Positions 1-64,000 of a DNA stretch of 64,000 nt are shown here, one piece after another. A model generated the notes under the pieces. It made no database searches. It was not told where the DNA came from and saw only the letters and a program-made list of their open reading frames with translations. The translations under genes and the position numbers were made by a program. Position 1 is the stretch's first letter, and each line of letters opens with the position of its first letter. The stretch is from Alphaproteobacteria bacterium. Lineage in GTDB: Bacteria > Pseudomonadota > Alphaproteobacteria > Caulobacterales > Maricaulaceae. Location of the stretch: contig WGOD01000001.1 in NCBI GenBank assembly GCA_016124205.1, positions 310,001 through 374,000 on the forward strand, read 5' to 3'.

Positions 1-1
1 C

Positions 2-1171
2 ATTCTGGACGGTGTGCGTACGCCGATCGGCCGCTATGGCGGGGCGCTGTCGAGCGTGCGTCCCGACGATCTTGCCGCGCATGCGATGACGGCGCTTCTG
101 GCGCGGCATCCGGGCCTCGATCCCGCTTCGCTCGACGAGGTGATCCTCGGCTGTGCCAACCAGGCGGGCGAAGACAACCGCAATGTCGCGCGCATGGCGC
201 TGCTGGTCGCAGGCCTGCCGCAGAGCGTGCCGGGCGTGACGGTGAACCGGCTGTGCGCCTCGGGCCTCGAAGCCGTGGCGCAGGCGGCGCGCGCGGTGAA
301 GACCGGTGAGGCGCGCTGCGTGATCGCCGGCGGCGTTGAAAGCATGTCGCGCGCGCCCTTCGTGATGGGAAAGGCGGAAAGCGCCTTCGACCGGCGTGCG
401 GAGATGTTCGACACGACGATCGGCTGGCGCTTCGTGAACCCGAAACTCAACGAGATTTACGGCTGCGAGGCGATGGGCGAGACGGCGGAAAACCTCGCCG
501 AGGAATTCGGCATTTCCCGCGAGGACCAGGACGCCTTCGCGCTGCGATCGCAAAGGCTTGCCGGTGCTTCTGAATCCAGACTGGCGGATCAGATCGTCGC
601 CGTTCCCGTGCCGCAACGACGGGGCGATCCGGTGTCGGTGACGAAGGACGAGCATCCACGCCCTGACGTATCACCGGACGATCTCGCCAAGCTGAAGCCG
701 GCCTTTCGCAAGGGTGGCAGCGTGACGGCCGGCAATGCGTCAGGCGTAAATGACGGCGCGGCGGCATTGCTGGTCGGTGGCGGGAAGTCCGGTGATCCAC
801 TGGCGCGGATCGTGTCCTACGCCACCGCCGGGGTCGCGCCGCGCACGATGGGGATCGGCCCGGTCCCGGCGAGCGAAAAGGCGCTGAAGCTTGCTGGCCT
901 CAGCCTCGATCAGATCGATGTGATCGAGCTCAACGAAGCCTTCGCCGCGCAGGTGCTCGCCTGTACGCGCAGCTGGGGCATCGCGGACGACGATCCGCGC
1001 CTCAACGCCTGGGGCGGGGCGGTCGCCCTCGGCCATCCGCTCGGCATGAGCGGCGCACGTCTGGCGCTGACGGCGGCGCACCGGTTGAAAGTGGAACAGG
1101 GTCGATACGCCCTCGTCACGCTGTGTGTCGGCGTCGGGCAGGGCGCGGCGATGGTGCTGGAGCGGGCGTAG
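2..1171 (+). CDS. pcaF: Acetyl-CoA acyltransferase, 3-oxoadipyl-CoA thiolase type (5' partial)
   Basis: Thiolase that cleaves a 3-oxoacyl-CoA with CoA. The reading frame is open to the window edge, with [11 protein letters not shown] before the first GTG, so only the first few residues are missing. Visible motifs are the acylated cysteine in NRLCASG, the NEAFAAQ motif, GHPLG with the base histidine, and CVGVGQG with the second cysteine. The stretch [13 protein letters not shown] is typical of the PcaF/PaaJ group that handles dicarboxylic CoA thioesters. It is transcribed toward the minus-strand kyn/anthraniloyl-CoA cluster, and I infer that it performs the final thiolysis of that pathway. The exact substrate is not shown by sequence. 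Confidence 0.88.
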
Positions 1172-1180
1172 ACGACGAGT

Positions 1181-2011
1181 TCAGTATCCTTGGATGTAGG
1201 GCTCGACTCTTAGATTTCCGACTCTGGACAAACTTCCCTTCGGGCCCATCCCGACAAATTGTTTGAAATCGGTCGAAGTATCAAGCGTGTGATTGGGCAA
1301 TAAGATGAAGCCGTGAAGCCGCGCTTGAGCGCGCTGAATTGCGCCTCCAATTGGGCCGGAATTTTCTTTTACTTTTTCTAATACTATCTCACGGGGGTCA
1401 AATTCAATGTTGCCTTCAAAGCCATCCGATAGTTCTTTTGAAATAGATACCTTGTTGCTACCGATAACACCAAATGAGCCGTTAGGGTCTAAGTTAATTT
1501 TCGTATATTCCACTATGGAAGTTATCGGATTGAATTCGATTTTGTAACAATTTGGCGCAGACGAACCTTTCTTTGAAAGTTCAGAGCCTGTTAAAAAGGC
1601 CTCGAATGGCGATTGAACCTCTTTTATGTAACTGGTTGCTGCGGTGCAAATAAATCTAATAAATTCTTCGAATTCTGGAAATTCTTCATCGTAATTAATA
1701 CGCAAAGACTGGAAGGCGGAGGCACATAGGGAGTAAGTAAGGCTTGCGGATAGCGTGCTACCAGCAAAACAAAATCCAATATCTCCTTGAAACACCCGAC
1801 CGCAACCCGGACCATATTCTTCATCTCTAAATATCTCGAAAGGAAGGCGCAATAATTTTGCTGCGCGATCACTAAGGATCCGGGTGGAAGTGCCTTGAAT
1901 CTGGCTGGTGCTGCTAATGCGACTGTCTGCTACGATATTGAGTTGCTGTGATAGCGAAACTGAACCTTTGAAAATTGTTTCTCGTGGTTGCCAAACGATG
2001 ATGCTGGTCAA
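1181..2011 (-). CDS. Unknown protein, possible proteasome-like Ntn hydrolase; AT-rich
   Basis: A 276-aa protein that I do not recognise as a named family. The start is TTG with an AAGGGA-type ribosome site 9 bases upstream. After Met removal the N-terminus would be Thr (MTSIIVW). An ADSRIS segment follows near residue 28, then ILSDRAAKLL near 45-54 and a GDIGFCFAGS strand-helix. This order of Thr1, an Asp in a second strand, a Lys after a turn and a glycine turn resembles HslV/proteasome-beta Ntn hydrolases, but the assignment is inference. Base composition is clearly AT-rich, with ATA, AAT and TTA codons, unlike the flanking genes. That suggests horizontal gain at the edge of the catabolic cluster. 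Confidence 0.6.
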   Translation of the reverse strand: MTSIIVWQPRETIFKGSVSLSQQLNIVADSRISSTSQIQGTSTRILSDRAAKLLRLPFEIFRDEEYGPGCGRVFQGDIGFCFAGSTLSASLTYSLCASAFQSLRINYDEEFPEFEEFIRFICTAATSYIKEVQSPFEAFLTGSELSKKGSSAPNCYKIEFNPITSIVEYTKINLDPNGSFGVIGSNKVSISKELSDGFEGNIEFDPREIVLEKVKENSGPIGGAIQRAQARLHGFILLPNHTLDTSTDFKQFVGMGPKGSLSRVGNLRVEPYIQGY

Positions 2012-2041
2012 TGTGATTTTTCCCTTTTAATCAGTTGGGAA

Positions 2042-2440
2042 CTAGGTTTGTCCCGGGATCACCGCCGTCGTTTCGATCTCGACCTTGGCGCGGGGTTCGA
2101 TCAGGCCGGCGACGATGACGAAGGCCATGACGGGATAGTTGCGGCCCATCATCTCCTTCCAGATCGCGCCGATCTGTTTGCCCGCGGCGAGGTATTCGTC
2201 GCGGTCGGTGATGTAGCCGGTCATGCGCACGACGTGCTCCGGGCCGGCGCCGGCCTCCTTAAGGACGGCGAGCGTATTCTTCAGAACCTGGCGGAATTGT
2301 TCCGTGAAATCATCGGAGACGATGGTCTCGGTCTCGTCCCAGCCGATCTGTCCGGCGACGAAGATCTGGCGGCCAAACACGGCGATGCCGTTGGAATAAC
2401 CCTTGGGTCGCGGCCAGCCTTCGGGTTGAAGTATCTGCAT
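2042..2440 (-). CDS. RidA/YjgF family enamine/imine deaminase
   Basis: A 132-aa protein, the usual RidA length. It has the FVAGQIGWDE strand, a central helix and the C-terminal EPRAKVEIE segment, whose arginine binds the substrate carboxylate in this family. RidA proteins hydrolyse enamines and imines to ketones plus ammonia. It is the last gene of the kynA-to-ridA run, and its ATG overlaps the upstream acyl-CoA dehydrogenase stop by one base. I infer that it releases the amino group of a 2-amino-cyclohexene-carboxyl-CoA-derived intermediate. A housekeeping role in clearing 2-aminoacrylate is the alternative. Confidence 0.85.
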   Translation of the reverse strand: MQILQPEGWPRPKGYSNGIAVFGRQIFVAGQIGWDETETIVSDDFTEQFRQVLKNTLAVLKEAGAGPEHVVRMTGYITDRDEYLAAGKQIGAIWKEMMGRNYPVMAFVIVAGLIEPRAKVEIETTAVIPGQT

Positions 2441-3606
2441 CAGCTTTCTCCCAGAACCTGCCGCGCAATCACTATTTTCTGGACTTCCGATGCGCCCTCA
2501 TAGATGCGCAGGGCACGGATTTCCCGGTAGAGTGCTTCCGGCACCGAACCGACCGTGACGCCGAGCCCGCCGAAGATCTGCACCGCCTTGTCGATCGTGT
2601 GCTGCGCGGTCTCGGTGGCGTGCAGTTTCGCCATCGCGGCTTCACGGGTCACGCGCGGCGCGCCGCCATCCTTGGCCCAGGCCGCGCGGTAGATGAGGAG
2701 GGCGGAGGCGTCGATGTCGAGCGCCATTTCCGCGATCTGAGACTGGACGATCTGGAGATCGGCAAGCGATGCGCCAAAGAGCTTGCGGCTCGTGGCGCGG
2801 TAGGCCGCCTCGTGCATTGCACGACGGGCGAAACCCAGCGCTGTGGCGGCGACGGTGGATCGGAAGACGTCCAGCGTAGCCATGGCATATTTAAAACCTT
2901 GGTTGATTTCGCCGATCAAAGCTGACTTTGGAATGCGACAGTCCGTGAAACGAAGTCTCGCGAGTGGATGCGGCGCTATCACCTTAATGCGTTCAGCAAT
3001 CTCGAGACCTGGAGTGTCTGCAGGAACGATGAAAGCGGAAATTCCGCGTGCACCTGCTGCGCCTGTCCTCGCAAACAGGGTGTAGAAGTCCGCAATCCCG
3101 CCATTTGATATGTAGGTCTTTTCCCCGTTGAGCACGTAATCATTTCCGTCGGACCGTGCTTCCAACGCTAGTGAAGATACATCTGAACCTGCGTTCGGTT
3201 CAGTTAGTGCAAAGGCTGCCACCGCTGTGCCGTTCGCCACTTTCGGAAGCCACTCGGACTTCTGACTTTCTGATCCGAACAGAGAAATCGTTCCGGACCC
3301 AAGCCCCTGCATGGCGAAGACGAAGTCAGCAAGGCCTGAATGATACGCCAGCTTCTCGCGGATCAGGCAAAGTGATCGAACATCGAGACTTTCTGTTTTT
3401 CCACCGTATGCGGACGGCACTGCGTAGCGTGTGAAACCGGCGTCCGACAACAGAGCGAGGATTTCGCTGCACTCGGTATCAATGTCCTTTTTGTGGATAA
3501 AGCCAGTGTCGGCAAAAATATCCATCGCCCACTGCATAATCGAATGCCCCAAATAGTGATGGGATTCTTCGAAGAAAGGCCAATATAGGTCTTCTCGTTC
3601 GATCAT
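2440..3606 (-). CDS. Acyl-CoA dehydrogenase
   Basis: FAD enzyme that oxidises an acyl-CoA to the 2-enoyl-CoA, passing electrons to ETF. The 388-aa product starts at the ATG 2 bases after the enoyl-CoA hydratase stop. The ORF-track start at 3741 would run into that gene. Family landmarks are [22 protein letters not shown], the C-terminal QIFGGLGV and YEGASEVQ, with the expected catalytic glutamate. Oddly, the 5' two thirds (about 2885-3606) has lower GC and different codon use from the 3' third, as if the gene were a recombinant. It probably works in ring-opening/beta-oxidation after anthraniloyl-CoA reduction. Confidence 0.88.
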
Positions 3607-3608
3607 CG

Positions 3609-4421
3609 TCAATTGCCCTCGAAGACCGGCTTTTCCTTCTTCACGAAGGCGCGGTAGGCGCGGCGGAAATCCTCGGTCTGCATGCAGATCGCCTGGGCCT
3701 GGGCCTCGGCCTCGATCGCTTGGTGGATGCCCATGTCCCATTCCGCGTTCAGCTGGTTCTTTGTCATGGCGTTGGCGAAGTTCGGCCCGGCGGCGATCCG
3801 CGCTGCGAGGTCGTTGGCGGTGGCCATCAGCTCGCCCTGCGGCACGACACGGTTCCAGAAGCCCCAGGCCTCGCCTTCCTCTGCGCTCATCGAGCGGCCG
3901 AGAAAGAGGAGTTCGCTCGCCCGGCCCTGACCGATGATGCGGGGCAGGATGGCGCAGGCGCCCATGTCGCAGCCTGCGAGGCCGACCCGATTGAACAGGA
4001 AAGCCGTCTTGGTCTCCGGCGTGGCAACGCGCAGGTCGGATGCCATGGCGAGAATCGCCCCGGCACCGACGCAGACCCCGTCCGCTGCCGTGATGACGGG
4101 CTGCGGGCAGTCCCGGATCGCCTTCACGAGGTCGCCCGTCATGCGTGTGAAGGCGAGGAGGCCCGGCATGTCCATCTCGGTCAGCGGACCGATGATCTCG
4201 TGCACATCGCCGCCGGAACAGAAATTCCCGCCTTCGCCGGTCAGGATCACCGCCTTCACTTCGGGCCGGTAGACGAGCGCCCGGAAGGTGTCGCGCAGCT
4301 CGGCATAGCTGTCGAAGGTCAGCGGGTTCTTCCGCTCGGGCCGGTTGAGCGTGACCGTGGCCACGCCCTCGGCGAAATCCCAGCGGAAGTGTTCGGGGAC
4401 GAAGGTTTCCGGGTTCATCAT
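3609..4421 (-). CDS. Enoyl-CoA hydratase/isomerase family protein
   Basis: A 270-aa crotonase-fold protein. It has the oxyanion-hole segments [13 protein letters not shown] and [20 protein letters not shown], and [18 protein letters not shown] in the active-site region. It starts 7 bases after the SDR stop; a second in-frame ATG lies one codon later. Crotonase members hydrate, isomerise or hydrolytically open ring CoA thioesters, so this one may open or hydrate the alicyclic ring made by the upstream monooxygenase/reductase. The precise reaction is not readable from sequence. Confidence 0.88.
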
Positions 4422-4428
4422 TCTTGCC

Positions 4429-5187
4429 TTATGGCGCGCCGCCGTCGAGCGAAATGGCCTTGCCGTTCACCGTAAAGCTGTTCGGATGACAGAGCCAGAA
4501 GACGCATTCGGCGACTTCCTCGACCTGGATCAGGCGCTTCTGCGGGTTCATGCCCGCCAGTTCGGCGATCGCCTGTTCGCGCGAGCGTCCGGTGTTCGAC
4601 ATGATCGTGTTGATCGCGTTTTCCGCCATGTCGGTCTCGACATAGGCCGGGCAGACGGCGTTCACCGTGACTTTCGTCTGACCCCATTCGGCGGCGAGCG
4701 CCTTGGTCATGCCGACGACGGCATGCTTCGAGGCGCAATAGTGCGAGATGTAGGGTCCGCCGCGCAGACCCGCGACACTGGCGATGTTCACGACGCGGCC
4801 GTAGTCGCCACCCATCAGATCCTTCAGCGCCGCCTTGGTGCAGTGGAAGACACCGTCGACATTGACGTTCTGGATGCGGCGGAACTCGTCATAGTCGAGC
4901 TTGTGGAAGGGCCTCCCCGAAGCGATCCCCGCATTGTTGACGAGGATGTCGATCTTGCCGCCCTCGCTGGCCTTGGCGAAGGCCGCGGCGACACTGGCGG
5001 GATCGGTCACATCGCACTGGATGGCCGTCGCGCCATCGATTTCCGCGGCGGCCTTTTCGAGACGCTCCAGATTGCGGCCCATCAGGACGGTGGACGCGCC
5101 ATCGGCGGCGAGACGTTTCGCGGTCGCGAGGCCGATGCCCGTGCCGCCCCCGGTGATGACCGCGCGGCGGCCCTTGAGAACACTCAT
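4429..5187 (-). CDS. SDR family NAD(P)-dependent dehydrogenase
   Basis: A 252-aa classical short-chain dehydrogenase. It has the [10 protein letters not shown] cofactor loop, the NNAG motif, the catalytic serine in NIASVAG and the SHYCASK catalytic Tyr-x-x-x-Lys. The C-terminus SLDGGAP is typical of fabG-like and 3-hydroxyacyl-CoA dehydrogenases. The start codon overlaps the stop of the monooxygenase/reductase by 4 bases (ATGA), so the two are translationally coupled. Likely role: oxidation or reduction of a hydroxyl or keto group on the alicyclic CoA intermediate. Confidence 0.9.
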
Positions 5188-7469
5188 ACCTTCAATTCCC
5201 CCATTTCTGCGGCGCGCTCGAGATTGCGCGCCAACTGGCTGATTCCGGCTCGATACTGTTTCGGGACGTTCGCCCCGCGATACTGAAGCTCTGCCGCCGC
5301 CCGCAGCGTCCAGTTCGGATCGGCGAGGTGCGGGCGCGCCAGCGCGACGAGGTCGGCGCGGCCGGCGGCGAGGATCGAATTGACGTGATCGGTCTCGTAA
5401 ATGTTGCCGACGGCCATGGTGGCGCAGTGCAGCGTGTTGCGGACCTGATCGGAGAAGGGCGTCTGGAACATGCGGCCATAGACGGGTTGGGCCAGCGGTG
5501 TGGTCTGACCCGCCGAGACATCGATCAGATCGGCGCCCGCCTCAATGAAGGCTTCGGCGATCTTCACCGTGTCATCCGGCGTGATGCCGTCTTCGCCCAG
5601 CCAGTCGGTCGCCGACAGGCGCACGGCCATTGGCTTGTCGGCCGGCCAGGCCGCGCGCATCGCGCGGAACACTTCGAGCGGGAAACGGAGCCGGTTTTCG
5701 AGACTTCCGCCGTATTGGTCCGTCCGCTTGTTCGATACCGGCGTGATGAAGGAGGACAGGAGATAGCCGTGCGCGGCGTGCAGTTCGACCATGTCGAAGC
5801 CGCATGTGAGCGCGCGCATCGTGGCCGCGACAAAATCCTCGCGCACTTCGTCCATGTCAGCGCGGGTCATCTCACGGGGCAGCGGATGGGTCGGATCCCA
5901 CGGGACCGGAGAAGGAGCGATGGTCTGCCAGCCGCCCTCGGTCAGGGGCTGGTTGTCGCCGTCCCACGGCAGCCGCGTCGCGCCCTTGCGCCCGGCATGG
6001 GCCAGCTGGATGGCGATCTTCGCGCCGGAGCGGATGTGGACGAAATCGACGATGCGCGTCCACGCCTCGGCCTGTTCGTCATTCCACAGCCCGGTGCATC
6101 CCGGCGTGATGCGGCCCGTGGGGCTGACATCCGTCATCTCGGTATAGACCAGACCCGCTCCGCCCAGCGCGCGGGCGCCGAGATGGACGAGGTGGAAGTC
6201 GTTCGGGATGCCGTCCTCGGCGGAATACATGCACATCGGCGAAACGACGACGCGGTTCATCAACTCCATGTTCCGGATGCGGAAAGGCGCGAACATGGGC
6301 GGACGTTCGTCCGCACCGGACTTTTCCGCGAACCAGCGCTCCACCTTGCCGAGCCATTCCGGATCACGAAGGCGAAGGTTTTCGTGGCTGACGCGCTGTG
6401 ACCGGGTCAGCAGGGCATAGGCGAACTGGATCGGGTCGAAATGCGTGTAGCGTGGAATGTTCTCGAACCATTCCGTCGAGTTCCGGGCCGCGCTCTGCAG
6501 CTTCAGGACTTCGACCTTCCGCGTCTCCTGATAGTCGTGCAGCGCTTCGTCCAGCGGACGTTCCGATTGCGTCAACGCATCGGCCAGCATGATCGCGTCC
6601 TCGAACGCCAGCTTGGTGCCCGATCCGATGGAGAAGTGCGCCGTGTGGGCGGCATCGCCGAGGAGGATGATGTTGTCCTTGATCCAGGTTTCGCACAGCA
6701 CCCGGCGGAAATTGAGCCAGGACCCGCCGCGCAGGTGTTTGGCGTTGCTCATCAGGGCATGGCCATCGAGCCAGTCCGCGAACAAGGCTTCGCAGGCGCG
6801 GCAGGTCTCGTCCTGGTCCATCGTGTCGAAGCCGAGGCCGCGCCATGTCTCTTCCGAACATTCGACGATGAAGGTCGAGAGGTCATCGTCGAAACGGTAG
6901 GCATGGGCCCAGACCCAGCCATGGGGCGTTTCGACGAAAGCGAAGGTGAAGGCCTCGAACACCTTCTTCGTGCCGAGCCAGACGAATTTGTTGGCGCGCA
7001 GATCGATGTCGGGCTTGAAGACGTCCCTGTGGGCTTCGCGGATCCGGGAATTGATGCCGTCGCTGGCGACGATCATGTCATATCCGGAAAGGCTTTCGAG
7101 AGAGGGATCGATCTCGGTCTCGAACTTCAGCCCGACGCCGAGCTCACGGGCCCGGTCCTGCAACAGGTTCAGAAGCCGCATCCGGCCGATGCCGGAAAAA
7201 CCATGCCCGCCGGAGCGTTCCTCCGTGCCCCGGAAATAGACCGCGATATCGTCCCAATGCGCGAGGCTGTCGGCAATGACGGCCGCGCTTTCCGGGTCGT
7301 TGGCGCGCAGATTGTCCATCGTCTGGTCGGAGAAGACGACGCCCCAGCCGAAAGTGTCATCCGGAGCATTGCGCTCGAAGACATCGACCGTGCAGGACGG
7401 ATCGCGGAGCTTCATCGAGATCGCGAAATAGAGGCCGGCGGGGCCGCCGCCGATGCAGGCGATCTTCAT
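5184..7469 (-). CDS. 2-aminobenzoyl-CoA monooxygenase/reductase-type bifunctional flavoprotein
   Basis: A 761-aa fusion. Residues 1 to about 390 form a PHBH-type FAD monooxygenase, with IGGGPAGL at the N-terminus and [16 protein letters not shown] near 280. Residues from about 395 form an old-yellow-enzyme-type FMN reductase ([45 protein letters not shown]). This architecture is that of anthraniloyl-CoA monooxygenase/reductase (Azoarcus evansii type) and of salicylyl-CoA 5-hydroxylase relatives. The former both hydroxylates and reduces the ring of 2-aminobenzoyl-CoA. The kynureninase gene directly upstream, which makes anthranilate, favours the anthraniloyl-CoA substrate. Confidence 0.9.
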
Positions 7470-7534
7470 GCGCTGAACGTCCTCCCCAGGATCGATTCCG
7501 CTTCGTTGCGTGCGAGACTAGACGCGGGATGGCC

Positions 7535-8776
7535 TCACGTCACGGCGGCACGCTGTGCGTATCTGTCGTTCCGCCATTCACCGCTCTCCATGACGCCGCG
7601 AATGGCCTCAACCGCGTGCCAGACGTCTTCAAAGCTGTTGTAGAGCGGGGCGAAGCCGAATCGCAGAATGTCCGGTGCGCGGAAGTCGCCGATCACGCCG
7701 CGCGCGATGACGGCCTGCATGATCGCGTAGCCGTCCGGGTGGTGGAAGGAGACCTGGCTGCCGCGTTCGGCCTCGTCCGCCGGGCAGGCGAGGGTGAAGC
7801 CGTGTTGGTCGCAGAGGTCTTCCATAAGGGCGACGAAAAGCGAGCCGAGCGCCAGCGACTTGAAGCGGATCATGGTCATGTCAGCGTCGAGCATGAGGTC
7901 GAGGCCGGTTTCGAGCGCGGCCATGCCCAGAATGCCTGGCGTGCCGCACTGGAAACGGTCGATGCCGGGGGCCGGGCGATAGGTGTCGTCGAACTCAAAG
8001 GGCGCGGCATGGCCGAGCCAGCCGGACAGGGCCGGGAAGACACTTTCCTGATGGCGTTTCGCCGCGAAAATGAAGGCCGGGGCGCCGGGCCCGCCATTGA
8101 GATATTTGTAGCCGCAGCCGACGGCGAAGTCGGCGTTTGCACCGTTCAGATCGACCTTCACTGCACCGGCGCTGTGCGACAGATCCCAGATCACCGGGAT
8201 ACCCTTCTCATGGGCTGCGGCGGTGACCGCCTTCATGTCGCGCATGCGTCCGGTCTTGTAGTGAACATGGGTCAGGAGAAGGGCGGCAACGGTTTCGTCG
8301 AGCGCACCCATGATGTCTTCGCCGTCGACAAGCCGGGTCTCGATCCGTCCTCCCGACAGCACGGACAGGCCCTGCATCATGTAGACGTCGGTCGGGAAGT
8401 TCCCGCGCTCCGACAGCAGGGTCGTTCGCTCCGGATTCAGTTGAAGACACGCGGAGAGCGCCTTGAATACATTGATGGATGTGGAGTCCGCTGCGACGAC
8501 TTCATCGGCTCCGGCGCCGATAAGCCGCGCGATCTTCGTGCCGACGCGGCGGGGGGCATGGATCCAGTCGGCCGTGTTCCAGGACCGGATCAGGTCGCGG
8601 CCCCATTCCTCGCGGACGACGGTTTCGATCCGCTCCGGCGTCGCCTTCGGAAGACAGCCCAGCGAATTGCCGTCGAGATAGATCACACCTTCGGGAATCT
8701 CGAAGCGGTCGCGGAAGCTGGCGAGTGGATCCTTGCGGTCCATTTCGCGGACGGAATCGAGCGTCAGTTCGGTCAT
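7535..8776 (-). CDS. kynU: Kynureninase
   Basis: PLP enzyme that splits kynurenine into anthranilate and alanine. The 413-aa product starts at ATG 8776; the ORF track begins one TTG codon earlier. It has YLDGNSLGCLP near the N-terminus, the DLSHSAGAV segment binding the cofactor ring, and GYKYLNGGPGAP with the Schiff-base lysine. The start overlaps the kynB stop by one base (TGATG). It ends 65 bases before the monooxygenase/reductase gene with no terminator seen between, consistent with one long operon from kynA. Confidence 0.95.
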   Translation of the reverse strand: MTELTLDSVREMDRKDPLASFRDRFEIPEGVIYLDGNSLGCLPKATPERIETVVREEWGRDLIRSWNTADWIHAPRRVGTKIARLIGAGADEVVAADSTSINVFKALSACLQLNPERTTLLSERGNFPTDVYMMQGLSVLSGGRIETRLVDGEDIMGALDETVAALLLTHVHYKTGRMRDMKAVTAAAHEKGIPVIWDLSHSAGAVKVDLNGANADFAVGCGYKYLNGGPGAPAFIFAAKRHQESVFPALSGWLGHAAPFEFDDTYRPAPGIDRFQCGTPGILGMAALETGLDLMLDADMTMIRFKSLALGSLFVALMEDLCDQHGFTLACPADEAERGSQVSFHHPDGYAIMQAVIARGVIGDFRAPDILRFGFAPLYNSFEDVWHAVEAIRGVMESGEWRNDRYAQRAAVT

Positions 8777-9411
8777 CAAAGGCTCCGCAGAATGGCGCGC
8801 ATCGGGGCGGCGTCGGCTCCGGCGATCTTGAGGGGAAGCGCGATCAGCTCGTAATCGCCCTCCGGGACGTCGTCGAGGACGAGGCCTTCGAGGATGCGCA
8901 TGTCCGCCCGGCGTACGGCGTGATGCGCGTCGAGCGTCTTGGAGGTTTCCTTGTCCATCGAGGCACTGTCGATGCCGACGAGTTTCACGCCGGCGCTTGC
9001 GAGCACTTCGATGGTTTCGGGGGCCACGGCGGTGAAGCCGGAATCCCAGACCTCGTGCGGGAAGGCGTCATAGGTTCGGAACAGGACACGGGTCTGACCG
9101 GCGAGCTTGGCGGTGTCGAAGTCCGACGGTTTCACGGTCCCGCGCGCATGCCGCACATCGAAGACGCGGCAGGGGCCGACATAGGGGGCGAGATCGACGG
9201 CTTCGATGGCCGCGCCATCGGGGTCGTAATGCAGGGGCGCATCACCGTGCGCACCGGAATGCGTCGACAGCGTGAGCCTTGAGACATTGACCGGGCAGTC
9301 GCCCTCGAGCGCCCAGGTCCGTTCGATCGAGAAGGCGGTATCACCCGGCCAGACTGGCAGGCCGGGGCGCAGGGTTTGGGAGATGTCCCAGATACGCCTC
9401 GTGTCGCTCAC
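8776..9411 (-). CDS. kynB: Kynurenine formamidase (arylformamidase), cyclase-fold
   Basis: Hydrolyses N-formylkynurenine to kynurenine and formate. I place the start at GTG 9411, which overlaps the kynA stop by 4 bases (GTGA) and gives 211 aa (VSDTRRIWDISQTL), the normal KynB length. The ORF track extends it falsely to 9552. Metal ligands of the cyclase family are visible in THSGAHGDAPLHYD, and DSASMDKETSK matches the KynB group. It sits between kynA and kynU as expected. Confidence 0.94.
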   Translation of the reverse strand: MSDTRRIWDISQTLRPGLPVWPGDTAFSIERTWALEGDCPVNVSRLTLSTHSGAHGDAPLHYDPDGAAIEAVDLAPYVGPCRVFDVRHARGTVKPSDFDTAKLAGQTRVLFRTYDAFPHEVWDSGFTAVAPETIEVLASAGVKLVGIDSASMDKETSKTLDAHHAVRRADMRILEGLVLDDVPEGDYELIALPLKIAGADAAPMRAILRSL

Positions 9412-10253
9412 AGCTTCGTCCGCACCGTCCAGAGTTCCGGGAAGAAGCGCAGGTCGAGCGCCTTCACGAGATAGCCGACCCCGCTCGATCCGCCGGTGCC
9501 GCGGCGGTAGCCAATGATGCGCTCTACCGTCTTCATGTGGTTGAAGCGCCATTGCTGGAAGCGGTGTTCGAGATCGACCAGCTTTTCCGCGAGTTCATAG
9601 AGCGCCCAGTGCCGTTCCGTGTTCCGGTAGACTTCGGCCCAGGCATCCTCGACCGCCTGCGACGGCTCATAGGGTTTCGACCAGTCGCGGTCCGTCGCGG
9701 CGGCGGGGAGGTCGAAGCCGGATTTGGCCAGGATCTGCAAGGTCACGTCATAGAGACTCGGCGCGTTCAGGGCCGCGACGACTTCACCGTGGACCGGTGT
9801 GTTCTCATGCACGCGGGCAAGGGCGGCATTCTTGTTGCCCAGCTTGTATTCCAGCATGCGGTATTGCGCCGACTGGAAGCCGGAGGACTGACCCAGCTTG
9901 TCGCGGAAGCGCAGATAGTCGGCCGGCGTCATCGTCGCGAGGATCGACCAGGACTGGGTCAGCTGTTCCTGGATGCGGGCGATGCGGGCGATCATCTTGA
10001 AGGCAGGGCCGGTGTCGCCCGCCTTGATGCAGGCGATCGCGCCATCCAGTTCATGAAGACAGAGTTTGAGCCACAACTCGCTGGCCTGGTGGATGACGAT
10101 GAACATGAGTTCGTCATGCTCGTCGGTGATCGGGTTCTGTGCGGACAGAACCTGGTCAAGCGCGAGATAGCGTCCGTAGGAGAGGCCGCCTTCCGGAGAC
10201 CAGTGAATGTCCTCGCCGGTGAGGTCGACCGAGGTGTGGATCTTGTCGGACAT
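9408..10253 (-). CDS. kynA: Tryptophan 2,3-dioxygenase
   Basis: Heme enzyme that opens the indole ring of L-tryptophan to N-formylkynurenine, the first step of the operon. The 281-aa product shows FIVIHQASELWLKL, with the distal substrate-binding region, and the C-terminal FNHMKTVERIIGYRRGTGG, with the proximal heme histidine region and the substrate-carboxylate loop. It is the first gene of the minus-strand run reaching to ridA. The 130 bases upstream carry the terminator of the preceding peptidase gene and presumably the operon promoter, which I could not define. Confidence 0.96.
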   Translation of the reverse strand: MSDKIHTSVDLTGEDIHWSPEGGLSYGRYLALDQVLSAQNPITDEHDELMFIVIHQASELWLKLCLHELDGAIACIKAGDTGPAFKMIARIARIQEQLTQSWSILATMTPADYLRFRDKLGQSSGFQSAQYRMLEYKLGNKNAALARVHENTPVHGEVVAALNAPSLYDVTLQILAKSGFDLPAAATDRDWSKPYEPSQAVEDAWAEVYRNTERHWALYELAEKLVDLEHRFQQWRFNHMKTVERIIGYRRGTGGSSGVGYLVKALDLRFFPELWTVRTKL

Positions 10254-10331
10254 CGAAACTCCGATCGGGTTTCCGTTTGGTCCGGTCTATCCCCCGCCGG
10301 GCGCGGGCGGCAAGCCCTGGCTGCGGGCATG

Positions 10332-10361
10332 AAAAAGGGCGGCCCGTTGCCGGACCGCCCC
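10332..10361 (-). terminator. Rho-independent terminator of the M2 peptidase gene
   Basis: On the minus strand, GGGCGGTCCG-GCAA-CGGGCCGCCC forms a 10-bp stem (one G-U pair) with a GNRA loop, followed by five Ts. It lies just after the peptidase stop and before kynA, so it insulates the kyn operon from readthrough. Confidence 0.85.
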
Positions 10362-10383
10362 GTTTCGAACGCGGATAAGGGAA

Positions 10384-12198
10384 TTACCAGCCGCAGGTGC
10401 GGCCTTCATTCTCTTCTTCGAGATAGGTCATCAGCGGCTGGAAGTAGGCGATGATCGCCGAGCCATCCATTTCGCGGGTGCCCGTGAAGGCCTCCAGCGC
10501 ATCCGGCCAGGGCTGCGATGCGCCCATTTCCAGCATGGCGTTCAAACGCTCGCCGACTTCCGCATTGCCGTAGACCGAGCAACGGTGCAGCGGACCTTCC
10601 CAGCCGGCCATTTCACAGGCCGCCTGGTGGAACTGGTATTGCAGGATGTGCGCGAGGAAATAGCGCAGATAGGGCACGTTGTTCGGAATGTGATACTTCG
10701 CGCCCGGATCGAAGGCGTTGTCCGGCCGGTCGACCGGCGGGGTCACGCCCTGGATCCGCTCCCGCAGCTCCCACCAGGACGAATTGTACTCGTCCGGCGT
10801 GGTTTCGCCGCGGAAGATCTGCCAGCGCCACTGATCCATCAGATAGCCGAAGGGCAGGAAGGCGATCTTGTCGAGCGCCTGCTCCATCAGAAGACCCATG
10901 TCGGCGGATTCGTCCGGCACCTGGCTTTCGTCCAGAACGCCAATCTGAACCAGGTAATCCGGCGTGATCGACAGGGCGATGAAGTCGCCGATGGCTTCGT
11001 GGAAGCCGTCATGCGCACCGGTCTGGAACAGCGTGTCCTGGTTGCGATAGGCGCGCTGATAGTAATTGTGGCCCAGCTCGTGGTGGACGGTCCGGAAATC
11101 GTCCGCATTGATCGAGATGCACATCTTGATGCGGATGTCTTCCTGCGAGTCGAGGTCCCAGGCCGAGGCATGGCAGACGACGTCGCGGTCCTCCGGACGC
11201 GTGAAGAGCGAGCGCTCCCAGAAGGTGTCCGGCAGTTCCTCAAGGCCGAGCGAGGAGAAGAAGCCTTCGCCGGTTTCGACCATGCGGCGGGCGTCATAGC
11301 CCTGTTCGACGAGGAGGGCGGTCAGGTCATACTGCTCGCCGGCACCTTCCGGAGCGACGATGTCGTAGATTCCGCTCCAGCCCTGGGCCCACATATTGCC
11401 AAGGATGTCGGCGCGGATCGGACCGGTTTCCGGCTGGACGTCGTCGCCATATTCCTCGTTCAGCTCGGCGCGGACATAGCAGTGCAGTTGTTCGTAGAGC
11501 GGCGAGACCTGGCCCCAGAGGCGCTCGACCTCGGCTTCCATCTCGTCGGCCGGCATGTCGTAGTTCGACAGCCACATCTCGGCGAGATTGTCGAAGCCCA
11601 GCTCACGGGCGCCCTGGTTGGTGATTTCCACCATACGGGCATAGTCGGCCGCCATCTGGTCGGGGTCGATCGCGGCGCGCCAGTCATTCCAGATATTGGC
11701 GAGGAATTCCGGATTGCGCTCGGTGCGCATCAGGACTTCCAGCTCATTGAGCGGAACCGTTTCGCCGTCCACGTCGATCGTGCCGGTCGAATAGGCCGAG
11801 CTCATGCGCGTCGTGATCGATGCGAGTTCCGTCGCGGCGCTATCGCCCGACGGCGCGGGCAGGGTGATGCCGGCCGTCAGGGCCGTCATCTTGCGGCGCA
11901 GATCCTCGGGCAGTTCGATGTCGGCAAAGGGGGCCGTGCCCGTGGCGAGACGAACGGCCATCTCCGTGCCTTCGGCGCCGACGCGTTCCACGAGGCGTTC
12001 GGTGTCGAAGGTGATGAAGTTCTCATAGACCCAGTACACGCGTGATGCGTATTCGTTGTACTCGGCGAGTTCGGCTTCCGCTTCGCTCAGGAATGCGCGG
12101 GCGTCATCGACCGTGGGCGTTTCGCCTTCGGTCTGTGCCTGGGCCGCGGTCGCGGTCATCAGGGCAGCGATCGCCGCGCTGTAGAACCATTTTTGCAT
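10384..12198 (-). CDS. M2 family zinc metallopeptidase (ACE-like peptidyl-dipeptidase), secreted
   Basis: A 604-aa angiotensin-converting-enzyme-like dipeptidyl carboxypeptidase. The start is chosen at ATG 12198 because GGGAGG lies 6 bases upstream; the ATG six bases earlier abuts that site. [22 protein letters not shown] is a clear signal peptide. HHELGH holds two zinc ligands and the catalytic glutamate, and GFHEAIGD supplies the third ligand. The family cuts dipeptides from peptide C-termini, here in the periplasm. Bacterial M2 peptidases are common in marine and xanthomonad-like proteobacteria. Confidence 0.93.
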
Positions 12199-12281
12199 TG
12201 TCATCCTCCCATTGCGCCGACTGATCGAGTCCCGGCGCGGATGGCGCACACCATAATCCCCGCCGGATTGAAGTGAAGGGC

Positions 12282-12306
12282 GGAACCCCCCGGTAATGCA
12301 GACGTT
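12282..12306 (+). promoter_or_regulatory. Predicted EcfG promoter (GGAAC-N16-CGTT)
   Basis: GGAAC at 12282-12286 and CGTT at 12303-12306 with a 16-base spacer, an exact match to the alphaproteobacterial EcfG consensus. It lies about 45 bases upstream of the small membrane protein gene at 12352. Confidence 0.75.
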
Positions 12307-12351
12307 CACGCAGAGCGTCCGGATCGGGCGCCGCAGACAGGGATTCTTTCG

Positions 12352-12600
12352 ATGATCGATCTTCTCGGCTGGTTCGCCATGGCGTCCGGCATCATTGCCG
12401 CCGTCATGGTCTCGATCGATGCCGGGCGAAAGATTACCGGCTGGGGCTTCGTCGTCTTCACGGCTTCATCGCTGAGCTGGATCGCGGTCGGGATCGGTGA
12501 GGGCGAGCCGCCCCTGAGCCTGCAGAATGTGGTGCTGACCGTCATCAATATCGTTGGCATCTATCGCTGGCTGATCCGCAAGAAAAAGCCCGCCTCGTAA
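12352..12600 (+). CDS. Small integral membrane protein of unknown function
   Basis: An 82-aa protein with three hydrophobic stretches: about residues 3-22, 29-48 and 57-73, the last ending in NIVGIYRWL before a KKK tail. I know similar unnamed proteins in alphaproteobacteria but no function. It follows a predicted EcfG promoter, so it is probably a general-stress-response member. Its last codons form half of the terminator of the convergent gene. Confidence 0.75.
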   Translation: MIDLLGWFAMASGIIAAVMVSIDAGRKITGWGFVVFTASSLSWIAVGIGEGEPPLSLQNVVLTVINIVGIYRWLIRKKKPAS

Positions 12601-12607
12601 GGCGGGC
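12583..12607 (-). terminator. Terminator of the 12614-13222 gene, embedded in the convergent ORF end
   Basis: GCCCGCC and GGCGGGC arms flank TCGTAA, the plus-strand gene's stop region. On the minus strand the stem is followed by a run of five Ts. The 3' end of the small membrane protein gene therefore doubles as the terminator. Confidence 0.75.
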
Positions 12608-12613
12608 CTTGTC

Positions 12614-13222
12614 CTACCAACGCTGATTGAACACGAAGCCGACGAAGTGGTCCTGTTCGCGCCACTCCGTCATTCCGGAATTGAACGAGCGCTCCTGACG
12701 CACATAGCTGACAGAGACGAAACGATCCGGGGAGAGGCGCCACGCCACGCCGCCATATCCGTCGGCCACGTCCAGCGAGTCCGACATGTTGACGACCGGC
12801 TCGCGAAACCCGTTCAGACCGGGCGCCAGAAATACCGTACGGCGGTCCATGCCGGCCACGATCGCCATGGACGGGAACTGGACGTCCGCATTGTCGAACT
12901 GGATCGTCACGCCGAGCGAGCTGGACTGGCCGGTGCCGTCGTTTGGGCGGTCGAGCCGGGAGAAGGTCGCCAGACGCACCGGGGTGTCGAGCGAATCCGC
13001 GGCGAAGGCTTCGGGCTCGAAAATGTTGAACCGGGCTTCACAATTCCGGGCGTCGCCCAGCGACAGAGAAGGCGTGTAATCCTGGTCGTTCGCGAGCCCG
13101 GAGATTTCGGCGACCACACCGGTCAGACCGCCGGCCGAGGCTTGGCAATCGTCGGCCACTGCGAAGCCCGCAGGGGCAGAGGAAAGTTGGAGGGCAGCAG
13201 CGAGGAGGGTCAGCGCGCTCAT
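12614..13222 (-). CDS. Hypothetical secreted/outer-membrane protein
   Basis: A 202-aa protein starting with a short signal peptide (MSALTLLAAALQ...GFAVA). The rest alternates polar and hydrophobic residues and ends in FVGFVFNQRW. A C-terminal aromatic residue and amphipathic strands suggest a small outer-membrane beta-barrel, but no family is recognised. Two cysteines (DDCQAS and RNCEARF) could form a disulfide. A full EcfG promoter lies 67-92 bases upstream, so it is likely stress-induced. Confidence 0.7.
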   Translation of the reverse strand: MSALTLLAAALQLSSAPAGFAVADDCQASAGGLTGVVAEISGLANDQDYTPSLSLGDARNCEARFNIFEPEAFAADSLDTPVRLATFSRLDRPNDGTGQSSSLGVTIQFDNADVQFPSMAIVAGMDRRTVFLAPGLNGFREPVVNMSDSLDVADGYGGVAWRLSPDRFVSVSYVRQERSFNSGMTEWREQDHFVGFVFNQRW

Positions 13223-13288
13223 GTTTTGTCTCCAGCCTGTCGTTCAGTGCGCCTCGACAAAGTCGTGTTGCGCATCGTTGCTGGATCA

Positions 13289-13314
13289 ACGCCGGGACGG
13301 GGCGAGACGTTCCC
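13289..13314 (-). promoter_or_regulatory. Predicted EcfG promoter (GGAAC-N17-CGTT)
   Basis: On the minus strand GGAAC (13314-13310) and CGTT (13292-13289) are separated by 17 bases. It faces the secreted protein gene at 13222. Confidence 0.75.
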
Positions 13315-13342
13315 GGGAAAGCCGCGAAATAGCCGCAGAAAG

Positions 13343-13370
13343 CAAAACGGGCCGCGTTACCGCAGCCCGT
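13343..13370 (-). terminator. Terminator of phyR
   Basis: Minus-strand ACGGGCTGCG-GTAA-CGCGGCCCGT forms a 10-bp stem with one U-G pair and a GNRA loop, then TTTT. It lies 27 bases after the phyR stop. Confidence 0.82.
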
Positions 13371-13396
13371 TGCAACTTTGTCCTGCCGAGGCGGGA

Positions 13397-14170
13397 TCAG
13401 GCGAAGAAAAGCGCCTGACCGATCGCGGCCTTAACGGCATCCGGCAGGAAAGGCTTGGTGATCAGGTAGGTCGGCTCGGGCCGCTCGCCGGTCAGAAGCC
13501 GTTCCGGGAAGGCCGTGATGAAGATCACCGGGCAGGTGTGCGACTTCAGGATCTCGTGCACGGCATCAATGCCTGACGAATTGTCGGCGAGCTGAATGTC
13601 CGCCAGCACGAGGCCCGGCTTGGCAGGCACGGCGCGCTCCAGCGCTTCGGCCTTTGTGCGCGCCTGTCCGGCCACTTCGTGACCGAGGCTCTCGACGATG
13701 CGGCGGAGGTCGGCAGCGATAATCGGTTCGTCCTCGATGATGAAGACATTGGTCTTCAGTACCGCGTCGATTTCCTGCCGCGCCGTGTCGGTCAGCTGAT
13801 CCACCTCGTCGGTGGTGACGCCGAGAATCTGCGCGGCTTCCTTGCCGGAGAAATTCTCCATGGCGGTCAGCAGCAAGGCTTGACGGCTCACAGGCGGCAG
13901 GCGGCGCAGGCGATCTTCGGGACCGGAACCCGCTTCACCTTCATCGTTCGCTGCGTCCAACGTGGCGCCCGCGCTGTTCCAGACAGCGTGGAACAGACGG
14001 TAGAGGGCGACGCGCGCGGGCAGGGACGTGTCGAGCACGCTGCGGTCGGCGATCGCGGCTTCAAGTGCGGCACGGACATGGGCGTCGCCGCTGTTCTGCG
14101 ACCCGGTCAGTGCGCGGGCGTAGCGCCGCAGGAAAGGGAGGTGCGGCCCCAGCTCATTCACGAAACTCAT
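13397..14170 (-). CDS. phyR: General stress response anti-anti-sigma regulator PhyR
   Basis: Partner-switch regulator. When phosphorylated, its sigma-like domain binds NepR and frees EcfG. The start at 14170 (MSFVNELGPHLPFLRRYARAL) gives 257 aa, the usual size. Residues 1 to about 135 are the degenerate sigma2/sigma4 mimic (LPPVSRQALLLTAMENFSGKEAAQILG). Residues 140-257 are a receiver with acidic pair E146/D147, phospho-acceptor D191 (VLADIQLAD), T219 and K239. It is divergent from nepR-ecfG, the canonical arrangement. A near-consensus EcfG promoter precedes it, implying positive feedback. Confidence 0.96.
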   Translation of the reverse strand: MSFVNELGPHLPFLRRYARALTGSQNSGDAHVRAALEAAIADRSVLDTSLPARVALYRLFHAVWNSAGATLDAANDEGEAGSGPEDRLRRLPPVSRQALLLTAMENFSGKEAAQILGVTTDEVDQLTDTARQEIDAVLKTNVFIIEDEPIIAADLRRIVESLGHEVAGQARTKAEALERAVPAKPGLVLADIQLADNSSGIDAVHEILKSHTCPVIFITAFPERLLTGERPEPTYLITKPFLPDAVKAAIGQALFFA

Positions 14171-14214
14171 GCAGATAATTCCCCGTTTCGAAATCGGTCG
14201 TTTCAAGCGGTTTA

Positions 14215-14240
14215 AACCGTTCATTCGCGATTTGGTTCCC
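14215..14240 (-). promoter_or_regulatory. Predicted EcfG promoter of phyR (GGAAC-N16-CGGT)
   Basis: Minus strand GGAAC at 14240-14236, then 16 bases and CGGTT. There is one mismatch in the -10 element. Its position 45-70 bases before the phyR ATG fits autoregulation known for this system. Confidence 0.6.
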
Positions 14241-14268
14241 GCTGCTGAAAAAAAATTGCACCGGCATG

Positions 14269-14293
14269 GAACCCGACCGCTTTAGGCTTGTTA
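14269..14293 (+). promoter_or_regulatory. Predicted EcfG promoter of nepR-ecfG (GGAAC-N16-TGTT)
   Basis: GGAAC at 14269-14273 and TGTT at 14290-14293 with a 16-base spacer, one mismatch at the first -10 base. It lies 65 bases upstream of the nepR ATG and is back to back with the phyR promoter. Confidence 0.62.
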
Positions 14294-14357
14294 TATGCGC
14301 TGAAGCAAGCATTCGTGTGCTGGCAGACGGACCCGGCATGACAGCGTGGAAATTGGA

Positions 14358-14561
14358 ATGACCAAAAAAGCAGAAACTTCTCAGGCGCATCGCGACACCT
14401 CTCTGGGTGGAGCTGCCGGCCGGACCGCACAGGATGCGATCGGCCGCCGACTCCGTGAATTCTACGATGAGGTCGTGAACGAGCCGGTGCCGGACGATTT
14501 CATGGACCTTCTGTCCAAGCTGGATCGATCCGATGAGGAGAACGGTAATGACAGCCGCTAG
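14358..14561 (+). CDS. nepR: Anti-sigma factor NepR
   Basis: A 67-aa anti-sigma factor that holds EcfG inactive until phospho-PhyR titrates it. The start at ATG 14358 is preferred over the in-frame GTG at 14346. The conserved core IGRRLREFYDEVVNEPVPDDFMDLLSKL is the two-helix NepR domain (about residues 30-58). The gene end overlaps ecfG by 14 bases, so the two are coupled. It diverges from phyR. Confidence 0.94.
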   Translation: MTKKAETSQAHRDTSLGGAAGRTAQDAIGRRLREFYDEVVNEPVPDDFMDLLSKLDRSDEENGNDSR

Positions 14562-15147
14562 TTCGACTGCGGCGTCGGATGCGGCCGTTTTCCGTCAGGA
14601 CCTGGCGGCGCTGATCCCGCATCTGCGCGCCTTCGCGCGAAGCCTTTGCAACAATGCGAGCGAGGCGGACGATCTGGCGCAAGAGGCGCTGGTCAAAGCC
14701 TGGCAGGCGCGCGAACGCTTCGAGCCGGGCACCAATCTGAAAGCCTGGGTCTTCATGATCCTGCGAAACCATTTCTATTCCGAACGCCGCAAGGCCTGGC
14801 GGAAGAACGAGACCAGCGATGACGGCCTCGAAAGCATGGCAACGATGCCGGCCGGCCAGGATTCGATCATGGAGCTCGCGGATCTGAAGCATGCCATGTC
14901 GTCTCTTCCACCCGAGCAGCGCGAAGCGCTGATCCTCGTGGGGGCGGGTGGCTTTGCCTATGAGGAAGTCGCCGAGATCTGCGAATGCGCCGTCGGGACA
15001 ATCAAGAGCCGAGTGAACCGTGCGCGGGCGGCCCTTACGAAACTGCTGTCCGAGCGACCCGAGACAAAGGTCACCGGAACCGATGCCCTGAAGGCTGCCG
15101 AGGAGATTATCGCCGAGGCCCATGCGCTGGCGGGGGACCGTGGCTGA
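14548..15147 (+). CDS. ecfG: General stress response ECF sigma factor EcfG
   Basis: ECF sigma factor of the EcfG (ECF15) group, 199 aa from the ATG at 14548, which has a GAGGAG site 7 bases upstream. Region 2 (FRQDLAALIPHLRAFARSLCNNASEADDLAQEALVKAW) and region 4 (SLPPEQREALILVGAGGFAYEEVAEI and GTIKSRVNRAR) are intact. It recognises GGAAC-N16/17-CGTT promoters, of which about 15 are found nearby. It overlaps nepR upstream and the histidine kinase gene downstream by 26 bases. Confidence 0.95.
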   Translation: MTAASSTAASDAAVFRQDLAALIPHLRAFARSLCNNASEADDLAQEALVKAWQARERFEPGTNLKAWVFMILRNHFYSERRKAWRKNETSDDGLESMATMPAGQDSIMELADLKHAMSSLPPEQREALILVGAGGFAYEEVAEICECAVGTIKSRVNRARAALTKLLSERPETKVTGTDALKAAEEIIAEAHALAGDRG

Positions 15148-16885
15148 AACTGAAGCTTCGCGCTTTCAACCGGGGCTTCGCGCGCGACTTCTGGTCCTCG
15201 TCGCTCTCGCTCTTTCTCCGATCTTTGTGCTCGCCGCGATCCAGGCCTGGATCGACGGGCGTAACCAGCAGGACATTCTGGAGCGCGAACTGGCCGCGTC
15301 CGCGCGACTGCTTGCGCACGATCAGGAAATGCTGATCCGCGGAACCGAGGAGCTGATGATCACCATCTCCTCGATCCCCGAAGTCGCCAGTCTTGGTTCC
15401 GGCTGCAACAACGCAATGGCGCGCGTGACACAACGCAATCGTGCCTACACGAACTTTGCGATCTTCGACCTCGACGGAACGGTGCTGTGTTCGGCCGCAT
15501 CGACCGGAGCACAAACCAATTTCGCCGACGGAGACTGGTTTCAGGAAGCGCTCGAAGCGCAGGATTTCGTGATCGGCCGCTTCCGCATCGGCGCCACAAC
15601 GGGTGAGCCGGTGCTCGTGACCGCGTTGCCATTCTACCAGAATGGTGAGCTCGTCGGCGTCATGGCGACCGGAATCCGTGTCTCGGTGATCCAGCAACTC
15701 GGAATTCGCCGCGAGGACAATGAGCGGGGCCTGATCGCCGGTATCGTCGACCTCAGCGGTGCGGTGATCACCGAACGGACCCAGCTTCACGTCGACAGTA
15801 TCGATCCGTCACTTCTGGCGCGCGCCGATTCCGGTGAGATCGTGGTCTTTGAACGCGCGAATCCTGAATCTGGAATGAGAACACTCGCGGTGGCCTCCCT
15901 TATCGAAGGCGACGTCTACGTGCTTCTTTCGGCGCCGAAACCATCGCTCCTTTCCTGGGCACTGATCGACGTTTCGAGCACATTCGTCCTGCCGCTTCTG
16001 ATGTGGTCGCTCGCACTCGTCGCAATCTGGATTTCGACCGATCACCTGATCCTGCGCTGGCTGTCCTATCTGGGACGGATCGCGCGGCTTTACGGCCTCG
16101 GGCGGTACGAAATCGTTCCGGTCCGCGCCCAACGGGCCCCGCGGGAGATCCGGGAACTGGCTGACAGCTTCCAGTGGATGGCGACACGGATCGCCGAGCG
16201 CGATGAGGAGCTGAATGACGCCCTCGAATACAAGCAGACGCTGATCCGGGAAGTGCATCACAGGGTGAAGAACAATCTGCAGATCGTCACGAGCCTGCTC
16301 AATCTGCAACTCGGCAATGTCGCCGATCCGGAAGCGGTTTCTGCGCTTCGCGAAGCGCAAGCCCGGATCAACGCTCTCGCGATGGTTCACCGCAATCTCT
16401 ACGAGGCCGAAGATCTCCGCTTCATCCGGATTGAACCCTTCCTGTCGGAGCTGTGCCGACTCACGCATGAGGCGGGGCCGGGTCACAATGGATCCGTACG
16501 GCTGGATTTTGTCAGCACATTGAAGGACCGCGTGATCAGCACAGATGAAGCCGTGCCGCTCTCGATGTTCATCACCGAAGCCATGACGAACGCCTACAAG
16601 CACGCCTTCCCGGATCGCCATGCCGACAATGTCCTGACCGTGTCGCTCCGCGAATTCGACCGGGAGGGCGATGTCTGGATCGAGACCCTCGTCACGGACA
16701 ATGGTGTCGGCCTGTCCGAGGAAGAACGCCGGCAGGGGGTCGGGTCGTCCCTTTTCGAGGCGTTCGCGATCCAGCTCGAGGGCGAGTTCGAGATCGACGG
16801 AAAACCGAACGAGGGCGTTCGTATCGCCATTCGTTTCCCGCTCGAACATATCGATCCCGATGCTGAAGAATCTCCCGTTTCGTGA
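15122..16885 (+). CDS. Sensor histidine kinase, HisKA_2 type (PhyK-like)
   Basis: A 587-aa membrane kinase, probably a PhyR kinase. N-terminal TM helix at about 20-42, then a periplasmic sensor of about 230 residues resembling a Cache fold, a second TM (FVLPLLMWSLALVAIWI) and a HAMP-like linker. The HisKA_2 phospho-acceptor REVHHRVKNNLQIVTSLLNLQ follows, then a HATPase with EAMTNAYKHAF (N box) and VTDNGVGLSEEE (G1). HisKA_2 kinases linked to ecfG commonly phosphorylate PhyR. The start is either ATG 15122 inside ecfG or GTG 15140; I keep the first. Confidence 0.9.
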   Translation: MRWRGTVAETEASRFQPGLRARLLVLVALALSPIFVLAAIQAWIDGRNQQDILERELAASARLLAHDQEMLIRGTEELMITISSIPEVASLGSGCNNAMARVTQRNRAYTNFAIFDLDGTVLCSAASTGAQTNFADGDWFQEALEAQDFVIGRFRIGATTGEPVLVTALPFYQNGELVGVMATGIRVSVIQQLGIRREDNERGLIAGIVDLSGAVITERTQLHVDSIDPSLLARADSGEIVVFERANPESGMRTLAVASLIEGDVYVLLSAPKPSLLSWALIDVSSTFVLPLLMWSLALVAIWISTDHLILRWLSYLGRIARLYGLGRYEIVPVRAQRAPREIRELADSFQWMATRIAERDEELNDALEYKQTLIREVHHRVKNNLQIVTSLLNLQLGNVADPEAVSALREAQARINALAMVHRNLYEAEDLRFIRIEPFLSELCRLTHEAGPGHNGSVRLDFVSTLKDRVISTDEAVPLSMFITEAMTNAYKHAFPDRHADNVLTVSLREFDREGDVWIETLVTDNGVGLSEEERRQGVGSSLFEAFAIQLEGEFEIDGKPNEGVRIAIRFPLEHIDPDAEESPVS

Positions 16886-16909
16886 AACCCGATCGGGACG
16901 CCATGCGTT
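16884..16909 (+). promoter_or_regulatory. Possible EcfG promoter (GAAAC-N17-CGTT)
   Basis: GAAAC at 16884-16888 and CGTT at 16906-16909 with a 17-base spacer. There is one mismatch in the -35 element. It overlaps the kinase stop and lies 36 bases before the entericidin-like ATG. Confidence 0.5.
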
Positions 16910-16944
16910 TCCTGCCTGGTAGTTCAAACCGAAAGGCAAGACCC

Positions 16945-17073
16945 ATGAACAAGTTTCTCGCGCTTATCTTCCTGTCCCTGTTCGCCGTGACGGCGGCGGG
17001 TTGCAACACCGTCTATGGCGCCGGACAGGACGTCGAGGATGCCGGTGAGGCCGTGCAGGACGCAGCGGACTAG
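16945..17073 (+). CDS. Entericidin-like small lipoprotein
   Basis: A 42-aa lipoprotein starting at ATG 16945 (MNKFLALIFLSLFAV), with lipobox AAGC and a short charged tail of VEDAGEAVQDAAD repeats. Entericidin A/B family members are stress-induced envelope lipoproteins. It follows the phyR/ecfG locus, has a probable EcfG promoter and a strong terminator, and is the first of two such genes in the window. Confidence 0.85.
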   Translation: MNKFLALIFLSLFAVTAAGCNTVYGAGQDVEDAGEAVQDAAD

Positions 17074-17091
17074 ATCATCTGCCCATCCCAT

Positions 17092-17125
17092 GAAAAAGCC
17101 CCGCTCGATCGAGCGGGGCTTTTTT
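17092..17125. terminator. Bidirectional terminator
   Basis: GCCCCGCTCGA and its perfect complement TCGAGCGGGGC form an 11-bp stem with almost no loop. It is flanked by five As on the left and six Ts on the right, so it can stop both the entericidin gene and the convergent DUF1328 gene. Confidence 0.88.
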
Positions 17126-17146
17126 AATGGCCGCGTTGGAGCGGCA

Positions 17147-17323
17147 TCAGACCCTGGGCGAACCGCCTCGCACCAGGCGGACCACAAGAGCGATCACGAA
17201 GAGAATGAGGAACAGCACGAACAGGATCTGGGCGATGCTGGCGAATGCCGAAGCAATGCCGCCAAAGCCGAACACGGCTGCGATCAGTGCAAGGACGAAG
17301 AATAGAATGGCCCAACTCAACAT
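17147..17323 (-). CDS. DUF1328 family small membrane protein
   Basis: 58 aa, below the ORF-track cutoff. Read from ATG 17323 it gives [22 protein letters not shown]...GGSPRV, two TM helices with the FGFGGIAS turn typical of DUF1328 (YtjA). AAAGGAG lies 8 bases upstream. It follows the PRC-barrel gene by 74 bases on the same strand and may share its EcfG promoter. Function is unknown; the family is often stress-linked in alphaproteobacteria. Confidence 0.88.
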
Positions 17324-17397
17324 GGGGATCTCCTTTTCGGGTCTGGGACGGGATGTTGTGATTGACGGGGAGGGTTTAGGGGCGAGGGATCAGACGG

Positions 17398-18027
17398 TCA
17401 GATGCCGGCCGTCAGCCGGATGACACGTTCGGACGCGTCCCAGCGGGCGTTCTCGGCCGGCCAGGTCTGTCGTTCGGCACGCGAACGGAACCAGTTTCCG
17501 GTTTGCTGGACGGTCACGAGGGCCTGGATGGCGCCATCCGAACCGGTCTCCACATTGACCAAGCGGCCAAGCGGCGTGCCGTCGGCGGCCACCAGCTCTG
17601 CCCCTGCCAGCACGCCTTCGCCGACGCGATTGACGGGCAACCCGCCGCTCCGCGCAACGATACGCGCGTCTTCCTCCGCCCATGACCGCATGATGTCGGC
17701 CCGGGCGTCGGAAATCAGCGTGTTGGCCGAACGGTCATAGGAGAAGCGGTCGACCGACTGGGTCAGGGTGAAAGGGTCTGCGGTCCAGCCGGCGCGCCAG
17801 CGAATGTCGAGCGCTTCGACCTGACCTTCCTGGTTCAGGTGAACCCGTTCGACCGTACCGACAGCGCGGCCGTCGACCTCGGTGATGCGGGCTTCGAAAT
17901 AGGTGTTTCCGTCCAGCCCGCGCGCGGCTTCGAGGGCCGCTTCATCATGGGGAAGAATGGACGGCGCATAGGCGCCGAACAGCGTCGCGGCGGCGATGGC
18001 GGTTCCCGCTTGCCAGATGCGTTTCAT
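17398..18027 (-). CDS. PRC-barrel-like envelope protein
   Basis: A 209-aa protein starting at ATG 18027 (MKRIWQAGTAIAAATLFGAYA), with a signal peptide or anchor. Two repeated units, ITEVDGRAVGTVERVHLNQEGQVEALDIRW and GVLAGAELVAADGTPLGRLVNVETGSDG, look like PRC-barrel strands. The ORF track starts it wrongly at 18444. An exact EcfG promoter lies 32-56 bases upstream. It is related in style to the PRC-like gene at 21777. Function unknown; a surface or ion-binding role is possible. Confidence 0.78.
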   Translation of the reverse strand: MKRIWQAGTAIAAATLFGAYAPSILPHDEAALEAARGLDGNTYFEARITEVDGRAVGTVERVHLNQEGQVEALDIRWRAGWTADPFTLTQSVDRFSYDRSANTLISDARADIMRSWAEEDARIVARSGGLPVNRVGEGVLAGAELVAADGTPLGRLVNVETGSDGAIQALVTVQQTGNWFRSRAERQTWPAENARWDASERVIRLTAGI

Positions 18028-18058
18028 GCTCACGACTCCTTTTTGAGTTCGTGATCGA

Positions 18059-18083
18059 AACGTTCCGGACACGGTCAGGTTCC
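18059..18083 (-). promoter_or_regulatory. Predicted EcfG promoter (GGAAC-N16-CGTT)
   Basis: Minus strand GGAAC (18083-18079), 16 bases, CGTT (18062-18059), an exact consensus. It drives the PRC-barrel-like gene at 18027. Confidence 0.8.
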
Positions 18084-18131
18084 AAGGATTGTGTCGTCCA
18101 GGAGGCGAAGGGGCGGCAATCAATTGCCTGT

Positions 18132-18157
18132 GGAACCCGGGACCCTGCCGCGGGGTT
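18132..18157 (+). promoter_or_regulatory. Possible EcfG promoter (GGAAC-N17-GGTT)
   Basis: GGAAC at 18132-18136 and GGTT at 18154-18157, spacer 17, one -10 mismatch. It lies 45 bases before the small membrane gene at 18202. Confidence 0.55.
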
Positions 18158-18201
18158 GAGCCCATGAAGGTTACGGACCTGGATCCCTGATGGAGACTGA
18201 C

Positions 18202-18375
18202 ATGCTGGAACTGATGCTTCTGTTCATCATCATCGCGCTGATCGCCGGATATTTCGGGTTCTTCGCCCTGTCCGGCACGGCGGCGATGGTCGCTCAAATC
18301 CTGTTTTTCGTCGCGATCGCGCTGATCATCCTGCGCGGTGTCGGCGATGCCATTCGCGGCCGGCCTCCGGTCTAG
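18202..18375 (+). CDS. DUF1328-like small membrane protein
   Basis: 57 aa from ATG 18202, with GGAG 6 bases upstream. The track's ATG at 18190 has no ribosome site. MLELMLLFIIIALIAGYFGFFALSG and VAQILFFVAIALIIL are two TM helices in DUF1328 order, but the usual FGFGGIA turn is altered to FGFFALSG. It is a divergent paralogue of the genes at 17147 and 27618. Confidence 0.75.
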   Translation: MLELMLLFIIIALIAGYFGFFALSGTAAMVAQILFFVAIALIILRGVGDAIRGRPPV

Positions 18376-18401
18376 GCACCGGGGCACATCTTTTCGATGG
18401 G

Positions 18402-18433
18402 AAATGCGCATCCGGTATCGGGTGCGCATTTTC
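18402..18433 (+). terminator. Terminator of the DUF1328-like gene
   Basis: ATGCGCATCC and GGTGCGCAT form a stem with one bulged base, followed by TTTTCC. It sits 27 bases after the stop. Confidence 0.7.
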
Positions 18434-18495
18434 CATGCCGCCAAGCCTTTGTAATTGTGTTGAAAACTCTATCTGAAATTTTTCTGCAGCGGACC

Positions 18496-18521
18496 GGAAC
18501 CAATTTTCCGCATCAGACGTT
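18496..18521 (+). promoter_or_regulatory. Predicted EcfG promoter (GGAAC-N17-CGTT) with no downstream protein gene
   Basis: GGAAC at 18496-18500 and CGTT at 18518-18521, spacer 17, an exact consensus on the plus strand. The next plus-strand protein gene is more than 1.6 kb away, so the product is probably an untranslated RNA. Confidence 0.75.
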
Positions 18522-18526
18522 TTCCA

Positions 18527-18600
18527 ATTGTCCGGCTGGTAGAGCGCCTGTCCCCCCCGTTGGATCCCTCCGTCCTCGCTCTACCGGCCGGACACTTGAT
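18527..18600 (+). ncRNA. Candidate EcfG-dependent small RNA with a C-rich loop
   Basis: Starting about 6 bases after the promoter, TGTCCGGCTGGTAGAGCG (18529-18546) pairs with CGCTCTACCGGCCGGACA (18577-18594), 18 bp with a single U-G pair. The 30-base loop contains a run of seven Cs and CCCTCC, complementary to Shine-Dalgarno sequences. An sT/EcfG-dependent sRNA with C-rich loops, GsrN, is known in Caulobacter. Whether this is its counterpart is inference. The 3' end is uncertain, since only a weak CCGG hairpin before TTCCTTTT is seen. Confidence 0.5.
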
Positions 18601-18605
18601 TCCGG

Positions 18606-18767
18606 TCAGTCCGGTTCCTTTTCCCCGACATAGTTTTCCGAGAGTTTCTGGCTCAGCCGATCATCCGGCTCGAGCTGGTTGAGGATGTCGTCTCCGAGGC
18701 GGCGCATCGCCTCACGGATCGCCGCGTCCTTCTTGCTCGTGGCGTCGTCCTTGCGCGTGTCGCTCAT
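18606..18767 (-). CDS. Divergent NepR-like small protein
   Basis: 53 aa, not in the ORF track. Read from ATG 18767, the core AAIREAMRRLGDDILNQLEPDDRLSQKL aligns position by position with the NepR core of this genome (DAIGRRLREFYDEVVNEPVPDDFMDLL), keeping the ILNQ/VVNE and PDD positions. It has a charged N-terminus (SDTRKDDATSKKD). It lies 20 bases after a sigma-like gene on the same strand. I infer a paralogous anti-sigma-type partner; the match is short and needs profile testing. Confidence 0.55.
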   Translation of the reverse strand: MSDTRKDDATSKKDAAIREAMRRLGDDILNQLEPDDRLSQKLSENYVGEKEPD

Positions 18768-18787
18768 CGTTGCATTCAACCTCTTTT

Positions 18788-19249
18788 CTATCGCGGCTCG
18801 GATCGGGTGCGGTGGGGCAGGGCTCCGCTCAGCCGTGCCATGGCCCGGTCGGCCCGGGCCGCCAGCATGTCGGCCGGCACGTTCGACGTTGCGCTGGCCA
18901 GGGCCGGGTCGAATTCCTCGACCACGATAAGACAGGCGGCAAGCCGCTCGTCATAGGGGAGGGACCAGAAGGCAGGGAGAAGCTGCGGATCGTTGATTCC
19001 GGTGCTCCGGAACAGTGGAATGACGTTCACCGCTCTTGCGTCCTGTTCGAGGCTCGCTGCGGCAGCGGAGAAGAGCACCCGAACCACGCCCGGATAATCC
19101 CGCGCTTCGCGCAGGGCGATGTGGCACCCTTCAACGGCTGAGAGCAGCGCCGCGTCCGCCCGGGCGGCGTCGGCGATCATGAGCCGTGCAAACCGCCGCA
19201 GGCGGGGAACAAGGCAGAGTGCGAAATCGAGAATGACAATCTCCCGCAA
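18788..19249 (-). CDS. Degenerate sigma-factor-like protein (EcfG/PhyR sigma-domain paralogue)
   Basis: A protein of about 153 aa. The N-terminus ILDFALCLVPRLRRFARLMIADAARADAAL resembles EcfG region 2 here (DLAALIPHLRAFARSLCNNASEADDL). The C-terminal SLPYDERLAACLIVVEEFDPALASATSNV follows the region 4 pattern (LPPEQREALILV...), but the DNA-recognition helix is poorly kept. It could be a second sigma factor or a PhyR-like decoy. The track start is TTG 19249 inside a hairpin that also holds the GCGGGAG ribosome site, so the true start is unsure. The NepR-like gene follows it. Confidence 0.6.
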   Translation of the reverse strand: MREIVILDFALCLVPRLRRFARLMIADAARADAALLSAVEGCHIALREARDYPGVVRVLFSAAAASLEQDARAVNVIPLFRSTGINDPQLLPAFWSLPYDERLAACLIVVEEFDPALASATSNVPADMLAARADRAMARLSGALPHRTRSEPR

Positions 19250-19265
19250 GAGGGTTTTGCGGGAG
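19241..19265 (-). promoter_or_regulatory. Hairpin masking the ribosome site of the sigma-like gene
   Basis: CTCCCGCAA and TTGCGGGAG form a perfect 9-bp stem with a 7-base loop. In the minus-strand RNA the 3' arm contains GCGGGAG, the only good ribosome site for the sigma-like gene. A second perfect 8-bp hairpin (19270-19290) lies directly before it. Translational control or attenuation is possible. Confidence 0.5.
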
Positions 19266-19310
19266 AGTGGCGCGCAAGTTTTTTGCGCGCGCTAACCTAT
19301 GATACGGGAT

Positions 19311-20066
19311 TCATGCCATTGATCCGCGGCCGTCGCTGAACTGAAGGTTCCGTAGCGGCCGGGCATCGAGATGAAGGTAATGGCTGTCGAACCCGGCAAT
19401 CGACGCGAGCGATTCCGGGTCGAGGATGCGCAGATGCGCGTTCGTCGACACCAGACCCATGCGGCGCATCGTCGAAACCGTTCGAGATACGTGAACCGAT
19501 GAGAGGCCGACGGCATCGGCAATCAGCTGACGGCTGAGCGGCAGAGCCACGGGCTCGTCGGGATCCGCGTTGCCAGTCAGGATGAGTCGGCGGCGGAGTT
19601 CGAAGAGCAGATGCGAGATCCGCTCGATGGCGTTCCGGCGCCCCACGCGCACGATGTGTTCGCGCAAAATGCCCTCTTCCTGGACGGCCGACCACCACAG
19701 GGCCGAGCTGAGGGCAGGGTGGGCCGAAACGACGCTGAGAAACTCCGGTGTCGGAATGGAGCGGACTTCGCTGAGCGTGATTGTCTCGATTCCGTGGTCG
19801 GACTTCGAGTCGATCATCGCCTGCAGGTCGAAGATGTCGCCTGGCAAAAGGAAGTTGATGATCTGGCGGCGTCCGTCTTCCAGTATCCGCTTCCGGATGG
19901 CCCAGCCTTTCTGGATCACATGGATACGGCGGATCACTTCGCCCTCGCTGATTATGGTCTTGCCGCGCGGCATCTGTTTCAGAACGTGCGACATGCCGGT
20001 CAGCGCCGCCTCGGACGGGCGGGGCAGTTCCGCATACTTCTTCAGACGGGCAAGCAGGGCATCCAT
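19311..20066 (-). CDS. Crp/Fnr family transcriptional regulator
   Basis: A 251-aa regulator. The N-terminal cyclic-nucleotide-type beta-barrel includes KTIISEGEVIRRIHVIQKGWAIRKR and GDIFDLQAMID. The dimer helix is followed by a winged HTH with LPLSRQLIADAVGLSSVHVSRTVSTMRRMGLV. No FNR-type cysteine cluster is visible. An exact EcfG promoter lies 31-55 bases upstream, so it is probably a second-tier stress regulator. The sigma-like and NepR-like genes follow it on the same strand after two hairpins. Confidence 0.9.
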   Translation of the reverse strand: MDALLARLKKYAELPRPSEAALTGMSHVLKQMPRGKTIISEGEVIRRIHVIQKGWAIRKRILEDGRRQIINFLLPGDIFDLQAMIDSKSDHGIETITLSEVRSIPTPEFLSVVSAHPALSSALWWSAVQEEGILREHIVRVGRRNAIERISHLLFELRRRLILTGNADPDEPVALPLSRQLIADAVGLSSVHVSRTVSTMRRMGLVSTNAHLRILDPESLASIAGFDSHYLHLDARPLRNLQFSDGRGSMA

Positions 20067-20096
20067 CGGTCCAACTCCTCAATCTGTTGAGGGAGT

Positions 20097-20121
20097 AACG
20101 TCGTGCCAAAGACCCGGTTCC
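20097..20121 (-). promoter_or_regulatory. Predicted EcfG promoter (GGAAC-N16-CGTT) of the Crp/Fnr gene
   Basis: Minus strand GGAAC (20121-20117), 16 bases, CGTT (20100-20097). It is an exact consensus, divergent from the promoter at 20144. Confidence 0.8.
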
Positions 20122-20143
20122 CGCGATTCGGATATTCTCCCGC

Positions 20144-20168
20144 GGAACGAATTCACCGAGACAGCGTT
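20144..20168 (+). promoter_or_regulatory. Predicted EcfG promoter (GGAAC-N16-CGTT)
   Basis: GGAAC at 20144-20148 and CGTT at 20165-20168, spacer 16. It lies 25 bases before the small protein gene at 20193, whose ribosome site would sit just after the transcription start. Confidence 0.8.
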
Positions 20169-20192
20169 TTGATGGCCAACAAGGAGGCTGTC

Positions 20193-20354
20193 ATGAACGC
20201 TCGCAAGTCGAATATCCGCCCGGTTCACCTGGCTGTCGCCGGTCTGGCGATCGCCGTCGTCGTCTTGGCCGGCCTCCTCTGGCACGAGAGCCGGACCGAG
20301 CGCGTCGAATTTTCGTTCGGCGGCCAGTCATTCGAGGTTGAAGCCGAGGGCTAG
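20193..20354 (+). CDS. Small single-pass membrane protein
   Basis: 53 aa from ATG 20193, with AAGGAGG 5 bases upstream. The track start at 20103 would run through the promoter. A basic N-terminus (MNARKSNIRPVH) precedes one TM helix (LAVAGLAIAVVVLAGLLW), then a short polar tail VEFSFGGQSFEVEAEG predicted to be periplasmic. No family is recognised. The exact EcfG promoter in front marks it as stress-induced. Confidence 0.75.
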   Translation: MNARKSNIRPVHLAVAGLAIAVVVLAGLLWHESRTERVEFSFGGQSFEVEAEG

Positions 20355-20394
20355 GCGCCACGCCGGCGCAACGGCCCGCCAGGGAGACTGACCC

Positions 20395-21582
20395 ATGCGG
20401 CACTATCGTCTCATCACATCACCGGAATCGATCGCGAGCCTGAAGATCAGGATGTACCTGCAATGGCGCAATGTCGCCTTCCGGGAAACATCGGCATCGC
20501 GCCTCACCCTCAAGAGCGAGATCCTGCCACGGTTGAAGCGTATCGATATCCCGGTTCTGATCACGCCCTCCAACGAGACTGTGCAGGACACGCGATCGAT
20601 GATCGATCACATCGAGGCGCGGGAGCCGGGGGAGGGCCTGATCCCTGATGACAAAGCGGGCCGATTTGCGAGCCGGCTGATCGAGATGTTCGCGGATGAC
20701 TGGCTCGCGCCGACCGCATCATTTGCCGTCTGGTCGAGCGAAGCGCCGCCAGCTGCCAGAAATCTGGCCGCGACGCTTTATCCGGAGCATGACGATGCGA
20801 TGCTGGACCGCGCCGCGAAACGACTGCATGCCCAGGTTCGCGCTCGGCTCGGTCGCCAGGGTCTGATCGATAAGACTTGGCCGTCCCGAGCGGCCCGGGT
20901 CAGTGAACTGGCCGAGTTGCTCGAAACGCGACTGGAATCGTCCCGTTTTCTCTTGGGGAGTCAGCCGAGCGTTGCGGATTGCGCGCTCGCGGCGCCCTTC
21001 CTCTTCCTGTGGACCGAGACCCCCTTCGGCGCCGAATTGCTTTCGCGCCTGCCGAACCTGACGCGTTGGATGCACGTCATGTCGGGCAGCGGCTTGCGCC
21101 CGTCGGCGGCACCGGCCGATGAAACGGACAATTCCACATTGATACCCGTGCTGCGGTTCGCGGCGGAACAATCCCTGCCGCATGCGCTCGGTGCCGCCGA
21201 AGCGGTCGCCGACTGGGCGGCATCGCATCCGGGAATCATCAATCTGCCGCGGTCGGTCGGGAACTCCGCCCCGAAGCAGGATCCGGAAAACGTGTCGCGC
21301 GAATATGCCCCCACCACGGCGTGGATGCTTCAGCGGCTCCTCGACCTCCTCGATGAGGCGGACGACGACACGCTTGAAATCCGGGACGCCAGCGGGTGCG
21401 CCATGCTCGAAAAATATCGACCGCGCCGGACTTTGCGGCACGAGCACCACCGCTTCCGGCTCAATATCGATGCGGACCCGGATGACGAGCCCATCGATAT
21501 CCACACACTCGCCGAACCCCTGCTGAAAGCGCGCAAGCGTGCGGTCGAAACGCGGGACCTCGAGCGACTGGTGCTCGGCTGA
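20395..21582 (+). CDS. Glutathione S-transferase-like protein with C-terminal extension
   Basis: 395 aa. Residues 1 to about 75 fit a GST N-terminal thioredoxin fold (YRLITSPESIASLKIRMYLQW and RIDIPVLITPSNETVQDTRSMIDHIE). Residues of about 90-230 fit the all-helical GST C-domain (FLLGSQPSVADCALAAPFLFLW). The last 150 residues are an extension of unknown fold. The family conjugates or reduces with glutathione, or has non-catalytic roles. A ribosome site GGGAG precedes the ATG. It lies 40 bases after the small membrane gene and may share the EcfG promoter. Confidence 0.8.
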   Translation: MRHYRLITSPESIASLKIRMYLQWRNVAFRETSASRLTLKSEILPRLKRIDIPVLITPSNETVQDTRSMIDHIEAREPGEGLIPDDKAGRFASRLIEMFADDWLAPTASFAVWSSEAPPAARNLAATLYPEHDDAMLDRAAKRLHAQVRARLGRQGLIDKTWPSRAARVSELAELLETRLESSRFLLGSQPSVADCALAAPFLFLWTETPFGAELLSRLPNLTRWMHVMSGSGLRPSAAPADETDNSTLIPVLRFAAEQSLPHALGAAEAVADWAASHPGIINLPRSVGNSAPKQDPENVSREYAPTTAWMLQRLLDLLDEADDDTLEIRDASGCAMLEKYRPRRTLRHEHHRFRLNIDADPDDEPIDIHTLAEPLLKARKRAVETRDLERLVLG

Positions 21583-21608
21583 CCACCGCGGAATTTGACG
21601 AGTTCGAG

Positions 21609-21637
21609 ATGGCGGCGCCCAATTGCCGCCATTTTCT
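21609..21637 (+). terminator. Terminator of the GST-like gene
   Basis: ATGGCGGC and GCCGCCAT form an 8-bp stem with an 8-base loop, followed by TTTTCTTT, 27 bases after the stop. Confidence 0.8.
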
Positions 21638-21690
21638 TTATTGTGTTGTTTTAACTACGTAATTCGTTCTGAAGACGACTGCAATCTGGT

Positions 21691-21715
21691 GGAACGACTG
21701 TCGGCCTGCTGCGTT
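21691..21715 (+). promoter_or_regulatory. Predicted EcfG promoter (GGAAC-N16-CGTT)
   Basis: GGAAC at 21691-21695 and CGTT at 21712-21715, spacer 16, an exact consensus, 62 bases before the PRC-barrel gene at 21777. Confidence 0.8.
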
Positions 21716-21776
21716 CATTTCCCGAATGCGGATTGCATTCCGGATGGAGATCCCGAACGCAGATGGAGACACTGCC

Positions 21777-22385
21777 ATGAAACGTTTTCTGATTGCCACC
21801 TCGATGCTGGCCCTCACGACGGCTCCGGCCTTTGCCGACGACCCGCAGACGACGCCGGAAGAAAATCAGACCCCGCCGGTGACGAGCGAGATGCCGCAGA
21901 CCACCGATCCGATCCTCGACGAACCGATGATCGATGACGAGGACGCGGCGTATGACGAACTCGACACCGACGAATCCTGGGACGAGGCCGAACTTCAGAA
22001 CGGTTTCACCGACGACCATGACTGGATCGACACCGACGTGTTCGGTTCGGGCGGTACGGAACTGGGCACGGTTGAACGTGTCCGCCTGTCCGATACCGGT
22101 GACGTCGATGCGATCGTCATCGAAACGGGTGGGATCGCCGAAGTCGGCGGCCGTGAGGTCCTGATCGAGAACGGCGAATTCGAGCTCGTGTCCGACCTTG
22201 AAGGTGACAACACGATCAACCTGATGGTCGACGCGGAAGGCTTCGCGGCGCTTCCGGACTTCGATGAAGACCTCGCGTCCGATTATCCGCTGAGCGACGA
22301 CGATGCGTTCGACGGCATGGATGACGACAACGCCGACGACGTCGACACCCTCGAAGACGACGAAATCGCGGATCCGTCGCGCTAA
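21777..22385 (+). CDS. Secreted acidic PRC-barrel domain protein
   Basis: 202 aa from ATG 21777. The signal peptide MKRFLIATSMLALTTAPAFA is followed by an acidic, proline- and threonine-rich stretch, a PRC-barrel-like core (GTELGTVERVRLSDTGDVDAIVIETGG and GGREVLIENGEFELV), and a very acidic C-terminal tail (DDDNADDVDTLEDDE). It is probably periplasmic, and the acidic tails may bind cations. It has an exact EcfG promoter. Compare the PRC-like gene at 17398. Confidence 0.82.
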   Translation: MKRFLIATSMLALTTAPAFADDPQTTPEENQTPPVTSEMPQTTDPILDEPMIDDEDAAYDELDTDESWDEAELQNGFTDDHDWIDTDVFGSGGTELGTVERVRLSDTGDVDAIVIETGGIAEVGGREVLIENGEFELVSDLEGDNTINLMVDAEGFAALPDFDEDLASDYPLSDDDAFDGMDDDNADDVDTLEDDEIADPSR

Positions 22386-22407
22386 TCGGCGCTGATCCGA
22401 ATGCTCT

Positions 22408-22436
22408 GGAAGCGGTGCGGTTTTCGCGCCGCTTCC
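22408..22436. terminator. Hairpin after the PRC-barrel gene, probable terminator
   Basis: GGAAGCGGTGCG and CGCGCCGCTTCC form a 12-bp stem with one U-G pair and a GTTTT loop, 22 bases after the stop. No T-run follows, so termination is inferred. Confidence 0.5.
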
Positions 22437-22489
22437 TCACTTCCCGTCTCGATCAACTGCTTTTCGACGAATTGCTCCGTCCCCGCCAG

Positions 22490-22514
22490 GGAACACTCAG
22501 GGTCGGCATGCGTT
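22490..22514 (+). promoter_or_regulatory. Predicted EcfG promoter (GGAAC-N16-CGTT)
   Basis: GGAAC at 22490-22494 and CGTT at 22511-22514, spacer 16, an exact consensus, 33 bases before the glycine-zipper gene. Confidence 0.8.
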
Positions 22515-22546
22515 TGATCGGTACGACTACCCAGAAGGAGTAACCC

Positions 22547-22906
22547 ATGCGACGCTTCCTGCTTATCGCGAGCCTGGCCCCGGCAATGGCCCTGACCGCC
22601 TGTGCCGGCTACGAGAACACCACGCGTGACGCCGCCATCGGTGGCGCGCTTGGTGCAGCCGCTGGCGCAGCCATCGGCAACAATACCGGTTCCGGCGATG
22701 CGGCGACCGGCGCAGCCATCGGTGCCGCTGTCGGCGCAGCCGGCGGCGCGGCAGTCGGCTGTCAGCGCGACGGCGTTTGCCCGTGGAGCCAGAACAACAA
22801 CCGTCATTCCGAGCTGTACTACGACAGCCGGGCCAATCGCTATTACTACGTGAATAACGGTGATGGTTGCACCTACTGGCGCAACGGCGAATTCCGCGGC
22901 TGCTAA
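22547..22906 (+). CDS. Glycine-zipper lipoprotein
   Basis: A 119-aa protein. The signal peptide ends in a lipobox (ALTACAGY). Residues of about 28-70 are two glycine-zipper hairpins (AAIGGALGAAAGAAIGNNTG and AIGAAVGAAGGAAVG) as in the 17 kDa/Rickettsia-antigen and SlyB-like families. The C-terminal domain is tyrosine-rich (NRYYYVNNGDGCTYW) with cysteines. It is probably an outer-membrane lipoprotein. An exact EcfG promoter precedes it. Confidence 0.85.
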   Translation: MRRFLLIASLAPAMALTACAGYENTTRDAAIGGALGAAAGAAIGNNTGSGDAATGAAIGAAVGAAGGAAVGCQRDGVCPWSQNNNRHSELYYDSRANRYYYVNNGDGCTYWRNGEFRGC

Positions 22907-22941
22907 GTCCGGTTTTCCGCACAAACAATCAATCACGATAC

Positions 22942-22969
22942 GCGTCCTGCCGGGTTCCCGGCGGGACGC
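22942..22969 (+). promoter_or_regulatory. Strong leader hairpin before the OmpA-like gene
   Basis: GCGTCCTGCCGGG and CCCGGCGGGACGC form a 13-bp stem with one U-G pair and a two-base loop. It ends 4 bases before the TTGGAGG ribosome site of the OmpA gene. No T-run follows, so it may stabilise or control the ompA-like leader rather than terminate. Confidence 0.5.
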
Positions 22970-22986
22970 ACCCTTGGAGGGGATCA

Positions 22987-24090
22987 ATGAAAAAGAACCT
23001 GATGACAGCCGCCGCGATCGGCCTGGCTCTGTCCATCCCGGCCTTCTCGACGGCTCACGCCGACGAGGGCTGGTATGGCAGCCTGTCGGTTGGCTATGGC
23101 GGCCCGAGCGATGCCGACGTCAATCTCGCCGGCACACCGGATCGAGAAATCCAGGGCGAGTCCAACTGGCGCGAGGCGCTGGCCTTCGGCTATGCCTATG
23201 ACAGTGGTTGGCGTTGGGAAGTCGAAGGCTCCCACCGCTACAATGAAACCGGCGCGATCGGTGCCTATGAGGACTCGGCCAGCGACTTCCATATCTGGTC
23301 GGCCATGTTCAACGCCTATTACGACTTCAACCGCGATGGCTGGATCCAACCCTATCTCGGTGCGGGTGCCGGTTACGGCCAGGTCAGCGGTTCGCTGGCG
23401 GGTTGGTCCACCGGGTCTCGACCGGTTCCCAATGCCGGACCGGCCGACACGCGCTATGTCGTGGCGCGCGATGATGATGGCACCTTCGTCTGGAACCTCA
23501 TTGCCGGCGTCGGCTGGGCGATGGGTGACAACTGGTATCTCGACACCCAGTACCGCTATTTCGCGACGGGCGAGACCCAGTTCCAGAACACCGATGTCAG
23601 CTCGCTGAGCGGTCACGAAGTCTGGCTCGGCCTGCGGTATGTGTTCGCGGCTCCGCCGCCCCCGCCGCCGCCTCCGCCTCCTCCGCCGCCGCCCCCTCCG
23701 CCGCCTCCGCCGCCACCCCCTCCGCCTCCGCCGCCCCCGGCGCCGGACTGCGATGATGTCGGCTTCGTCGTCTACTTCGAGTGGGATCGCTCGAACCTGA
23801 CCGATCAGGCGCGTACGGTGATCAACCAGGCGATCGAGCAGGCGCGAACCTGTGGCGTCGCCAGCGTCCAGATCGACGGTCACGCCGACCGTTCGGGTGC
23901 TGCGTCCTACAATGTCGGCCTTTCCGAACGCCGCGCCCGCGCGGTTCGCGACGAGATGGTGCGCCTTGGTGTGCCGGCCGGCGGCATCTCGCTGCAGGCC
24001 TTCGGGGAAACCCGTCCTGCCGTCGAGACGCCGGATGGCGTACGTGAGCCGCTCAACCGCCGCGCAGAGGTCCTTGTCGACCTGCGCTAG
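22987..24090 (+). CDS. OmpA family outer-membrane protein with poly-proline linker
   Basis: 367 aa from ATG 22987; the track start at 22867 lies in the previous gene. Signal peptide (AFSTAHA), then a beta-barrel of about 200 residues (GWYGSLSVGYGG to VWLGLRYVF), an uninterrupted run of about 29 prolines, and an OmpA/peptidoglycan-binding domain (VVYFEWDRSNLT, IDGHADRSG, NVGLSERRARAVRDEM, FGETRP, LNRRAEV). It anchors the outer membrane to the wall. The polyproline tract should need EF-P during translation. Confidence 0.92.
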   Translation: MKKNLMTAAAIGLALSIPAFSTAHADEGWYGSLSVGYGGPSDADVNLAGTPDREIQGESNWREALAFGYAYDSGWRWEVEGSHRYNETGAIGAYEDSASDFHIWSAMFNAYYDFNRDGWIQPYLGAGAGYGQVSGSLAGWSTGSRPVPNAGPADTRYVVARDDDGTFVWNLIAGVGWAMGDNWYLDTQYRYFATGETQFQNTDVSSLSGHEVWLGLRYVFAAPPPPPPPPPPPPPPPPPPPPPPPPPPPPPAPDCDDVGFVVYFEWDRSNLTDQARTVINQAIEQARTCGVASVQIDGHADRSGAASYNVGLSERRARAVRDEMVRLGVPAGGISLQAFGETRPAVETPDGVREPLNRRAEVLVDLR

Positions 24091-24119
24091 GCGATTGATC
24101 GCTCATGCGACGAAATGGA

Positions 24120-24150
24120 ACGGCCCGGGGTTCGCCCCGGGCCGTTTTCT
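24120..24150 (+). terminator. Terminator of the OmpA-like gene
   Basis: ACGGCCCGGGG-TTCG-CCCCGGGCCGT is an 11-bp stem with a UUCG tetraloop followed by TTTTCTTT. Confidence 0.9.
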
Positions 24151-24170
24151 TTGTGTCTGCAATAATCCCG

Positions 24171-24857
24171 TCAGCGGCAAGCCGACACGAAAGCCCTGAA
24201 CAGGGCGCGCATATCTGCCCGGTAGATCATCAGCTCTGGGTGGAACTGGACGCCCATGACGAAGTGGTCGCCATCGGCCTCGATCGCCTGGATGCCACCG
24301 TGGGACTCCCGCGCCGTGACATGCAGCGCGTCTCCTGGCTCGCGGACGGCGCGGCGATGCAGGGAATTGACCTTCAGCCGTGTCTCTCCGGTGATCGCGG
24401 CGAGGCGCGAGTCCGGCTCGAGGTCGATCGGTTTGCGAAAGAAGGTGTAGCCGATCGGTCCTGAGGGATAGGTCTTCAGAACGTCGGGATCGATCGATTG
24501 GACGAGATCGCCGCCGCGCGAAACATTCAGCAGCTGGCATCCACGGCAGATCGCCAGGATCGGCATCTCCGTCTCCCAGGCCTGACGGGCCCAGGCCATT
24601 TCGAGCGCGTCGCGCGCATCGTCATAGCGGCTCGCCGGATCGATCCGGCCTTCGTAGAGGTGCGGATTGAGGTCGAGACCGCCGCTGAGCAGCAGTCCGT
24701 TGAAATCGCCGGGCGCACGGGGCAGGGCGGGCGTGACCTTCACAGGGACGCCGCCGGCCAGGCGCACGGAAAGCGCAAGGGACAGGAAGACGAGCCAGTC
24801 CTGGCCGTCGGGCTTGGTGATCCCAATCCGGGGGTTTTGCCGTTTCCGGCCTGCCAA
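24171..24857 (-). CDS. Class I glutamine amidotransferase-like hydrolase, peptidase C26 family
   Basis: 228 aa, similar to gamma-glutamyl-gamma-aminobutyrate hydrolases (PuuD type). The nucleophile cysteine is in LAICRGCQLLNVSRGG, and the His-Glu pair is in GVQFHPELM. GLLLSGGLDLNP and the EMAWARQAWE helix match the family. C26 enzymes hydrolyse gamma-glutamyl amides. It follows an ATP-grasp gene by 16 bases on the same strand, so the two may act on one metabolite. Confidence 0.85.
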   Translation of the reverse strand: MAGRKRQNPRIGITKPDGQDWLVFLSLALSVRLAGGVPVKVTPALPRAPGDFNGLLLSGGLDLNPHLYEGRIDPASRYDDARDALEMAWARQAWETEMPILAICRGCQLLNVSRGGDLVQSIDPDVLKTYPSGPIGYTFFRKPIDLEPDSRLAAITGETRLKVNSLHRRAVREPGDALHVTARESHGGIQAIEADGDHFVMGVQFHPELMIYRADMRALFRAFVSACR

Positions 24858-24873
24858 AGCCTAAAGTCCTCGA

Positions 24874-26205
24874 TCAGCCATTCTTCAGTTCGGGCGGCAG
24901 CTTGCCATGCCGTATGAGCGAGCTGGCGACGAACAACGCCCCCAGTGCGGCTCCGGGATCCTCCGGCGGAATGAAGTCCACCGCGGATTCCTCACCCTGT
25001 TTGTGCGCTTCCATGACCGATTTGACCAGATGGGCCAGCGCCGGGGCATCGAATGTCGCCTTGGCGAGCTCGGTCAGCCGGTCGAATGTGCTGCGATCAT
25101 CGTCCTTGCCGTCGGTGAGGTCTTCCCAAGCCTGGTGCAGACGTTGCGGATAATCCTCATGTGCGGCGGCGTCCTGGGCGGCGGCGAGGAACCAGAAGAA
25201 GGGGACTTTTGATTTCCGGCCGATTTCGGCTTCGCGCGGTTCGTCGCAGCGGCCTTCCGTGGCAAGCTGATACCAGAGCCAGGGATATTCGATGCCGCTG
25301 GCGATCGAGTGGAACAAGCCCGCCCAGAAGCGTGCATTGACCTCGATCAGGCAGGGTCGCTCATCTTCCTTGCCGGTCCAGCGATAGTCGATCTCGCATA
25401 CGCCGTTCCATTGGAGGGACTTCATCAGCGGACGGGCTTCCTTCAGGAAGGGCGCGTCGTCGACGGTTTCCCGCAGCACGCCCGCTCCCGTCCCCTTCGG
25501 ATAGGACTGGAGGTTTCGATAGGCCATGTGCGCGACGATCTCGCCGTCATGGCACAGGACGCAGAAACAATAATCTTCGCCCTCGACGAACTCCTGAAGA
25601 ATCGGGAGCGGCTCGTCCTCGGGATGATCGTCCAGATGCGCTTTGAGCGCGTCATGATCGTCATGCCGTTCGATCCCCCGGCCTCCGACGCCCTCGGCCG
25701 GTTTTGTCAGGGCCGGGAGCGGAATCGAGCTGATGGCATCCTCGTGATCGGGATGACCTTCAAGATTGACCGCCTTGGGCGCACGAACGCCGGCGCGCTC
25801 GGCCGTCTCGATCAGCTGGTCCTTGGGTTCAACTCCGGAGATTGCCTCCCAGGGCGGCGCGGCCACGGTGATCACGCCGCGAAAACGGTGAGCGTTACGG
25901 GCGATCAGCTTGGTTTCCCGGAAAACCGGCATCAGCACGTAGGGACGGTCGTCCTCCGGCGCATGCTTTTCAGCGATCGCGACAAGGTCGTCGATGAACC
26001 CTTCCGGGTCCTCGTCGAAGTCCCGGTGCACGGCATAGTCGCTGCAGTAGCGCGAGTGCTGGGTCACGGTCAGGTCGATGGAGTCGCAGCCGATGACGTC
26101 AACACCGCGGTCGTTCAGGACCTGGGCGGCGGCGAGGCTCATGAGGCTGCGGCCATAAGTCAGGATGACCCGGCCGTGCGGTTCGTTCGAAGCGTCTTCG
26201 TTCAT
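24874..26205 (-). CDS. ATP-grasp domain carboxylate-amine ligase-like protein
   Basis: 443 aa from ATG 26205; the track adds three codons from a TTG. An N-terminal pre-ATP-grasp Rossmann-like domain (RVILTYGRSLMSLAAAQVL) is followed by the ATP-grasp core with PALTKPAEGVGGRGI, LQEFVEGEDYCFCVL and the metal site CLIEVNARFWAGL. The C-terminal 120 residues are helical and unassigned. ATP-grasp ligases join a carboxylate to an amine or other nucleophile. The substrate is unknown. It lies in an operon between a small membrane protein and a C26 hydrolase, under a predicted EcfG promoter. Confidence 0.85.
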   Translation of the reverse strand: MNEDASNEPHGRVILTYGRSLMSLAAAQVLNDRGVDVIGCDSIDLTVTQHSRYCSDYAVHRDFDEDPEGFIDDLVAIAEKHAPEDDRPYVLMPVFRETKLIARNAHRFRGVITVAAPPWEAISGVEPKDQLIETAERAGVRAPKAVNLEGHPDHEDAISSIPLPALTKPAEGVGGRGIERHDDHDALKAHLDDHPEDEPLPILQEFVEGEDYCFCVLCHDGEIVAHMAYRNLQSYPKGTGAGVLRETVDDAPFLKEARPLMKSLQWNGVCEIDYRWTGKEDERPCLIEVNARFWAGLFHSIASGIEYPWLWYQLATEGRCDEPREAEIGRKSKVPFFWFLAAAQDAAAHEDYPQRLHQAWEDLTDGKDDDRSTFDRLTELAKATFDAPALAHLVKSVMEAHKQGEESAVDFIPPEDPGAALGALFVASSLIRHGKLPPELKNG

Positions 26206-26221
26206 TTGGTTCAATCCGGAA

Positions 26222-26566
26222 TCAGGCGCGGGCTGGGGCCGCGATCAGACGGGGACGTTCAGGCAGGGTCGATTGCAGGACACGGGCAAGGCAGGCCGGG
26301 CTGAAGCGTTCCGCAATGTTGAGCGTGCGGTCGATCGGCGCGAAGCGGGTGCGCAGATCCCGAACGACGCGGGCGACAGTCGGGCTGGCACTGATGAGGG
26401 TGACCAGACCGCTTGCCATCAGGACGACGCCGAAGGGCAGGGGGGTGATCGCGATCGTCACACCCAGCACGGTCAGGAGGCCGCCGGCTGCAATCGCAAT
26501 GATGCGCGCGGCTTCCTGAAACCAGGAAGCGCCAACAGGGCGCGGATATGACGAGCGATGTTCCAT
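26222..26566 (-). CDS. Small membrane protein, PGPGW-like
   Basis: 114 aa with two TM helices (IIAIAAGGLLTVLGVTIAITPLPFG and VLMASGLVTLIS) and a basic helix VARVVRDLRTRFAPIDRTL. The TPLPFGVVLMASGL pattern resembles the PGPGW transmembrane family (TIGR02611-like). The predicted EcfG promoter ends only 8 bases before the ATG, so the mRNA would be nearly leaderless if this start is right. It heads the operon with the ATP-grasp and C26 genes (17-base gap). Confidence 0.7.
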   Translation of the reverse strand: MEHRSSYPRPVGASWFQEAARIIAIAAGGLLTVLGVTIAITPLPFGVVLMASGLVTLISASPTVARVVRDLRTRFAPIDRTLNIAERFSPACLARVLQSTLPERPRLIAAPARA

Positions 26567-26574
26567 GGCAGATC

Positions 26575-26600
26575 AACGTTCAGCCGGAACGGCAAGTTCC
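26575..26600 (-). promoter_or_regulatory. Predicted EcfG promoter (GGAAC-N17-CGTT)
   Basis: Minus strand GGAAC (26600-26596), 17 bases, CGTT (26578-26575), an exact consensus. It heads the membrane protein/ATP-grasp/C26 operon. Confidence 0.75.
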
Positions 26601-26631
26601 CGATTCGAAGCGCGATTTCCGGCTCTGTGGC

Positions 26632-26660
26632 AAAAAAACACCCCGCCGAAATGGCGGGGT
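26632..26660 (-). terminator. Terminator of the 26690-27794 stress operon
   Basis: On the minus strand ACACCCCGCC and GGCGGGGTGT form a 10-bp stem with a 5-base loop followed by seven Ts. Confidence 0.88.
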
Positions 26661-26689
26661 GTTCTCAAGCAGTACAGGTGTCGAGCCGG

Positions 26690-27052
26690 TCAGAGGAAGC
26701 GCCGGATCGCCATCATCGCGAGACCGGGATGGCGGGCGAGCAATGCGCCCAATCCGACCATGACACTGATGCTTTCGAACGGCCGCCGTGTAATGGCCGC
26801 TTCCGCGACCGCGAGCAGGCCGCCGGATTGCGACGGGGCCGGCTCTTCTTCCTTCGGTGGTTCCGACTTGTTCAGAACCAGCGCGATGAGCGCCGATAGC
26901 GACGCGATCAGCAGAAAGGCGATCGCGACGATCATGCTCGCGAAGCTCGCCCCCCAGTTGGCATCCAGCCAGGTCCAGAGCGCGTGCGTTCCGAATATGA
27001 TCGCCACGATCGGTCCGATCAGCGCGATGACGATGAGAAGTCCTCGCATCAT
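26690..27052 (-). CDS. Hypothetical membrane protein with two N-terminal TM helices
   Basis: 120 aa. TM helices at about 4-24 and 36-60 (SMIVAIAFLLIASLSALIALVLN), then an acidic/proline linker (EPPKEEEPAPSQ) and a C-terminal segment [34 protein letters not shown] that may also associate with the membrane. It resembles phage-holin-superfamily/DUF1469-like partners of DUF883 proteins, though I cannot assign it firmly. It lies 6 bases after the DUF883 gene. Confidence 0.7.
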   Translation of the reverse strand: MMRGLLIVIALIGPIVAIIFGTHALWTWLDANWGASFASMIVAIAFLLIASLSALIALVLNKSEPPKEEEPAPSQSGGLLAVAEAAITRRPFESISVMVGLGALLARHPGLAMMAIRRFL

Positions 27053-27058
27053 GTCGCC

Positions 27059-27310
27059 CTACCGGCGCAGCATCAGGGCTCCGAGAAAGCCCGCGCCTAG
27101 CGCGATGCCGCACGCGGCAAGCGGGTTTTCGCGGATCATTTCACGGGTTCGATCCTCGGTCTGCTCGACCTGCTGACCCGCCTTCTTCGCGAGCTTCTTC
27201 GTCGTGTCGACGCCTTGTTCGACCTCGGCTTCCGCCAGCTGGGCAAGGTCCTGAACGAGCTTGTTCACGTCCTTGCGCAGGGCGGCCAGATCCTTCTGGA
27301 TGTCAGCCAT
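27059..27310 (-). CDS. DUF883/ElaB-YqjD-like membrane-anchored protein
   Basis: 83 aa from ATG 27310, with GAGGAG 6 bases upstream. The track start at 27355 adds a poorly supported extension. A long amphipathic coiled-coil helix (KDLAALRKDVNKLVQDLAQLAEAEVEQ) ends in RTREMIRENPLAACGIALGAGFLGALMLRR, the C-terminal TM signature of ElaB/YqjD proteins. E. coli members bind ribosomes at the inner membrane in stationary phase. It belongs to a stress operon. Confidence 0.85.
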   Translation of the reverse strand: MADIQKDLAALRKDVNKLVQDLAQLAEAEVEQGVDTTKKLAKKAGQQVEQTEDRTREMIRENPLAACGIALGAGFLGALMLRR

Positions 27311-27375
27311 TTCGGGCTCCTCTGATTTTCTGTTGGCAGCGGGTTGGCGCGCCATCTTCTCTCTCCATTCACGGC

Positions 27376-27570
27376 TTACTGGCGGCCCGGATCGTCGTCC
27401 GTGGCCTCGTCGACATTCTCGCCGGCTTCCTCGAACGTATCGGTGTTCTCGCCGGTCACTTCCTCGACGGCGTCATCGACATCTTCGCCGGCATTCTCGG
27501 CAGGGCCGTCATTGCAGGCCGTCAGCATGGCGGCGGCGAGGATGGTGGCAGACAGGGATGCGTATTTCAT
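27376..27570 (-). CDS. Entericidin-like acidic lipoprotein
   Basis: 64 aa from ATG 27570, with lipobox MLTACND near residue 19. A very acidic tail built of VDDAVEEVTGENTDTFEEAGENVDEATDD repeats follows, like an enlarged entericidin. It is preceded by a DUF1328 gene, the same gene pair as at 16945/17147, so this looks like a duplicated stress module. It is transcribed from the EcfG promoter at 27846. Confidence 0.78.
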   Translation of the reverse strand: MKYASLSATILAAAMLTACNDGPAENAGEDVDDAVEEVTGENTDTFEEAGENVDEATDDDPGRQ

Positions 27571-27617
27571 CGTGTATCTCCTTGCGGGATCGGTGAGTGA
27601 GCTTCGGTCTTCAACCG

Positions 27618-27794
27618 TCAGACGCGGGGGCCACGGCCGCGCAGGGCACCGCCCAGCGCCGCGATGATCGCGATGATCAGGAAGACGAAGAAAATGATCT
27701 TGGCGATGCCGGCCGCGCTGGCGGCAATTCCGCCGAAACCGAAGACTGCGGCCACAAGGGCAATCACCAGAAATATAAGGGCCCAACGGAGCAT
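27618..27794 (-). CDS. DUF1328 family small membrane protein
   Basis: 58 aa, not in the ORF track. ATG 27794 gives [22 protein letters not shown]...RGPRV with two TM helices and FGFGGIAAS. It is a close paralogue of the gene at 17147 with the same start, turn and PRV end. AAAAGGAG lies upstream and an exact EcfG promoter at 27846-27870. It heads a minus-strand run with the entericidin-like, DUF883 and 26690 genes. Confidence 0.9.
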
Positions 27795-27845
27795 GCCGTT
27801 CTCCTTTTCGTTGACCGGACGGAAGTGCCCGGTGTCGAGGCAAAG

Positions 27846-27870
27846 AACGTGCGCTGTTCGGAAAAGTTCC
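27846..27870 (-). promoter_or_regulatory. Predicted EcfG promoter (GGAAC-N16-CGTT)
   Basis: Minus strand GGAAC (27870-27866), 16 bases, CGTT (27849-27846). An exact consensus driving the DUF1328 operon; divergent from the promoter at 27889. Confidence 0.8.
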
Positions 27871-27888
27871 TGCGGCTCTGAAAGAAAT

Positions 27889-27914
27889 GGAACGAAAATT
27901 CATTTACTTGCGTT
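27889..27914 (+). promoter_or_regulatory. Predicted EcfG promoter (GGAAC-N17-CGTT)
   Basis: GGAAC at 27889-27893 and CGTT at 27911-27914, spacer 17, an exact consensus about 45 bases before the lipid-kinase-like gene at 27960. Confidence 0.8.
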
Positions 27915-27959
27915 TGCTGCGGGAGCGGGCCCATGGCCGTGCAATGACGGACGGACATT

Positions 27960-28904
27960 TTGGAAACTGACACGCAAACCAGATCGGCGCGGGATACCGC
28001 GCGGGACAAGCTTCGGGTCGCCCTGATCGTGAATTCACGCAGCGGAAGCCTCGTCGAGGAGGACGCTGAAGCGGCCATCGCGTCGCTGAAAGAGGCATGT
28101 CAATCAAACCTGATCGACGTATTCGAAGTCTCCGACGATTTCGAGGCGGCGTGCGCTGCCGCGCATGAGTGCGGTGCGGACGTCATCGCCATTGCCGGCG
28201 GCGATGGCACGGCCCGGTCCGTCATGCAGATGCTGGCTCAGCGGGGATGCCGTTCGGCCCTGGTGCCCCTGCCTCTTGGAACCGCCAACATCCTGCCGCA
28301 CCGCTTGTATGGGGACCGCGATCCGGAAACCATCATGTCCGAGCTGGAAGACTATGTCGTCGGCGACATCGATGCGGGCGTGATCAACGGCCAGTTCTTC
28401 ATCGTCGCCGCCGCGGTCGGCTTTCCGGCCGTTCTGGGCCGCGCCCGGGAAGCGATGCGGCCCGGTGGCAGTCCCAACGCCTTGTCGACGACCTGGCGCC
28501 GGACCCGGGTGGCGTTCAAACACATGTTCATCCCCCGGATCCGTTTCAAAATGCGCTCGGCGGGCGCGGCCACGCGCTTTCGCGCTAGCGGCGCCTTCTT
28601 CGCGATCAACGATTCCCTGTCCGGTTTCGCCGGGATCGACCCGCCGGAGACGGAGAAACCCGTACTGCAATGCATTGCCTTCCGCCTGCGTGGCATGTGG
28701 GATTTCTTCGGCCTGGGGATCGAGGCGCTTTTCCGCGGCTTGGGTCAAAGCCGCAGAACGCGCATACTCGAGGGCGAACGGGTCGTGATGACGTCGCGCC
28801 GGGCACTCCCGGTCATGCTCGATGGTGAGCCGGCCTTCGCTCATAATCACGCGCGCATTCGCGTGGCCCCGAAAGCCGTCAGGGTGCTCAGACCTCCGGA
28901 ATGA
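27960..28904 (+). CDS. Diacylglycerol kinase family (YegS/LCB5-like) protein
   Basis: 314 aa from a TTG; no in-frame ATG lies before the catalytic core, so the TTG or another rare start must be used. IVNSRSGS, AGGDGTARSV and LPLGTANILPH are the phosphate and nucleotide motifs of the DAGK catalytic domain. The C-terminal beta-sandwich includes FFAINDSLSGFAG. The family phosphorylates diacylglycerol or sphingoid lipids at the inner membrane. It has an exact EcfG promoter and overlaps the next gene by 4 bases. Confidence 0.87.
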   Translation: METDTQTRSARDTARDKLRVALIVNSRSGSLVEEDAEAAIASLKEACQSNLIDVFEVSDDFEAACAAAHECGADVIAIAGGDGTARSVMQMLAQRGCRSALVPLPLGTANILPHRLYGDRDPETIMSELEDYVVGDIDAGVINGQFFIVAAAVGFPAVLGRAREAMRPGGSPNALSTTWRRTRVAFKHMFIPRIRFKMRSAGAATRFRASGAFFAINDSLSGFAGIDPPETEKPVLQCIAFRLRGMWDFFGLGIEALFRGLGQSRRTRILEGERVVMTSRRALPVMLDGEPAFAHNHARIRVAPKAVRVLRPPE

Positions 28905-29731
28905 TCCGTCTCCTGCATATCGCCGATCTTCACTTCGGCCGCGAACATCGGCCGCTGGTCGATGCCTTCACCGAGTACTGCGTGTCATCGCCACCCGATC
29001 TGATCGTCGCGACTGGCGACTTCACCCAGGGCGCGAGGCGCAAGGAATTCGCCGCCGCCCGGCAGTTCTTCGATGCCTTGCCCAGCCCGGTCATTGGAGC
29101 TCCCGGCAATCACGATGTGCCGTCGCGCGCCCTCGACCATCGGTTCTTTACGCCGTGGCAGCGCTTCGAGCGCGTGCTGGGCGGTCGGATCGACCCGAGG
29201 GTCCAGACCGACATCGTGCTGGGCGAAACCCTGCACACCGCACGCCGCGCACAGATGCGGCTCGACTGGTCGCTCGGCCGGGTGTCTCGTGCCGACGCGC
29301 TTATTCTGTCGCGAAAGCTGGAAGCGGGCGCTCAGCCCGTGAAATTCGTGGCCTGTCACCATCCGCTGATTGCGCCGGGCGGATCGCGCGGCCGGGCCAA
29401 AACCAAGCGCGGTGAAGATGCTGCTGATATCCTCGCGCAATCCGCCGATCTGGTGTTGACCGGCCATTTGCATGAGACCTTCGCGCTGCCGCGGGAAGGC
29501 ATGGGTCATGTGTGCTGGTTCGTCGGCGCGTCCACGACGTTCTCCGAACGGACGCGCGACGAGCCCTCCGGTTTCAACGAGATCCTGATCGAAGCTGACC
29601 GGATGGAATTGATCCACCACGAGAGCCGCGAGGCGAAATCATTCGTTCCGGCCCGGCGCTACGAGCTGCCCCGGCGGCCCGGTGACAGCCCGCCAAAGGC
29701 CGTCGACCTCAGTGATCACGCAGCGCGCTGA
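28901..29731 (+). CDS. Calcineurin-like metallophosphoesterase
   Basis: 276 aa with all five family motifs: DLHFGREH, ATGDFTQGA, APGNHDVP, VACHHPLI and TGHLHETF. These bind a di-metal centre that hydrolyses phosphoesters, such as UDP-diacylglucosamine-like or cyclic nucleotides in related clades. The ATG overlaps the lipid-kinase stop (ATGA), so the two are one transcript and may act on the same lipid pathway. The substrate is not determined. Confidence 0.9.
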   Translation: MIRLLHIADLHFGREHRPLVDAFTEYCVSSPPDLIVATGDFTQGARRKEFAAARQFFDALPSPVIGAPGNHDVPSRALDHRFFTPWQRFERVLGGRIDPRVQTDIVLGETLHTARRAQMRLDWSLGRVSRADALILSRKLEAGAQPVKFVACHHPLIAPGGSRGRAKTKRGEDAADILAQSADLVLTGHLHETFALPREGMGHVCWFVGASTTFSERTRDEPSGFNEILIEADRMELIHHESREAKSFVPARRYELPRRPGDSPPKAVDLSDHAAR

Positions 29732-29969
29732 TCAGCTCGTCCTTCGACATGTCCGACCGCCCTTCGATGCCGATCTCCTGCGCCCGGTCGTAAAGGTCTT
29801 CCTTCGACCAATCCTCATAGGGCGCGTGCTGGCCACCGGTTTTCGACGGCTTGTCTCCGGCGGCTTTCGCATTGGCGATCCGCGCCGCCTTTTCCTTGCT
29901 CATGCCGTCGTCGCGGAGCTCTTCGTAGAGCTTGTCATTCTTGATCGATGAACCATGATCCTTGGTCAT
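29709..29969 (-). CDS. Small Rho-N/SAP-like protein (DUF7218-type)
   Basis: An 86-aa soluble, charged protein. The N-terminal MTKDHGSSIKNDKLYEELRDDGMSKEKAARIANA is the conserved part of a widespread small stress-protein family. The C-terminal SKEDLYDRAQEIGIEGRSDMSKDELISALR matches the Rho termination factor N-terminal/SAP helix pair. Its last 23 bases overlap the end of the phosphoesterase gene. A weak EcfG-like site (GGAAC-N16-CATT) lies at 30019-30043. Confidence 0.82.
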   Translation of the reverse strand: MTKDHGSSIKNDKLYEELRDDGMSKEKAARIANAKAAGDKPSKTGGQHAPYEDWSKEDLYDRAQEIGIEGRSDMSKDELISALRDH

Positions 29970-30044
29970 AGAACTGCACCTCTCTTGATCGCGGCCCGGA
30001 GTGGGCCTTCAGTGAGGAAATGAGCGGCCGGGCAGGGGGTTCCG

Positions 30045-30692
30045 ATGAGCGGTGAGGCAATGCAGGACGGGGTCGACGTCTACTGGTCGTTTCGATCGCC
30101 CTATTCCTATCTGGCCACAAAGCGCCTGCGCGCCATGTCGGAAACGCGCGACATTCCGATCCGGCCGCGTCCGGTCTATCCGCTGGCCGTTCGAGAACCG
30201 GGGTTTTTCAAACAGGTCCGGCCGCAATGGGTGCCGTATCTGATCAATGATGTGATGCGCCTTGCCGAGTATCTCGAGCGTCCGATCGGCATGCTCGACC
30301 CCGATCCGATTGTCATGGATCTCTCGACCGGCGAGGTGGAGGCCGACCAGCCGCATATCGGACGCCTTACGCGGCTCGGCATGCTGGCAACCGAAGAGGG
30401 GATCGCTCGCGGCTGGGCGTTTCTCGATGCGGTCTCGACCTGTATCTGGACAGGTCAGGCATGGACGAAGGACGGCGTGCTGGCCGAGGCGGTTGCCGCG
30501 GAAGGGTTCGACCTTGCCGCGATGGATGCGCGTGAAGCCGCCGAACGCGACCGCCTGGAAGCGGTCATCCGGGAGAACGAAGCCGAACAGGCCAAGCATC
30601 ATTGGGGCGTGCCGCTGATGGTCTATCGCGGCGAAGCCTTCTTCGGGCAGGATCGGCTCGACCTGCTGGAATGGCGTCTGGACGGGGGCTGA
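30045..30692 (+). CDS. 2-hydroxychromene-2-carboxylate isomerase/DSBA-like thioredoxin-fold protein
   Basis: 215 aa. The N-terminus VDVYWSFRSPYSYLATKRL is the hallmark of the HCCA isomerase (kappa-class GST-like) family, where the serine replaces the DsbA cysteine and activates glutathione. WGVPLMVYRGEAFFGQDRLDLLEW closes the thioredoxin fold. The substrate is unknown; relatives act in aromatic degradation. The neighbours give no pathway clue. Confidence 0.83.
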   Translation: MSGEAMQDGVDVYWSFRSPYSYLATKRLRAMSETRDIPIRPRPVYPLAVREPGFFKQVRPQWVPYLINDVMRLAEYLERPIGMLDPDPIVMDLSTGEVEADQPHIGRLTRLGMLATEEGIARGWAFLDAVSTCIWTGQAWTKDGVLAEAVAAEGFDLAAMDAREAAERDRLEAVIRENEAEQAKHHWGVPLMVYRGEAFFGQDRLDLLEWRLDGG

Positions 30693-30704
30693 GCGGAAAG
30701 GGTG

Positions 30705-31460
30705 TCAGTTCGCGAGAACCGAAAAATCGCGTTTGCCTTGCTCCCAGAGAAGGCGATCCTCGCAGGACGGCGCCTGCGTTTGGCCCGCAAGCTCCGGACA
30801 CGGAATCTCATTGAGCATGTCTGAAATGACGGTCAGCCGTGTCCGGCGCTTGCTGTTTGCCGGGATGACCCTCCAGGCCACGGGAGCGCTGGTCTCGGCC
30901 AGCATCCTGTTGCGCGCCTCCGAATAGGCGTCGAACTTTTCGAGCGCGACGGCGTCGATCGGACTGATCTTCCACCGGGTCAGCGGGCTGGTGTCCCGCT
31001 CGGCCAGGCGCTCGGCCTGCTCCTCCCGCGTGATGTCGAGATAGAATTTCATGAGATGGATGCCGGAATCCAGCAGCATCGTTTCGAACATGCCGACTTC
31101 CCTCAGGAAGGCCTCATATTCCTCCGGCGTGCAGAACCCCATGACGGGTTCGACGCCGGCGCGGTTGTACCAGGACCGGTTGAACAGCACGATTTCACCC
31201 GCTGCCGGCAGATACTGGACATAGCGCTGGAAGTACCAGGAGGTGCGGTCGCGATCTGAAGGCTTGCCCAGAGCCACGACGCGAATATCGCGCGGGCTCA
31301 GATGCTCGATGATGCGCTTGATGGTTCCGTCCTTGCCGGCGGCATCGCGGCCTTCGAACAGGATCACGACCTTGCGTCCGTGCTCGATCACGTCGCGCTG
31401 CAGCGAAACCAGCTGGATCTGAAGCCGGGTGAGCGCCTTCTTGTAGTCCGATTTTTTCAT
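30705..31460 (-). CDS. ppk2: Polyphosphate kinase 2 family protein
   Basis: 251 aa, single-domain PPK2. Walker A is FEGRDAAGKDGTIKR, the lid is DRTSWYFQRYVQYLP, and the Walker B region is FNRSWYNRAGVEPVMGFC. The family uses polyphosphate to phosphorylate NDPs or NMPs. It lies tail to tail with the HCCA-isomerase gene. The symbol follows family use; which nucleotide it prefers cannot be read from sequence. Confidence 0.92.
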   Translation of the reverse strand: MKKSDYKKALTRLQIQLVSLQRDVIEHGRKVVILFEGRDAAGKDGTIKRIIEHLSPRDIRVVALGKPSDRDRTSWYFQRYVQYLPAAGEIVLFNRSWYNRAGVEPVMGFCTPEEYEAFLREVGMFETMLLDSGIHLMKFYLDITREEQAERLAERDTSPLTRWKISPIDAVALEKFDAYSEARNRMLAETSAPVAWRVIPANSKRRTRLTVISDMLNEIPCPELAGQTQAPSCEDRLLWEQGKRDFSVLAN

Positions 31461-31537
31461 CAGGGCAGGCTAGCGCATTTCGCCGATATCTGGATAGCGA
31501 TCTTGACGCCGGGTCCGCGGCAACCGAGAGGACGGCC

Positions 31538-32737
31538 ATGTCGTCGGGCAATCTCCATCGAAACGTGGACGCACTGGTGATCGGCGCGGGGGCGGCCGGT
31601 CTGTTCTTTGCCGCTCGTGCGGGAGAGCGGGGCCTGTCGACCTGTGTGATCGATCATGCCGCCAAACCGGCCGAAAAAGTGCGGATCTCGGGCGGCGGCC
31701 GATGCAACTTCACGAATATCCACACGAGCCCGGAAAACTTCATCAGCGAAAATCCGCATTTCGCAAAATCGGCGCTGGCCCGCTTCACGCCGTGGGACTT
31801 CATCGACCGCCTCGATCGGCGGGGGATCACATGGCACGAGAAGACGCTCGGCCAGTTGTTCTGCGACGGGCGGTCCGCGGCAATCATCGACATGCTGCTG
31901 GATGATGTGCGGGCCGCAGGCGGCGAGTTGCGGCTGAACACGTCCGTTCAAACCGTGGAAAAGACGGGGGGCGTATTTCGTGTCGAGACCACCAGTGGTG
32001 CGATCGATTGCCGGCGGCTGATCGTGGCGAGCGGTGGCCTTTCCATACCGAAGATGGGCGCGACCGGGCTGGCCTATGACATTGCTCGGCAGTTCGGCCA
32101 TTCCGTGATTACGCCGCGCCCCGCTCTCGTGCCTTTCACCTTCGAAGGCCGGGCCAAGGAGGACTTCGCCTCGATTTCGGGGGTCGCCTGCCCGGTCTCG
32201 GCGCGCAACGAGCGGGCAGGCTTTGACGAAGCGATGCTGTTCACCCATCGCGGCCTGTCCGGCCCCGCCATCCTGCAGATCTCGTCATACTGGCGGGAAG
32301 GGGAGGATGTGCGGGTGGATATGCTGGCCGGGCGGGATGCCGTGGCCGAGCTGACGGCGTTCAAGGCCGCCCATCCGATGAAGGCGCTGACGACGGCGCT
32401 CGAGACCCTACTGCCGGCCCGCCTGGTTTCGCTGCTCGCGGCGCGCGGCGAACTTCCCGAAGTCGCGCGCATGGCCGACATCTCCCATGCCGCAATCGCG
32501 GCCTTGGTCACCCACCTGTCGGACTGGCCGGTCAGACCGTCCGGGACGGAAGGCTGGCGCACGGCCGAGGTGACAGCGGGCGGGATCGATACCGGCGAAT
32601 TGTCATCGAAGACGATGGAGAGCCGCCTTGTGCCCGGCCTCTATTTCATCGGCGAATGCGTCGATGTGACCGGCTGGCTCGGCGGCTATAATTTCCAGTG
32701 GGCCTGGGCCAGCGCACACGCGGCGGCGAACGGATAG
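31538..32737 (+). CDS. NAD(P)/FAD-dependent oxidoreductase, HI0933/BaiN family
   Basis: A 399-aa flavoprotein. GAGAAGLFFAARAGERG binds FAD, and RISGGGRCNFTNI is the family signature. ARFTPWDFIDRLDRRGI and the C-terminal GLYFIGECVDVTGWLGGYNFQWAWASAHAA match the HI0933 family. BaiN members are linked to bile-acid dehydroxylation, but most are uncharacterised housekeeping proteins. It stands alone before tRNA-Ser. Confidence 0.9.
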   Translation: MSSGNLHRNVDALVIGAGAAGLFFAARAGERGLSTCVIDHAAKPAEKVRISGGGRCNFTNIHTSPENFISENPHFAKSALARFTPWDFIDRLDRRGITWHEKTLGQLFCDGRSAAIIDMLLDDVRAAGGELRLNTSVQTVEKTGGVFRVETTSGAIDCRRLIVASGGLSIPKMGATGLAYDIARQFGHSVITPRPALVPFTFEGRAKEDFASISGVACPVSARNERAGFDEAMLFTHRGLSGPAILQISSYWREGEDVRVDMLAGRDAVAELTAFKAAHPMKALTTALETLLPARLVSLLAARGELPEVARMADISHAAIAALVTHLSDWPVRPSGTEGWRTAEVTAGGIDTGELSSKTMESRLVPGLYFIGECVDVTGWLGGYNFQWAWASAHAAANG

Positions 32738-32741
32738 CGCA

Positions 32742-32829
<88 letters not shown>

Positions 32830-32962
32830 GGCGCTCCCCAATTAGCGGGGTCGGGCCTACGGGCGCAACCGTGATGAACCGCCATCTGGAAAGGCGGCTT
32901 ACTCTGCGATAACCATTTGCGGGGAGACTGGGGCAAGGCTTGCGCAATACGGGCGAGGGGTC

Positions 32963-33847
32963 ATGCGACTCAAATCCAAGTCAATCCAGAGGCTTGCAAT
33001 CCTGTCTTCATGTGCTTTGGCAACGGCCTGCGCCAGCACGCCTGAACCCCGTGAAGCGTCCGCGCCGCAACGCACGACGGCTGTGGTGCGAAATGTGCCG
33101 TCACCGAGCGTCACGCCGCCGGCCCGTCCGGGCGGGCGCGTCGAACCCCGCGTCGGCAATCCCTATCAGATCAATGGCCGCACCTATGTGCCCGCGTTCG
33201 ATGACGCGTATGACCGGACTGGGGTCGCGTCCTGGTACGGGCCGGGCTTTCATGGCCGGCTGACCGCCAGCGGCGAGGTGTTCGACGAAAACCTGATGAC
33301 GGCGGCGCACACGACGCTTCCGATTCCGAGCCTCGTCGAGGTCACCAATATCGAGAACGGCCGCACCGTCGTGGTGCGCCTGAATGACCGCGGACCGTTT
33401 GCCGACGACCGGATCATCGATCTCAGCCGCGCCGCGGCCACAGAACTGGGCTTTATCGGCCAGGGACTGGCGAATGTGCGCGTGCGCTATCTCGGTCCCG
33501 TCGACGGGCCGGGCGTGTCTGCGCCGCCCGTGATCTTCACCGCGAGCAATACCGGCGACGACCCGATCGCCGCGCAGGTTCTGGCCGATATGCGCGCCAA
33601 TGGCGAAACCTCGCAGCGCCTGGTGACCATCCAGGCCGGGTCCTTCACCGACCGCGACAATGCGCAAGCGCTGCAAGCGCGCCTCGAACCGCGCGGCGAT
33701 GCGTGGATCGAGGAGGCCATCGTCAATGGCCAGACCGTGTTCCGCGTGCTGCTGGGGCAGTGGGAGAACCGCGCCGAAGCCGAGATGACACGCACCGCAC
33801 TGCGCACGGACGGCATTTTCGACGCACGGGTCGTGTCCTTGCGCTGA
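32963..33847 (+). CDS. rlpA: RlpA-like septal ring lipoprotein with SPOR domain
   Basis: 294 aa. The lipobox (LATACAS) is followed by a proline-rich linker, a double-psi beta-barrel RlpA domain (GVASWYGPGFHGRLTASGEVFD, TTLPIPSLVEVTNIENG, VRLNDRGPFADDRIIDLS) and a C-terminal SPOR domain (VTIQAGSFTDRDNAQALQARL) that binds denuded glycan strands at the septum. RlpA acts as a lytic transglycosylase in some bacteria. A D,D-carboxypeptidase gene follows, the usual rlpA-dacA order. Confidence 0.92.
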   Translation: MRLKSKSIQRLAILSSCALATACASTPEPREASAPQRTTAVVRNVPSPSVTPPARPGGRVEPRVGNPYQINGRTYVPAFDDAYDRTGVASWYGPGFHGRLTASGEVFDENLMTAAHTTLPIPSLVEVTNIENGRTVVVRLNDRGPFADDRIIDLSRAAATELGFIGQGLANVRVRYLGPVDGPGVSAPPVIFTASNTGDDPIAAQVLADMRANGETSQRLVTIQAGSFTDRDNAQALQARLEPRGDAWIEEAIVNGQTVFRVLLGQWENRAEAEMTRTALRTDGIFDARVVSLR

Positions 33848-33926
33848 CGGCGGGGTTTACGCCGCATCCCCGACACGATTGTATCGTTCAACGTCCCGGC
33901 CAACCGACAAAGGGAGTCGCAGCCCC

Positions 33927-35060
33927 GTGCGCGCCGTTCTTTCCGCCTTCCTGATCTTCGCCCTTGCGCCGCTCGCCCACGCGCAGACCTTCGAAACCGA
34001 AGCCACGCATGCCGTGATCTACGATGTCGGCACCGACACCGTGCTCTGGTCGCACAATGCCGAAGAGCCGATGCCGCCGGCGTCGATGAGCAAGCTGATG
34101 ACGATCCTGATGGCCTTCGAGGCCATCGACGAGGGGCGCCTATCGCTCGACGACGAATTGCCGGTATCCGAAGAGGCCTGGCGGCGGGGCGGGTCAGCCT
34201 CCGGATCGTCGACCATGTTCCTCGACGTGAACAGCCGGGCGCGCGTGGACGACCTGCTTCGTGGAATCATCGTCCAGTCGGGCAATGACGCCTGCATCGT
34301 GATCGCCGAAGCGCTCGGCGGGACGGAGGCCAATTTCGCCGCGATGATGACGGACCGCGCCCATGAGCTGGGCCTGTCCAGCGCCAGCTTCGCGAATTCG
34401 ACCGGCTGGCCGGATCCGCAGCAGCGGATCAGTGCGCTGGATCTGGCGCGCCTGGGCGCGATTATCATCGAGGAACATCCCGAACTCTATGAAATCTATG
34501 CCGAACGGGAATTCACCTATAACGGCATCCGCCAGTTCAACCGCAACCCGCTGCTCGGCACGTTCGAAGGCGCGGATGGCATGAAGACCGGCCATACCGA
34601 GGAAAGCGGATACGGCCTTGTCGGCTCCGCCGTCCGCGGCGATGAGCGCCGGATCATCGTGTTCAACGGCATGGGATCGGACCGCGCCCGCGCCAACGAG
34701 GCCGAGCGCCTGATGCGCGCCGCCTTCGCCGAATTCGCCGTGTACGACCTGTTCGATGCCGGCGCAGAGGTGGGTGAGGCCGAGCTTTTCATGGGCCGCG
34801 ACAGCGACGTGACACTGGTGACGCAAGAGCCGATCTCGATCGGCCTGTCCCGCACCGCGCGCCGCGACATGCAGGTCGCCATTGTCTATGACGGGCCGGT
34901 GCCGGCCCCGGTGGCCGAAGGCGAGGTCATCGCCCATCTCGTGGTCGAGGCGCCGGGCTATGATGCCCAGCGTTTCCCGCTCGTTGCGGCGCAATCCGTC
35001 GAGCGGAAAGGCATGTTCGGCCGCGCCGCCGATGCGCTCGTTCACCTGATCCGCGGTTGA
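33927..35060 (+). CDS. D-alanyl-D-alanine carboxypeptidase (S11, PBP5-like)
   Basis: 377 aa from GTG 33927, with AAGGGAG upstream; the track's TTG at 33879 would spoil the signal peptide (RAVLSAFLIFALAPLAHAQ). PPASMSKLM holds the SxxK serine, QSGND is the SxN motif and GMKTGHTEESGYGLV is the KTG box. A C-terminal beta domain and amphipathic helix (GRAADALVHLI) anchor it to the membrane. It trims the terminal D-Ala of peptidoglycan stem peptides. Confidence 0.93.
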   Translation: MRAVLSAFLIFALAPLAHAQTFETEATHAVIYDVGTDTVLWSHNAEEPMPPASMSKLMTILMAFEAIDEGRLSLDDELPVSEEAWRRGGSASGSSTMFLDVNSRARVDDLLRGIIVQSGNDACIVIAEALGGTEANFAAMMTDRAHELGLSSASFANSTGWPDPQQRISALDLARLGAIIIEEHPELYEIYAEREFTYNGIRQFNRNPLLGTFEGADGMKTGHTEESGYGLVGSAVRGDERRIIVFNGMGSDRARANEAERLMRAAFAEFAVYDLFDAGAEVGEAELFMGRDSDVTLVTQEPISIGLSRTARRDMQVAIVYDGPVPAPVAEGEVIAHLVVEAPGYDAQRFPLVAAQSVERKGMFGRAADALVHLIRG

Positions 35061-35064
35061 CGCG

Positions 35065-35694
35065 GTGGCAGGGAAATTCATCACGCTGGAAGGCGGCGAG
35101 GGCGCCGGGAAAACCACGCTGATCGAGGGGCTGAAAGGCGCGCTCGAACGCGACGGGCTGACCGTGGTCAAGACGCGCGAGCCCGGCGGAACGCCGAATG
35201 CCGAGGCAATCCGGGAGCTCCTTCTTTCAGGGGATGTCGAGCGCTGGTCGCCCGTCTCGGAGGCGCTCTTGTTCTATGCCGCCCGGGTGGACCATGTCGA
35301 ACGCGTCATCCGCCCGGCGATCGAACGCGGTGACTGGGTGCTGTGCGACCGCTTTGCCGATTCCACGCGCGCCTATCAGGGTGCGGCGGGCGGTACGGAC
35401 CGGTCGCGCCTTGCGGCCCTGCACAAGGTCGCGCTTGGTGAATTCGAACCGGATCTGACCCTCGTCGTCGATATCGACCCGAATGTCGGTCTCGAGCGCA
35501 CCTGGGCCCGCGGGGAAAAGGAAACCCGGTTCGAAGCCAAGGGCAGCGTTTTTCACGAGCGACTGCGTCAGGCCTTCCTGGAAATCGCTGCCGCCGAACC
35601 GGAGCGCTGCGCCGTGATCGATGGCGGACAGTCGGCCGGCGACGTGCTTGACGCCGCACTCGGCGTCATTTCGAGCCGGTTCGGAACGCCATGA
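35065..35694 (+). CDS. tmk: Thymidylate kinase
   Basis: 209 aa from a GTG 4 bases after the dac stop. P-loop is EGGEGAGKTTLIEG. KTREPGGTPNAEAIRELLL and CDRFADSTRAYQGA are the dTMP-binding and DRY/F motifs, and the LID is ARGEKETRFE. It phosphorylates dTMP to dTDP. Its stop overlaps holB by 4 bases; tmk-holB-tatD is a common bacterial order. Confidence 0.95.
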   Translation: MAGKFITLEGGEGAGKTTLIEGLKGALERDGLTVVKTREPGGTPNAEAIRELLLSGDVERWSPVSEALLFYAARVDHVERVIRPAIERGDWVLCDRFADSTRAYQGAAGGTDRSRLAALHKVALGEFEPDLTLVVDIDPNVGLERTWARGEKETRFEAKGSVFHERLRQAFLEIAAAEPERCAVIDGGQSAGDVLDAALGVISSRFGTP

Positions 35695-36728
35695 GCGAAA
35701 CCGATCTTCCTGACGAACCCGACCGGCGCCCCGGATGCCCGCATCCGCGCGAGCGCTATGATCTCGTTGGGCATGAGGTGGCTGAGACCGAACTGTCCGC
35801 CTCCATTGCCTCCGGACGGCTGCACCATGGCTGGCTGATCACCGGGCCGTCGGGTGTGGGCAAGGCGACCCTTGCTTACAGAGCGGCGCGGCGGATTCTC
35901 GGTGCGGCACCGGACGGTGAGGGGCTGTCGGCGAACCCGTCCGACCCGAATTGCCGCCGGATCGAGGCGCAATCCCATCCCGGGCTTCTGGTGATCCGGC
36001 GGCCCTGGGACGACAAGACCAAGAAGTTCAAGTCGGTCATCACGGTCGACGAGCTGCGGCGGGTGGGGGAGTTTTTCTCGCTCAGTGCCGGCGCCGACGG
36101 CTGGCGCGTGGCCATTGTCGACAGCGTTGACGAAATGAATCCGAATGCGGCCAACGCGCTGTTGAAATCATTGGAAGAACCGCCGCAGCGGACGATCCTG
36201 TTCCTGCTCACGCATACGCCCGGCAAGCTGTTGCCGACGATCCGCTCGCGCTGCCGCCAGCTGGCGCTGAGAGCACCCGGTATCGATGAGACCGCGGCCT
36301 GGCTGACGCGGCAGAGCGGTGTCTCGGACCCGCAAGGCTGGGCCCGGCGCGGCAAGGGTCTTCCCGGCGAAGCGCTCGCCTTGGCGCGCTCACCGGTTCA
36401 GGACATTGCCGAAACCCTTGACGGGTTGCTGTCCGGCCTGCCTCGGCTTGATGCAGCGCGCTCCCGCGCGCTTGCCAATCGCATGACCGGCAAGGACAAG
36501 GACGCGGCGCGCGATGCATTCAATGACCGCATCCTCGCCTGGACGATGGAACGGGCCCGCGCGACCGGGCAGGCCGGGCAGGACCCCGAGCCGTGGACGG
36601 CGGCGTGGCGCGACCTGCGCGCGCTTGCCGGAGCGGGCACCGGGCTTTATCTCGACCCGAAACAGGTGGCGCTGAGTGCGCTTCACCGCTTGCAGGAAGC
36701 CGCCCGGGCCGCCGATGCTGGTCGATAG
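35691..36728 (+). CDS. holB: DNA polymerase III subunit delta'
   Basis: 345 aa. An AAA+ clamp-loader subunit with ITGPSGVGKATLAYRAARR, the VAIVDSVDEMNPNAANALLKSLEEPP helix with the SRC-like region, and TIRSRCRQLAL (sensor 1/arginine finger region). It belongs to the clamp loader of the replisome. The start overlaps tmk and the end overlaps tatD by 14 bases. Confidence 0.93.
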   Translation: MSETDLPDEPDRRPGCPHPRERYDLVGHEVAETELSASIASGRLHHGWLITGPSGVGKATLAYRAARRILGAAPDGEGLSANPSDPNCRRIEAQSHPGLLVIRRPWDDKTKKFKSVITVDELRRVGEFFSLSAGADGWRVAIVDSVDEMNPNAANALLKSLEEPPQRTILFLLTHTPGKLLPTIRSRCRQLALRAPGIDETAAWLTRQSGVSDPQGWARRGKGLPGEALALARSPVQDIAETLDGLLSGLPRLDAARSRALANRMTGKDKDAARDAFNDRILAWTMERARATGQAGQDPEPWTAAWRDLRALAGAGTGLYLDPKQVALSALHRLQEAARAADAGR

Positions 36729-37497
36729 TCACGTTAATCTGCATGGCGAAAGCTTCGCCGAAGACCTCGACGCCGTGATCGATCGCGCGCGAGCCGCCGG
36801 TGTGGCGCGCATGGTGACGATCTGCTGCGAACTGAAGGATTTTCCGGCGGTTTCCGCGATCGCGGAACGCTATGACGACATCTGGTGCACGATCGGCGCA
36901 CACCCGCACCACGCCAAGGACCGGCCGGACATCACCGCCGACGAGCTGATCGAGCTGGCGCAGCATCCGCGCGTCGTCGGGATCGGCGAAACCGGGCTCG
37001 ATTTCCACTATGGGTATAGCCCGGAAGCCGATCAGGTGGCGAGTTTCCTGGCACATGTGGAAGCGGCACGCCGGACCGATCTGCCGCTCGTGATCCATAC
37101 GCGCGAAGCCGACGCAATGATGGCCGACATTCTCGAAGAGGAGATGGGGAAGGGGGCCTTTCGCCCGCTTCTGCACTGCTACACTAGCGGCTCAGACCTC
37201 GCCCGGCGCGGCGTGAAACTGGGCGCGTATTTCGCCGCATCCGGCATCGTGACCTTCAAGAAGGCCGAGGATGTCCGTGCCGTGTTCCGGGACATCGTTC
37301 CGGACGACAAGGTGATGATCGAGACCGATTGCCCCTATCTGGCGCCGGTGCCGCATCGCGGTCGGCGCAACGAGCCAAGCTTCCTTCCGGCGGTCGCCGA
37401 CGGTCTCGCCGCGGTGAAGAACTGGTCCCGGGAGGAGTGCGAACAGCGCACGACAGACGCGTTTTTCGCCGTATTCGACAAGGTGCCAAGGCCGTGA
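36715..37497 (+). CDS. TatD family metal-dependent hydrolase
   Basis: 260 aa from ATG 36715. The TIM-barrel hydrolase has VDSHVNLHGESF at the N-terminus, GIGETGLDFHY, PLVIHTREAD, RPLLHCYTS and IETDCPYLAP. In many family members the first motif is HxH; here the second His is Asn, as in the VNL form of E. coli TatD. Predicted role is 3'-5' DNA exonuclease/deoxyribonuclease. It overlaps holB and the MBL gene. Confidence 0.9.
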   Translation: MLVDSHVNLHGESFAEDLDAVIDRARAAGVARMVTICCELKDFPAVSAIAERYDDIWCTIGAHPHHAKDRPDITADELIELAQHPRVVGIGETGLDFHYGYSPEADQVASFLAHVEAARRTDLPLVIHTREADAMMADILEEEMGKGAFRPLLHCYTSGSDLARRGVKLGAYFAASGIVTFKKAEDVRAVFRDIVPDDKVMIETDCPYLAPVPHRGRRNEPSFLPAVADGLAAVKNWSREECEQRTTDAFFAVFDKVPRP

Positions 37498-38348
37498 TCC
37501 TGCGTGCGACGATCCTTGGCTGTGGTTCGTCCGGTGGTGTGCCGCGCGCCGACGGCGATTGGGGTACGTGTGACCCGAGCAATCCGAAAAATGTGAGGCG
37601 ACGCTGCAGCTTGCTGGTGGAAGCTGCGGCTTCGGACGAAGCACTGGCAGCTGGCGAAACCACCAATATCCTGATCGATACGTCACCGGATCTGCGGGCC
37701 CAGGCACTCTCGGTCGGCCTGCAGCGCATCGACGCGGTGATGATCACGCACGACCACGCCGACCAGACGCACGGCATCGACGATCTGCGCGCCTTCGTTT
37801 ACCGCGCGCGCCGCCACATGCCGGTTCACATGAGCCGCGATACCGCCAAAGAGCTCCTGAGCCGCTTCGATTACGCCTTTGAGGGCGATGGAAAGCTCTA
37901 CCGGCCGCTATTCACGCCGCATGTCTGGGATGATTTTGGTGTCCCAATTCGCGTCGAAGGTCCGGGCGGCGCGGTCGACATCATACCGTTTGAACTCCAT
38001 CACGGTCCGATCATGTCGACCGGGTTCCGGTTCGGACCGATTGCGTATTCGCCGGACGTGAACGGCGTGCCGGACGCAGCGTTCGACAGCCTGAGCGGCG
38101 CGCAGGTCTGGATCGTCGATGCGCTGCGCGAGGATCAGCATCCGACGCATGCCTCCGTCAACGACGCGCTCGGCTGGCTGGAACGCTCCGGTATTCCGGA
38201 GGGCGTTCTGACGAACCTTCACATCGATCTCGACTACGACACGCTCGCCAGGAAGCTTCCGAAGGGTGTGCGTCCAGCCCATGACGGGCTCAGTGTGACG
38301 TGGGACGGTGCGAAAACACACTATTCGACCCATCCCTATGTCTCATAA
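37494..38348 (+). CDS. MBL-fold metallo-hydrolase (PhnP/RNase Z-like)
   Basis: 284 aa from the GTG overlapping the tatD stop (GTGA). LGCGSSGGVPRADGDWG is the typical N-terminus of this group, and ITHDHADQTHGIDDLRAF carries the HxHxDH metal motif. FELHHGPIMSTGFRFGPIAYSPDV and TNLHIDLDYDTL provide further ligands. Related to PhnP phosphodiesterase, but it follows tatD as in many alphaproteobacteria, with no phn genes, so the substrate is open. Confidence 0.88.
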   Translation: MILRATILGCGSSGGVPRADGDWGTCDPSNPKNVRRRCSLLVEAAASDEALAAGETTNILIDTSPDLRAQALSVGLQRIDAVMITHDHADQTHGIDDLRAFVYRARRHMPVHMSRDTAKELLSRFDYAFEGDGKLYRPLFTPHVWDDFGVPIRVEGPGGAVDIIPFELHHGPIMSTGFRFGPIAYSPDVNGVPDAAFDSLSGAQVWIVDALREDQHPTHASVNDALGWLERSGIPEGVLTNLHIDLDYDTLARKLPKGVRPAHDGLSVTWDGAKTHYSTHPYVS

Positions 38349-38372
38349 TATTCATTATGCGCCTTTGATATC

Positions 38373-39173
38373 ATGATGTTCAAGACAACAGACCAAGCCC
38401 TCGCCGACCTCCTTGCTGTCATGGCAAGGCTGCGCGACCCGGAAACCGGTTGTCCGTGGGACGTGGAGCAGACCTTCGAGACGATCGCGCCCTACACGAT
38501 CGAGGAAGCCTATGAGGTCGAGGACGCGATCCGCCGCGGCAACCCGGCCGAGATCAAGGACGAGCTCGGAGATCTCCTCCTGCAGGTCATCTTCCATGCC
38601 CGCATGGCCGAAGAAGCCGGTCTGTTCGACTTCAATGACGTCGCCGCGTCGATCCGCGACAAGATGATCCGCCGGCATCCGCACGTCTTCGGGGATGCGT
38701 CCTACGCCAGTTCGACCGAGCAGACGCAGGCCTGGGAGGAGATCAAGGCGGCCGAGCGCAAGGACACAAAGGGCGCGGAAAGCCTCCTGGACGATGTTCC
38801 CCTCGGCCTCCCGGCCCTGAAACGCGCCCAGAAGCTGCAAAAGCGCGCGGCCACCGTCGGTTTTGACTGGCCGGACGCAGAACGGGTCTGGGACAAGGTC
38901 GAGGAAGAGCTGGCCGAGGTGCGCGAAGCTGCGGCCAGCGGCGACCCCGAAAAGACCGCCGAGGAAATTGGCGATTTGCTATTCGTTATCGTGAATTACG
39001 CACGAAAGCTGAAGCTCGACGCGGAATCCTCGGCGCGGGATGCGAACGCCAAGTTCGAGCGCCGCTTCCGGCACATCGAAATGCGACTGACGGAAGCCGG
39101 GCGCAAGCCGGAAGACACGTCTCTCGACGAAATGGAAGCGCTCTGGGTCGAGGCGAAGACGCTCGAGCGCTAG
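38373..39173 (+). CDS. mazG: Nucleoside triphosphate pyrophosphohydrolase MazG
   Basis: 266 aa with two MazG domains. The first has CPWDVEQTFETIAPYTIEEAYEV and the metal-binding EIKDELGDLLLQVIFHARMAEE; the second has VEEELAEVREAAASGDPEKTAEEIGDLLFVIVNYARKL. It hydrolyses NTPs to NMP and PPi, limiting misincorporation and (p)ppGpp-linked stress. The ORF end overlaps the hflX stop region by 4 bases on the opposite strand. Confidence 0.94.
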   Translation: MMFKTTDQALADLLAVMARLRDPETGCPWDVEQTFETIAPYTIEEAYEVEDAIRRGNPAEIKDELGDLLLQVIFHARMAEEAGLFDFNDVAASIRDKMIRRHPHVFGDASYASSTEQTQAWEEIKAAERKDTKGAESLLDDVPLGLPALKRAQKLQKRAATVGFDWPDAERVWDKVEEELAEVREAAASGDPEKTAEEIGDLLFVIVNYARKLKLDAESSARDANAKFERRFRHIEMRLTEAGRKPEDTSLDEMEALWVEAKTLER

Positions 39174-40471
39174 AATTCCTGCCCGTGCTTCGGGAAGGCC
39201 ACGGCGAAACGCCCGGCGTCTTCCGGGGTCAGGCGCACCGTCATCGAGATCGCCCCGGTCTCGCTGTTCGAGGTTTCGCGCAGCACCGCGCCATGCTCAT
39301 GCAGCCAGGCATGGGCCTTGCCCTCACCCGGCGCGAGTTCGACCGTCAGGACGCGGGCCCGTTCCAGCAAGGCGCGCTCGATCGCTGCCATGAACCGTTC
39401 CGTGCCCTCGCCCGTCAGCGCGGACATGGCGATCGTCTCGAACACGCCCTCGCCCTTTTTCGGCGGCGCGTCGTCGAGATCGTCATCCCACAGGTCGATC
39501 TTGTTGAAGACCTCGATCACCGTCTGGCCGTGATTCACGCCGGCTTCGAGATCGTCGAGGATGGATTCCACTTCCGCGCGGTGCAGGTCGAAATCGGCGG
39601 CCGAGACATCCATCACATGGATCAGCACGTCGGCGTCCCTCACCTCTTCCAGGGTCGCGCGGAAGGCGGCAATCAGCTCGGTCGGGAGGTCGATGATGAA
39701 ACCGACCGTGTCGGACATCAGTGCCTTGATCCCGTTCGGGGTTTCAAACGCCCGGACCGTGGTGTCGAGCGTCGCGAACGGCATGTCCTTGGCCAGGACG
39801 CGCGCGCCGGTGATCCGGTTGAACAGGGTCGACTTGCCGGCATTCGTGTAGCCGACGAGCGCCACGACCGGATACGGCACGTCCTGGCGTTGCTTGCGGT
39901 GCAGCGCGCGGGTCCGGCGTACGTCTTCCAGCTCGCGGCGTAGCTTCGCCATCTTGTCGGCGAGCAAGCGCCGGTCGGTCTCGATCTGGGTTTCGCCCGG
40001 ACCGGCGAGGAAACCGCCGCCGCCGCGCTGGCGTTCAAGGTGGGTCCAGGTGCGCACAAGGCGCGAGCGCTCATAGGCCAGGCGCGCCAGTTCGACCTGA
40101 AGCCGGCCTTCCTTGGTCCGCGCACGCCGGCCGAAGATTTCAAGGATCAGACCCGTCCGGTCGACGACCTTGACGTTCCACGCCTTCTCGAGATTGCGCT
40201 GCTGCACGGGCGAGAGCTTGGCATCGACGACGCAGACGGCGGCGCCCTTCTCTTCCAGCGTCTCGCGGATCTGTTCGGCCTTGCCGGACCCGAAGAATCG
40301 GCCCGGATCGATGGCGCGGACATGGGTGATGTCTCCGCCGGCCAGTTCCAGGTCGAGCGCCTCGGCGAGCCCGCACGCCTCTTCCAGCCGGGCGTCCACA
40401 TCATAGGCGCGCCCGCTGATCTGCGGATGGATGACGTAAACCCGGTCGGCCGGGGTTTCGGTTTCGATCAA
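39170..40471 (-). CDS. hflX: GTPase HflX
   Basis: 433 aa. The N-terminal HflX domain is followed by the glycine-rich linker and helix ([24 protein letters not shown]). The GTPase motifs are G1 [14 protein letters not shown]3 [10 protein letters not shown] and G4 NKIDLWD. HflX binds the 50S subunit and splits or rescues stalled ribosomes. It is downstream of hfq with a 4-base overlap, the conserved hfq-hflX pair. Confidence 0.95.
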
Positions 40472-40731
40472 GCCTCGCCGTCCTGATCACCGTCATCGCG
40501 TTCCGCTTCGAACAGCGAAACCGGCTGGGACGGCATGATGGTCGAGATTGCGTGCTTGTAGACCAGCTGCGACTGGCCATCGCGGCGCAGCAGAAGGCAG
40601 AAATTGTCAAACCAGGTGACAATCCCCTGAAGCTTCACGCCATTGACCAGAAAGATCGTCAGCGGGGTTTTCGATTTCCGGACCGCGTTCAGAAACACGT
40701 CCTGCAAATTTTGTTTTTTTTCCTGGGACAT
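40468..40731 (-). CDS. hfq: RNA chaperone Hfq
   Basis: 87 aa. Sm1 motif [30 protein letters not shown] and Sm2 motif VYKHAISTI are intact, followed by a short acidic tail ([11 protein letters not shown]). It promotes sRNA-mRNA pairing, relevant to the candidate stress sRNA at 18.5 kb. It lies between a class IV aminotransferase gene and hflX. Confidence 0.97.
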
Positions 40732-40775
40732 GCCTTTTCTCCCCGCGACTCGCGCGGCTCACACACTCAATGCCA

Positions 40776-41699
40776 TCAAGGTATACGCCGCTTCGCCCTG
40801 CGCGCAACCAGTGGACCGGCCTCTCTTTTGTGCGGCGCAACAGAATTTTGCCGCGCTGCGGCAAGATAGGCTTTGCGGAGCGCGTTTGCCACCGGCCCCG
40901 GCTTGCCATCGCCGATCTTCTGACCGTCGATCGTCACCACGGCCGTGACATGGGCCGAGGCGGAGGTCACGAAAGCCTCTTTCGCGGCCAGGGCCTCGTC
41001 TCGCGTGAAGGCGCGTTCTTCGAAGCGGATCTTCTCGCCACTGGCAGCTTCGATCACGGCCAGACGCGTAATTCCGTTCAGAATGGAATTGGATGCGGCG
41101 CGCGTGACGAGCACGTTGTCTGCGGTCAGGATCCAGGCATTGGAGGACGATCCTTCGGTCACGGTTCCGTCCGGATCGATCAGCCACGCCTCGCCGGCAC
41201 CCGCTTCCTTCGCGGCTTGCTTGGCGAGCGCGTTGGGCAGAAGGGACACCGTCTTGATGTCGCGCCGTCCCCACCGGATGTCGGGCAAGGTAATGACGCC
41301 GATCCCTTTCTTCGCCTTGGTTTCGGCGGCCGCCAGATCGGTGCGTTTTGCGGTCACGATGACGGTCGGCTGGACCGGTGGCGTCGGAAAGGCATGGTCG
41401 CGCGGGGCCACGCCGCGCGAAACCTGCAGGTAGATCAGACCGTTGCGGAGCCGGTTACGCCGCACGATCTCATGCAGGACGAGAGTCAGCGCCGCGTCGC
41501 TCATCGGCACGGTGATCTGCAACTCGCCAAGCGACCGCCGCAGGCGTCCCAGATGCCCCGGCGTGTCGAGCAAGCCCCCTGCCCGCACCGCCCAGACCTC
41601 GTAGACGGCATCGGCGAACTGGTTGCCGCGATCCTCGATATGCACGGCCGCATCGGCATGGGGCAGAAAGGCACCGTCGACATAGGCAATGCGGGGCAT
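40776..41699 (-). CDS. dat: Aminotransferase class IV, D-amino-acid transaminase-like
   Basis: A 307-aa fold-type IV PLP enzyme. YVDGAFLPHADAAVHIEDRGNQFADAVYEV is the N-terminal signature, the Schiff-base lysine is in RDIKTVSLLPN, and GTVTEGSSSNAWI binds the cofactor phosphate. D-amino-acid transaminase makes D-Ala and D-Glu for the wall, but BCAT-like activity cannot be excluded. It lies between trkH and hfq, a conserved alphaproteobacterial position. Confidence 0.85.
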   Translation of the reverse strand: MPRIAYVDGAFLPHADAAVHIEDRGNQFADAVYEVWAVRAGGLLDTPGHLGRLRRSLGELQITVPMSDAALTLVLHEIVRRNRLRNGLIYLQVSRGVAPRDHAFPTPPVQPTVIVTAKRTDLAAAETKAKKGIGVITLPDIRWGRRDIKTVSLLPNALAKQAAKEAGAGEAWLIDPDGTVTEGSSSNAWILTADNVLVTRAASNSILNGITRLAVIEAASGEKIRFEERAFTRDEALAAKEAFVTSASAHVTAVVTIDGQKIGDGKPGPVANALRKAYLAAARQNSVAPHKREAGPLVARRAKRRIP

Positions 41700-41705
41700 G
41701 GGGTG

Positions 41706-43115
41706 TCAGTCCTTTCTGAGGATGGCGAGCAATGCGGCGGCTCCGGCCATGATTTCCAGCCGCCCGAGCACCATCACGACGATGAAGAGAATCTGGTTCG
41801 GCGTCGAGAACACCGCCCAGCTCTGCCCGCCCTCGGCGCGGTCGAACAGAGGGCCGGCATTGGCGATCGCGGCCATCGAAGCCGTCCAGCCCTGTTCGAA
41901 GCCGTCGCCAAGCGCTGATCCGATGACGGTCGAGATCGTGACGGTCGCGACGAAGGCGAGCACGGTCGTCCAGAGCGCGGTAAAGCCGCCACTGCGCGCA
42001 TCCTTGTTGCGATAGCGCATGTTGAGCACGCTCGACGGGTGCGGCAGGCGGCCGAGATCGGTGAAGATCTGCCGCCAGAGCAAAACGAAGCGCGAGACCT
42101 TGATCCCGCCGGTCGTCGAGGCCGCCGAACCGCCGACAAGGGCCACGAACAGGGCCGCGACCGGCAGGAAGCCGCTGTCCGCGCTGGCCGTAAAGCCAGC
42201 CGTGGTGATGGCGAATATCGCTTCAGCCAGGGTCGAGAACGGGTGCGCGGCATCGACCGAAACCATGGATATCGCCCAAAGCGCGAGCAATAAGCCGAAA
42301 AAGCCGATCATTTCCGGATCGGGCCGCCAGTCATGGCCGCGATTGAGCGTCCAGAGCACGGCGATATTGATCGAGGCGATCAGACAGGCGCCGCAGAGGA
42401 TTACCGTGGCCATCGCCGGATAGTGCAGAGTCAGCGGCCCGCCCACCGGACTGTATCCTCCCGTGGAGAGGGCCGAGAGTGACAGGCAGATCGAGTCGAA
42501 AGCCGGCACGCCGCTGATCAGCAGAAGCACGAAGCAGAGAAGCGTCAGCAGGCCATAGACCGCGAAAATCCGCCGCGCCGCGACGTGGAGGTGCGAAAAC
42601 ACATTCTCCTGATCCACGGTCAGCAGGATGGTCTTGCGCAGCTGTTGCGCACCGCGATCGAGCACGGCGAGCAAACCCGCCGCGAAGACCAGCGTGCCGA
42701 AGCCGCCGGCAAAACTCATCACGCAGCGCCAGAGTACGACCTCCCGGCCCGCCTCCGCCGGTGCGACGAGAATGGCGCCTGTCGTGGTCAGCGCGGAATA
42801 GGCCTCGAAAATCGAGTCCATCGCCGTGAACTCAGGAACAAGCAGCGCGAAGGCAGGCGCTGCAAAGAGGGGTGAGATAGCCCAGGCGAGTGCAACGAAG
42901 GCGGAGACGTCCGCACCGCGGGTTCGCGTGCCTGACTGGCTGGTGGCCAGTGCCACGACCCCGCCGACCAGAAGCGGCAGAAGCGCGGTGACGGCATAGG
43001 CCACGGCCGCTGCCATCAGCGAAAAGATCAGCGCCAGGAGGCTGGCGGCGATCATGAAAATGCCGAGAGCGATCCAGCTGAGCCCGAGGGGCCGGAGGAA
43101 GGCGAGACTGCCCAC
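41706..43115 (-). CDS. trkH: Trk potassium uptake channel subunit TrkH
   Basis: 469-aa polytopic membrane protein with about ten TM helices. Selectivity-filter-like P-loops are recognisable at TTTGAI, LSTGGYSPVG, TTAGFTASADSG and the last loop near IANAGP, with GGSAASTTGGIKVSRF before the C-terminal helices. It forms the K+ pore with TrkA. The gene starts 9 bases after trkA. Confidence 0.9.
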   Translation of the reverse strand: MGSLAFLRPLGLSWIALGIFMIAASLLALIFSLMAAAVAYAVTALLPLLVGGVVALATSQSGTRTRGADVSAFVALAWAISPLFAAPAFALLVPEFTAMDSIFEAYSALTTTGAILVAPAEAGREVVLWRCVMSFAGGFGTLVFAAGLLAVLDRGAQQLRKTILLTVDQENVFSHLHVAARRIFAVYGLLTLLCFVLLLISGVPAFDSICLSLSALSTGGYSPVGGPLTLHYPAMATVILCGACLIASINIAVLWTLNRGHDWRPDPEMIGFFGLLLALWAISMVSVDAAHPFSTLAEAIFAITTAGFTASADSGFLPVAALFVALVGGSAASTTGGIKVSRFVLLWRQIFTDLGRLPHPSSVLNMRYRNKDARSGGFTALWTTVLAFVATVTISTVIGSALGDGFEQGWTASMAAIANAGPLFDRAEGGQSWAVFSTPNQILFIVVMVLGRLEIMAGAAALLAILRKD

Positions 43116-43124
43116 GCTAGCGCA

Positions 43125-44498
43125 TCAGAAGTATTCGAGGCTGACCCGGAAAAGCTGCTCGACCTTGGTCACGAGCGCTGTTTCCGCGAACAGAAGGACA
43201 CGGTCATTTTCCCGGACGGTTTCGCCGTCGCCCGGCATCAGCACCTTGTCGCCGCGCACGACGGCGCCGAGCGTGACGCCATCGGGCAGGTCCATGTCGT
43301 CGATCGACTTGCCGACGAGCGGCGAGGTCGCCAGCGCCACGCCTTCCAAGGCTTCGGCCTTGCCACCGCCGAGCGATTGCAGGCCGGTGATCCGGCCCCG
43401 GCGAATGTGCTGGAGGATGGTGGAAACCGTCGTCGAGCGCGGGTCGATGAAGGCGTCGATATCAAGCGGCTCGCGAAGATCGGCGAACGCCTGCTCATTG
43501 ACGAGGCAGATCGTGCGCGCGGCCCCTTCCCGCTTCGCCATAACCGCGCTCATCAGATTGACCTTGTCGTCATTGGTGACGCAGACGACGAGTTCGGCGC
43601 GGTCGGCAGCGGCTTCACGCAGCAGGCTCGGCGACAGGCCGTCACCGTGCAGCACGACCGTCTTGCGCAGCTGGTCGGCAGCCGCTTCGGCCTTCTTCTT
43701 GTCGGCTTCAATGAGGCGGACCTTCAGGCCGCCGAGCCGTTCCAGCGAGCGGGCGACATAAACCCCGATATTGCCGGCGCCCACGATCACCACGCGGCGC
43801 ACCTTCTCGCTGGCGCGGCCGAAGATGTCGAGCACGCGGTCGAGCCGGGCCGGCTCGATCACCAGATAGGCTTCATCGCCGGCCAGAAGCGGGTCGGACC
43901 GATCCGGAATGAAGAGCTTGCCGTCGCGGTCGATGCCCACCAGCGTCAGGCGCAGATCCGGGAAGAGTTCACGCAACTGGTCGGGCGAGGAGCCGGCGAC
44001 CGGCGAGTTCTCATCAACCTGAAGTCCAAGCAGCTGGATACGGCCACCCGCGAACAGGGCGGTGGTGAAGGCGCCGGGCGTTTCCACCCGCTGCAGAATC
44101 GCCCGGCCGACTTCCAGTTCAGGCGAAATCACCACGTCGATCGGCAGGTGGCCGGTGGTGAACAGGTCGCGCCAGGCCGGTTCCAGATAGCTTTGCGCCC
44201 GGACCCGCGCGATACGCATCGGCGTGTTGAACAGCGAATGCGCGACCTGGCAGGCGATCATGTTGGTTTCGTCGGAATAGGTGACGGCGACCAGCAATTC
44301 CGCGTCCGCCGCTCCGGCGCGCTCCAGCGCGTCCGGGTGCGAGCCGTGACCCACAACGCCGCGCACATCGAGATCGGTCGTGATCTTGTTGATCAGTTCC
44401 GGCGACCAGTCGACAACCGTCACCGAATTGCCTTCTCGCGACAGGGCGCGGGCGATCCCGTATCCGACGCGGCCTGCACCGCAGACGACAGCTTTCAT
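43125..44498 (-). CDS. trkA: Trk potassium uptake regulatory protein TrkA
   Basis: 457 aa with two RCK_N plus RCK_C units. The first NAD-binding loop is VCGAGRVGYGIARAL and the second IVGAGNIGVYVARSL; TrkA_C regions follow each. It gates TrkH in response to nucleotides. It lies 19 bases after ntrX in the conserved ntrYX-trkA order. Confidence 0.95.
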   Translation of the reverse strand: MKAVVCGAGRVGYGIARALSREGNSVTVVDWSPELINKITTDLDVRGVVGHGSHPDALERAGAADAELLVAVTYSDETNMIACQVAHSLFNTPMRIARVRAQSYLEPAWRDLFTTGHLPIDVVISPELEVGRAILQRVETPGAFTTALFAGGRIQLLGLQVDENSPVAGSSPDQLRELFPDLRLTLVGIDRDGKLFIPDRSDPLLAGDEAYLVIEPARLDRVLDIFGRASEKVRRVVIVGAGNIGVYVARSLERLGGLKVRLIEADKKKAEAAADQLRKTVVLHGDGLSPSLLREAAADRAELVVCVTNDDKVNLMSAVMAKREGAARTICLVNEQAFADLREPLDIDAFIDPRSTTVSTILQHIRRGRITGLQSLGGGKAEALEGVALATSPLVGKSIDDMDLPDGVTLGAVVRGDKVLMPGDGETVRENDRVLLFAETALVTKVEQLFRVSLEYF

Positions 44499-44517
44499 GT
44501 GAAATCTCCCGCGATCC

Positions 44518-45921
44518 CTACTCGATCATATCGTCGAGATCGGCTCGTGCCGAGGCGGGCGTCACACCCAGTGATTTGAGCTTCCGGTGAAGCGCCGAAC
44601 GTTCCATGCCGATAAAGGCCGCCGTGCGCGAGATGTTCCCGCCGAACCGGCTGATCTGGGCCTTCAGATATTCGCGTTCGAAATTCTCGCGCGCCTCGCG
44701 TAGCGGCAGGGCGATCATCCGTTCGGCATCGAACCCGGCCTCGCTGGTCTCGCGGCCCGCGACTTCCGACGGCAGCGAATCAAGCGTGATCGGCTGGTCG
44801 TCGTCGCCGGAGGCGAGGATCAGCAGTCGCTCCACATTGTTGCGCAACTGGCGGACATTGCCGGGCCAGTCATGCGCCTGCAGCGCGGCCATGGCGTCCT
44901 CGCCGATCTGCCGCCGGCTGAGGCCGGACATGGACGTGATCCGCGTGATGAAATGGTCGACGAGCAAAGGGATATCCTCGCGCCGGTCGGCCAGCGCCGG
45001 GATCTGGACCGGGACCACGGCGATGCGGTGGTAGAGATCCTCGCGGAACCGCCCCTGCCCGATCAGGTCGCGCAGATCCTTCGAGGAACTCGAGACGACC
45101 CGGACATTGACCTGGACGTCCGTCGTACCGCCCAGACGGTGGAAGCGCTGGTCGATCAACATGCGCAGCAGCTTGTTCTGCGAGGCGGTCGGCATGTCGC
45201 CGATCTCGTCGAGGAAGAGCGTGCCGCCATGGGCACGCTCCAGGAGCCCGACGCGGGTGACCGTTCCGTCTTCGCCCTCGTGGCCGAACAATTCTTCTTC
45301 GACCTTTTCCGGGGCCATGCCGGCGGCATTGACCGCGATGAAGCCGGCGTCTGCGCGCGGAGAACTCGCATGAATCAGACGGGCGACCAGCTCCTTGCCG
45401 CATCCGGCCGGTCCGGAAATCAGGACGCGCGAATTGGTTGGCGCGACCCGGTCGATCAGATGGCGCAGCTGGGCGATAAGCGGCGACTTGCCGACCAGCT
45501 CGGTTTCGAGATCGACCTTGGTGCGCAGCTCGGCATTCTCGCGGCGGAGGCGGGACGTTTCGAGCGCGCGCTCGACGGTGACGAGCAATTTGTCGCTCTT
45601 GAACGGTTTTTCGAGGAAGTCGTAAGCGCCCTTCCGGATCGCCGCGACGGCGGTCTCGATCGTCCCGTGCCCCGAGATCACGATCACCGGCAGGTCCGGA
45701 TCGGTCTTGCGGATGACATCGAGGAGTTCGATCCCGTCGAGACGGCTGCCCTGCAGCCAGACATCGAGGACGATCAGCGACGGCTTGCGCGACCGGATCG
45801 CCTGCAGCGCCCCGTCGGCGTCGGCCGCTTCCCGGGCCTGATAGCCCTCGTCTTCGAGGAGTCCGGAGATGAGGTCGCGAATATCGTCCTCGTCATCGAC
45901 GATCAGGATGTCTTTCGCCAT
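44518..45921 (-). CDS. ntrX: Sigma54-type response regulator NtrX
   Basis: 467 aa. An N-terminal receiver (ILIVDDEDDIRD, phospho-Asp in LIVLDVWLQGS), an AAA+ domain (ISGPAGCGKELVARLI, GTLFLDEIGDMP) and a C-terminal Fis-type HTH (ISRTAAFIGMERSALHRKL). The usual GAFTGA loop that contacts sigma54 is missing; the sequence reads FGHEGEDGTVTRVG. NtrX of many alphaproteobacteria lack it and regulate in other ways. Paired with ntrY 6 bases upstream. Confidence 0.94.
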   Translation of the reverse strand: MAKDILIVDDEDDIRDLISGLLEDEGYQAREAADADGALQAIRSRKPSLIVLDVWLQGSRLDGIELLDVIRKTDPDLPVIVISGHGTIETAVAAIRKGAYDFLEKPFKSDKLLVTVERALETSRLRRENAELRTKVDLETELVGKSPLIAQLRHLIDRVAPTNSRVLISGPAGCGKELVARLIHASSPRADAGFIAVNAAGMAPEKVEEELFGHEGEDGTVTRVGLLERAHGGTLFLDEIGDMPTASQNKLLRMLIDQRFHRLGGTTDVQVNVRVVSSSSKDLRDLIGQGRFREDLYHRIAVVPVQIPALADRREDIPLLVDHFITRITSMSGLSRRQIGEDAMAALQAHDWPGNVRQLRNNVERLLILASGDDDQPITLDSLPSEVAGRETSEAGFDAERMIALPLREARENFEREYLKAQISRFGGNISRTAAFIGMERSALHRKLKSLGVTPASARADLDDMIE

Positions 45922-45927
45922 GACGGT

Positions 45928-48171
45928 TTACGCTCCTGTTTCAGTCGTTGCGGCCGTGGTCTCGACCATGTCGGCCAGCGGGAAGAAAAGTCGCACAATG
46001 GCGCCCGTTCCGGATTCGGGGACGTCGAGTTCGAGGCGGCCCTGGTGGTCTTCCATGACGCGCTTCACGATCGCGAGGCCAAGACCGGTCCCTTTCTCGC
46101 GGGTCGTCATGTAGGGCTCGGTCAGGCGTTCGCGGTCCGGGGTCGGCCAGCCCAGACCGTTGTCGCAGACCTCGATGACGGCATAGCCGTGCTCGGGGGT
46201 CAGCGTGACCGCGATCCGGCCCTGCAGCGCCTTGCCGCCATCGCGGTCACAGCGTGCGGTCACGCTTTCCGCGGCATTCTTCAGGATATTGGCCAGCGCC
46301 TGAACCGCGAGGCGTTCGTCGCACAGCGCGCGAACAGGCTCCTGTCCTGCCGTGAACTCGACCTTCAGATCCGGACTGGCGACGCGCTGCGCAAATACCG
46401 CGCTCTGCACCATTGAAGTCACGTCCGCGGGGGCGACTTTCGGCGTCGGCATGCGGGCGAAGGACGAGAATTCGTCGACCATGCGGCCGATATCGCTGAC
46501 CTGGCGCACGATCGTGTCGGTGCAGCGGTCGAACGTCTCGACGTCATGATCCTCGACATGCTTGCGGTATTTCCGGCGCAGCCGCTCGGCCGAGAGCTGG
46601 ATCGGGGTCAGCGGGTTCTTGATCTCGTGCGCGATACGGCGGGCGACGTCGCGCCAGGCGGCATTGCGCTGCGCGGCGACGAGTCGCGAAACGTCGTCGA
46701 ACGTCAGAACCAGACCGGCATCGGACGTGACCGCGGCGCGGACATTCAGCGACAGCGCCGCTTCGTCTGAGGATTCGATTTCGGTCTGCATTTCGGCGAC
46801 ATCGCCCGGACGCTTCCGGGCGGCATCGACGGCGGCCAGAAGCGCGGGTGCGACCTCTCCGATCGGATGGCCGACAAGGTCTTCCTCGTCGCGTTCAAGC
46901 AGCGCGCAGGCCGAACGGTTCACCAGGGTGACGCAATTGTCCTCGTCGAGACCGATGATGCCGGCCGTCACGCCGGCCAGCACGGCTTCGGTGAAGGCCC
47001 GGCGCCGTTCGGATTGCGCGTGGGATGCAACCAGCTCACGCCGCTGTCCGCGCAGTTGCCGCGTCATCCGGTTGAAGGCGAGGCCGAGCGTGGCGATCTC
47101 GTCGTCCTCGCGCTTCACCTCGACCCTTGCGTCCAGATCACCGCGCCGCACGCGTTCCGCCGCGCCGACGAGATTGGAAACAGGCCGGACGATCCGGGTT
47201 GCCGCGCCGAGCGCCAGCGAGATCGCCGCCAGCACGATCAGCAAGGCCGTCTCGAGATAGACGAGGATGTAGATCGGGCCGAGCTGGGCTTCGCGCTGAC
47301 CGGCGTTCCTGAGCTCGACGATCGCCGTTTCAGCGCGTTGCAGAACAGAAAGGTCGATGTTCAGGAAGACGTAGAGATAGGCGTCTTCATAAGCCGTCAT
47401 CTGCATCAGGGCGCGCATCGAGGCGTCGCCCGCGCTCGCCTGTTCCGGGGTCGACACGCCAATGTCGCCGTCGCCCGCAAGTTCGAACAGGCGTGGCGAG
47501 GGCGGGATGAAGGCCGGGCTGTCGGGCGTCTCCGCACGCGCCAGAACGGTGCCCTGCCCGTCCACGATGTAGGAGGCCTGAAAGCCGCGCACGATCGTCT
47601 GCTGACGCAGATACTGGGTGTACTGGATCCGCGCGTTGGAAAACGCCGTGACCGCATCGGGCTGACTGAGGTCGAGCGACATCAGACGCATCTGTTCTGA
47701 CGCTTCGCCGGCCTCGCGCTCCACGACTTCACGCGCGGCGCTGGCCGCGCCCTCGACCACCGCGCTGACGCGTTCGCCGAACCAGTATTCAACACCCCGG
47801 GTAAGCACCCCGCCGAGAAACACCGCGACGAGGATGGTCGGGATCGCCGCGGCAATCGTGAACATCGCGATGAAGCGCAGGTGGAGGCGTGGCGCGGGTT
47901 CACCAAAGCGCCGCCCGGTCAGGCGGCGCGCGACGCGCCAACCGACCACGATGGCCAGACCGGCGATGATGACGATGTTGATGTAAAGGAGGATGCGGAG
48001 CGGGGATGACCCGCCCGAGCCGGCCTCATTGCCCAGGATCAGCTGGAAAGCCGACGCGGCGAGAATGACGATGGCGATCGCAAACCCGCCGCCAACCAGG
48101 CTCGAATAGAGGCTTGGCGGGCTGATCTTGCGCCGTGAGGCACGGGAGGGCGTTGCGGAAGTCGCGGTCAC
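45928..48171 (-). CDS. ntrY: Sensor histidine kinase NtrY
   Basis: 747 aa from a GTG. It has several N-terminal TM helices, a periplasmic segment of about 200 residues, a HAMP domain (VRRGDLDARVEVKREDDEIATLG), a PAS domain, a HisKA box (RRIAHEIKNPLTPIQLSAERL) and a HATPase (EVCDNGLGW, TREKGTGLGLAIVKRV). Cognate kinase of NtrX, linked to nitrogen and redox control. Upstream lies dusB directly; the ntrBC genes usual at this place are absent. Confidence 0.94.
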   Translation of the reverse strand: MTATSATPSRASRRKISPPSLYSSLVGGGFAIAIVILAASAFQLILGNEAGSGGSSPLRILLYINIVIIAGLAIVVGWRVARRLTGRRFGEPAPRLHLRFIAMFTIAAAIPTILVAVFLGGVLTRGVEYWFGERVSAVVEGAASAAREVVEREAGEASEQMRLMSLDLSQPDAVTAFSNARIQYTQYLRQQTIVRGFQASYIVDGQGTVLARAETPDSPAFIPPSPRLFELAGDGDIGVSTPEQASAGDASMRALMQMTAYEDAYLYVFLNIDLSVLQRAETAIVELRNAGQREAQLGPIYILVYLETALLIVLAAISLALGAATRIVRPVSNLVGAAERVRRGDLDARVEVKREDDEIATLGLAFNRMTRQLRGQRRELVASHAQSERRRAFTEAVLAGVTAGIIGLDEDNCVTLVNRSACALLERDEEDLVGHPIGEVAPALLAAVDAARKRPGDVAEMQTEIESSDEAALSLNVRAAVTSDAGLVLTFDDVSRLVAAQRNAAWRDVARRIAHEIKNPLTPIQLSAERLRRKYRKHVEDHDVETFDRCTDTIVRQVSDIGRMVDEFSSFARMPTPKVAPADVTSMVQSAVFAQRVASPDLKVEFTAGQEPVRALCDERLAVQALANILKNAAESVTARCDRDGGKALQGRIAVTLTPEHGYAVIEVCDNGLGWPTPDRERLTEPYMTTREKGTGLGLAIVKRVMEDHQGRLELDVPESGTGAIVRLFFPLADMVETTAATTETGA

Positions 48172-48236
48172 ATCAGGACATTAAACCCGCCTGTTGCCGA
48201 CAATCAACAGCGATGTGTTGTTCCCGCAACAGCGGT

Positions 48237-49229
48237 TCAGGCGGCGACTTTGGGCTCCGCCATCCGGCGGCAGGCGTCGAGCGCGTTCAGGGCTTCGGTT
48301 TCGGTTACGGCACGGCAGAGTGCGGCGCGGAGTGCCGGTTGATCCGCTTCGGGCATTTCCGCCTCAACGAAGGAAGCGAAATGCTTGCGCATCATCCGGA
48401 TACCGATGTGGTCTTCGTAAAGCGCGATCGAGTCGCGCAACTGCTGAGCCAGCGCTTCGATCTTGCGGTCCAGCGGAACATGGAACGCCCGCCCTTCCAG
48501 TTCGGCAGCAATCTGACCCGGCAACCAGGGCAGGCCTTGGGCCGCCCGGCCGATCATCACCATGTCCGCTCCGGAACGGTTGAGCGCCTTACGGGCCTGC
48601 CCGGCGGTTCCGATATCGCCGTTGACAACAAGCGGAATGGTGATGGCCTCACGAACGGCGCGAACGGCGGACCAGTCCGCCTGACCCTTGTAGAATTGCT
48701 GTCGCGTGCGGCCATGCACCGTGACCATCTGCACCCCGGCATCCTGCGCGCGACGCGCAAGTTCCGGCGCGTTGATGCTGTCGTGGTCCCAGCCGAGCCG
48801 CATTTTCAGGGTCACCGGAACCGAGACGGCGGCGACTGTGGCCTCGACCAGCGTCATGGCATGGTCGAGGTCGCGCATGAGCGCCGAGCCGGACAGGCCG
48901 CGCGTCACCTGCTTCGCCGGACAGCCCATATTGATGTCGATGATGTCCGCACCGGCCTCGGCGGCGAGTTCCGCACCGACCGTCATCCATTTCGCTTCGC
49001 GGCCGGCCAGCTGGACGATGTGCGGACCGCCGCCCGTATCGTCCCGGGCCATGCGGCGGATCACGTCGTCGCGGCCCTGTGCCAGGCTTTCGCTGGCGAC
49101 CATCTCGCTGAAGACCAGACCGGCGCCGAACGCCCAGGCCTGCCGCCGGAAGGGCAGGTCGGTGACGCCCGACATCGGCGCCAGCAGAACGGGCGCGCGC
49201 ACGGCATGATTTCCGATCTTCACCGTCAT
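48237..49229 (-). CDS. dusB: tRNA-dihydrouridine synthase DusB
   Basis: 330 aa from ATG 49229; the track start at 49298 runs into the divergent gene. [38 protein letters not shown] with the catalytic cysteine, [20 protein letters not shown] and NGDIG match the NifR3/DusB group. The FMN enzyme reduces U to dihydrouridine in tRNA D-loops. Typical first gene of the nifR3-ntr region. Confidence 0.95.
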
Positions 49230-49297
49230 GGGCTGGACTTTGGGCCGTTCCTGTCTGAAATCGGCGCGGACCCTAGTGAAACCTGACCGGAGCCGCA

Positions 49298-50938
49298 ATG
49301 CCCCGCACCGCCGCCATCATCGTTGCCGCAGGACGCGGCGTTCGCGCGGGTGGCGGTGTTCCGAAGCAATACCGGATGCTGGGCGGTGTCCCTGTTCTTC
49401 GCCGAACGACCGAAGCGTTCGACCGGCATCCCGGTGTCGAGACGCTCGTGGTCGTGATCCATCCTGACGATGCGCGGCTCGCGCACGACGCCCTCGGCGG
49501 GATCGATGCGGACCTCGTGCCGGGTGGTGAGACCCGGACCGCCTCCGTCCGGGCCGGGTTGGCTGCCCTTCCCGCCGGTACGGATCAGGTCCTGATCCAC
49601 GATGCGGCGCGGCCACTGGTTTCCGGCGCCGTCATCAGCCGCGTGATTGAAGCACTGGAGCGGAGCGGCGGCGCCCTGCCCGTCCTGCCGGTCTCGGATG
49701 CGCTCTGGCGCGGCGCGGACGGGATGGCCGGTGAGGCCGTGGACCGGGCCGACCTGTTCCGGGCACAGACGCCGCAAGGCTTTCGTCTGCAGGCATTGAA
49801 AGCGGCCTATGATCATCTGCCCCGCGATGCCGCGATGGCCGACGACGCGGAAGTGGCACGAGCCGCCGGTCTGGACGTCGCTCTGGTGGAGGGCGCAGAG
49901 GAGAATTTCAAACTGACCCTCGCAAGCGATTTCGAACGGGCGGAGCGGATCTTGACCAGCGGCGATTGCGTGACGGGAAACGGGTTCGACGTGCACCGGC
50001 TGGAACCGGCGGACCACATGATGCTGTGCGGTATCCGGGTCGAGGAAGGGCTCGGCCTTGTCGGTCATTCCGACGCCGACGCCGGACTGCATGCGATCAC
50101 CGACGCGCTGCTCGGTGCGATCGCCGCGGGGGATATCGGCCAGCACTTTCCGCCGAGTGATCCGCAATGGCGCGGCGCATCATCTGACCGCTTCCTGCAG
50201 CACGCCGCCGGACTGGCGCGTTCGGCCGGCGCGGATGTCCGGCATGTCGATGTGACGCTGATCTGCGAACGGCCCAAGGTCTCGAAATACCGCGAGGCCA
50301 TGCGCGCGCGCATCGCGGAAATCCTGGAGATTCCCCTGGCCCGGGTGAGTGTGAAGGCAACCACCACCGAAGGACTGGGCTTTACCGGCCGCCGCGAAGG
50401 CCTGGCGGCGCAGGCCAGTGTCACGGTGCGCCGGGGCGTGGGCGCCCTGCCCGCAACGTGCCTCCGCGAACTCGCCAACGAGGTGCTGGAGCGCGCGCGC
50501 AAGGCCGGCGTGAAAGTCGCGACCGCGGAGAGCTGCACCGGCGGACTGATCGCCGCCAGCCTGACCGAGATCGCGGGCAGTTCCGATGTCGTCGACCGTG
50601 GCTTCATCACGTATTCGAACGCCGCGAAGCACGACATGCTGGACGTCCCGGTGGATCTGTTCGAGCATCCCGGTCCGGGGGCGGTGTCAGAAGAGGTGGC
50701 CCGCGCCATGGCGACCGGTGCGAAAACCAATTCGAACGCGCAATTCGCGGTCGCCGTGACCGGCGTCGCGGGTCCGGGCGCATCGGAGAGCAAGCCCGAA
50801 GGTCTTGTCTGGTTCGGACTGGCGGGTCCTGATGGCGTGACGGCTTACAAGAAGGAATTCGGGGCGCTCGGCCGGCCGAATGTCCGCACCGAGACGGTCC
50901 GGTTCGCGCTTCAGCTACTTCGCGATGCGATCGGCTGA
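49298..50938 (+). CDS. ispDF: Fusion of IspD, IspF and a CinA C-terminal (PncC-like) amidase
   Basis: 546 aa in one frame. Residues 1 to about 222 are IspD ([29 protein letters not shown]). Residues of about 228-383 are IspF ([47 protein letters not shown]). Residues of about 390-546 are a CinA C-domain ([34 protein letters not shown]). IspDF fusions are normal in alphaproteobacteria and cinA commonly follows as a separate gene. Here no stop separates them. It makes isoprenoid precursors by the MEP pathway and probably deamidates NMN. Confidence 0.92.
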
Positions 50939-51412
50939 CCAGTCGTAGTCCTCCGAGCCGACCATCTCGTAGCGCTTGTCCGCCTCGCTGCGGAAGGCAT
51001 CGATGATGAAGTGAACCGCGCGTTCCTTGTTCGCGGCCAGCAACATCTGTAGCAGCGGATTGGAAAATTCGAAGTCGATCATGAAATCGACCAGAGTCGA
51101 GCCGTCACCCAAGCGGTGGAACACCCAGGCATTCTGAAGCGTCCGGAACGGACCTTCGATGAGCGAGACCTCGACCCCCAGCACGTCGCGATCAAGCGCC
51201 ACGGCCGTGGTGAAGCGTTCGGTCACGAAACGGTAGCGCGCGACTGCCTCGGCTTCGAGATGCGTCATCGAGCCTTCCGTGCGCTCTATGCGCACACGCA
51301 AGGCACTCAGATATTTGATGAATTGCGGGTAGCGGCGCACGTCGGAGACGAGTTCGAATACGTCCTCCGGCCGGTGCCGGATACGCATGCGTTCATGCAG
51401 TCGGCTGCTCAC
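50915..51412 (-). CDS. COQ10/RatA-like START domain protein (ubiquinone-binding)
   Basis: 165 aa. [31 protein letters not shown] is the N-terminal signature of COQ10/polyketide-cyclase proteins, and the C-terminal helix [23 protein letters not shown] closes the lipid pocket. These bind ubiquinone and support respiration; annotation as RatA toxin is common but doubtful. The 3' end overlaps the convergent isp-cinA gene by 24 bases, and the start overlaps the lipA stop. Confidence 0.9.
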
Positions 51413-52380
51413 GCCTTCGCCAGTTCCGCTTCGCGTGCGGCACGGAGCCGTTTGAAGTCGTCGCCCGCGTGGTAGCTCGACCGGGTCAGCGGCGTGGCCG
51501 AGACCATCAGGAAGCCCTTGGCCCGCGCGATCGTCTCATAGGCGCGGAACTCCTCCGGCGTCACGAAGCGGTCGACCGGCGCGTGCTTGCGGGTCGGCTG
51601 CAGGTATTGGCCGATGGTCAGGAAGTCGATGCCGGCGGAGCGCATGTCGTCCATCACCTGCATCACCTCTTCCTTCGTCTCGCCGAGGCCGACCATGATG
51701 CCGGACTTGGTGAACTGGGAGGGGTCGCGTTCCTTCACCCGCTCCAGAAGGCGGAGGGAGTGGTAATAACGCGCACCCGGGCGGATCGAGAGATAGAGCC
51801 GCGGCACGGTTTCGAGATTGTGATTGAACACGTCGGCGCGCGCATCGACGACCTGTTCGAGCGCCCCGGCCTTGCGCAGGAAGTCCGGCGTCAGGATTTC
51901 GATCGTCGTCTTCGAAGAGGCGCTGCGGATCGCGTTGATCACGTCCTCGAAATGCTGGGCACCGCCATCATCGAGATCGTCGCGGTCGACCGAGGTGATC
52001 ACGACGTGTTCGAGGCTCATCGTCAGGACGGCTTCGCCGATCCGGCGCGCCTCGTCATGATCGACCGGCGCGGGCATGCCCGTCTTCACATTGCAGAAGC
52101 TGCAGGCGCGGGTGCAGGTGTCGCCCAGAATCATGAAGGTGGCGTGCTTCTGCGACCAGCATTCCCCGATATTCGGGCAGCCGGCCTCCTCGCACACGGT
52201 CACGAGCCCGTTCTCCTTCACGAGCTTCTTGGTCTCGGAGAAGACTTCACCCATCGGCGCGCGGACGCGGATCCAGTCCGGCTTGCGCTGGATGGGTGAA
52301 TCCGGACGCTTCTGCTTTTCCGGGTGACGGGCAGCGCGCGCCTTGGCGGCTTCGGAGAGATTATCGATCAGGGTCGCCAT
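51409..52380 (-). CDS. lipA: Lipoyl synthase
   Basis: 323-aa radical SAM enzyme. The auxiliary cluster motif is [12 protein letters not shown], and the radical SAM motif is [26 protein letters not shown] and [12 protein letters not shown] are LipA hallmarks, with the C-terminal RSSYHAGD serine ligand. It inserts sulfur into octanoyl groups of E2 proteins, such as the PDH E2 at the window end. The lipA-COQ10 order is conserved in alphaproteobacteria. Confidence 0.96.
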
Positions 52381-52425
52381 AACGCGGCGGAAAATGGCGC
52401 TGTTGGGCCTTCACTTCAAGCCGGG

Positions 52426-52941
52426 TCAGCGGTCGGGGAAGTCGATCGTTCCGGTTCCGCGCCGTCCCGGTATCTGAAGAACCGTGCGCACCACGCTGCC
52501 GCGGATGACATTCGTCATGTTCGCCTGATCGGGAAATGCGTCGATCAACAAGCGATTATCGATACTTACGGTGTCGTACTCGTCCGGCATCGGGGCCACG
52601 AAATAGATCCAGGCGAACTGGCCGTCGATCTCCGCTCCGACATAGTCGAGTTGCAGGGATGCACCGGCCACATCGATGTCGAACCGGTCCTGCGCATAGG
52701 AGCCGGCTGCGTTCAGCCAGTCTTCGCCAAGTGGTGCGGTGTCATCATCCATGCCGGATTCGATCAGCGCCACTTCGAGATCGTGGAAGAAAACACGGTG
52801 TGCGACCTCCAGTTCGCCAGTGTTCTCGTTCGGGCGGACCTCGGTCAGGGCCGAGTGGATGCGGTGCGCCCAGGCAGACGGCGCGGCAGCGAGCGCAAGG
52901 CTCGCCGCCAGACCGATTGCGAGGGCGCGGACCGGGTTCAC
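52426..52941 (-). CDS. DUF6702-like periplasmic protein
   Basis: 171 aa with a signal peptide ending in AWA, then HRIHSALTEVRPNENTGELEVAHRVFFHDLEVAL, the opening of DUF6702 proteins. A second strand-rich half follows (FAWIYFVAPMPDEYDTVSIDNRLLIDAFPDQANMTNV). It is commonly next to M1 peptidases, as here, where its start overlaps the M1 stop by 4 bases. Function unknown. Confidence 0.8.
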   Translation of the reverse strand: MNPVRALAIGLAASLALAAAPSAWAHRIHSALTEVRPNENTGELEVAHRVFFHDLEVALIESGMDDDTAPLGEDWLNAAGSYAQDRFDIDVAGASLQLDYVGAEIDGQFAWIYFVAPMPDEYDTVSIDNRLLIDAFPDQANMTNVIRGSVVRTVLQIPGRRGTGTIDFPDR

Positions 52942-55337
52942 TCGTCGTCGCCTCCGCGTTCCGGACGCGTGTCGAGGCTGTCGTTCGACACGGTCAGATC
53001 CATGTCCTGCATCATGTTGGTCGATTGCGAGGACCGGTAGAGCTCGATCCGCGAGCGGCGGATCTCCGGCGGGAAGACATTGTCCGACCGGTCGGCATCG
53101 GCGATCTCGTGCAGCGGGTCGATTTCCAGCCGGACGAGCTCGCGGTCGGTTGCGTACTGCCAGGTCACCTCGTGCGCATTGCGGCGCCAGATCTGCGCCG
53201 GGATGCGGACATGTTCCGTCGTCCCGTCGGAGAAGCTGAGGTCGAGGATGATCGGCATCACCACGCCGCCATCATTGCGGAAGGTCATCAGATAGATGTT
53301 GGTCCCGCTTTCGAGGAATTCGCGCTCCCAGTCCTCCAGCCCTTCCAGATAGCGCTCATAGGTGCGCCGCTGGGCATTGGTGACGATGTGCTCGTCATTG
53401 AGGCTGTAGAAGTCGACGACTTCGGGATTGCGCTGGGCATAGGTCTGGATGCCCGCCTCGCGGTTGTGCCGCTGGGTCAGCGATTCCGGAAGCGCGTCCT
53501 CTTCCTCGCGGGCGAGCGCGTTCTCGATTTCCGGATTCCCAGTATCGACCTGCGCGAGAACGATGGATTCGAGACCGATATCGACGTGCTCGGTCGAGTA
53601 GAACCAGCCGCGCCAGAACCAATCAAGATCATGGCCCGACACCTCTTCCATCGTGCGGAAGAAGTCGTAGGGCGTCGGGCGCTTGAAGCGCCAGCGCCGG
53701 GCATAGGTCCGGAAGGCTTCGTCAAACAGTTCACGGCCGAGAATCGTCTCGCGCAGGATGACCAGCGCGGTCGCCGGCTTCGAATAGGCATTCGGGCCGA
53801 GTGCCGTCACCGCATCCGACTGGGTCATGATCGGCTGCTGGTTCGAGGAGGTCATGTAGCCGATGATGTTGTCGGGCTCGGCTTCATTCGTCGGATAGTC
53901 CTCTTCCCACAGACGCTGGGTCATGAAGTCGAGGAAGGAGTTGATCCCCTCGTCCATCCAGGTCCACTGGCGCTCGTCGGAATTGACCGTCATCGGGAAG
54001 TAGATGTGGCCGATCTCGTGCGCGACGACGCCGATCAGGAAGCGCTTCGTGCCCCGCGAATAGGTGACGTTACCGTCCTCGTCACGAACCGTGCGCGGCC
54101 CGTTGAAGGTGATCATCGGGTATTCCATCCCGCCGACCGGACCGGAAACGGACTGCGCGGTCGGATAGGGATAGGGGAAGGAAAAGCTGGAATAGACGTC
54201 CAGCGTGTGCTCGATCACCCGGGTCGAATAGGCCGACCAGATCGGCTCGTTCTCGTTCGGGTAGAAGGACATGGCGAGGACGGTATCGGGATACTCCCCT
54301 TCCCCGTCCTGCTCGACGCCGAGTGCGTCCCAGATGAATTTGCGCGAGCCGGCCCAGGCGAAATCGCGGACATTCTCGGCGCGGAACTGCCAGGTGGCGG
54401 TCTCGTCCGTGCCTTCGCGCTCGTTGGCGAGCGCTTCCTCGCGCGTCACGACGAAGACCGGCTCTTCGGACGTCATGGCCTGTTCCAGACGGTCACGCTG
54501 GGCCTGCGTCAGGACGTTCTCCGGGTTCTGAAGCTCGCCGGTCGCAGCGACGATGAAGTCGGCCGGAACGGTGATCGCGACCTCGTAATTGCCGAACTCC
54601 AGCGTGAATTCACCGCTGCCGAGGAAGGGCAGGTTGTGCCAGCCCTCATAATCGGTGAAGGCGGCGGCACGCGGGAACCATTGCGCGACGAGATAGATGC
54701 AGTCGCCGTTTTCGGTCTCTTCCTCGAAACATTCATAGCCGGCTCGTGCGCCGACCACGTTTTCCTCGGGCAGATTGTATTCCCAGGAGATGGTGAAGGA
54801 GACTTCCTCCCCGGGCTGAAGCGCATCGGGCAGGTCGATCCGCATGAGCGTGTCGACGAGGCGGGTCTCAAGCGCGCGGCCTTCGGAATCGGTGACAGTT
54901 CCGACATCGAAACCGCCCTCCCATTCCTGCATCCGCATCATGCGGCGGGCGGCGCCGGAGGAAATCTGGTCGGTGCTCGATACCGTCCGGGTGAGATTGT
55001 CCCAGCTGTCTCGGCGGAAGCGGTTCTGGTCCATCAGGAACCAGAGGTATTCGAGCGCGAAGGGCGAGTTGTTGTGATAGGTGATCTCGGCGATGCCGCT
55101 GATGCGCTTTTCGTCCTCGTCGAGGCGGACATCGATCCAGTAATCGACTTGCTGCTGCCAGTATTCCGGCCCGGGCGCGCCATGCGCAGGACGAATCTCG
55201 TTCGGCGTCGGCCAGTCCTCGTTCTCGAGCTGACGGAAAGCGTCGCGGTAATCGCTGACGGTCTGACGGATGGTCTGGGCCTCGGCATTGGCCGAGAACG
55301 CCGAAATGGCCACAACGGCCAGAATCAGGTGTCTCAC
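52938..55337 (-). CDS. M1 family zinc metallopeptidase, secreted
   Basis: 799 aa from a GTG, with signal peptide MRHLILAVVAISAFSANAEA. An N-terminal beta domain of about 330 residues, GGMEYPMITF (GxMEN-like exopeptidase motif variant), then VVAHEIGHIYFP with two zinc ligands and the catalytic Glu, and WMDEGINSF with the third ligand. A long C-terminal region carries beta-sandwich sequence. It probably cleaves peptides in the periplasm or at the surface, as a partner in nutrition to the M2 enzyme. Confidence 0.9.
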   Translation of the reverse strand: MRHLILAVVAISAFSANAEAQTIRQTVSDYRDAFRQLENEDWPTPNEIRPAHGAPGPEYWQQQVDYWIDVRLDEDEKRISGIAEITYHNNSPFALEYLWFLMDQNRFRRDSWDNLTRTVSSTDQISSGAARRMMRMQEWEGGFDVGTVTDSEGRALETRLVDTLMRIDLPDALQPGEEVSFTISWEYNLPEENVVGARAGYECFEEETENGDCIYLVAQWFPRAAAFTDYEGWHNLPFLGSGEFTLEFGNYEVAITVPADFIVAATGELQNPENVLTQAQRDRLEQAMTSEEPVFVVTREEALANEREGTDETATWQFRAENVRDFAWAGSRKFIWDALGVEQDGEGEYPDTVLAMSFYPNENEPIWSAYSTRVIEHTLDVYSSFSFPYPYPTAQSVSGPVGGMEYPMITFNGPRTVRDEDGNVTYSRGTKRFLIGVVAHEIGHIYFPMTVNSDERQWTWMDEGINSFLDFMTQRLWEEDYPTNEAEPDNIIGYMTSSNQQPIMTQSDAVTALGPNAYSKPATALVILRETILGRELFDEAFRTYARRWRFKRPTPYDFFRTMEEVSGHDLDWFWRGWFYSTEHVDIGLESIVLAQVDTGNPEIENALAREEEDALPESLTQRHNREAGIQTYAQRNPEVVDFYSLNDEHIVTNAQRRTYERYLEGLEDWEREFLESGTNIYLMTFRNDGGVVMPIILDLSFSDGTTEHVRIPAQIWRRNAHEVTWQYATDRELVRLEIDPLHEIADADRSDNVFPPEIRRSRIELYRSSQSTNMMQDMDLTVSNDSLDTRPERGGDDE

Positions 55338-55346
55338 AGCAGTCTC

Positions 55347-55373
55347 CCCCGGAGGCGTCCAGTGCCTCCGGGG
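55347..55373 (-). terminator. Hairpin between the beta-solenoid gene and the M1 peptidase gene
   Basis: CCCCGGAGGC and GCCTCCGGGG form a perfect 10-bp stem with a 7-base loop. There is no T-run. Its 3' arm (minus strand) runs into the GGGGGAG ribosome site of the M1 gene, so it may attenuate or control translation as well as terminate. Confidence 0.45.
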
Positions 55374-55401
55374 TCAGGTATAAGACGCGCGTTTCAGGTC
55401 G

Positions 55402-56619
55402 TCACGCGGCGGGCTGCGTTACAACCGGTTCACGTTTCCCAAGGGCGAACAGCCAGGCTCCGAGGCCGATCCAGGTCAGGACGCACCAGCCGACCACTCC
55501 GAGGAAGGGCACGACCCACAAGGCCGCGGCGAGCACCAGCACGCCGAGCGTGGTGAGGAGCCGCATGCCAAGACCGAGGCCGGTCCCCTTGCGGTTGAAG
55601 ACGAGGTCGCCGATCGCCGCTGCGCCAAAGGGATAGGACAGCGACAGGACGAAGAAGACGACCAGGATCCAGAACGGGATCAGAAGCGCGCCGACGATGG
55701 TGATCGCCAGAAGGATGATCCCGACCACGAGGATGATCGGCCAGAAGGCCCAGGTCACGAATCCGATCAGCGGTGCGACCACCGGACGGGCCCGGAATTC
55801 GCCGACCATGCGCGTGACGCCATTGGGCATCAGAGCAGACGCGAGCAGGAAGAACAGGAAGTAGAAACCGACGAAGAAGGCACCGATGACCGGCCCGGGC
55901 GGTGCGAAATCGAGATCGAGATCGACACCGTCAAAATCGAATTCATCGATATAGACCGCATTGGTGTAGTCGACGCCGCCGGTGATCGTGGCCCCTGCAC
56001 CGACATCGGGTTCATTGGGGCCGCGGTGACGCAGTTCGCCGGAGATGGTCGCGCCGGGGGCGATACGGACATAGTCCGCATAGGTATCGACATCGCCGTT
56101 GATCGTGCCTTCGATCGTGATTTCATCACCCGACAGATCGGCATCGCCGGTGACCGACCCGCGAATGACGATCTGTTCGGCAACGAGGTCGACGCCGTCA
56201 CTGCCGCTGAAATCGCGATCGAGCTCGATGAAGCCGCCAGCGGCGCTGACCCGCCCCGCGACGGGCGCGTTCACGTGAACGACGCCGCCCGCGAGATCAG
56301 CCGTGCCGGAAACAACGGTTTCGATATCGAGATCGCCGCCCGCGACGCTGAGATCGCCACCCACGGAGCCTCGGACCCGGATATCACCGCCCGCGAGATT
56401 GGCGTCGCCGCCGATCTGCGCATCGACATTCATGTCGCCGCCGATGGCGCGCAATTCACCGCCGATCCGGCCGCGGACATCAACCTCGCCCGCGAAAATG
56501 GTGAGATCGCCGTCGCGGTCGACATCCATGTCGACCTCGCCGCCAATAACCTGTGCGCTGACCGGCGATGCGAGGGCGACAGCCAGCCCTGCAGCCAGGA
56601 TGAGTCTCTTCAGAAACAT
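55402..56619 (-). CDS. Beta-solenoid (bactofilin-like) envelope protein with C-terminal TM domain
   Basis: 405 aa from ATG 56619, with a signal peptide (AVALASPVSAQ). Residues of about 25-230 are short repeats of the type GGDxxVxGxVGGDxxxAGGDI, as in polymer-forming/bactofilin-type right-handed solenoids. Residues of about 240-390 hold four or five TM helices (VIGAFFVGFYFLFFLLASALM, FWPIILVVGIILLAITIVGALLI). A periplasmic solenoid on a membrane base is implied. It is 53 bases from a paralogue upstream. Confidence 0.8.
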   Translation of the reverse strand: MFLKRLILAAGLAVALASPVSAQVIGGEVDMDVDRDGDLTIFAGEVDVRGRIGGELRAIGGDMNVDAQIGGDANLAGGDIRVRGSVGGDLSVAGGDLDIETVVSGTADLAGGVVHVNAPVAGRVSAAGGFIELDRDFSGSDGVDLVAEQIVIRGSVTGDADLSGDEITIEGTINGDVDTYADYVRIAPGATISGELRHRGPNEPDVGAGATITGGVDYTNAVYIDEFDFDGVDLDLDFAPPGPVIGAFFVGFYFLFFLLASALMPNGVTRMVGEFRARPVVAPLIGFVTWAFWPIILVVGIILLAITIVGALLIPFWILVVFFVLSLSYPFGAAAIGDLVFNRKGTGLGLGMRLLTTLGVLVLAAALWVVPFLGVVGWCVLTWIGLGAWLFALGKREPVVTQPAA

Positions 56620-56672
56620 CGGTAACTCCCTTCGCCCCCCGGCGTGACGGGACCAGATGAAATGGGGTTCAT

Positions 56673-57539
56673 TCAACGCCTGTCGAGGTCGTCGAAAATG
56701 TCGTCACAGTCGCGGCCGTTCCGGTTTTCGAACGAGACCGAACCGAGTTCTGCCGCATCGGCGACTTCGGGTTCTGAATCGGCCCAGACATGGATCGGAC
56801 CTTCGACGCTCGCATTGCGCAGGAAGTTCACCCGGCGCGCGCAGACATGGAGCGCATCACCAAACTCTCCGCTGATTTCAACGAGACCATTCGTGCTGCC
56901 GGCACGGGCTCCGTCCTCATCGATTTCGGCATGCCAGCCGCGGCGGCCCTCATGAGGATCGGCCATCAGCCAGGCTTCGCCGCCGACTTCACCGCGCACC
57001 TGAACGAAAGCGCCCGCGGCTTCGAGCGTGCCGTCGATCTGACCGTTCAGCTGGATTTCGGCAGCGGCCAGTTCGGCATTGCCGCGAATGTGCGAGCCGC
57101 GCGTGATTTCCATCTCGCCGCTGGCCGCTTCCAGATCGCCGCCGATCGCGGAATCAATCGTCAGATCGCCGCCGGCGATTTCGAGATCCTGCGCAACGTC
57201 AGCATTCCATTCGATGTCGCCGCCCGCGATGGACGCGCCCTCACCGATCGAACCGTCGACTTCCATATTGCCGCCGGCGACCGAAAGCTCGCCGCCGATG
57301 TCGAGATCGAGCTCGATATTGCCGCCAACCAGGCTGACATCGCCGCCAACGCGGCCGCGGAGGTCCATATTGCCACCGATCAGCGACAGATCGCCGTCCT
57401 GATCGAGGGTGCGGGTCATGTTCCCGCCGATCGAAATGCCGGAGCCTTGCGCATCCGTGCCGTGGGCCATGGCCGCATTCGTGCAACCCGCCGCGCCGAT
57501 CAAGGCCAGCGCGGCCGCGCCCAGAGAAAGGGTCTTCAT
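56673..57539 (-). CDS. Secreted beta-solenoid repeat lipoprotein (bactofilin-like)
   Basis: 288 aa from ATG 57539; the track extends falsely to 57953. MKTLSLGAAALALIGAAGCTN is a lipoprotein signal. About ten GGNMxxxGxVGGDxxxxGGNIE-type repeats follow, then a C-terminal region with cysteines (LHVCARRVNF and GRDCDDIF). It is probably a periplasmic, outer-membrane-anchored filament or adhesin-like protein. The same strand carries the TM-containing paralogue downstream. A perfect palindrome lies 66 bases upstream. Confidence 0.8.
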   Translation of the reverse strand: MKTLSLGAAALALIGAAGCTNAAMAHGTDAQGSGISIGGNMTRTLDQDGDLSLIGGNMDLRGRVGGDVSLVGGNIELDLDIGGELSVAGGNMEVDGSIGEGASIAGGDIEWNADVAQDLEIAGGDLTIDSAIGGDLEAASGEMEITRGSHIRGNAELAAAEIQLNGQIDGTLEAAGAFVQVRGEVGGEAWLMADPHEGRRGWHAEIDEDGARAGSTNGLVEISGEFGDALHVCARRVNFLRNASVEGPIHVWADSEPEVADAAELGSVSFENRNGRDCDDIFDDLDRR

Positions 57540-57604
57540 AAAACCGTCTCCAGTCGTGAACCGCGATGCGGTTCTACGCTCCCCAGCGTTGATTCCAGAC
57601 CTAC

Positions 57605-57623
57605 CATATCGAATTTCGATATG
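57605..57623 (-). promoter_or_regulatory. Perfect palindrome, probable operator
   Basis: CATATCGAATTTCGATATG is a 9-bp inverted repeat with a one-base centre. It is in the AT-rich promoter region between the solenoid lipoprotein gene and the divergent acyl-CoA synthetase gene, with another TTCGATAA half-site 19 bases on. The dimeric regulator, perhaps PadR-like, is not in the window. Confidence 0.55.
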
Positions 57624-57756
57624 AAAGAGATTTTTCGTTTTTCGATAAATTTTTTGCAGTGAACCGGACTCCTGTTTCCGCCCTTTCATCCAAGCGCGCG
57701 CTTGAATAACCTGTGCGAACAGAAGGTCCGGAAACAGGACCGCACGGGAGACATAC

Positions 57757-59409
57757 ATGAACGATGGTACGGCATCGGCGTTCGCGCCGGAGGGTGTCGC
57801 AGTGGATGGTCCGCTCGATCCCATGGACGCGCCGGATACGGCCCTCACCCGCGTTTCGGGCGCCGACTTTCCGCGCAGCCGCCACAATCGCTCAATTTTC
57901 GACGCCCTGCTTCGATCCCGTTCGAAAGCCGGCGGATCGAAAGTCTGCATCATCGACGCCGATGGCCGCGAGCTGACCTATGACCAGCTCGTCCAGGGCG
58001 CGTTTGCGCTCGGCAATGCGCTGAAGGCCCACGCCCGCAAGGGTGAAAAAGTCGCCATCCTCTTGCCGACCGGCGCGGGCGCAGCGATCGCCTTCTTCGC
58101 CTTGCAGGCCTATGGCCGCATTCCGGCGATGCTGAACTTCACTGCCGGTCCGCGCGCGCTGAAAGCTGCATGCAAGGCTGCCGAGGCCAAGACGATCATC
58201 ACGGCGCGCAAATTCATCGAGCTCGGCGGCCTCGATTCGCTGGCCGAGTCGCTGGGTGAGACGCTGAACCTCGTCTATCTCGAGGACGTTCGGGACAATC
58301 TGACCTGGAAGGACAAGGCGATGGCCGCGGCCGGGTCCTATCTGCCCTTCCTCGTCGCGTCGCGTCCCAATCCCGACGATACGGCGGTCGTGCTGTTCAC
58401 CTCCGGTACCGAAGGCGATCCCAAGGGCGTGGCGCTGAGCCACATCAATCTGGTGTCGAACTGCGAGCAGGCCGCCGCGCATGTCGATATCTTCGAGACC
58501 GATATCTGCTTCAACCCGCTGCCGACCTTCCACTGTTTCGGCCTGACGGGCGGGCTGTTGCTGCCGTTGCTGGTCGGCATCCCGGCGGTGCTGCACCCCT
58601 CACCCCTGCAGGCGAAGACGATTGCGAAACGGGTCGGCGAGACGAAGTCGACCATCCTGTTCGCGACCGACACCTTCCTCAATCAGTACGCCCGCAATGC
58701 CGACCCCGACGATCTGAAGACGCTGCGCTTCGCCGTGTGCGGCGCGGAGCGCGTGAAGGACGAGACGCGCGCACTGGTGCGCAAGATGTTCTCGCTCGAC
58801 ATCCTTGAAGGTTATGGCGCGACGGAAGCCTCACCCGTGATCGCGGTGAATCAGCCGGGCCGAAACCGGCCGGGCACGGTCGGCACGCTGCTGCCCGGAA
58901 TGGAAGGCAAGCTGGAGCCGGTCGAAGGCATCACCGGCGCGGGCCGGCTCTGGGTGCGCGGTCCGAATATCATGGCCGGTTATATCTACACGACGGAACC
59001 GGGAAAGGTTGTGGAACCGGCCGGCGGATGGCACGACACCGGCGACATTTGCTCGATCGACGAGGACGGCTTCATCGCCATCCGCGGCCGGATGAAACGC
59101 TTTGCCAAGATCGGCGGCGAGATGGTCTCGCTTGCCGTCGTGGAGAATTGCGCAACCTCGATCTGGCCGGACGATCTGCACGCCGCGGTCACCCTGCCTG
59201 ACCCGCGCAAGGGCGAGCAGATCATCCTTCTGACGGCCTGCAAGAACGCCGACCGGGCCGAGTTTGTCGCCTTCACCCGCAATCACGGCGTCGCGGAGCT
59301 TTCGATCCCGAAGAAGATCGTCGCGGTCGAGGAAATCCCGGTCCTGGGAACCGGCAAGATCGACTATGTCGCGGTCGAGAAGTTGGCCAAGGACGCGACC
59401 GGCGGATAA
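57757..59409 (+). CDS. AMP-forming acyl-CoA/acyl-ACP synthetase, Aas-like
   Basis: 550 aa. The P-loop-like LFTSGTEGDPKGVALSH and the EGYGATEASPVIAVN motif place it in the ANL superfamily. PTFHCFGLTGGLLLPLL and the A8 hinge KRFAKIGGEMVSLAVVE match the acyl-ACP synthetase half of Aas. It activates fatty acids to acyl-AMP and transfers them to CoA or ACP. The acyltransferase half of E. coli Aas is not present. It is not the missing anthranilate-CoA ligase by sequence class. Confidence 0.88.
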   Translation: MNDGTASAFAPEGVAVDGPLDPMDAPDTALTRVSGADFPRSRHNRSIFDALLRSRSKAGGSKVCIIDADGRELTYDQLVQGAFALGNALKAHARKGEKVAILLPTGAGAAIAFFALQAYGRIPAMLNFTAGPRALKAACKAAEAKTIITARKFIELGGLDSLAESLGETLNLVYLEDVRDNLTWKDKAMAAAGSYLPFLVASRPNPDDTAVVLFTSGTEGDPKGVALSHINLVSNCEQAAAHVDIFETDICFNPLPTFHCFGLTGGLLLPLLVGIPAVLHPSPLQAKTIAKRVGETKSTILFATDTFLNQYARNADPDDLKTLRFAVCGAERVKDETRALVRKMFSLDILEGYGATEASPVIAVNQPGRNRPGTVGTLLPGMEGKLEPVEGITGAGRLWVRGPNIMAGYIYTTEPGKVVEPAGGWHDTGDICSIDEDGFIAIRGRMKRFAKIGGEMVSLAVVENCATSIWPDDLHAAVTLPDPRKGEQIILLTACKNADRAEFVAFTRNHGVAELSIPKKIVAVEEIPVLGTGKIDYVAVEKLAKDATGG

Positions 59410-59413
59410 GCGA

Positions 59414-59442
59414 AAGGGCGGCTGCCAATGGCAACCGCCCTT
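59414..59442. terminator. Convergent-gene terminator hairpin
   Basis: AAGGGCGG and CCGCCCTT with an inner TGCCA/TGGCA pair form a long stem between the two convergent genes. The adenines and thymines at the arms give short U-tracts in both directions. Confidence 0.65.
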
Positions 59443-59468
59443 ACCGTTTCAGTCGTGCGGAATGAGGC

Positions 59469-60197
59469 CTAGCGGCACTCTTCCCCGTCGCGCTCCACAA
59501 AGCGGACATTCGAACTGTCGAAGCCCGACGGATAGTCCGGAGCTTCGTCGGCGGTCACGGTCAGCGTGCCGCTGACCGATGCGCCGTTCTCGAAGATCAC
59601 TTCATGGGCGCAGACCGACCCGCCCGCCTCAATGCGGCCGGCGATGGTCACTTCGCTGCGGTCACGGCGGTTGAACATGCCGCGGCGGCGTTCGGCGTTG
59701 ATCTCGATCGGACCCATGGCCACGCCGTCGAATTCGGCATCGCCGACCTCGGCCATCAGGCGGCCTTCAACCTGGCCGGAAAAGTCGAGCGCGCCGGCCG
59801 CGATCTCCACGTCACCGGCGAAGGTCGATCCGCGCTGAATGTCGGCGGCCCCGGCGTTGATCTCGACATCGGATCCGAAGTCGCCCTCGATCTCGACAGC
59901 GCCGGCGTTGAACTCGGCTTCGCCGGTTACATTGCCTGCGAAGTCGATGGCACCGCCGTCTGCGGTCAGTCGGCCACCCACAACGGCGCGGGCATCGATC
60001 GCCGCGCCGGAGAGGACCAGATTGCCGCCGAACGTGCCGTTGACGTCGATGGCAGCGGCGGAAAACTCACCATCACCTTCAACATCGCCGGACCAGTCCA
60101 CGACGATCCCGGACATGTCCACCGAACGCGATTGTGCGAAAGCGGTTTCGCCGACGAGCGCGGTCAGCGCGGCGGCGGTCATCAGAACGTATTTCAT
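59469..60197 (-). CDS. Secreted beta-solenoid repeat protein (bactofilin-like)
   Basis: 242 aa from ATG 60197, with AGGAGGAG upstream and signal peptide LTALVGETAFAQ. Repeats of the form AIDVNGTFGGNLVLSGAAIDARAVVGGRL cover residues of about 45-170. A C-terminal part has two cysteines (SVCAHEVIFENGASVSGTLTVTADE and GEECR), matching the C-terminus of the 56673 protein. It is the third paralogue of the cluster, separated from the others by the synthetase gene. Confidence 0.8.
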   Translation of the reverse strand: MKYVLMTAAALTALVGETAFAQSRSVDMSGIVVDWSGDVEGDGEFSAAAIDVNGTFGGNLVLSGAAIDARAVVGGRLTADGGAIDFAGNVTGEAEFNAGAVEIEGDFGSDVEINAGAADIQRGSTFAGDVEIAAGALDFSGQVEGRLMAEVGDAEFDGVAMGPIEINAERRRGMFNRRDRSEVTIAGRIEAGGSVCAHEVIFENGASVSGTLTVTADEAPDYPSGFDSSNVRFVERDGEECR

Positions 60198-60220
60198 TTG
60201 CCAGCTCCTCCTGAGCACAG

Positions 60221-60244
60221 AAAAGGAGCCCCTTCCGGGGATCC
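60221..60244 (-). terminator. Terminator of lpdA
   Basis: Minus strand GGATCCCC-GGAA-GGGGCTCC (one mismatch) followed by TTTT, 46 bases after the lpdA stop. Confidence 0.7.
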
Positions 60245-60289
60245 ATCGTCCCCATCACGATGCGTTTGGCAAGGGGTTTGGATGCGCGC

Positions 60290-61702
60290 CTAGATGTGAA
60301 TCACGCGCCCATAGGCATCCAGCACGCTTTCGTGCATGGCTTCGGACACGGTCGGGTGCGGGAAGACGGTGTGCATCAGTTCCGCTTCCGTTGTTTCCAG
60401 CTGACGCCCGACGACATAGCCCTGGATCATCTCGGTGACTTCCGGGCCGACCATGTGCGCACCCAGCAGTTCGCCTGTCTTCGCGTCGAACACGGTCTTG
60501 ATCAGACCCTGGTCGTCGCCCATCGCGATGGCCTTGCCGTTGCCGACGAGCGGGAAACGGCCGACCTTCACCTCGTGACCGGCTTCCTTCGCCTTGGCTT
60601 CGGTCAGACCGACCGAGGCGACCTGCGGATGGCAATACGTGCAGCCCGGGATGTTCGACTTGTCGAAGGCGTGCGGCTTCTGGCCGGCGATCGCCTCGAC
60701 GCAGATGATGCCTTCATGGCTCGCCTTGTGCGCCAGCCAGGGCGCGCCGGCGACGTCGCCGATGGCGTAGAGGCCCTTCACATTCGTCTTCCCATAGCCG
60801 TCATTGACGACATGGCCGCGGTCCATTTTCACACCAAGCGCGTCGAGGCCCATATTCTCGGTGTTCGCTACAATGCCGATGGCGAGGATGACGCGCTCGG
60901 CCTCGATCACCTCCGTCTTGCCGGCCTTGGTCTTGACCGAGACCTTCACCGACTTCGCGCCCTTGTCGAGCTTCTCGACCTGCGCGCCGGTGTGGATGGT
61001 CATGCCCTGCTTCTTGAAGGCCTTCTCGGCGAATTTCGAGATTTCCTCGTCCTCGACCGGCATGACGCGGTCCATCATCTCCACCACCGTCACGTCCGCG
61101 CCGAAGGTGCGATAGACACTCGCGAATTCGATGCCGATCGCGCCGGAACCGATGACCAGGACCGATTTCGGCATGGCGTCGGGCACCATCGCTTCGCGAT
61201 AGGTCCAGACCAGCTTGCCATCGGGTTCGAGACCCGCCTGCGGTACGGTCCGCGCCCGCGCACCCGTCGCGAGGATGACGTGCTTGGCGGCGTAGGAGGC
61301 GTCCTTGCCGTCCTTGCCCCTCACGATCACCTTCGGAGCGTCGCCGCCCTTTTCGAGGCGCGCCGTCCCCTCGATCACGGTGATCTTGTTCTTCTTCATC
61401 AGCATGCCGACGCCGCCGGACAGGCGTTCGGACACTTTCCGCGAGCGCTGGACGATGGCCTTGGTGTCGAAGCCGATCTTCTCGGCGCTGAGGCCGAAGT
61501 CCGAGGCGTGCTGCATCAGGTGATAGACCTCGGCGGAGCGCAAGAGCGCCTTGGTCGGGATACAGCCCCAGTTGAGGCAGATGCCGCCCAGCTTGTCGCG
61601 CTCCACGACGGCGGTCTTCATGCCCAGCTGCGCCGCCCGGATCGCGGCGACATAGCCGCCCGGTCCGCCGCCGATCACGATCACGTCGAATTGGTCCGCC
61701 AT
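60290..61702 (-). CDS. lpdA: Dihydrolipoyl dehydrogenase (E3)
   Basis: 470 aa from the second ATG (61702), which has AGAGG at good spacing; the first ATG (61711) abuts it. IGGGPGGYVAAIRAAQLG binds FAD. GGICLNWGCIPTKALL has the redox CxxxxC pair, VIGSGAIGIEFASVY binds NAD, and the C-terminal HPTVSEAMHESVL carries the catalytic His-Glu. It reoxidises lipoyl groups of PDH. The E2 gene is nearby on the same strand with a cupin gene between; a plus-strand dehalogenase gene interrupts the run. Confidence 0.95.
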   Translation of the reverse strand: MADQFDVIVIGGGPGGYVAAIRAAQLGMKTAVVERDKLGGICLNWGCIPTKALLRSAEVYHLMQHASDFGLSAEKIGFDTKAIVQRSRKVSERLSGGVGMLMKKNKITVIEGTARLEKGGDAPKVIVRGKDGKDASYAAKHVILATGARARTVPQAGLEPDGKLVWTYREAMVPDAMPKSVLVIGSGAIGIEFASVYRTFGADVTVVEMMDRVMPVEDEEISKFAEKAFKKQGMTIHTGAQVEKLDKGAKSVKVSVKTKAGKTEVIEAERVILAIGIVANTENMGLDALGVKMDRGHVVNDGYGKTNVKGLYAIGDVAGAPWLAHKASHEGIICVEAIAGQKPHAFDKSNIPGCTYCHPQVASVGLTEAKAKEAGHEVKVGRFPLVGNGKAIAMGDDQGLIKTVFDAKTGELLGAHMVGPEVTEMIQGYVVGRQLETTEAELMHTVFPHPTVSEAMHESVLDAYGRVIHI

Positions 61703-61855
61703 GGCGCTCATCCTCTCGAGGGATTTCCGTGGAAAGGGTGATGGACGGGGGCCGCAGCAAAATCAACTACAACGCCGCAGAGGCGATATTCGCGATTGCA
61801 AGCTTGGGCCCGGCCGCCAATCACGCCATGCTGCATCTATCAAGGGAGGACCAAC

Positions 61856-62752
61856 ATGATCGATGCGCTGCGCACACCGGAAGACCGCTTCATGGGGCTG
61901 CCGGACTGGGACTATGAACCCCACTATATCGACGACCTGCCCGGTTATGAGGGGCTGCGCGTCCATTATGTCGACGAGGGTCCGAAGGACGGGCCGGTCT
62001 TTCTCTGCCTCCATGGCGAGCCGAGCTGGGCCTATCTCTACCGCAAGATGATCCCGGTCTTCCGAAAGGCCGGCGGGCGCGTGATCGCGCCGGACTTTCT
62101 CGGCTTCGGCCGGTCGGACAAGCCGGTCGACGACGCGGTCTATACCTTCGACTTCCACCGCAATTTCCTGAAAGCCTTCCTCGACCGGATGGACGTTCAA
62201 GACGTCTGCCTCGTCTGTCAGGACTGGGGCGGCTTGCTCGGCCTGACCCTGCCGATGGATTATCCGGACCGGTTCACGCGCCTGATCGTGATGAATACCG
62301 GCATCGGCGTCGGGATGAATCCGGGGCCGGGATTCCTCGCCTGGCGCGACTATGTCGCGACCAATCCCGAATTCAATGTCGGCGATCTGATGAAGCGCGC
62401 CACGCCGATCCTCAACGAGGCGGAAGTCGCGGCCTATCAGGCCCCCTTCCCCGACCCGCGCTATATGGGCGGCGTAAGGCGCTTCCCGGCCCTGGTCCCG
62501 ATCGATCCGTCTATGGAAGGCGTCGACACCGGCATGGCGGCGGCGAAATTCTGGAGCCAGGACTGGACGGGCGACAGCTTCATGGCGATCGGCATGCAGG
62601 ACCCCGTGCTCGGTCCGCCCGCGATGAAAATGATGCGCAAGATCATCCGGAATTGCCCGGAGCCGATGGAAATCGCCGATGGCGGCCATTTCGTGCAGGA
62701 ATGGGGCGAGCCGATCGCCCGGGCGGCGTGCGAGCGGTTCGGGTTGCTGTAG
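61856..62752 (+). CDS. Haloalkane dehalogenase (alpha/beta hydrolase)
   Basis: 298 aa from ATG 61856, with GGGAGGA upstream. LCLHGEPSWAYLYRKM gives the oxyanion/halide region, VCQDWGGLLGL contains the nucleophile Asp and first halide-binding Trp, MQDPVLGP the catalytic acid, and ADGGHFVQEWG the His. It resembles haloalkane dehalogenase subfamily I (DhlA/DhmA type). It hydrolyses C-halogen bonds, though many marine members have unknown substrates. It sits inside the lpdA-pdhC neighbourhood on the opposite strand. Confidence 0.88.
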   Translation: MIDALRTPEDRFMGLPDWDYEPHYIDDLPGYEGLRVHYVDEGPKDGPVFLCLHGEPSWAYLYRKMIPVFRKAGGRVIAPDFLGFGRSDKPVDDAVYTFDFHRNFLKAFLDRMDVQDVCLVCQDWGGLLGLTLPMDYPDRFTRLIVMNTGIGVGMNPGPGFLAWRDYVATNPEFNVGDLMKRATPILNEAEVAAYQAPFPDPRYMGGVRRFPALVPIDPSMEGVDTGMAAAKFWSQDWTGDSFMAIGMQDPVLGPPAMKMMRKIIRNCPEPMEIADGGHFVQEWGEPIARAACERFGLL

Positions 62753-62754
62753 CC

Positions 62755-62821
62755 GTCATCCCGACGAAAGTCGGGATCCAGATTGACGGGCGTTCTGGAT
62801 TCCGGCTTCCGCCGGAATGAC
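62755..62821. repeat. Intergenic palindromic repeat element
   Basis: GTCATCCCGACGAAAGTCGG at one end and CCGCCGGAATGAC at the other are inverted, each arm with its own small hairpin (CCCGACgaaaGTCGGG and TTCCGGCttccGCCGGAA). This GTCATTCCGGCGGAAG... form is a known dispersed alphaproteobacterial repeat. It fills the gap between two convergent genes and may act as a terminator. Confidence 0.75.
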
Positions 62822-62827
62822 GCGGTG

Positions 62828-63199
62828 TCAGATATCCTCGACGACCGCGGTCAGATCACCGCCGGCATCGCCGGTATTCACCACTCCTGCGCGTTCGAGC
62901 AGGAGCATGTGAACCGGCCCCTCCTCGACCACGGGGCGATGGCGGACGCCTTTCGGGATCACGGTCATCTCCCCGGGGCCGAGAATCGCCGGGTCGGCAT
63001 TCTCGATCTCGATCCGCAGGCGTCCCTGGGTGACGAGGAAAAGCTCGTCCTCGTGCGCGTGGTGGTGCCAGACGAATTCGCCCTCGGCCTTGGCCAGCTT
63101 CACCTCATAGTCGTCGAGCCGTGCAATGCGCTTCGGCGACCAGGTCTCGGTGAATGTCGCGTGCTTCTCGGCGAGATTGAGGACGGGCGGGGTTTTCAT
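62828..63199 (-). CDS. Cupin domain protein
   Basis: 123 aa from ATG 63199; the track start at 63787 is a shadow of the E2 gene. GEFVWHHHAHEDELFLVTQGRLRIEIE is cupin motif 1 and GEMTVIPKGVRHRPVVEEGPVHMLL is motif 2, with the His/Glu metal ligands. The start overlaps the E2 stop by one base. The function of this small cupin in the PDH neighbourhood is unknown. Confidence 0.85.
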   Translation of the reverse strand: MKTPPVLNLAEKHATFTETWSPKRIARLDDYEVKLAKAEGEFVWHHHAHEDELFLVTQGRLRIEIENADPAILGPGEMTVIPKGVRHRPVVEEGPVHMLLLERAGVVNTGDAGGDLTAVVEDI

Positions 63200-64000
63200 C
63201 ACATCAGCAGCGTCATCGGGTCTTCGATGAAACCCTTGAAGGCCGCGATCCAGCCCGCACCGGTCGCGCCATCGACGACGCGGTGATCGCAGGTCAGCGT
63301 CACCGTCATGACGGTCGCCTTGGCGAGCGCGCCGTCGGTGATGACCGGGCGTTCCTCGCCCGCGCCAACTGACAGGATCATGCCCTGCGGCGGGTTGAGG
63401 ATCGAGGCGAAGGACTTGATCCCGAACATGCCGAGATTGGACAGGGAGAAGGTGCCGCCCTGGAATTCCTCGGGCTTCAGCTTGCGCTCGCGGGCGCGGC
63501 TGGCGAGGTCCTTCATCTCCTTCGAGATCTGGACGAGCCCCTTCGCGTCGGCGTCGCGGATGATCGGCGTGATCAGACCGCCCTCGATCGCCACGGCGAC
63601 CGACACGTCGGCATGTTTGTGGCGGGCAATGCGGCCGTCCTCGATCCAGCTTGAATTGGCCTCCGGCACCTGCTTCAGGGCGACGCCGGCGGCCTTGATC
63701 AGGATGTCGTTGACCGAGACCTTCACGCCCTCGGGCGCCTTGTCGTTGATCTGCTTCCTGAACGCCAGCAGCGCGTCGAGGCGGCAATCCACATTCAGCG
63801 GGAAGTGCGGCACGTCGCGGAAGGAGTCCGTCAGGCGCTTCGCCGACACCTTGGTGATGTTATCGGCCTTCTCGATCTCGTAGCGGTCGCGCGCAATCCC
63901 GGCCTTCGCCAGCGGATCGTCAGCATCGACAGCGGCGGCCTGCGGCGCTTCCTTCGCAGCGGACGCCGCGGGTTTTTCCGCGGCGGCGGACTTGGCCGCG
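63199..64000 (-). CDS. pdhC: Pyruvate dehydrogenase E2, dihydrolipoyl acetyltransferase (5' part beyond window)
   Basis: Open to the window edge. The visible part begins in an alanine/lysine/proline-rich linker (AAKSAAAEKPAASAAKEAP), then YEIEKADNITKVSAKRLTDSFRDVPHFPLNVD and the catalytic domain ending in CDHRVVDGATGAGWIAAF with the His and Asp of the acetyltransferase site. It transfers acetyl groups from lipoamide to CoA. The lipoyl and E1-binding domains should lie beyond the edge. The symbol is inferred from context with lpdA. Confidence 0.88.
   Translation of the reverse strand, partial: AAKSAAAEKPAASAAKEAPQAAAVDADDPLAKAGIARDRYEIEKADNITKVSAKRLTDSFRDVPHFPLNVDCRLDALLAFRKQINDKAPEGVKVSVNDILIKAAGVALKQVPEANSSWIEDGRIARHKHADVSVAVAIEGGLITPIIRDADAKGLVQISKEMKDLASRARERKLKPEEFQGGTFSLSNLGMFGIKSFASILNPPQGMILSVGAGEERPVITDGALAKATVMTVTLTCDHRVVDGATGAGWIAAFKGFIEDPMTLLM

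Follow-up and report, generated by a model that had tools for sequence, protein, structure and literature searches.

A candidate small RNA of the general stress response, with an EcfG-type promoter and a C-rich loop, in a PhyR-NepR-EcfG-kinase locus

The window, by which we mean the whole 64-kb stretch of DNA that was analyzed (genome G000, a 2.2-Mb assembly that is 70% complete), carries a general stress response (GSR) locus. A reading frame on the minus strand (13397–14170) corresponds to phyR, and on the plus strand lie nepR (14352–14561, a reading frame with the NepR-like motif REFYDEVVNEPVPDDFMDLL), ecfG (14542–15147, with Pfam domains Sigma70_r2, r4_2, and PhyR_sigma2), which encodes the ECF sigma factor that presumably transcribes the candidate RNA described here, and a gene for a dCache-HisKA_2 sensor kinase (15122–16885, assigned by Pfam) in a PhyK-like position. 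Further along the plus strand, a gene for a small DUF1328 membrane protein (18202–18375; Pfam PF07043 and tblastn) is followed by a terminator-like hairpin (18397–18436, plus strand), which separates it from the RNA gene. The RNA gene lies within the PhyR-NepR-EcfG-kinase locus, 3.3 kb past the end of ecfG. Strict EcfG promoters occur 12 times in the window, compared with once in a reversed-sequence control, and cluster at 12.2–27.9 kb. The region from 12282 to 27889 is a dense EcfG regulon hub, with promoters just 5' of several reading frames, including those for a Crp/Fnr regulator and for PRC-barrel-type and small envelope proteins. A 53-aa ORF on the minus strand (18606–18768) had no Pfam match.

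The first-pass annotation of this DNA had proposed an exact EcfG promoter with a spacer of 17, and this was borne out base for base at 18496–18521 on the plus strand, where the -35 element GGAAC(C) (18496–18501) is separated from the -10 element CGTT (18518–18521) by 17 nucleotides, counted from GGAAC. Judging from the distance to the -10 element, transcription is predicted to start at 18527–18530, such that the 5' end of the RNA would coincide with the foot of a long stem. This stem had been described as an inverted repeat of 18 bp with one U-G pair, located 6–8 bases past the promoter; we found the same 18 bp and single U-G pair 7 nt from CGTT. Its arms, supported by the sequence, the predicted fold, and an alignment of three genomes, are at 18529–18546 (5' arm, plus strand) and 18577–18594 (3' arm, plus strand), and they enclose a 30-nt loop (18547–18576, plus strand) that reads CCUGUCCCCCCCGUUGGAUCCCUCCGUCCU. 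Both of the loop features noted previously are present: a run of seven Cs at 18552–18558 and CCCTCC (CCCUCC in the RNA) at 18566–18571. The C7 tract is followed by GUU and then by a possible 4-bp inner hairpin (GGAU at 18562–18565 with GUCC at 18572–18575, plus strand), which would expose CCCUCC.

The segment from 18524 to 18640 has a predicted folding energy of -45.8 kcal/mol compared with -28.4 ± 3.2 kcal/mol for shuffled sequences (z = -5.4). Ungapped stems of at least 16 bp (loop of at most 60) occur three times in the 64-kb window, one of them being the candidate RNA; the other two, with loops of 4 nt, resemble ordinary terminators. The candidate RNA is present as one copy in its own genome. 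At the gathering threshold of Rfam release 15 it was unmatched, the sole match in the window being a tRNA-Ser at 32745–32829, and at a relaxed threshold just miRNA-precursor models were returned, all far under their cut-offs. No tRNA was called within the candidate by ARAGORN. Downstream of the stem, the sequence CCGG-ucagu-CCGG followed by UUCCUUUUCC (18602–18624, plus strand) forms a weak terminator-like element. A convincing terminator was not found in the window copy, as the 18602–18624 element fails a terminator scan.

The order of DUF1328 and then the RNA is kept in G000, G002, G006, G010, and G011. In G002, which belongs to the same genus, a syntenic copy is 90% identical from the -10 box through the hairpin; the flanking genes are 74–79% identical, and the remaining intergenic DNA does not align. 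Compared with G000, the G002 loop has one C fewer (C6 versus C7) and is otherwise identical, and the stem contains two G-C to A-U exchanges and one U-G to U-A exchange, with two further changes at the stem foot, of which U-A to U-C disrupts pairing. Some 30 nt past the stem, G002 has a strong terminator, a hairpin that runs into a T-rich tail. In G006, also of this genus, a promoter and a long hairpin directly follow DUF1328, and a covariance model built from two sequences, those of G000 and G002 alone (R1), matched this copy at a score of 31.9 bits, with E 1.1e-6 for the 93 kb searched; here, CCCUCCCC takes the place of the C7 of G000 and the C6 of G002. The promoter in G002 and G006 is GGAACC-N15-CGTT (N16 from GGAAC), and all three copies therefore fall within the GsrN-type GSR promoter pattern (GGAAC, spacer 15–17, CGTT). 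Across the G000, G002, and G006 stems, 98.1% of cells are paired and six pairs have changed on both sides, whereas in a control with the partner slid by 1–3 columns 25–44% of cells were paired, with 0–2 two-sided changes. RNAalifold recovered 18 pairs of the stem unaided from the three genomes, and conservation of the loop equals that of the stem. Judged by these sequences, we regard the G002 and G006 copies as certain homologues. A copy in G080, a member of another genus, was matched by the same model with 20.1 bits (E 0.0027) just 3' of the kinase gene and is, on sequence, a likely homologue. Blastn and R1 searches over 137 genomes of the family reached significance in G000 and G002 only, and the remaining weak matches fell in coding-like sequence. 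Likewise, no such hairpin was found behind the EcfG promoters listed for Henriciella and Hyphomonas loci, which had been retrieved on the basis of Crp/Fnr. One Hyphomonas locus (L031) shares its promoter sequence with a genome assigned to family f2 of the order, and the family of the window (f1) is therefore probably a third one within Caulobacterales, by elimination perhaps Maricaulaceae. Conservation in relatives had been put forward as the check on the repeat, and it came out in favor of the proposal: the promoter and stem-loop are syntenic at the GSR locus of two congeners, with pair-preserving changes.

We compared the occurrence of the RNA with that of PhyR. Of the 137 genomes of the family, 53 gave a PhyR match (E ≤ 1e-30), and so did four of the genus's eight members (G000, G002, G003, and G006). 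Three of these four (G000, G002, and G006) have the RNA; the G003 contig is 7 kb long and stops just after the kinase gene, short of the place of the RNA. Neither blastn nor R1 detected a copy in G001, G004, G005, or G007, the genus members without a PhyR match. The absence of a PhyR match (E 1e-30) from this half of the genus, g1, suggests that the general stress response is lost or patchy within it.

A scan of 41 GSR neighborhoods, with criteria set after the first matches were known, yielded 10 loci at which a hairpin that exposes a C-rich loop lies behind a strict EcfG promoter, distributed over the genera g1 (three), g4 (two), g13 (one), g15 (three), and g19 (one). Whole-locus shuffles gave 0.28 loci on average compared with the 10 observed; this control is too lenient because shuffling destroys the promoters as well. 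When promoters were retained, the 10 observed loci compared with 4.8 when the DNA behind them was shuffled and with 2.8 when positions were drawn at random, and with at least 18 enclosing pairs the corresponding numbers were 6 observed, 1.1, and 0.8. Given the promoters, the excess of C-rich hairpins over chance is moderate, and the case therefore rests on synteny, covariance-model matches, and paired changes. The g4 pair are plausible homologues, with similar loops (GUCGUCCCUCCCCC) and with terminators in both genomes; the g15 and g19 loci are, by their sequences, leads. Weaker look-alikes occur at GSR loci of three genera beyond that of G080.

Further C-rich elements behind EcfG promoters were seen in other families. 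At loci L160–L171 (family f4, genus g31, ∼10 genomes), an EcfG-promoter RNA recurs in which the outer stem is CCCCGC/GCGGGG, an inner hairpin displays ACCCUCCCCCC, and a second hairpin is rich in C and G; for family f4, this is likely the C-rich RNA of the GSR. In genus g28 of family f3 (G170, G278, G353, G390, G400, and others), a pattern search of the order revealed GUCCGCCCCUCUACGCCCCCCCGA, a second C-rich element behind an EcfG promoter, in addition to the GsrN-like RNA of the family. In G421, G433, and G437 (family f2, genus g38), an EcfG promoter is followed by GUCACGGCCGG...UUAUCCGCCCCCCCGA, possibly a further C-rich GSR RNA.

In our judgment, the window probably encodes a small regulatory RNA, about 70–100 nt long, that belongs to the general stress response, is made under EcfG control, and does GsrN-like work through pairing of its C-rich loop with G-rich mRNAs; from the sequence, a base-pairing RNA under EcfG control would be the most economical reading. 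The first-pass annotation had likewise envisaged an EcfG-driven stress sRNA of GsrN layout, and the conserved promoter and stem-loop and the position in the GSR locus support it, the likeness being one of architecture. Under stress, EcfG would be freed from NepR through PhyR and would transcribe the RNA from the 18496–18521 promoter. A start at the stem foot would clamp the 5' end in a helix, and we propose that the RNA is therefore stable. The stem would display the loop with C7 and CCCUCC for base pairing with G-rich mRNA stretches, which would lie mostly in leaders and Shine-Dalgarno regions, and pairing would presumably alter translation or stability. It may involve Shine-Dalgarno sites, through CCCUCC, or G tracts, through C7.

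Other explanations of the hairpin have to be weighed against a small regulatory RNA. The inverted repeat sits between convergent genes, and it might thus be a terminator or other DNA or RNA punctuation between DUF1328 and the minus-strand genes; however, the loop is 30 nt long, a U tract is absent on both strands, DUF1328 has a terminator hairpin of its own, and a conserved promoter faces a hairpin whose loop is conserved like its stem, all of which makes punctuation improbable. Even less credence is due to a cis-antisense RNA to the 53-aa ORF or a leader of a plus-strand small protein. The RNA could reach the 3' end of that ORF, given a window copy without a clear terminator, but no recognizable copy of the ORF is found at the corresponding place in G002 and G006, where the RNA persists, a conserved plus-strand reading frame is absent, and in G002 the terminator ends the RNA first. 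A tRNA-derived element or mobile palindromic repeat was brought up by the likeness of GGCTGGTAGAGCGCCTG to a D-arm, which had been taken as a possible hint of origin. This segment is altered in the relatives (GGCTGATAGAGCACCTG in G002 and GGTCGCTGGGG in G006), where it changes together with its pairing partner, and the likeness is best read as chance because the segment differs in both. With ARAGORN and Rfam negative and the segment not kept, a tRNA origin is ruled out, as is a repeat element by the single copy in the genome.

A different role for the loop is that of an anti-Shine-Dalgarno silencer, in which CCCUCC would mimic the 16S anti-Shine-Dalgarno and obstruct many ribosome sites when the cell is stressed. 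The loop stretch at 18559–18571, GUUGGAUC-CCUCC, resembles what we take to be the 3' tail of 16S rRNA minus one A, and G002 retains it whereas G006 does not. Patterns for this tail matched nothing in these genomes apart from the RNA, perhaps because they lack rRNA sequences. Most candidates across genera have CCCUCC or CCCUCCCC as the common part of the loop, and the SisA-D RNAs of Caulobacter (aR8 family) use an anti-Shine-Dalgarno 10-mer (PMC12559287). Against this, CCUCC is missing from GsrN-type RNAs and from the G136 candidate, and the real loops paired no better with gene starts than did scrambled loops of equal composition. Similarly, pairing of the loop with the katG leader of G002 ranked in the best 7–8% of 591 leaders, and scrambled loops paired equally well; in this comparison, katG pairing was not above chance. 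No PF00141 match for katG was found in the 70%-complete G000 genome. We hold a silencer of this kind to be possible but doubtful, and a small regulatory RNA with GsrN-like work remains our preferred reading.

GsrN (CCNA_R0081) of Caulobacter crescentus is a ∼100-nt general-stress sRNA with a sigT promoter, and its gene usually lies beside sigT-phyR (PMC5869019). Its C-rich 5' loop, with six tandem C, pairs with G-rich targets, including the katG leader; a stable 5' isoform arises by processing, Hfq stabilizes the full-length RNA, and relatives were found by BLASTn in Caulobacteraceae only (PMC5869019). Our pattern search of the order revealed a well-conserved RNA in family f3 (GCGGAGGCGGCGACGCCCCCCCGACUU...) whose gene was close to phyR, ∼0.1–1.3 kb downstream, at 28 of the 30 loci retrieved; from its position and loop, rather than from a reference sequence, we infer that this RNA is GsrN and that family f3 is Caulobacteraceae. 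These GsrN-type RNAs and the window RNA have in common the promoter, the 7-nt lead (alignment A3), a stem that begins at the RNA 5' end, a C6–7 tract in the 5' part of the loop, an inner hairpin, and a gene near phyR. In contrast, the stem sequence of the window RNA is unlike that of GsrN, its inner hairpin has 4 bp rather than ∼8, its loop also contains CCCUCC, which is absent from the GsrN-type RNAs. As regards termination, the intrinsic terminator of GsrN has a strong counterpart in the G002 copy and, in the window copy, the weak element.

Could the window RNA then be a true orthologue, a gene common with the GsrN of Caulobacteraceae whose stem and loop have diverged? The promoter, 7-nt lead, outer stem, inner hairpin, and GSR-locus site are alike, in both RNAs G(A)CUU or GUU comes directly behind the C6–7 tract, and the G006 loop CCCUCCCCACUUG resembles CCCCCCCGACUUG of GsrN. 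However, a covariance model of 27 GsrN-type RNAs (R2), which had themselves been taken for GsrN on the strength of position and loop, gave no match to the window RNA at E ≤ 10 in 809 kb and none in its own genome; in the local 1 kb, its best match was the window hairpin in exact register, at no more than 13.1 bits. In addition, GsrN adjoins phyR, whereas the window RNA lies beyond the kinase gene, on the other side, and short C-rich loops may have originated repeatedly. Orthology is thus a serious possibility, although we lean slightly against it. Of the GsrN layout claimed at the outset, the common architecture stands, but the GsrN model misses the RNA at genome scale; the RNA is therefore built like GsrN and may or may not share its descent.

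Among other known RNAs, the aR8 RNAs SisA-D and the window RNA both have an anti-Shine-Dalgarno-like C-rich pairing element, but the aR8 core 5'-UUUCCUCCCU-3' is single-stranded, lies 3' of a weak hairpin, and is expressed from unrelated promoters (PMC12559287). This core is absent from the window RNA, whose loop reads GUUGGAUCCCUCCGUCC. The putative GsrN-like RNAs of Rhizobiaceae likewise have, by description, an EcfG promoter, GSR proximity, and an exposed C-rich loop (PMC5869019, Figure 9). Perhaps nearly every Caulobacterales family has its own fast-evolving EcfG-driven hairpin RNA of which only the architecture is kept (a lead of 7 nt, a 5' end clamped in the stem, a loop that exposes C/CCCUCC, and a terminator), coupling the stress sigma factor to broad anti-Shine-Dalgarno or G-tract pairing and not to fixed targets, but we consider this speculative. 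If transcribed, the window RNA would provide a post-transcriptional arm for the GSR of a family outside Caulobacteraceae. Alike architecture with unlike sequences would allow common ancestry to be tested against repeated origin of GsrN-type RNAs, and such a set of RNAs would also allow testing of which loop features set targets. Overall, GsrN-type RNAs are themselves already known, and the window RNA is a lineage-specific, previously unannotated candidate that matches Caulobacter GsrN in anatomy and, by this analogy, most likely in the kind of work it does.
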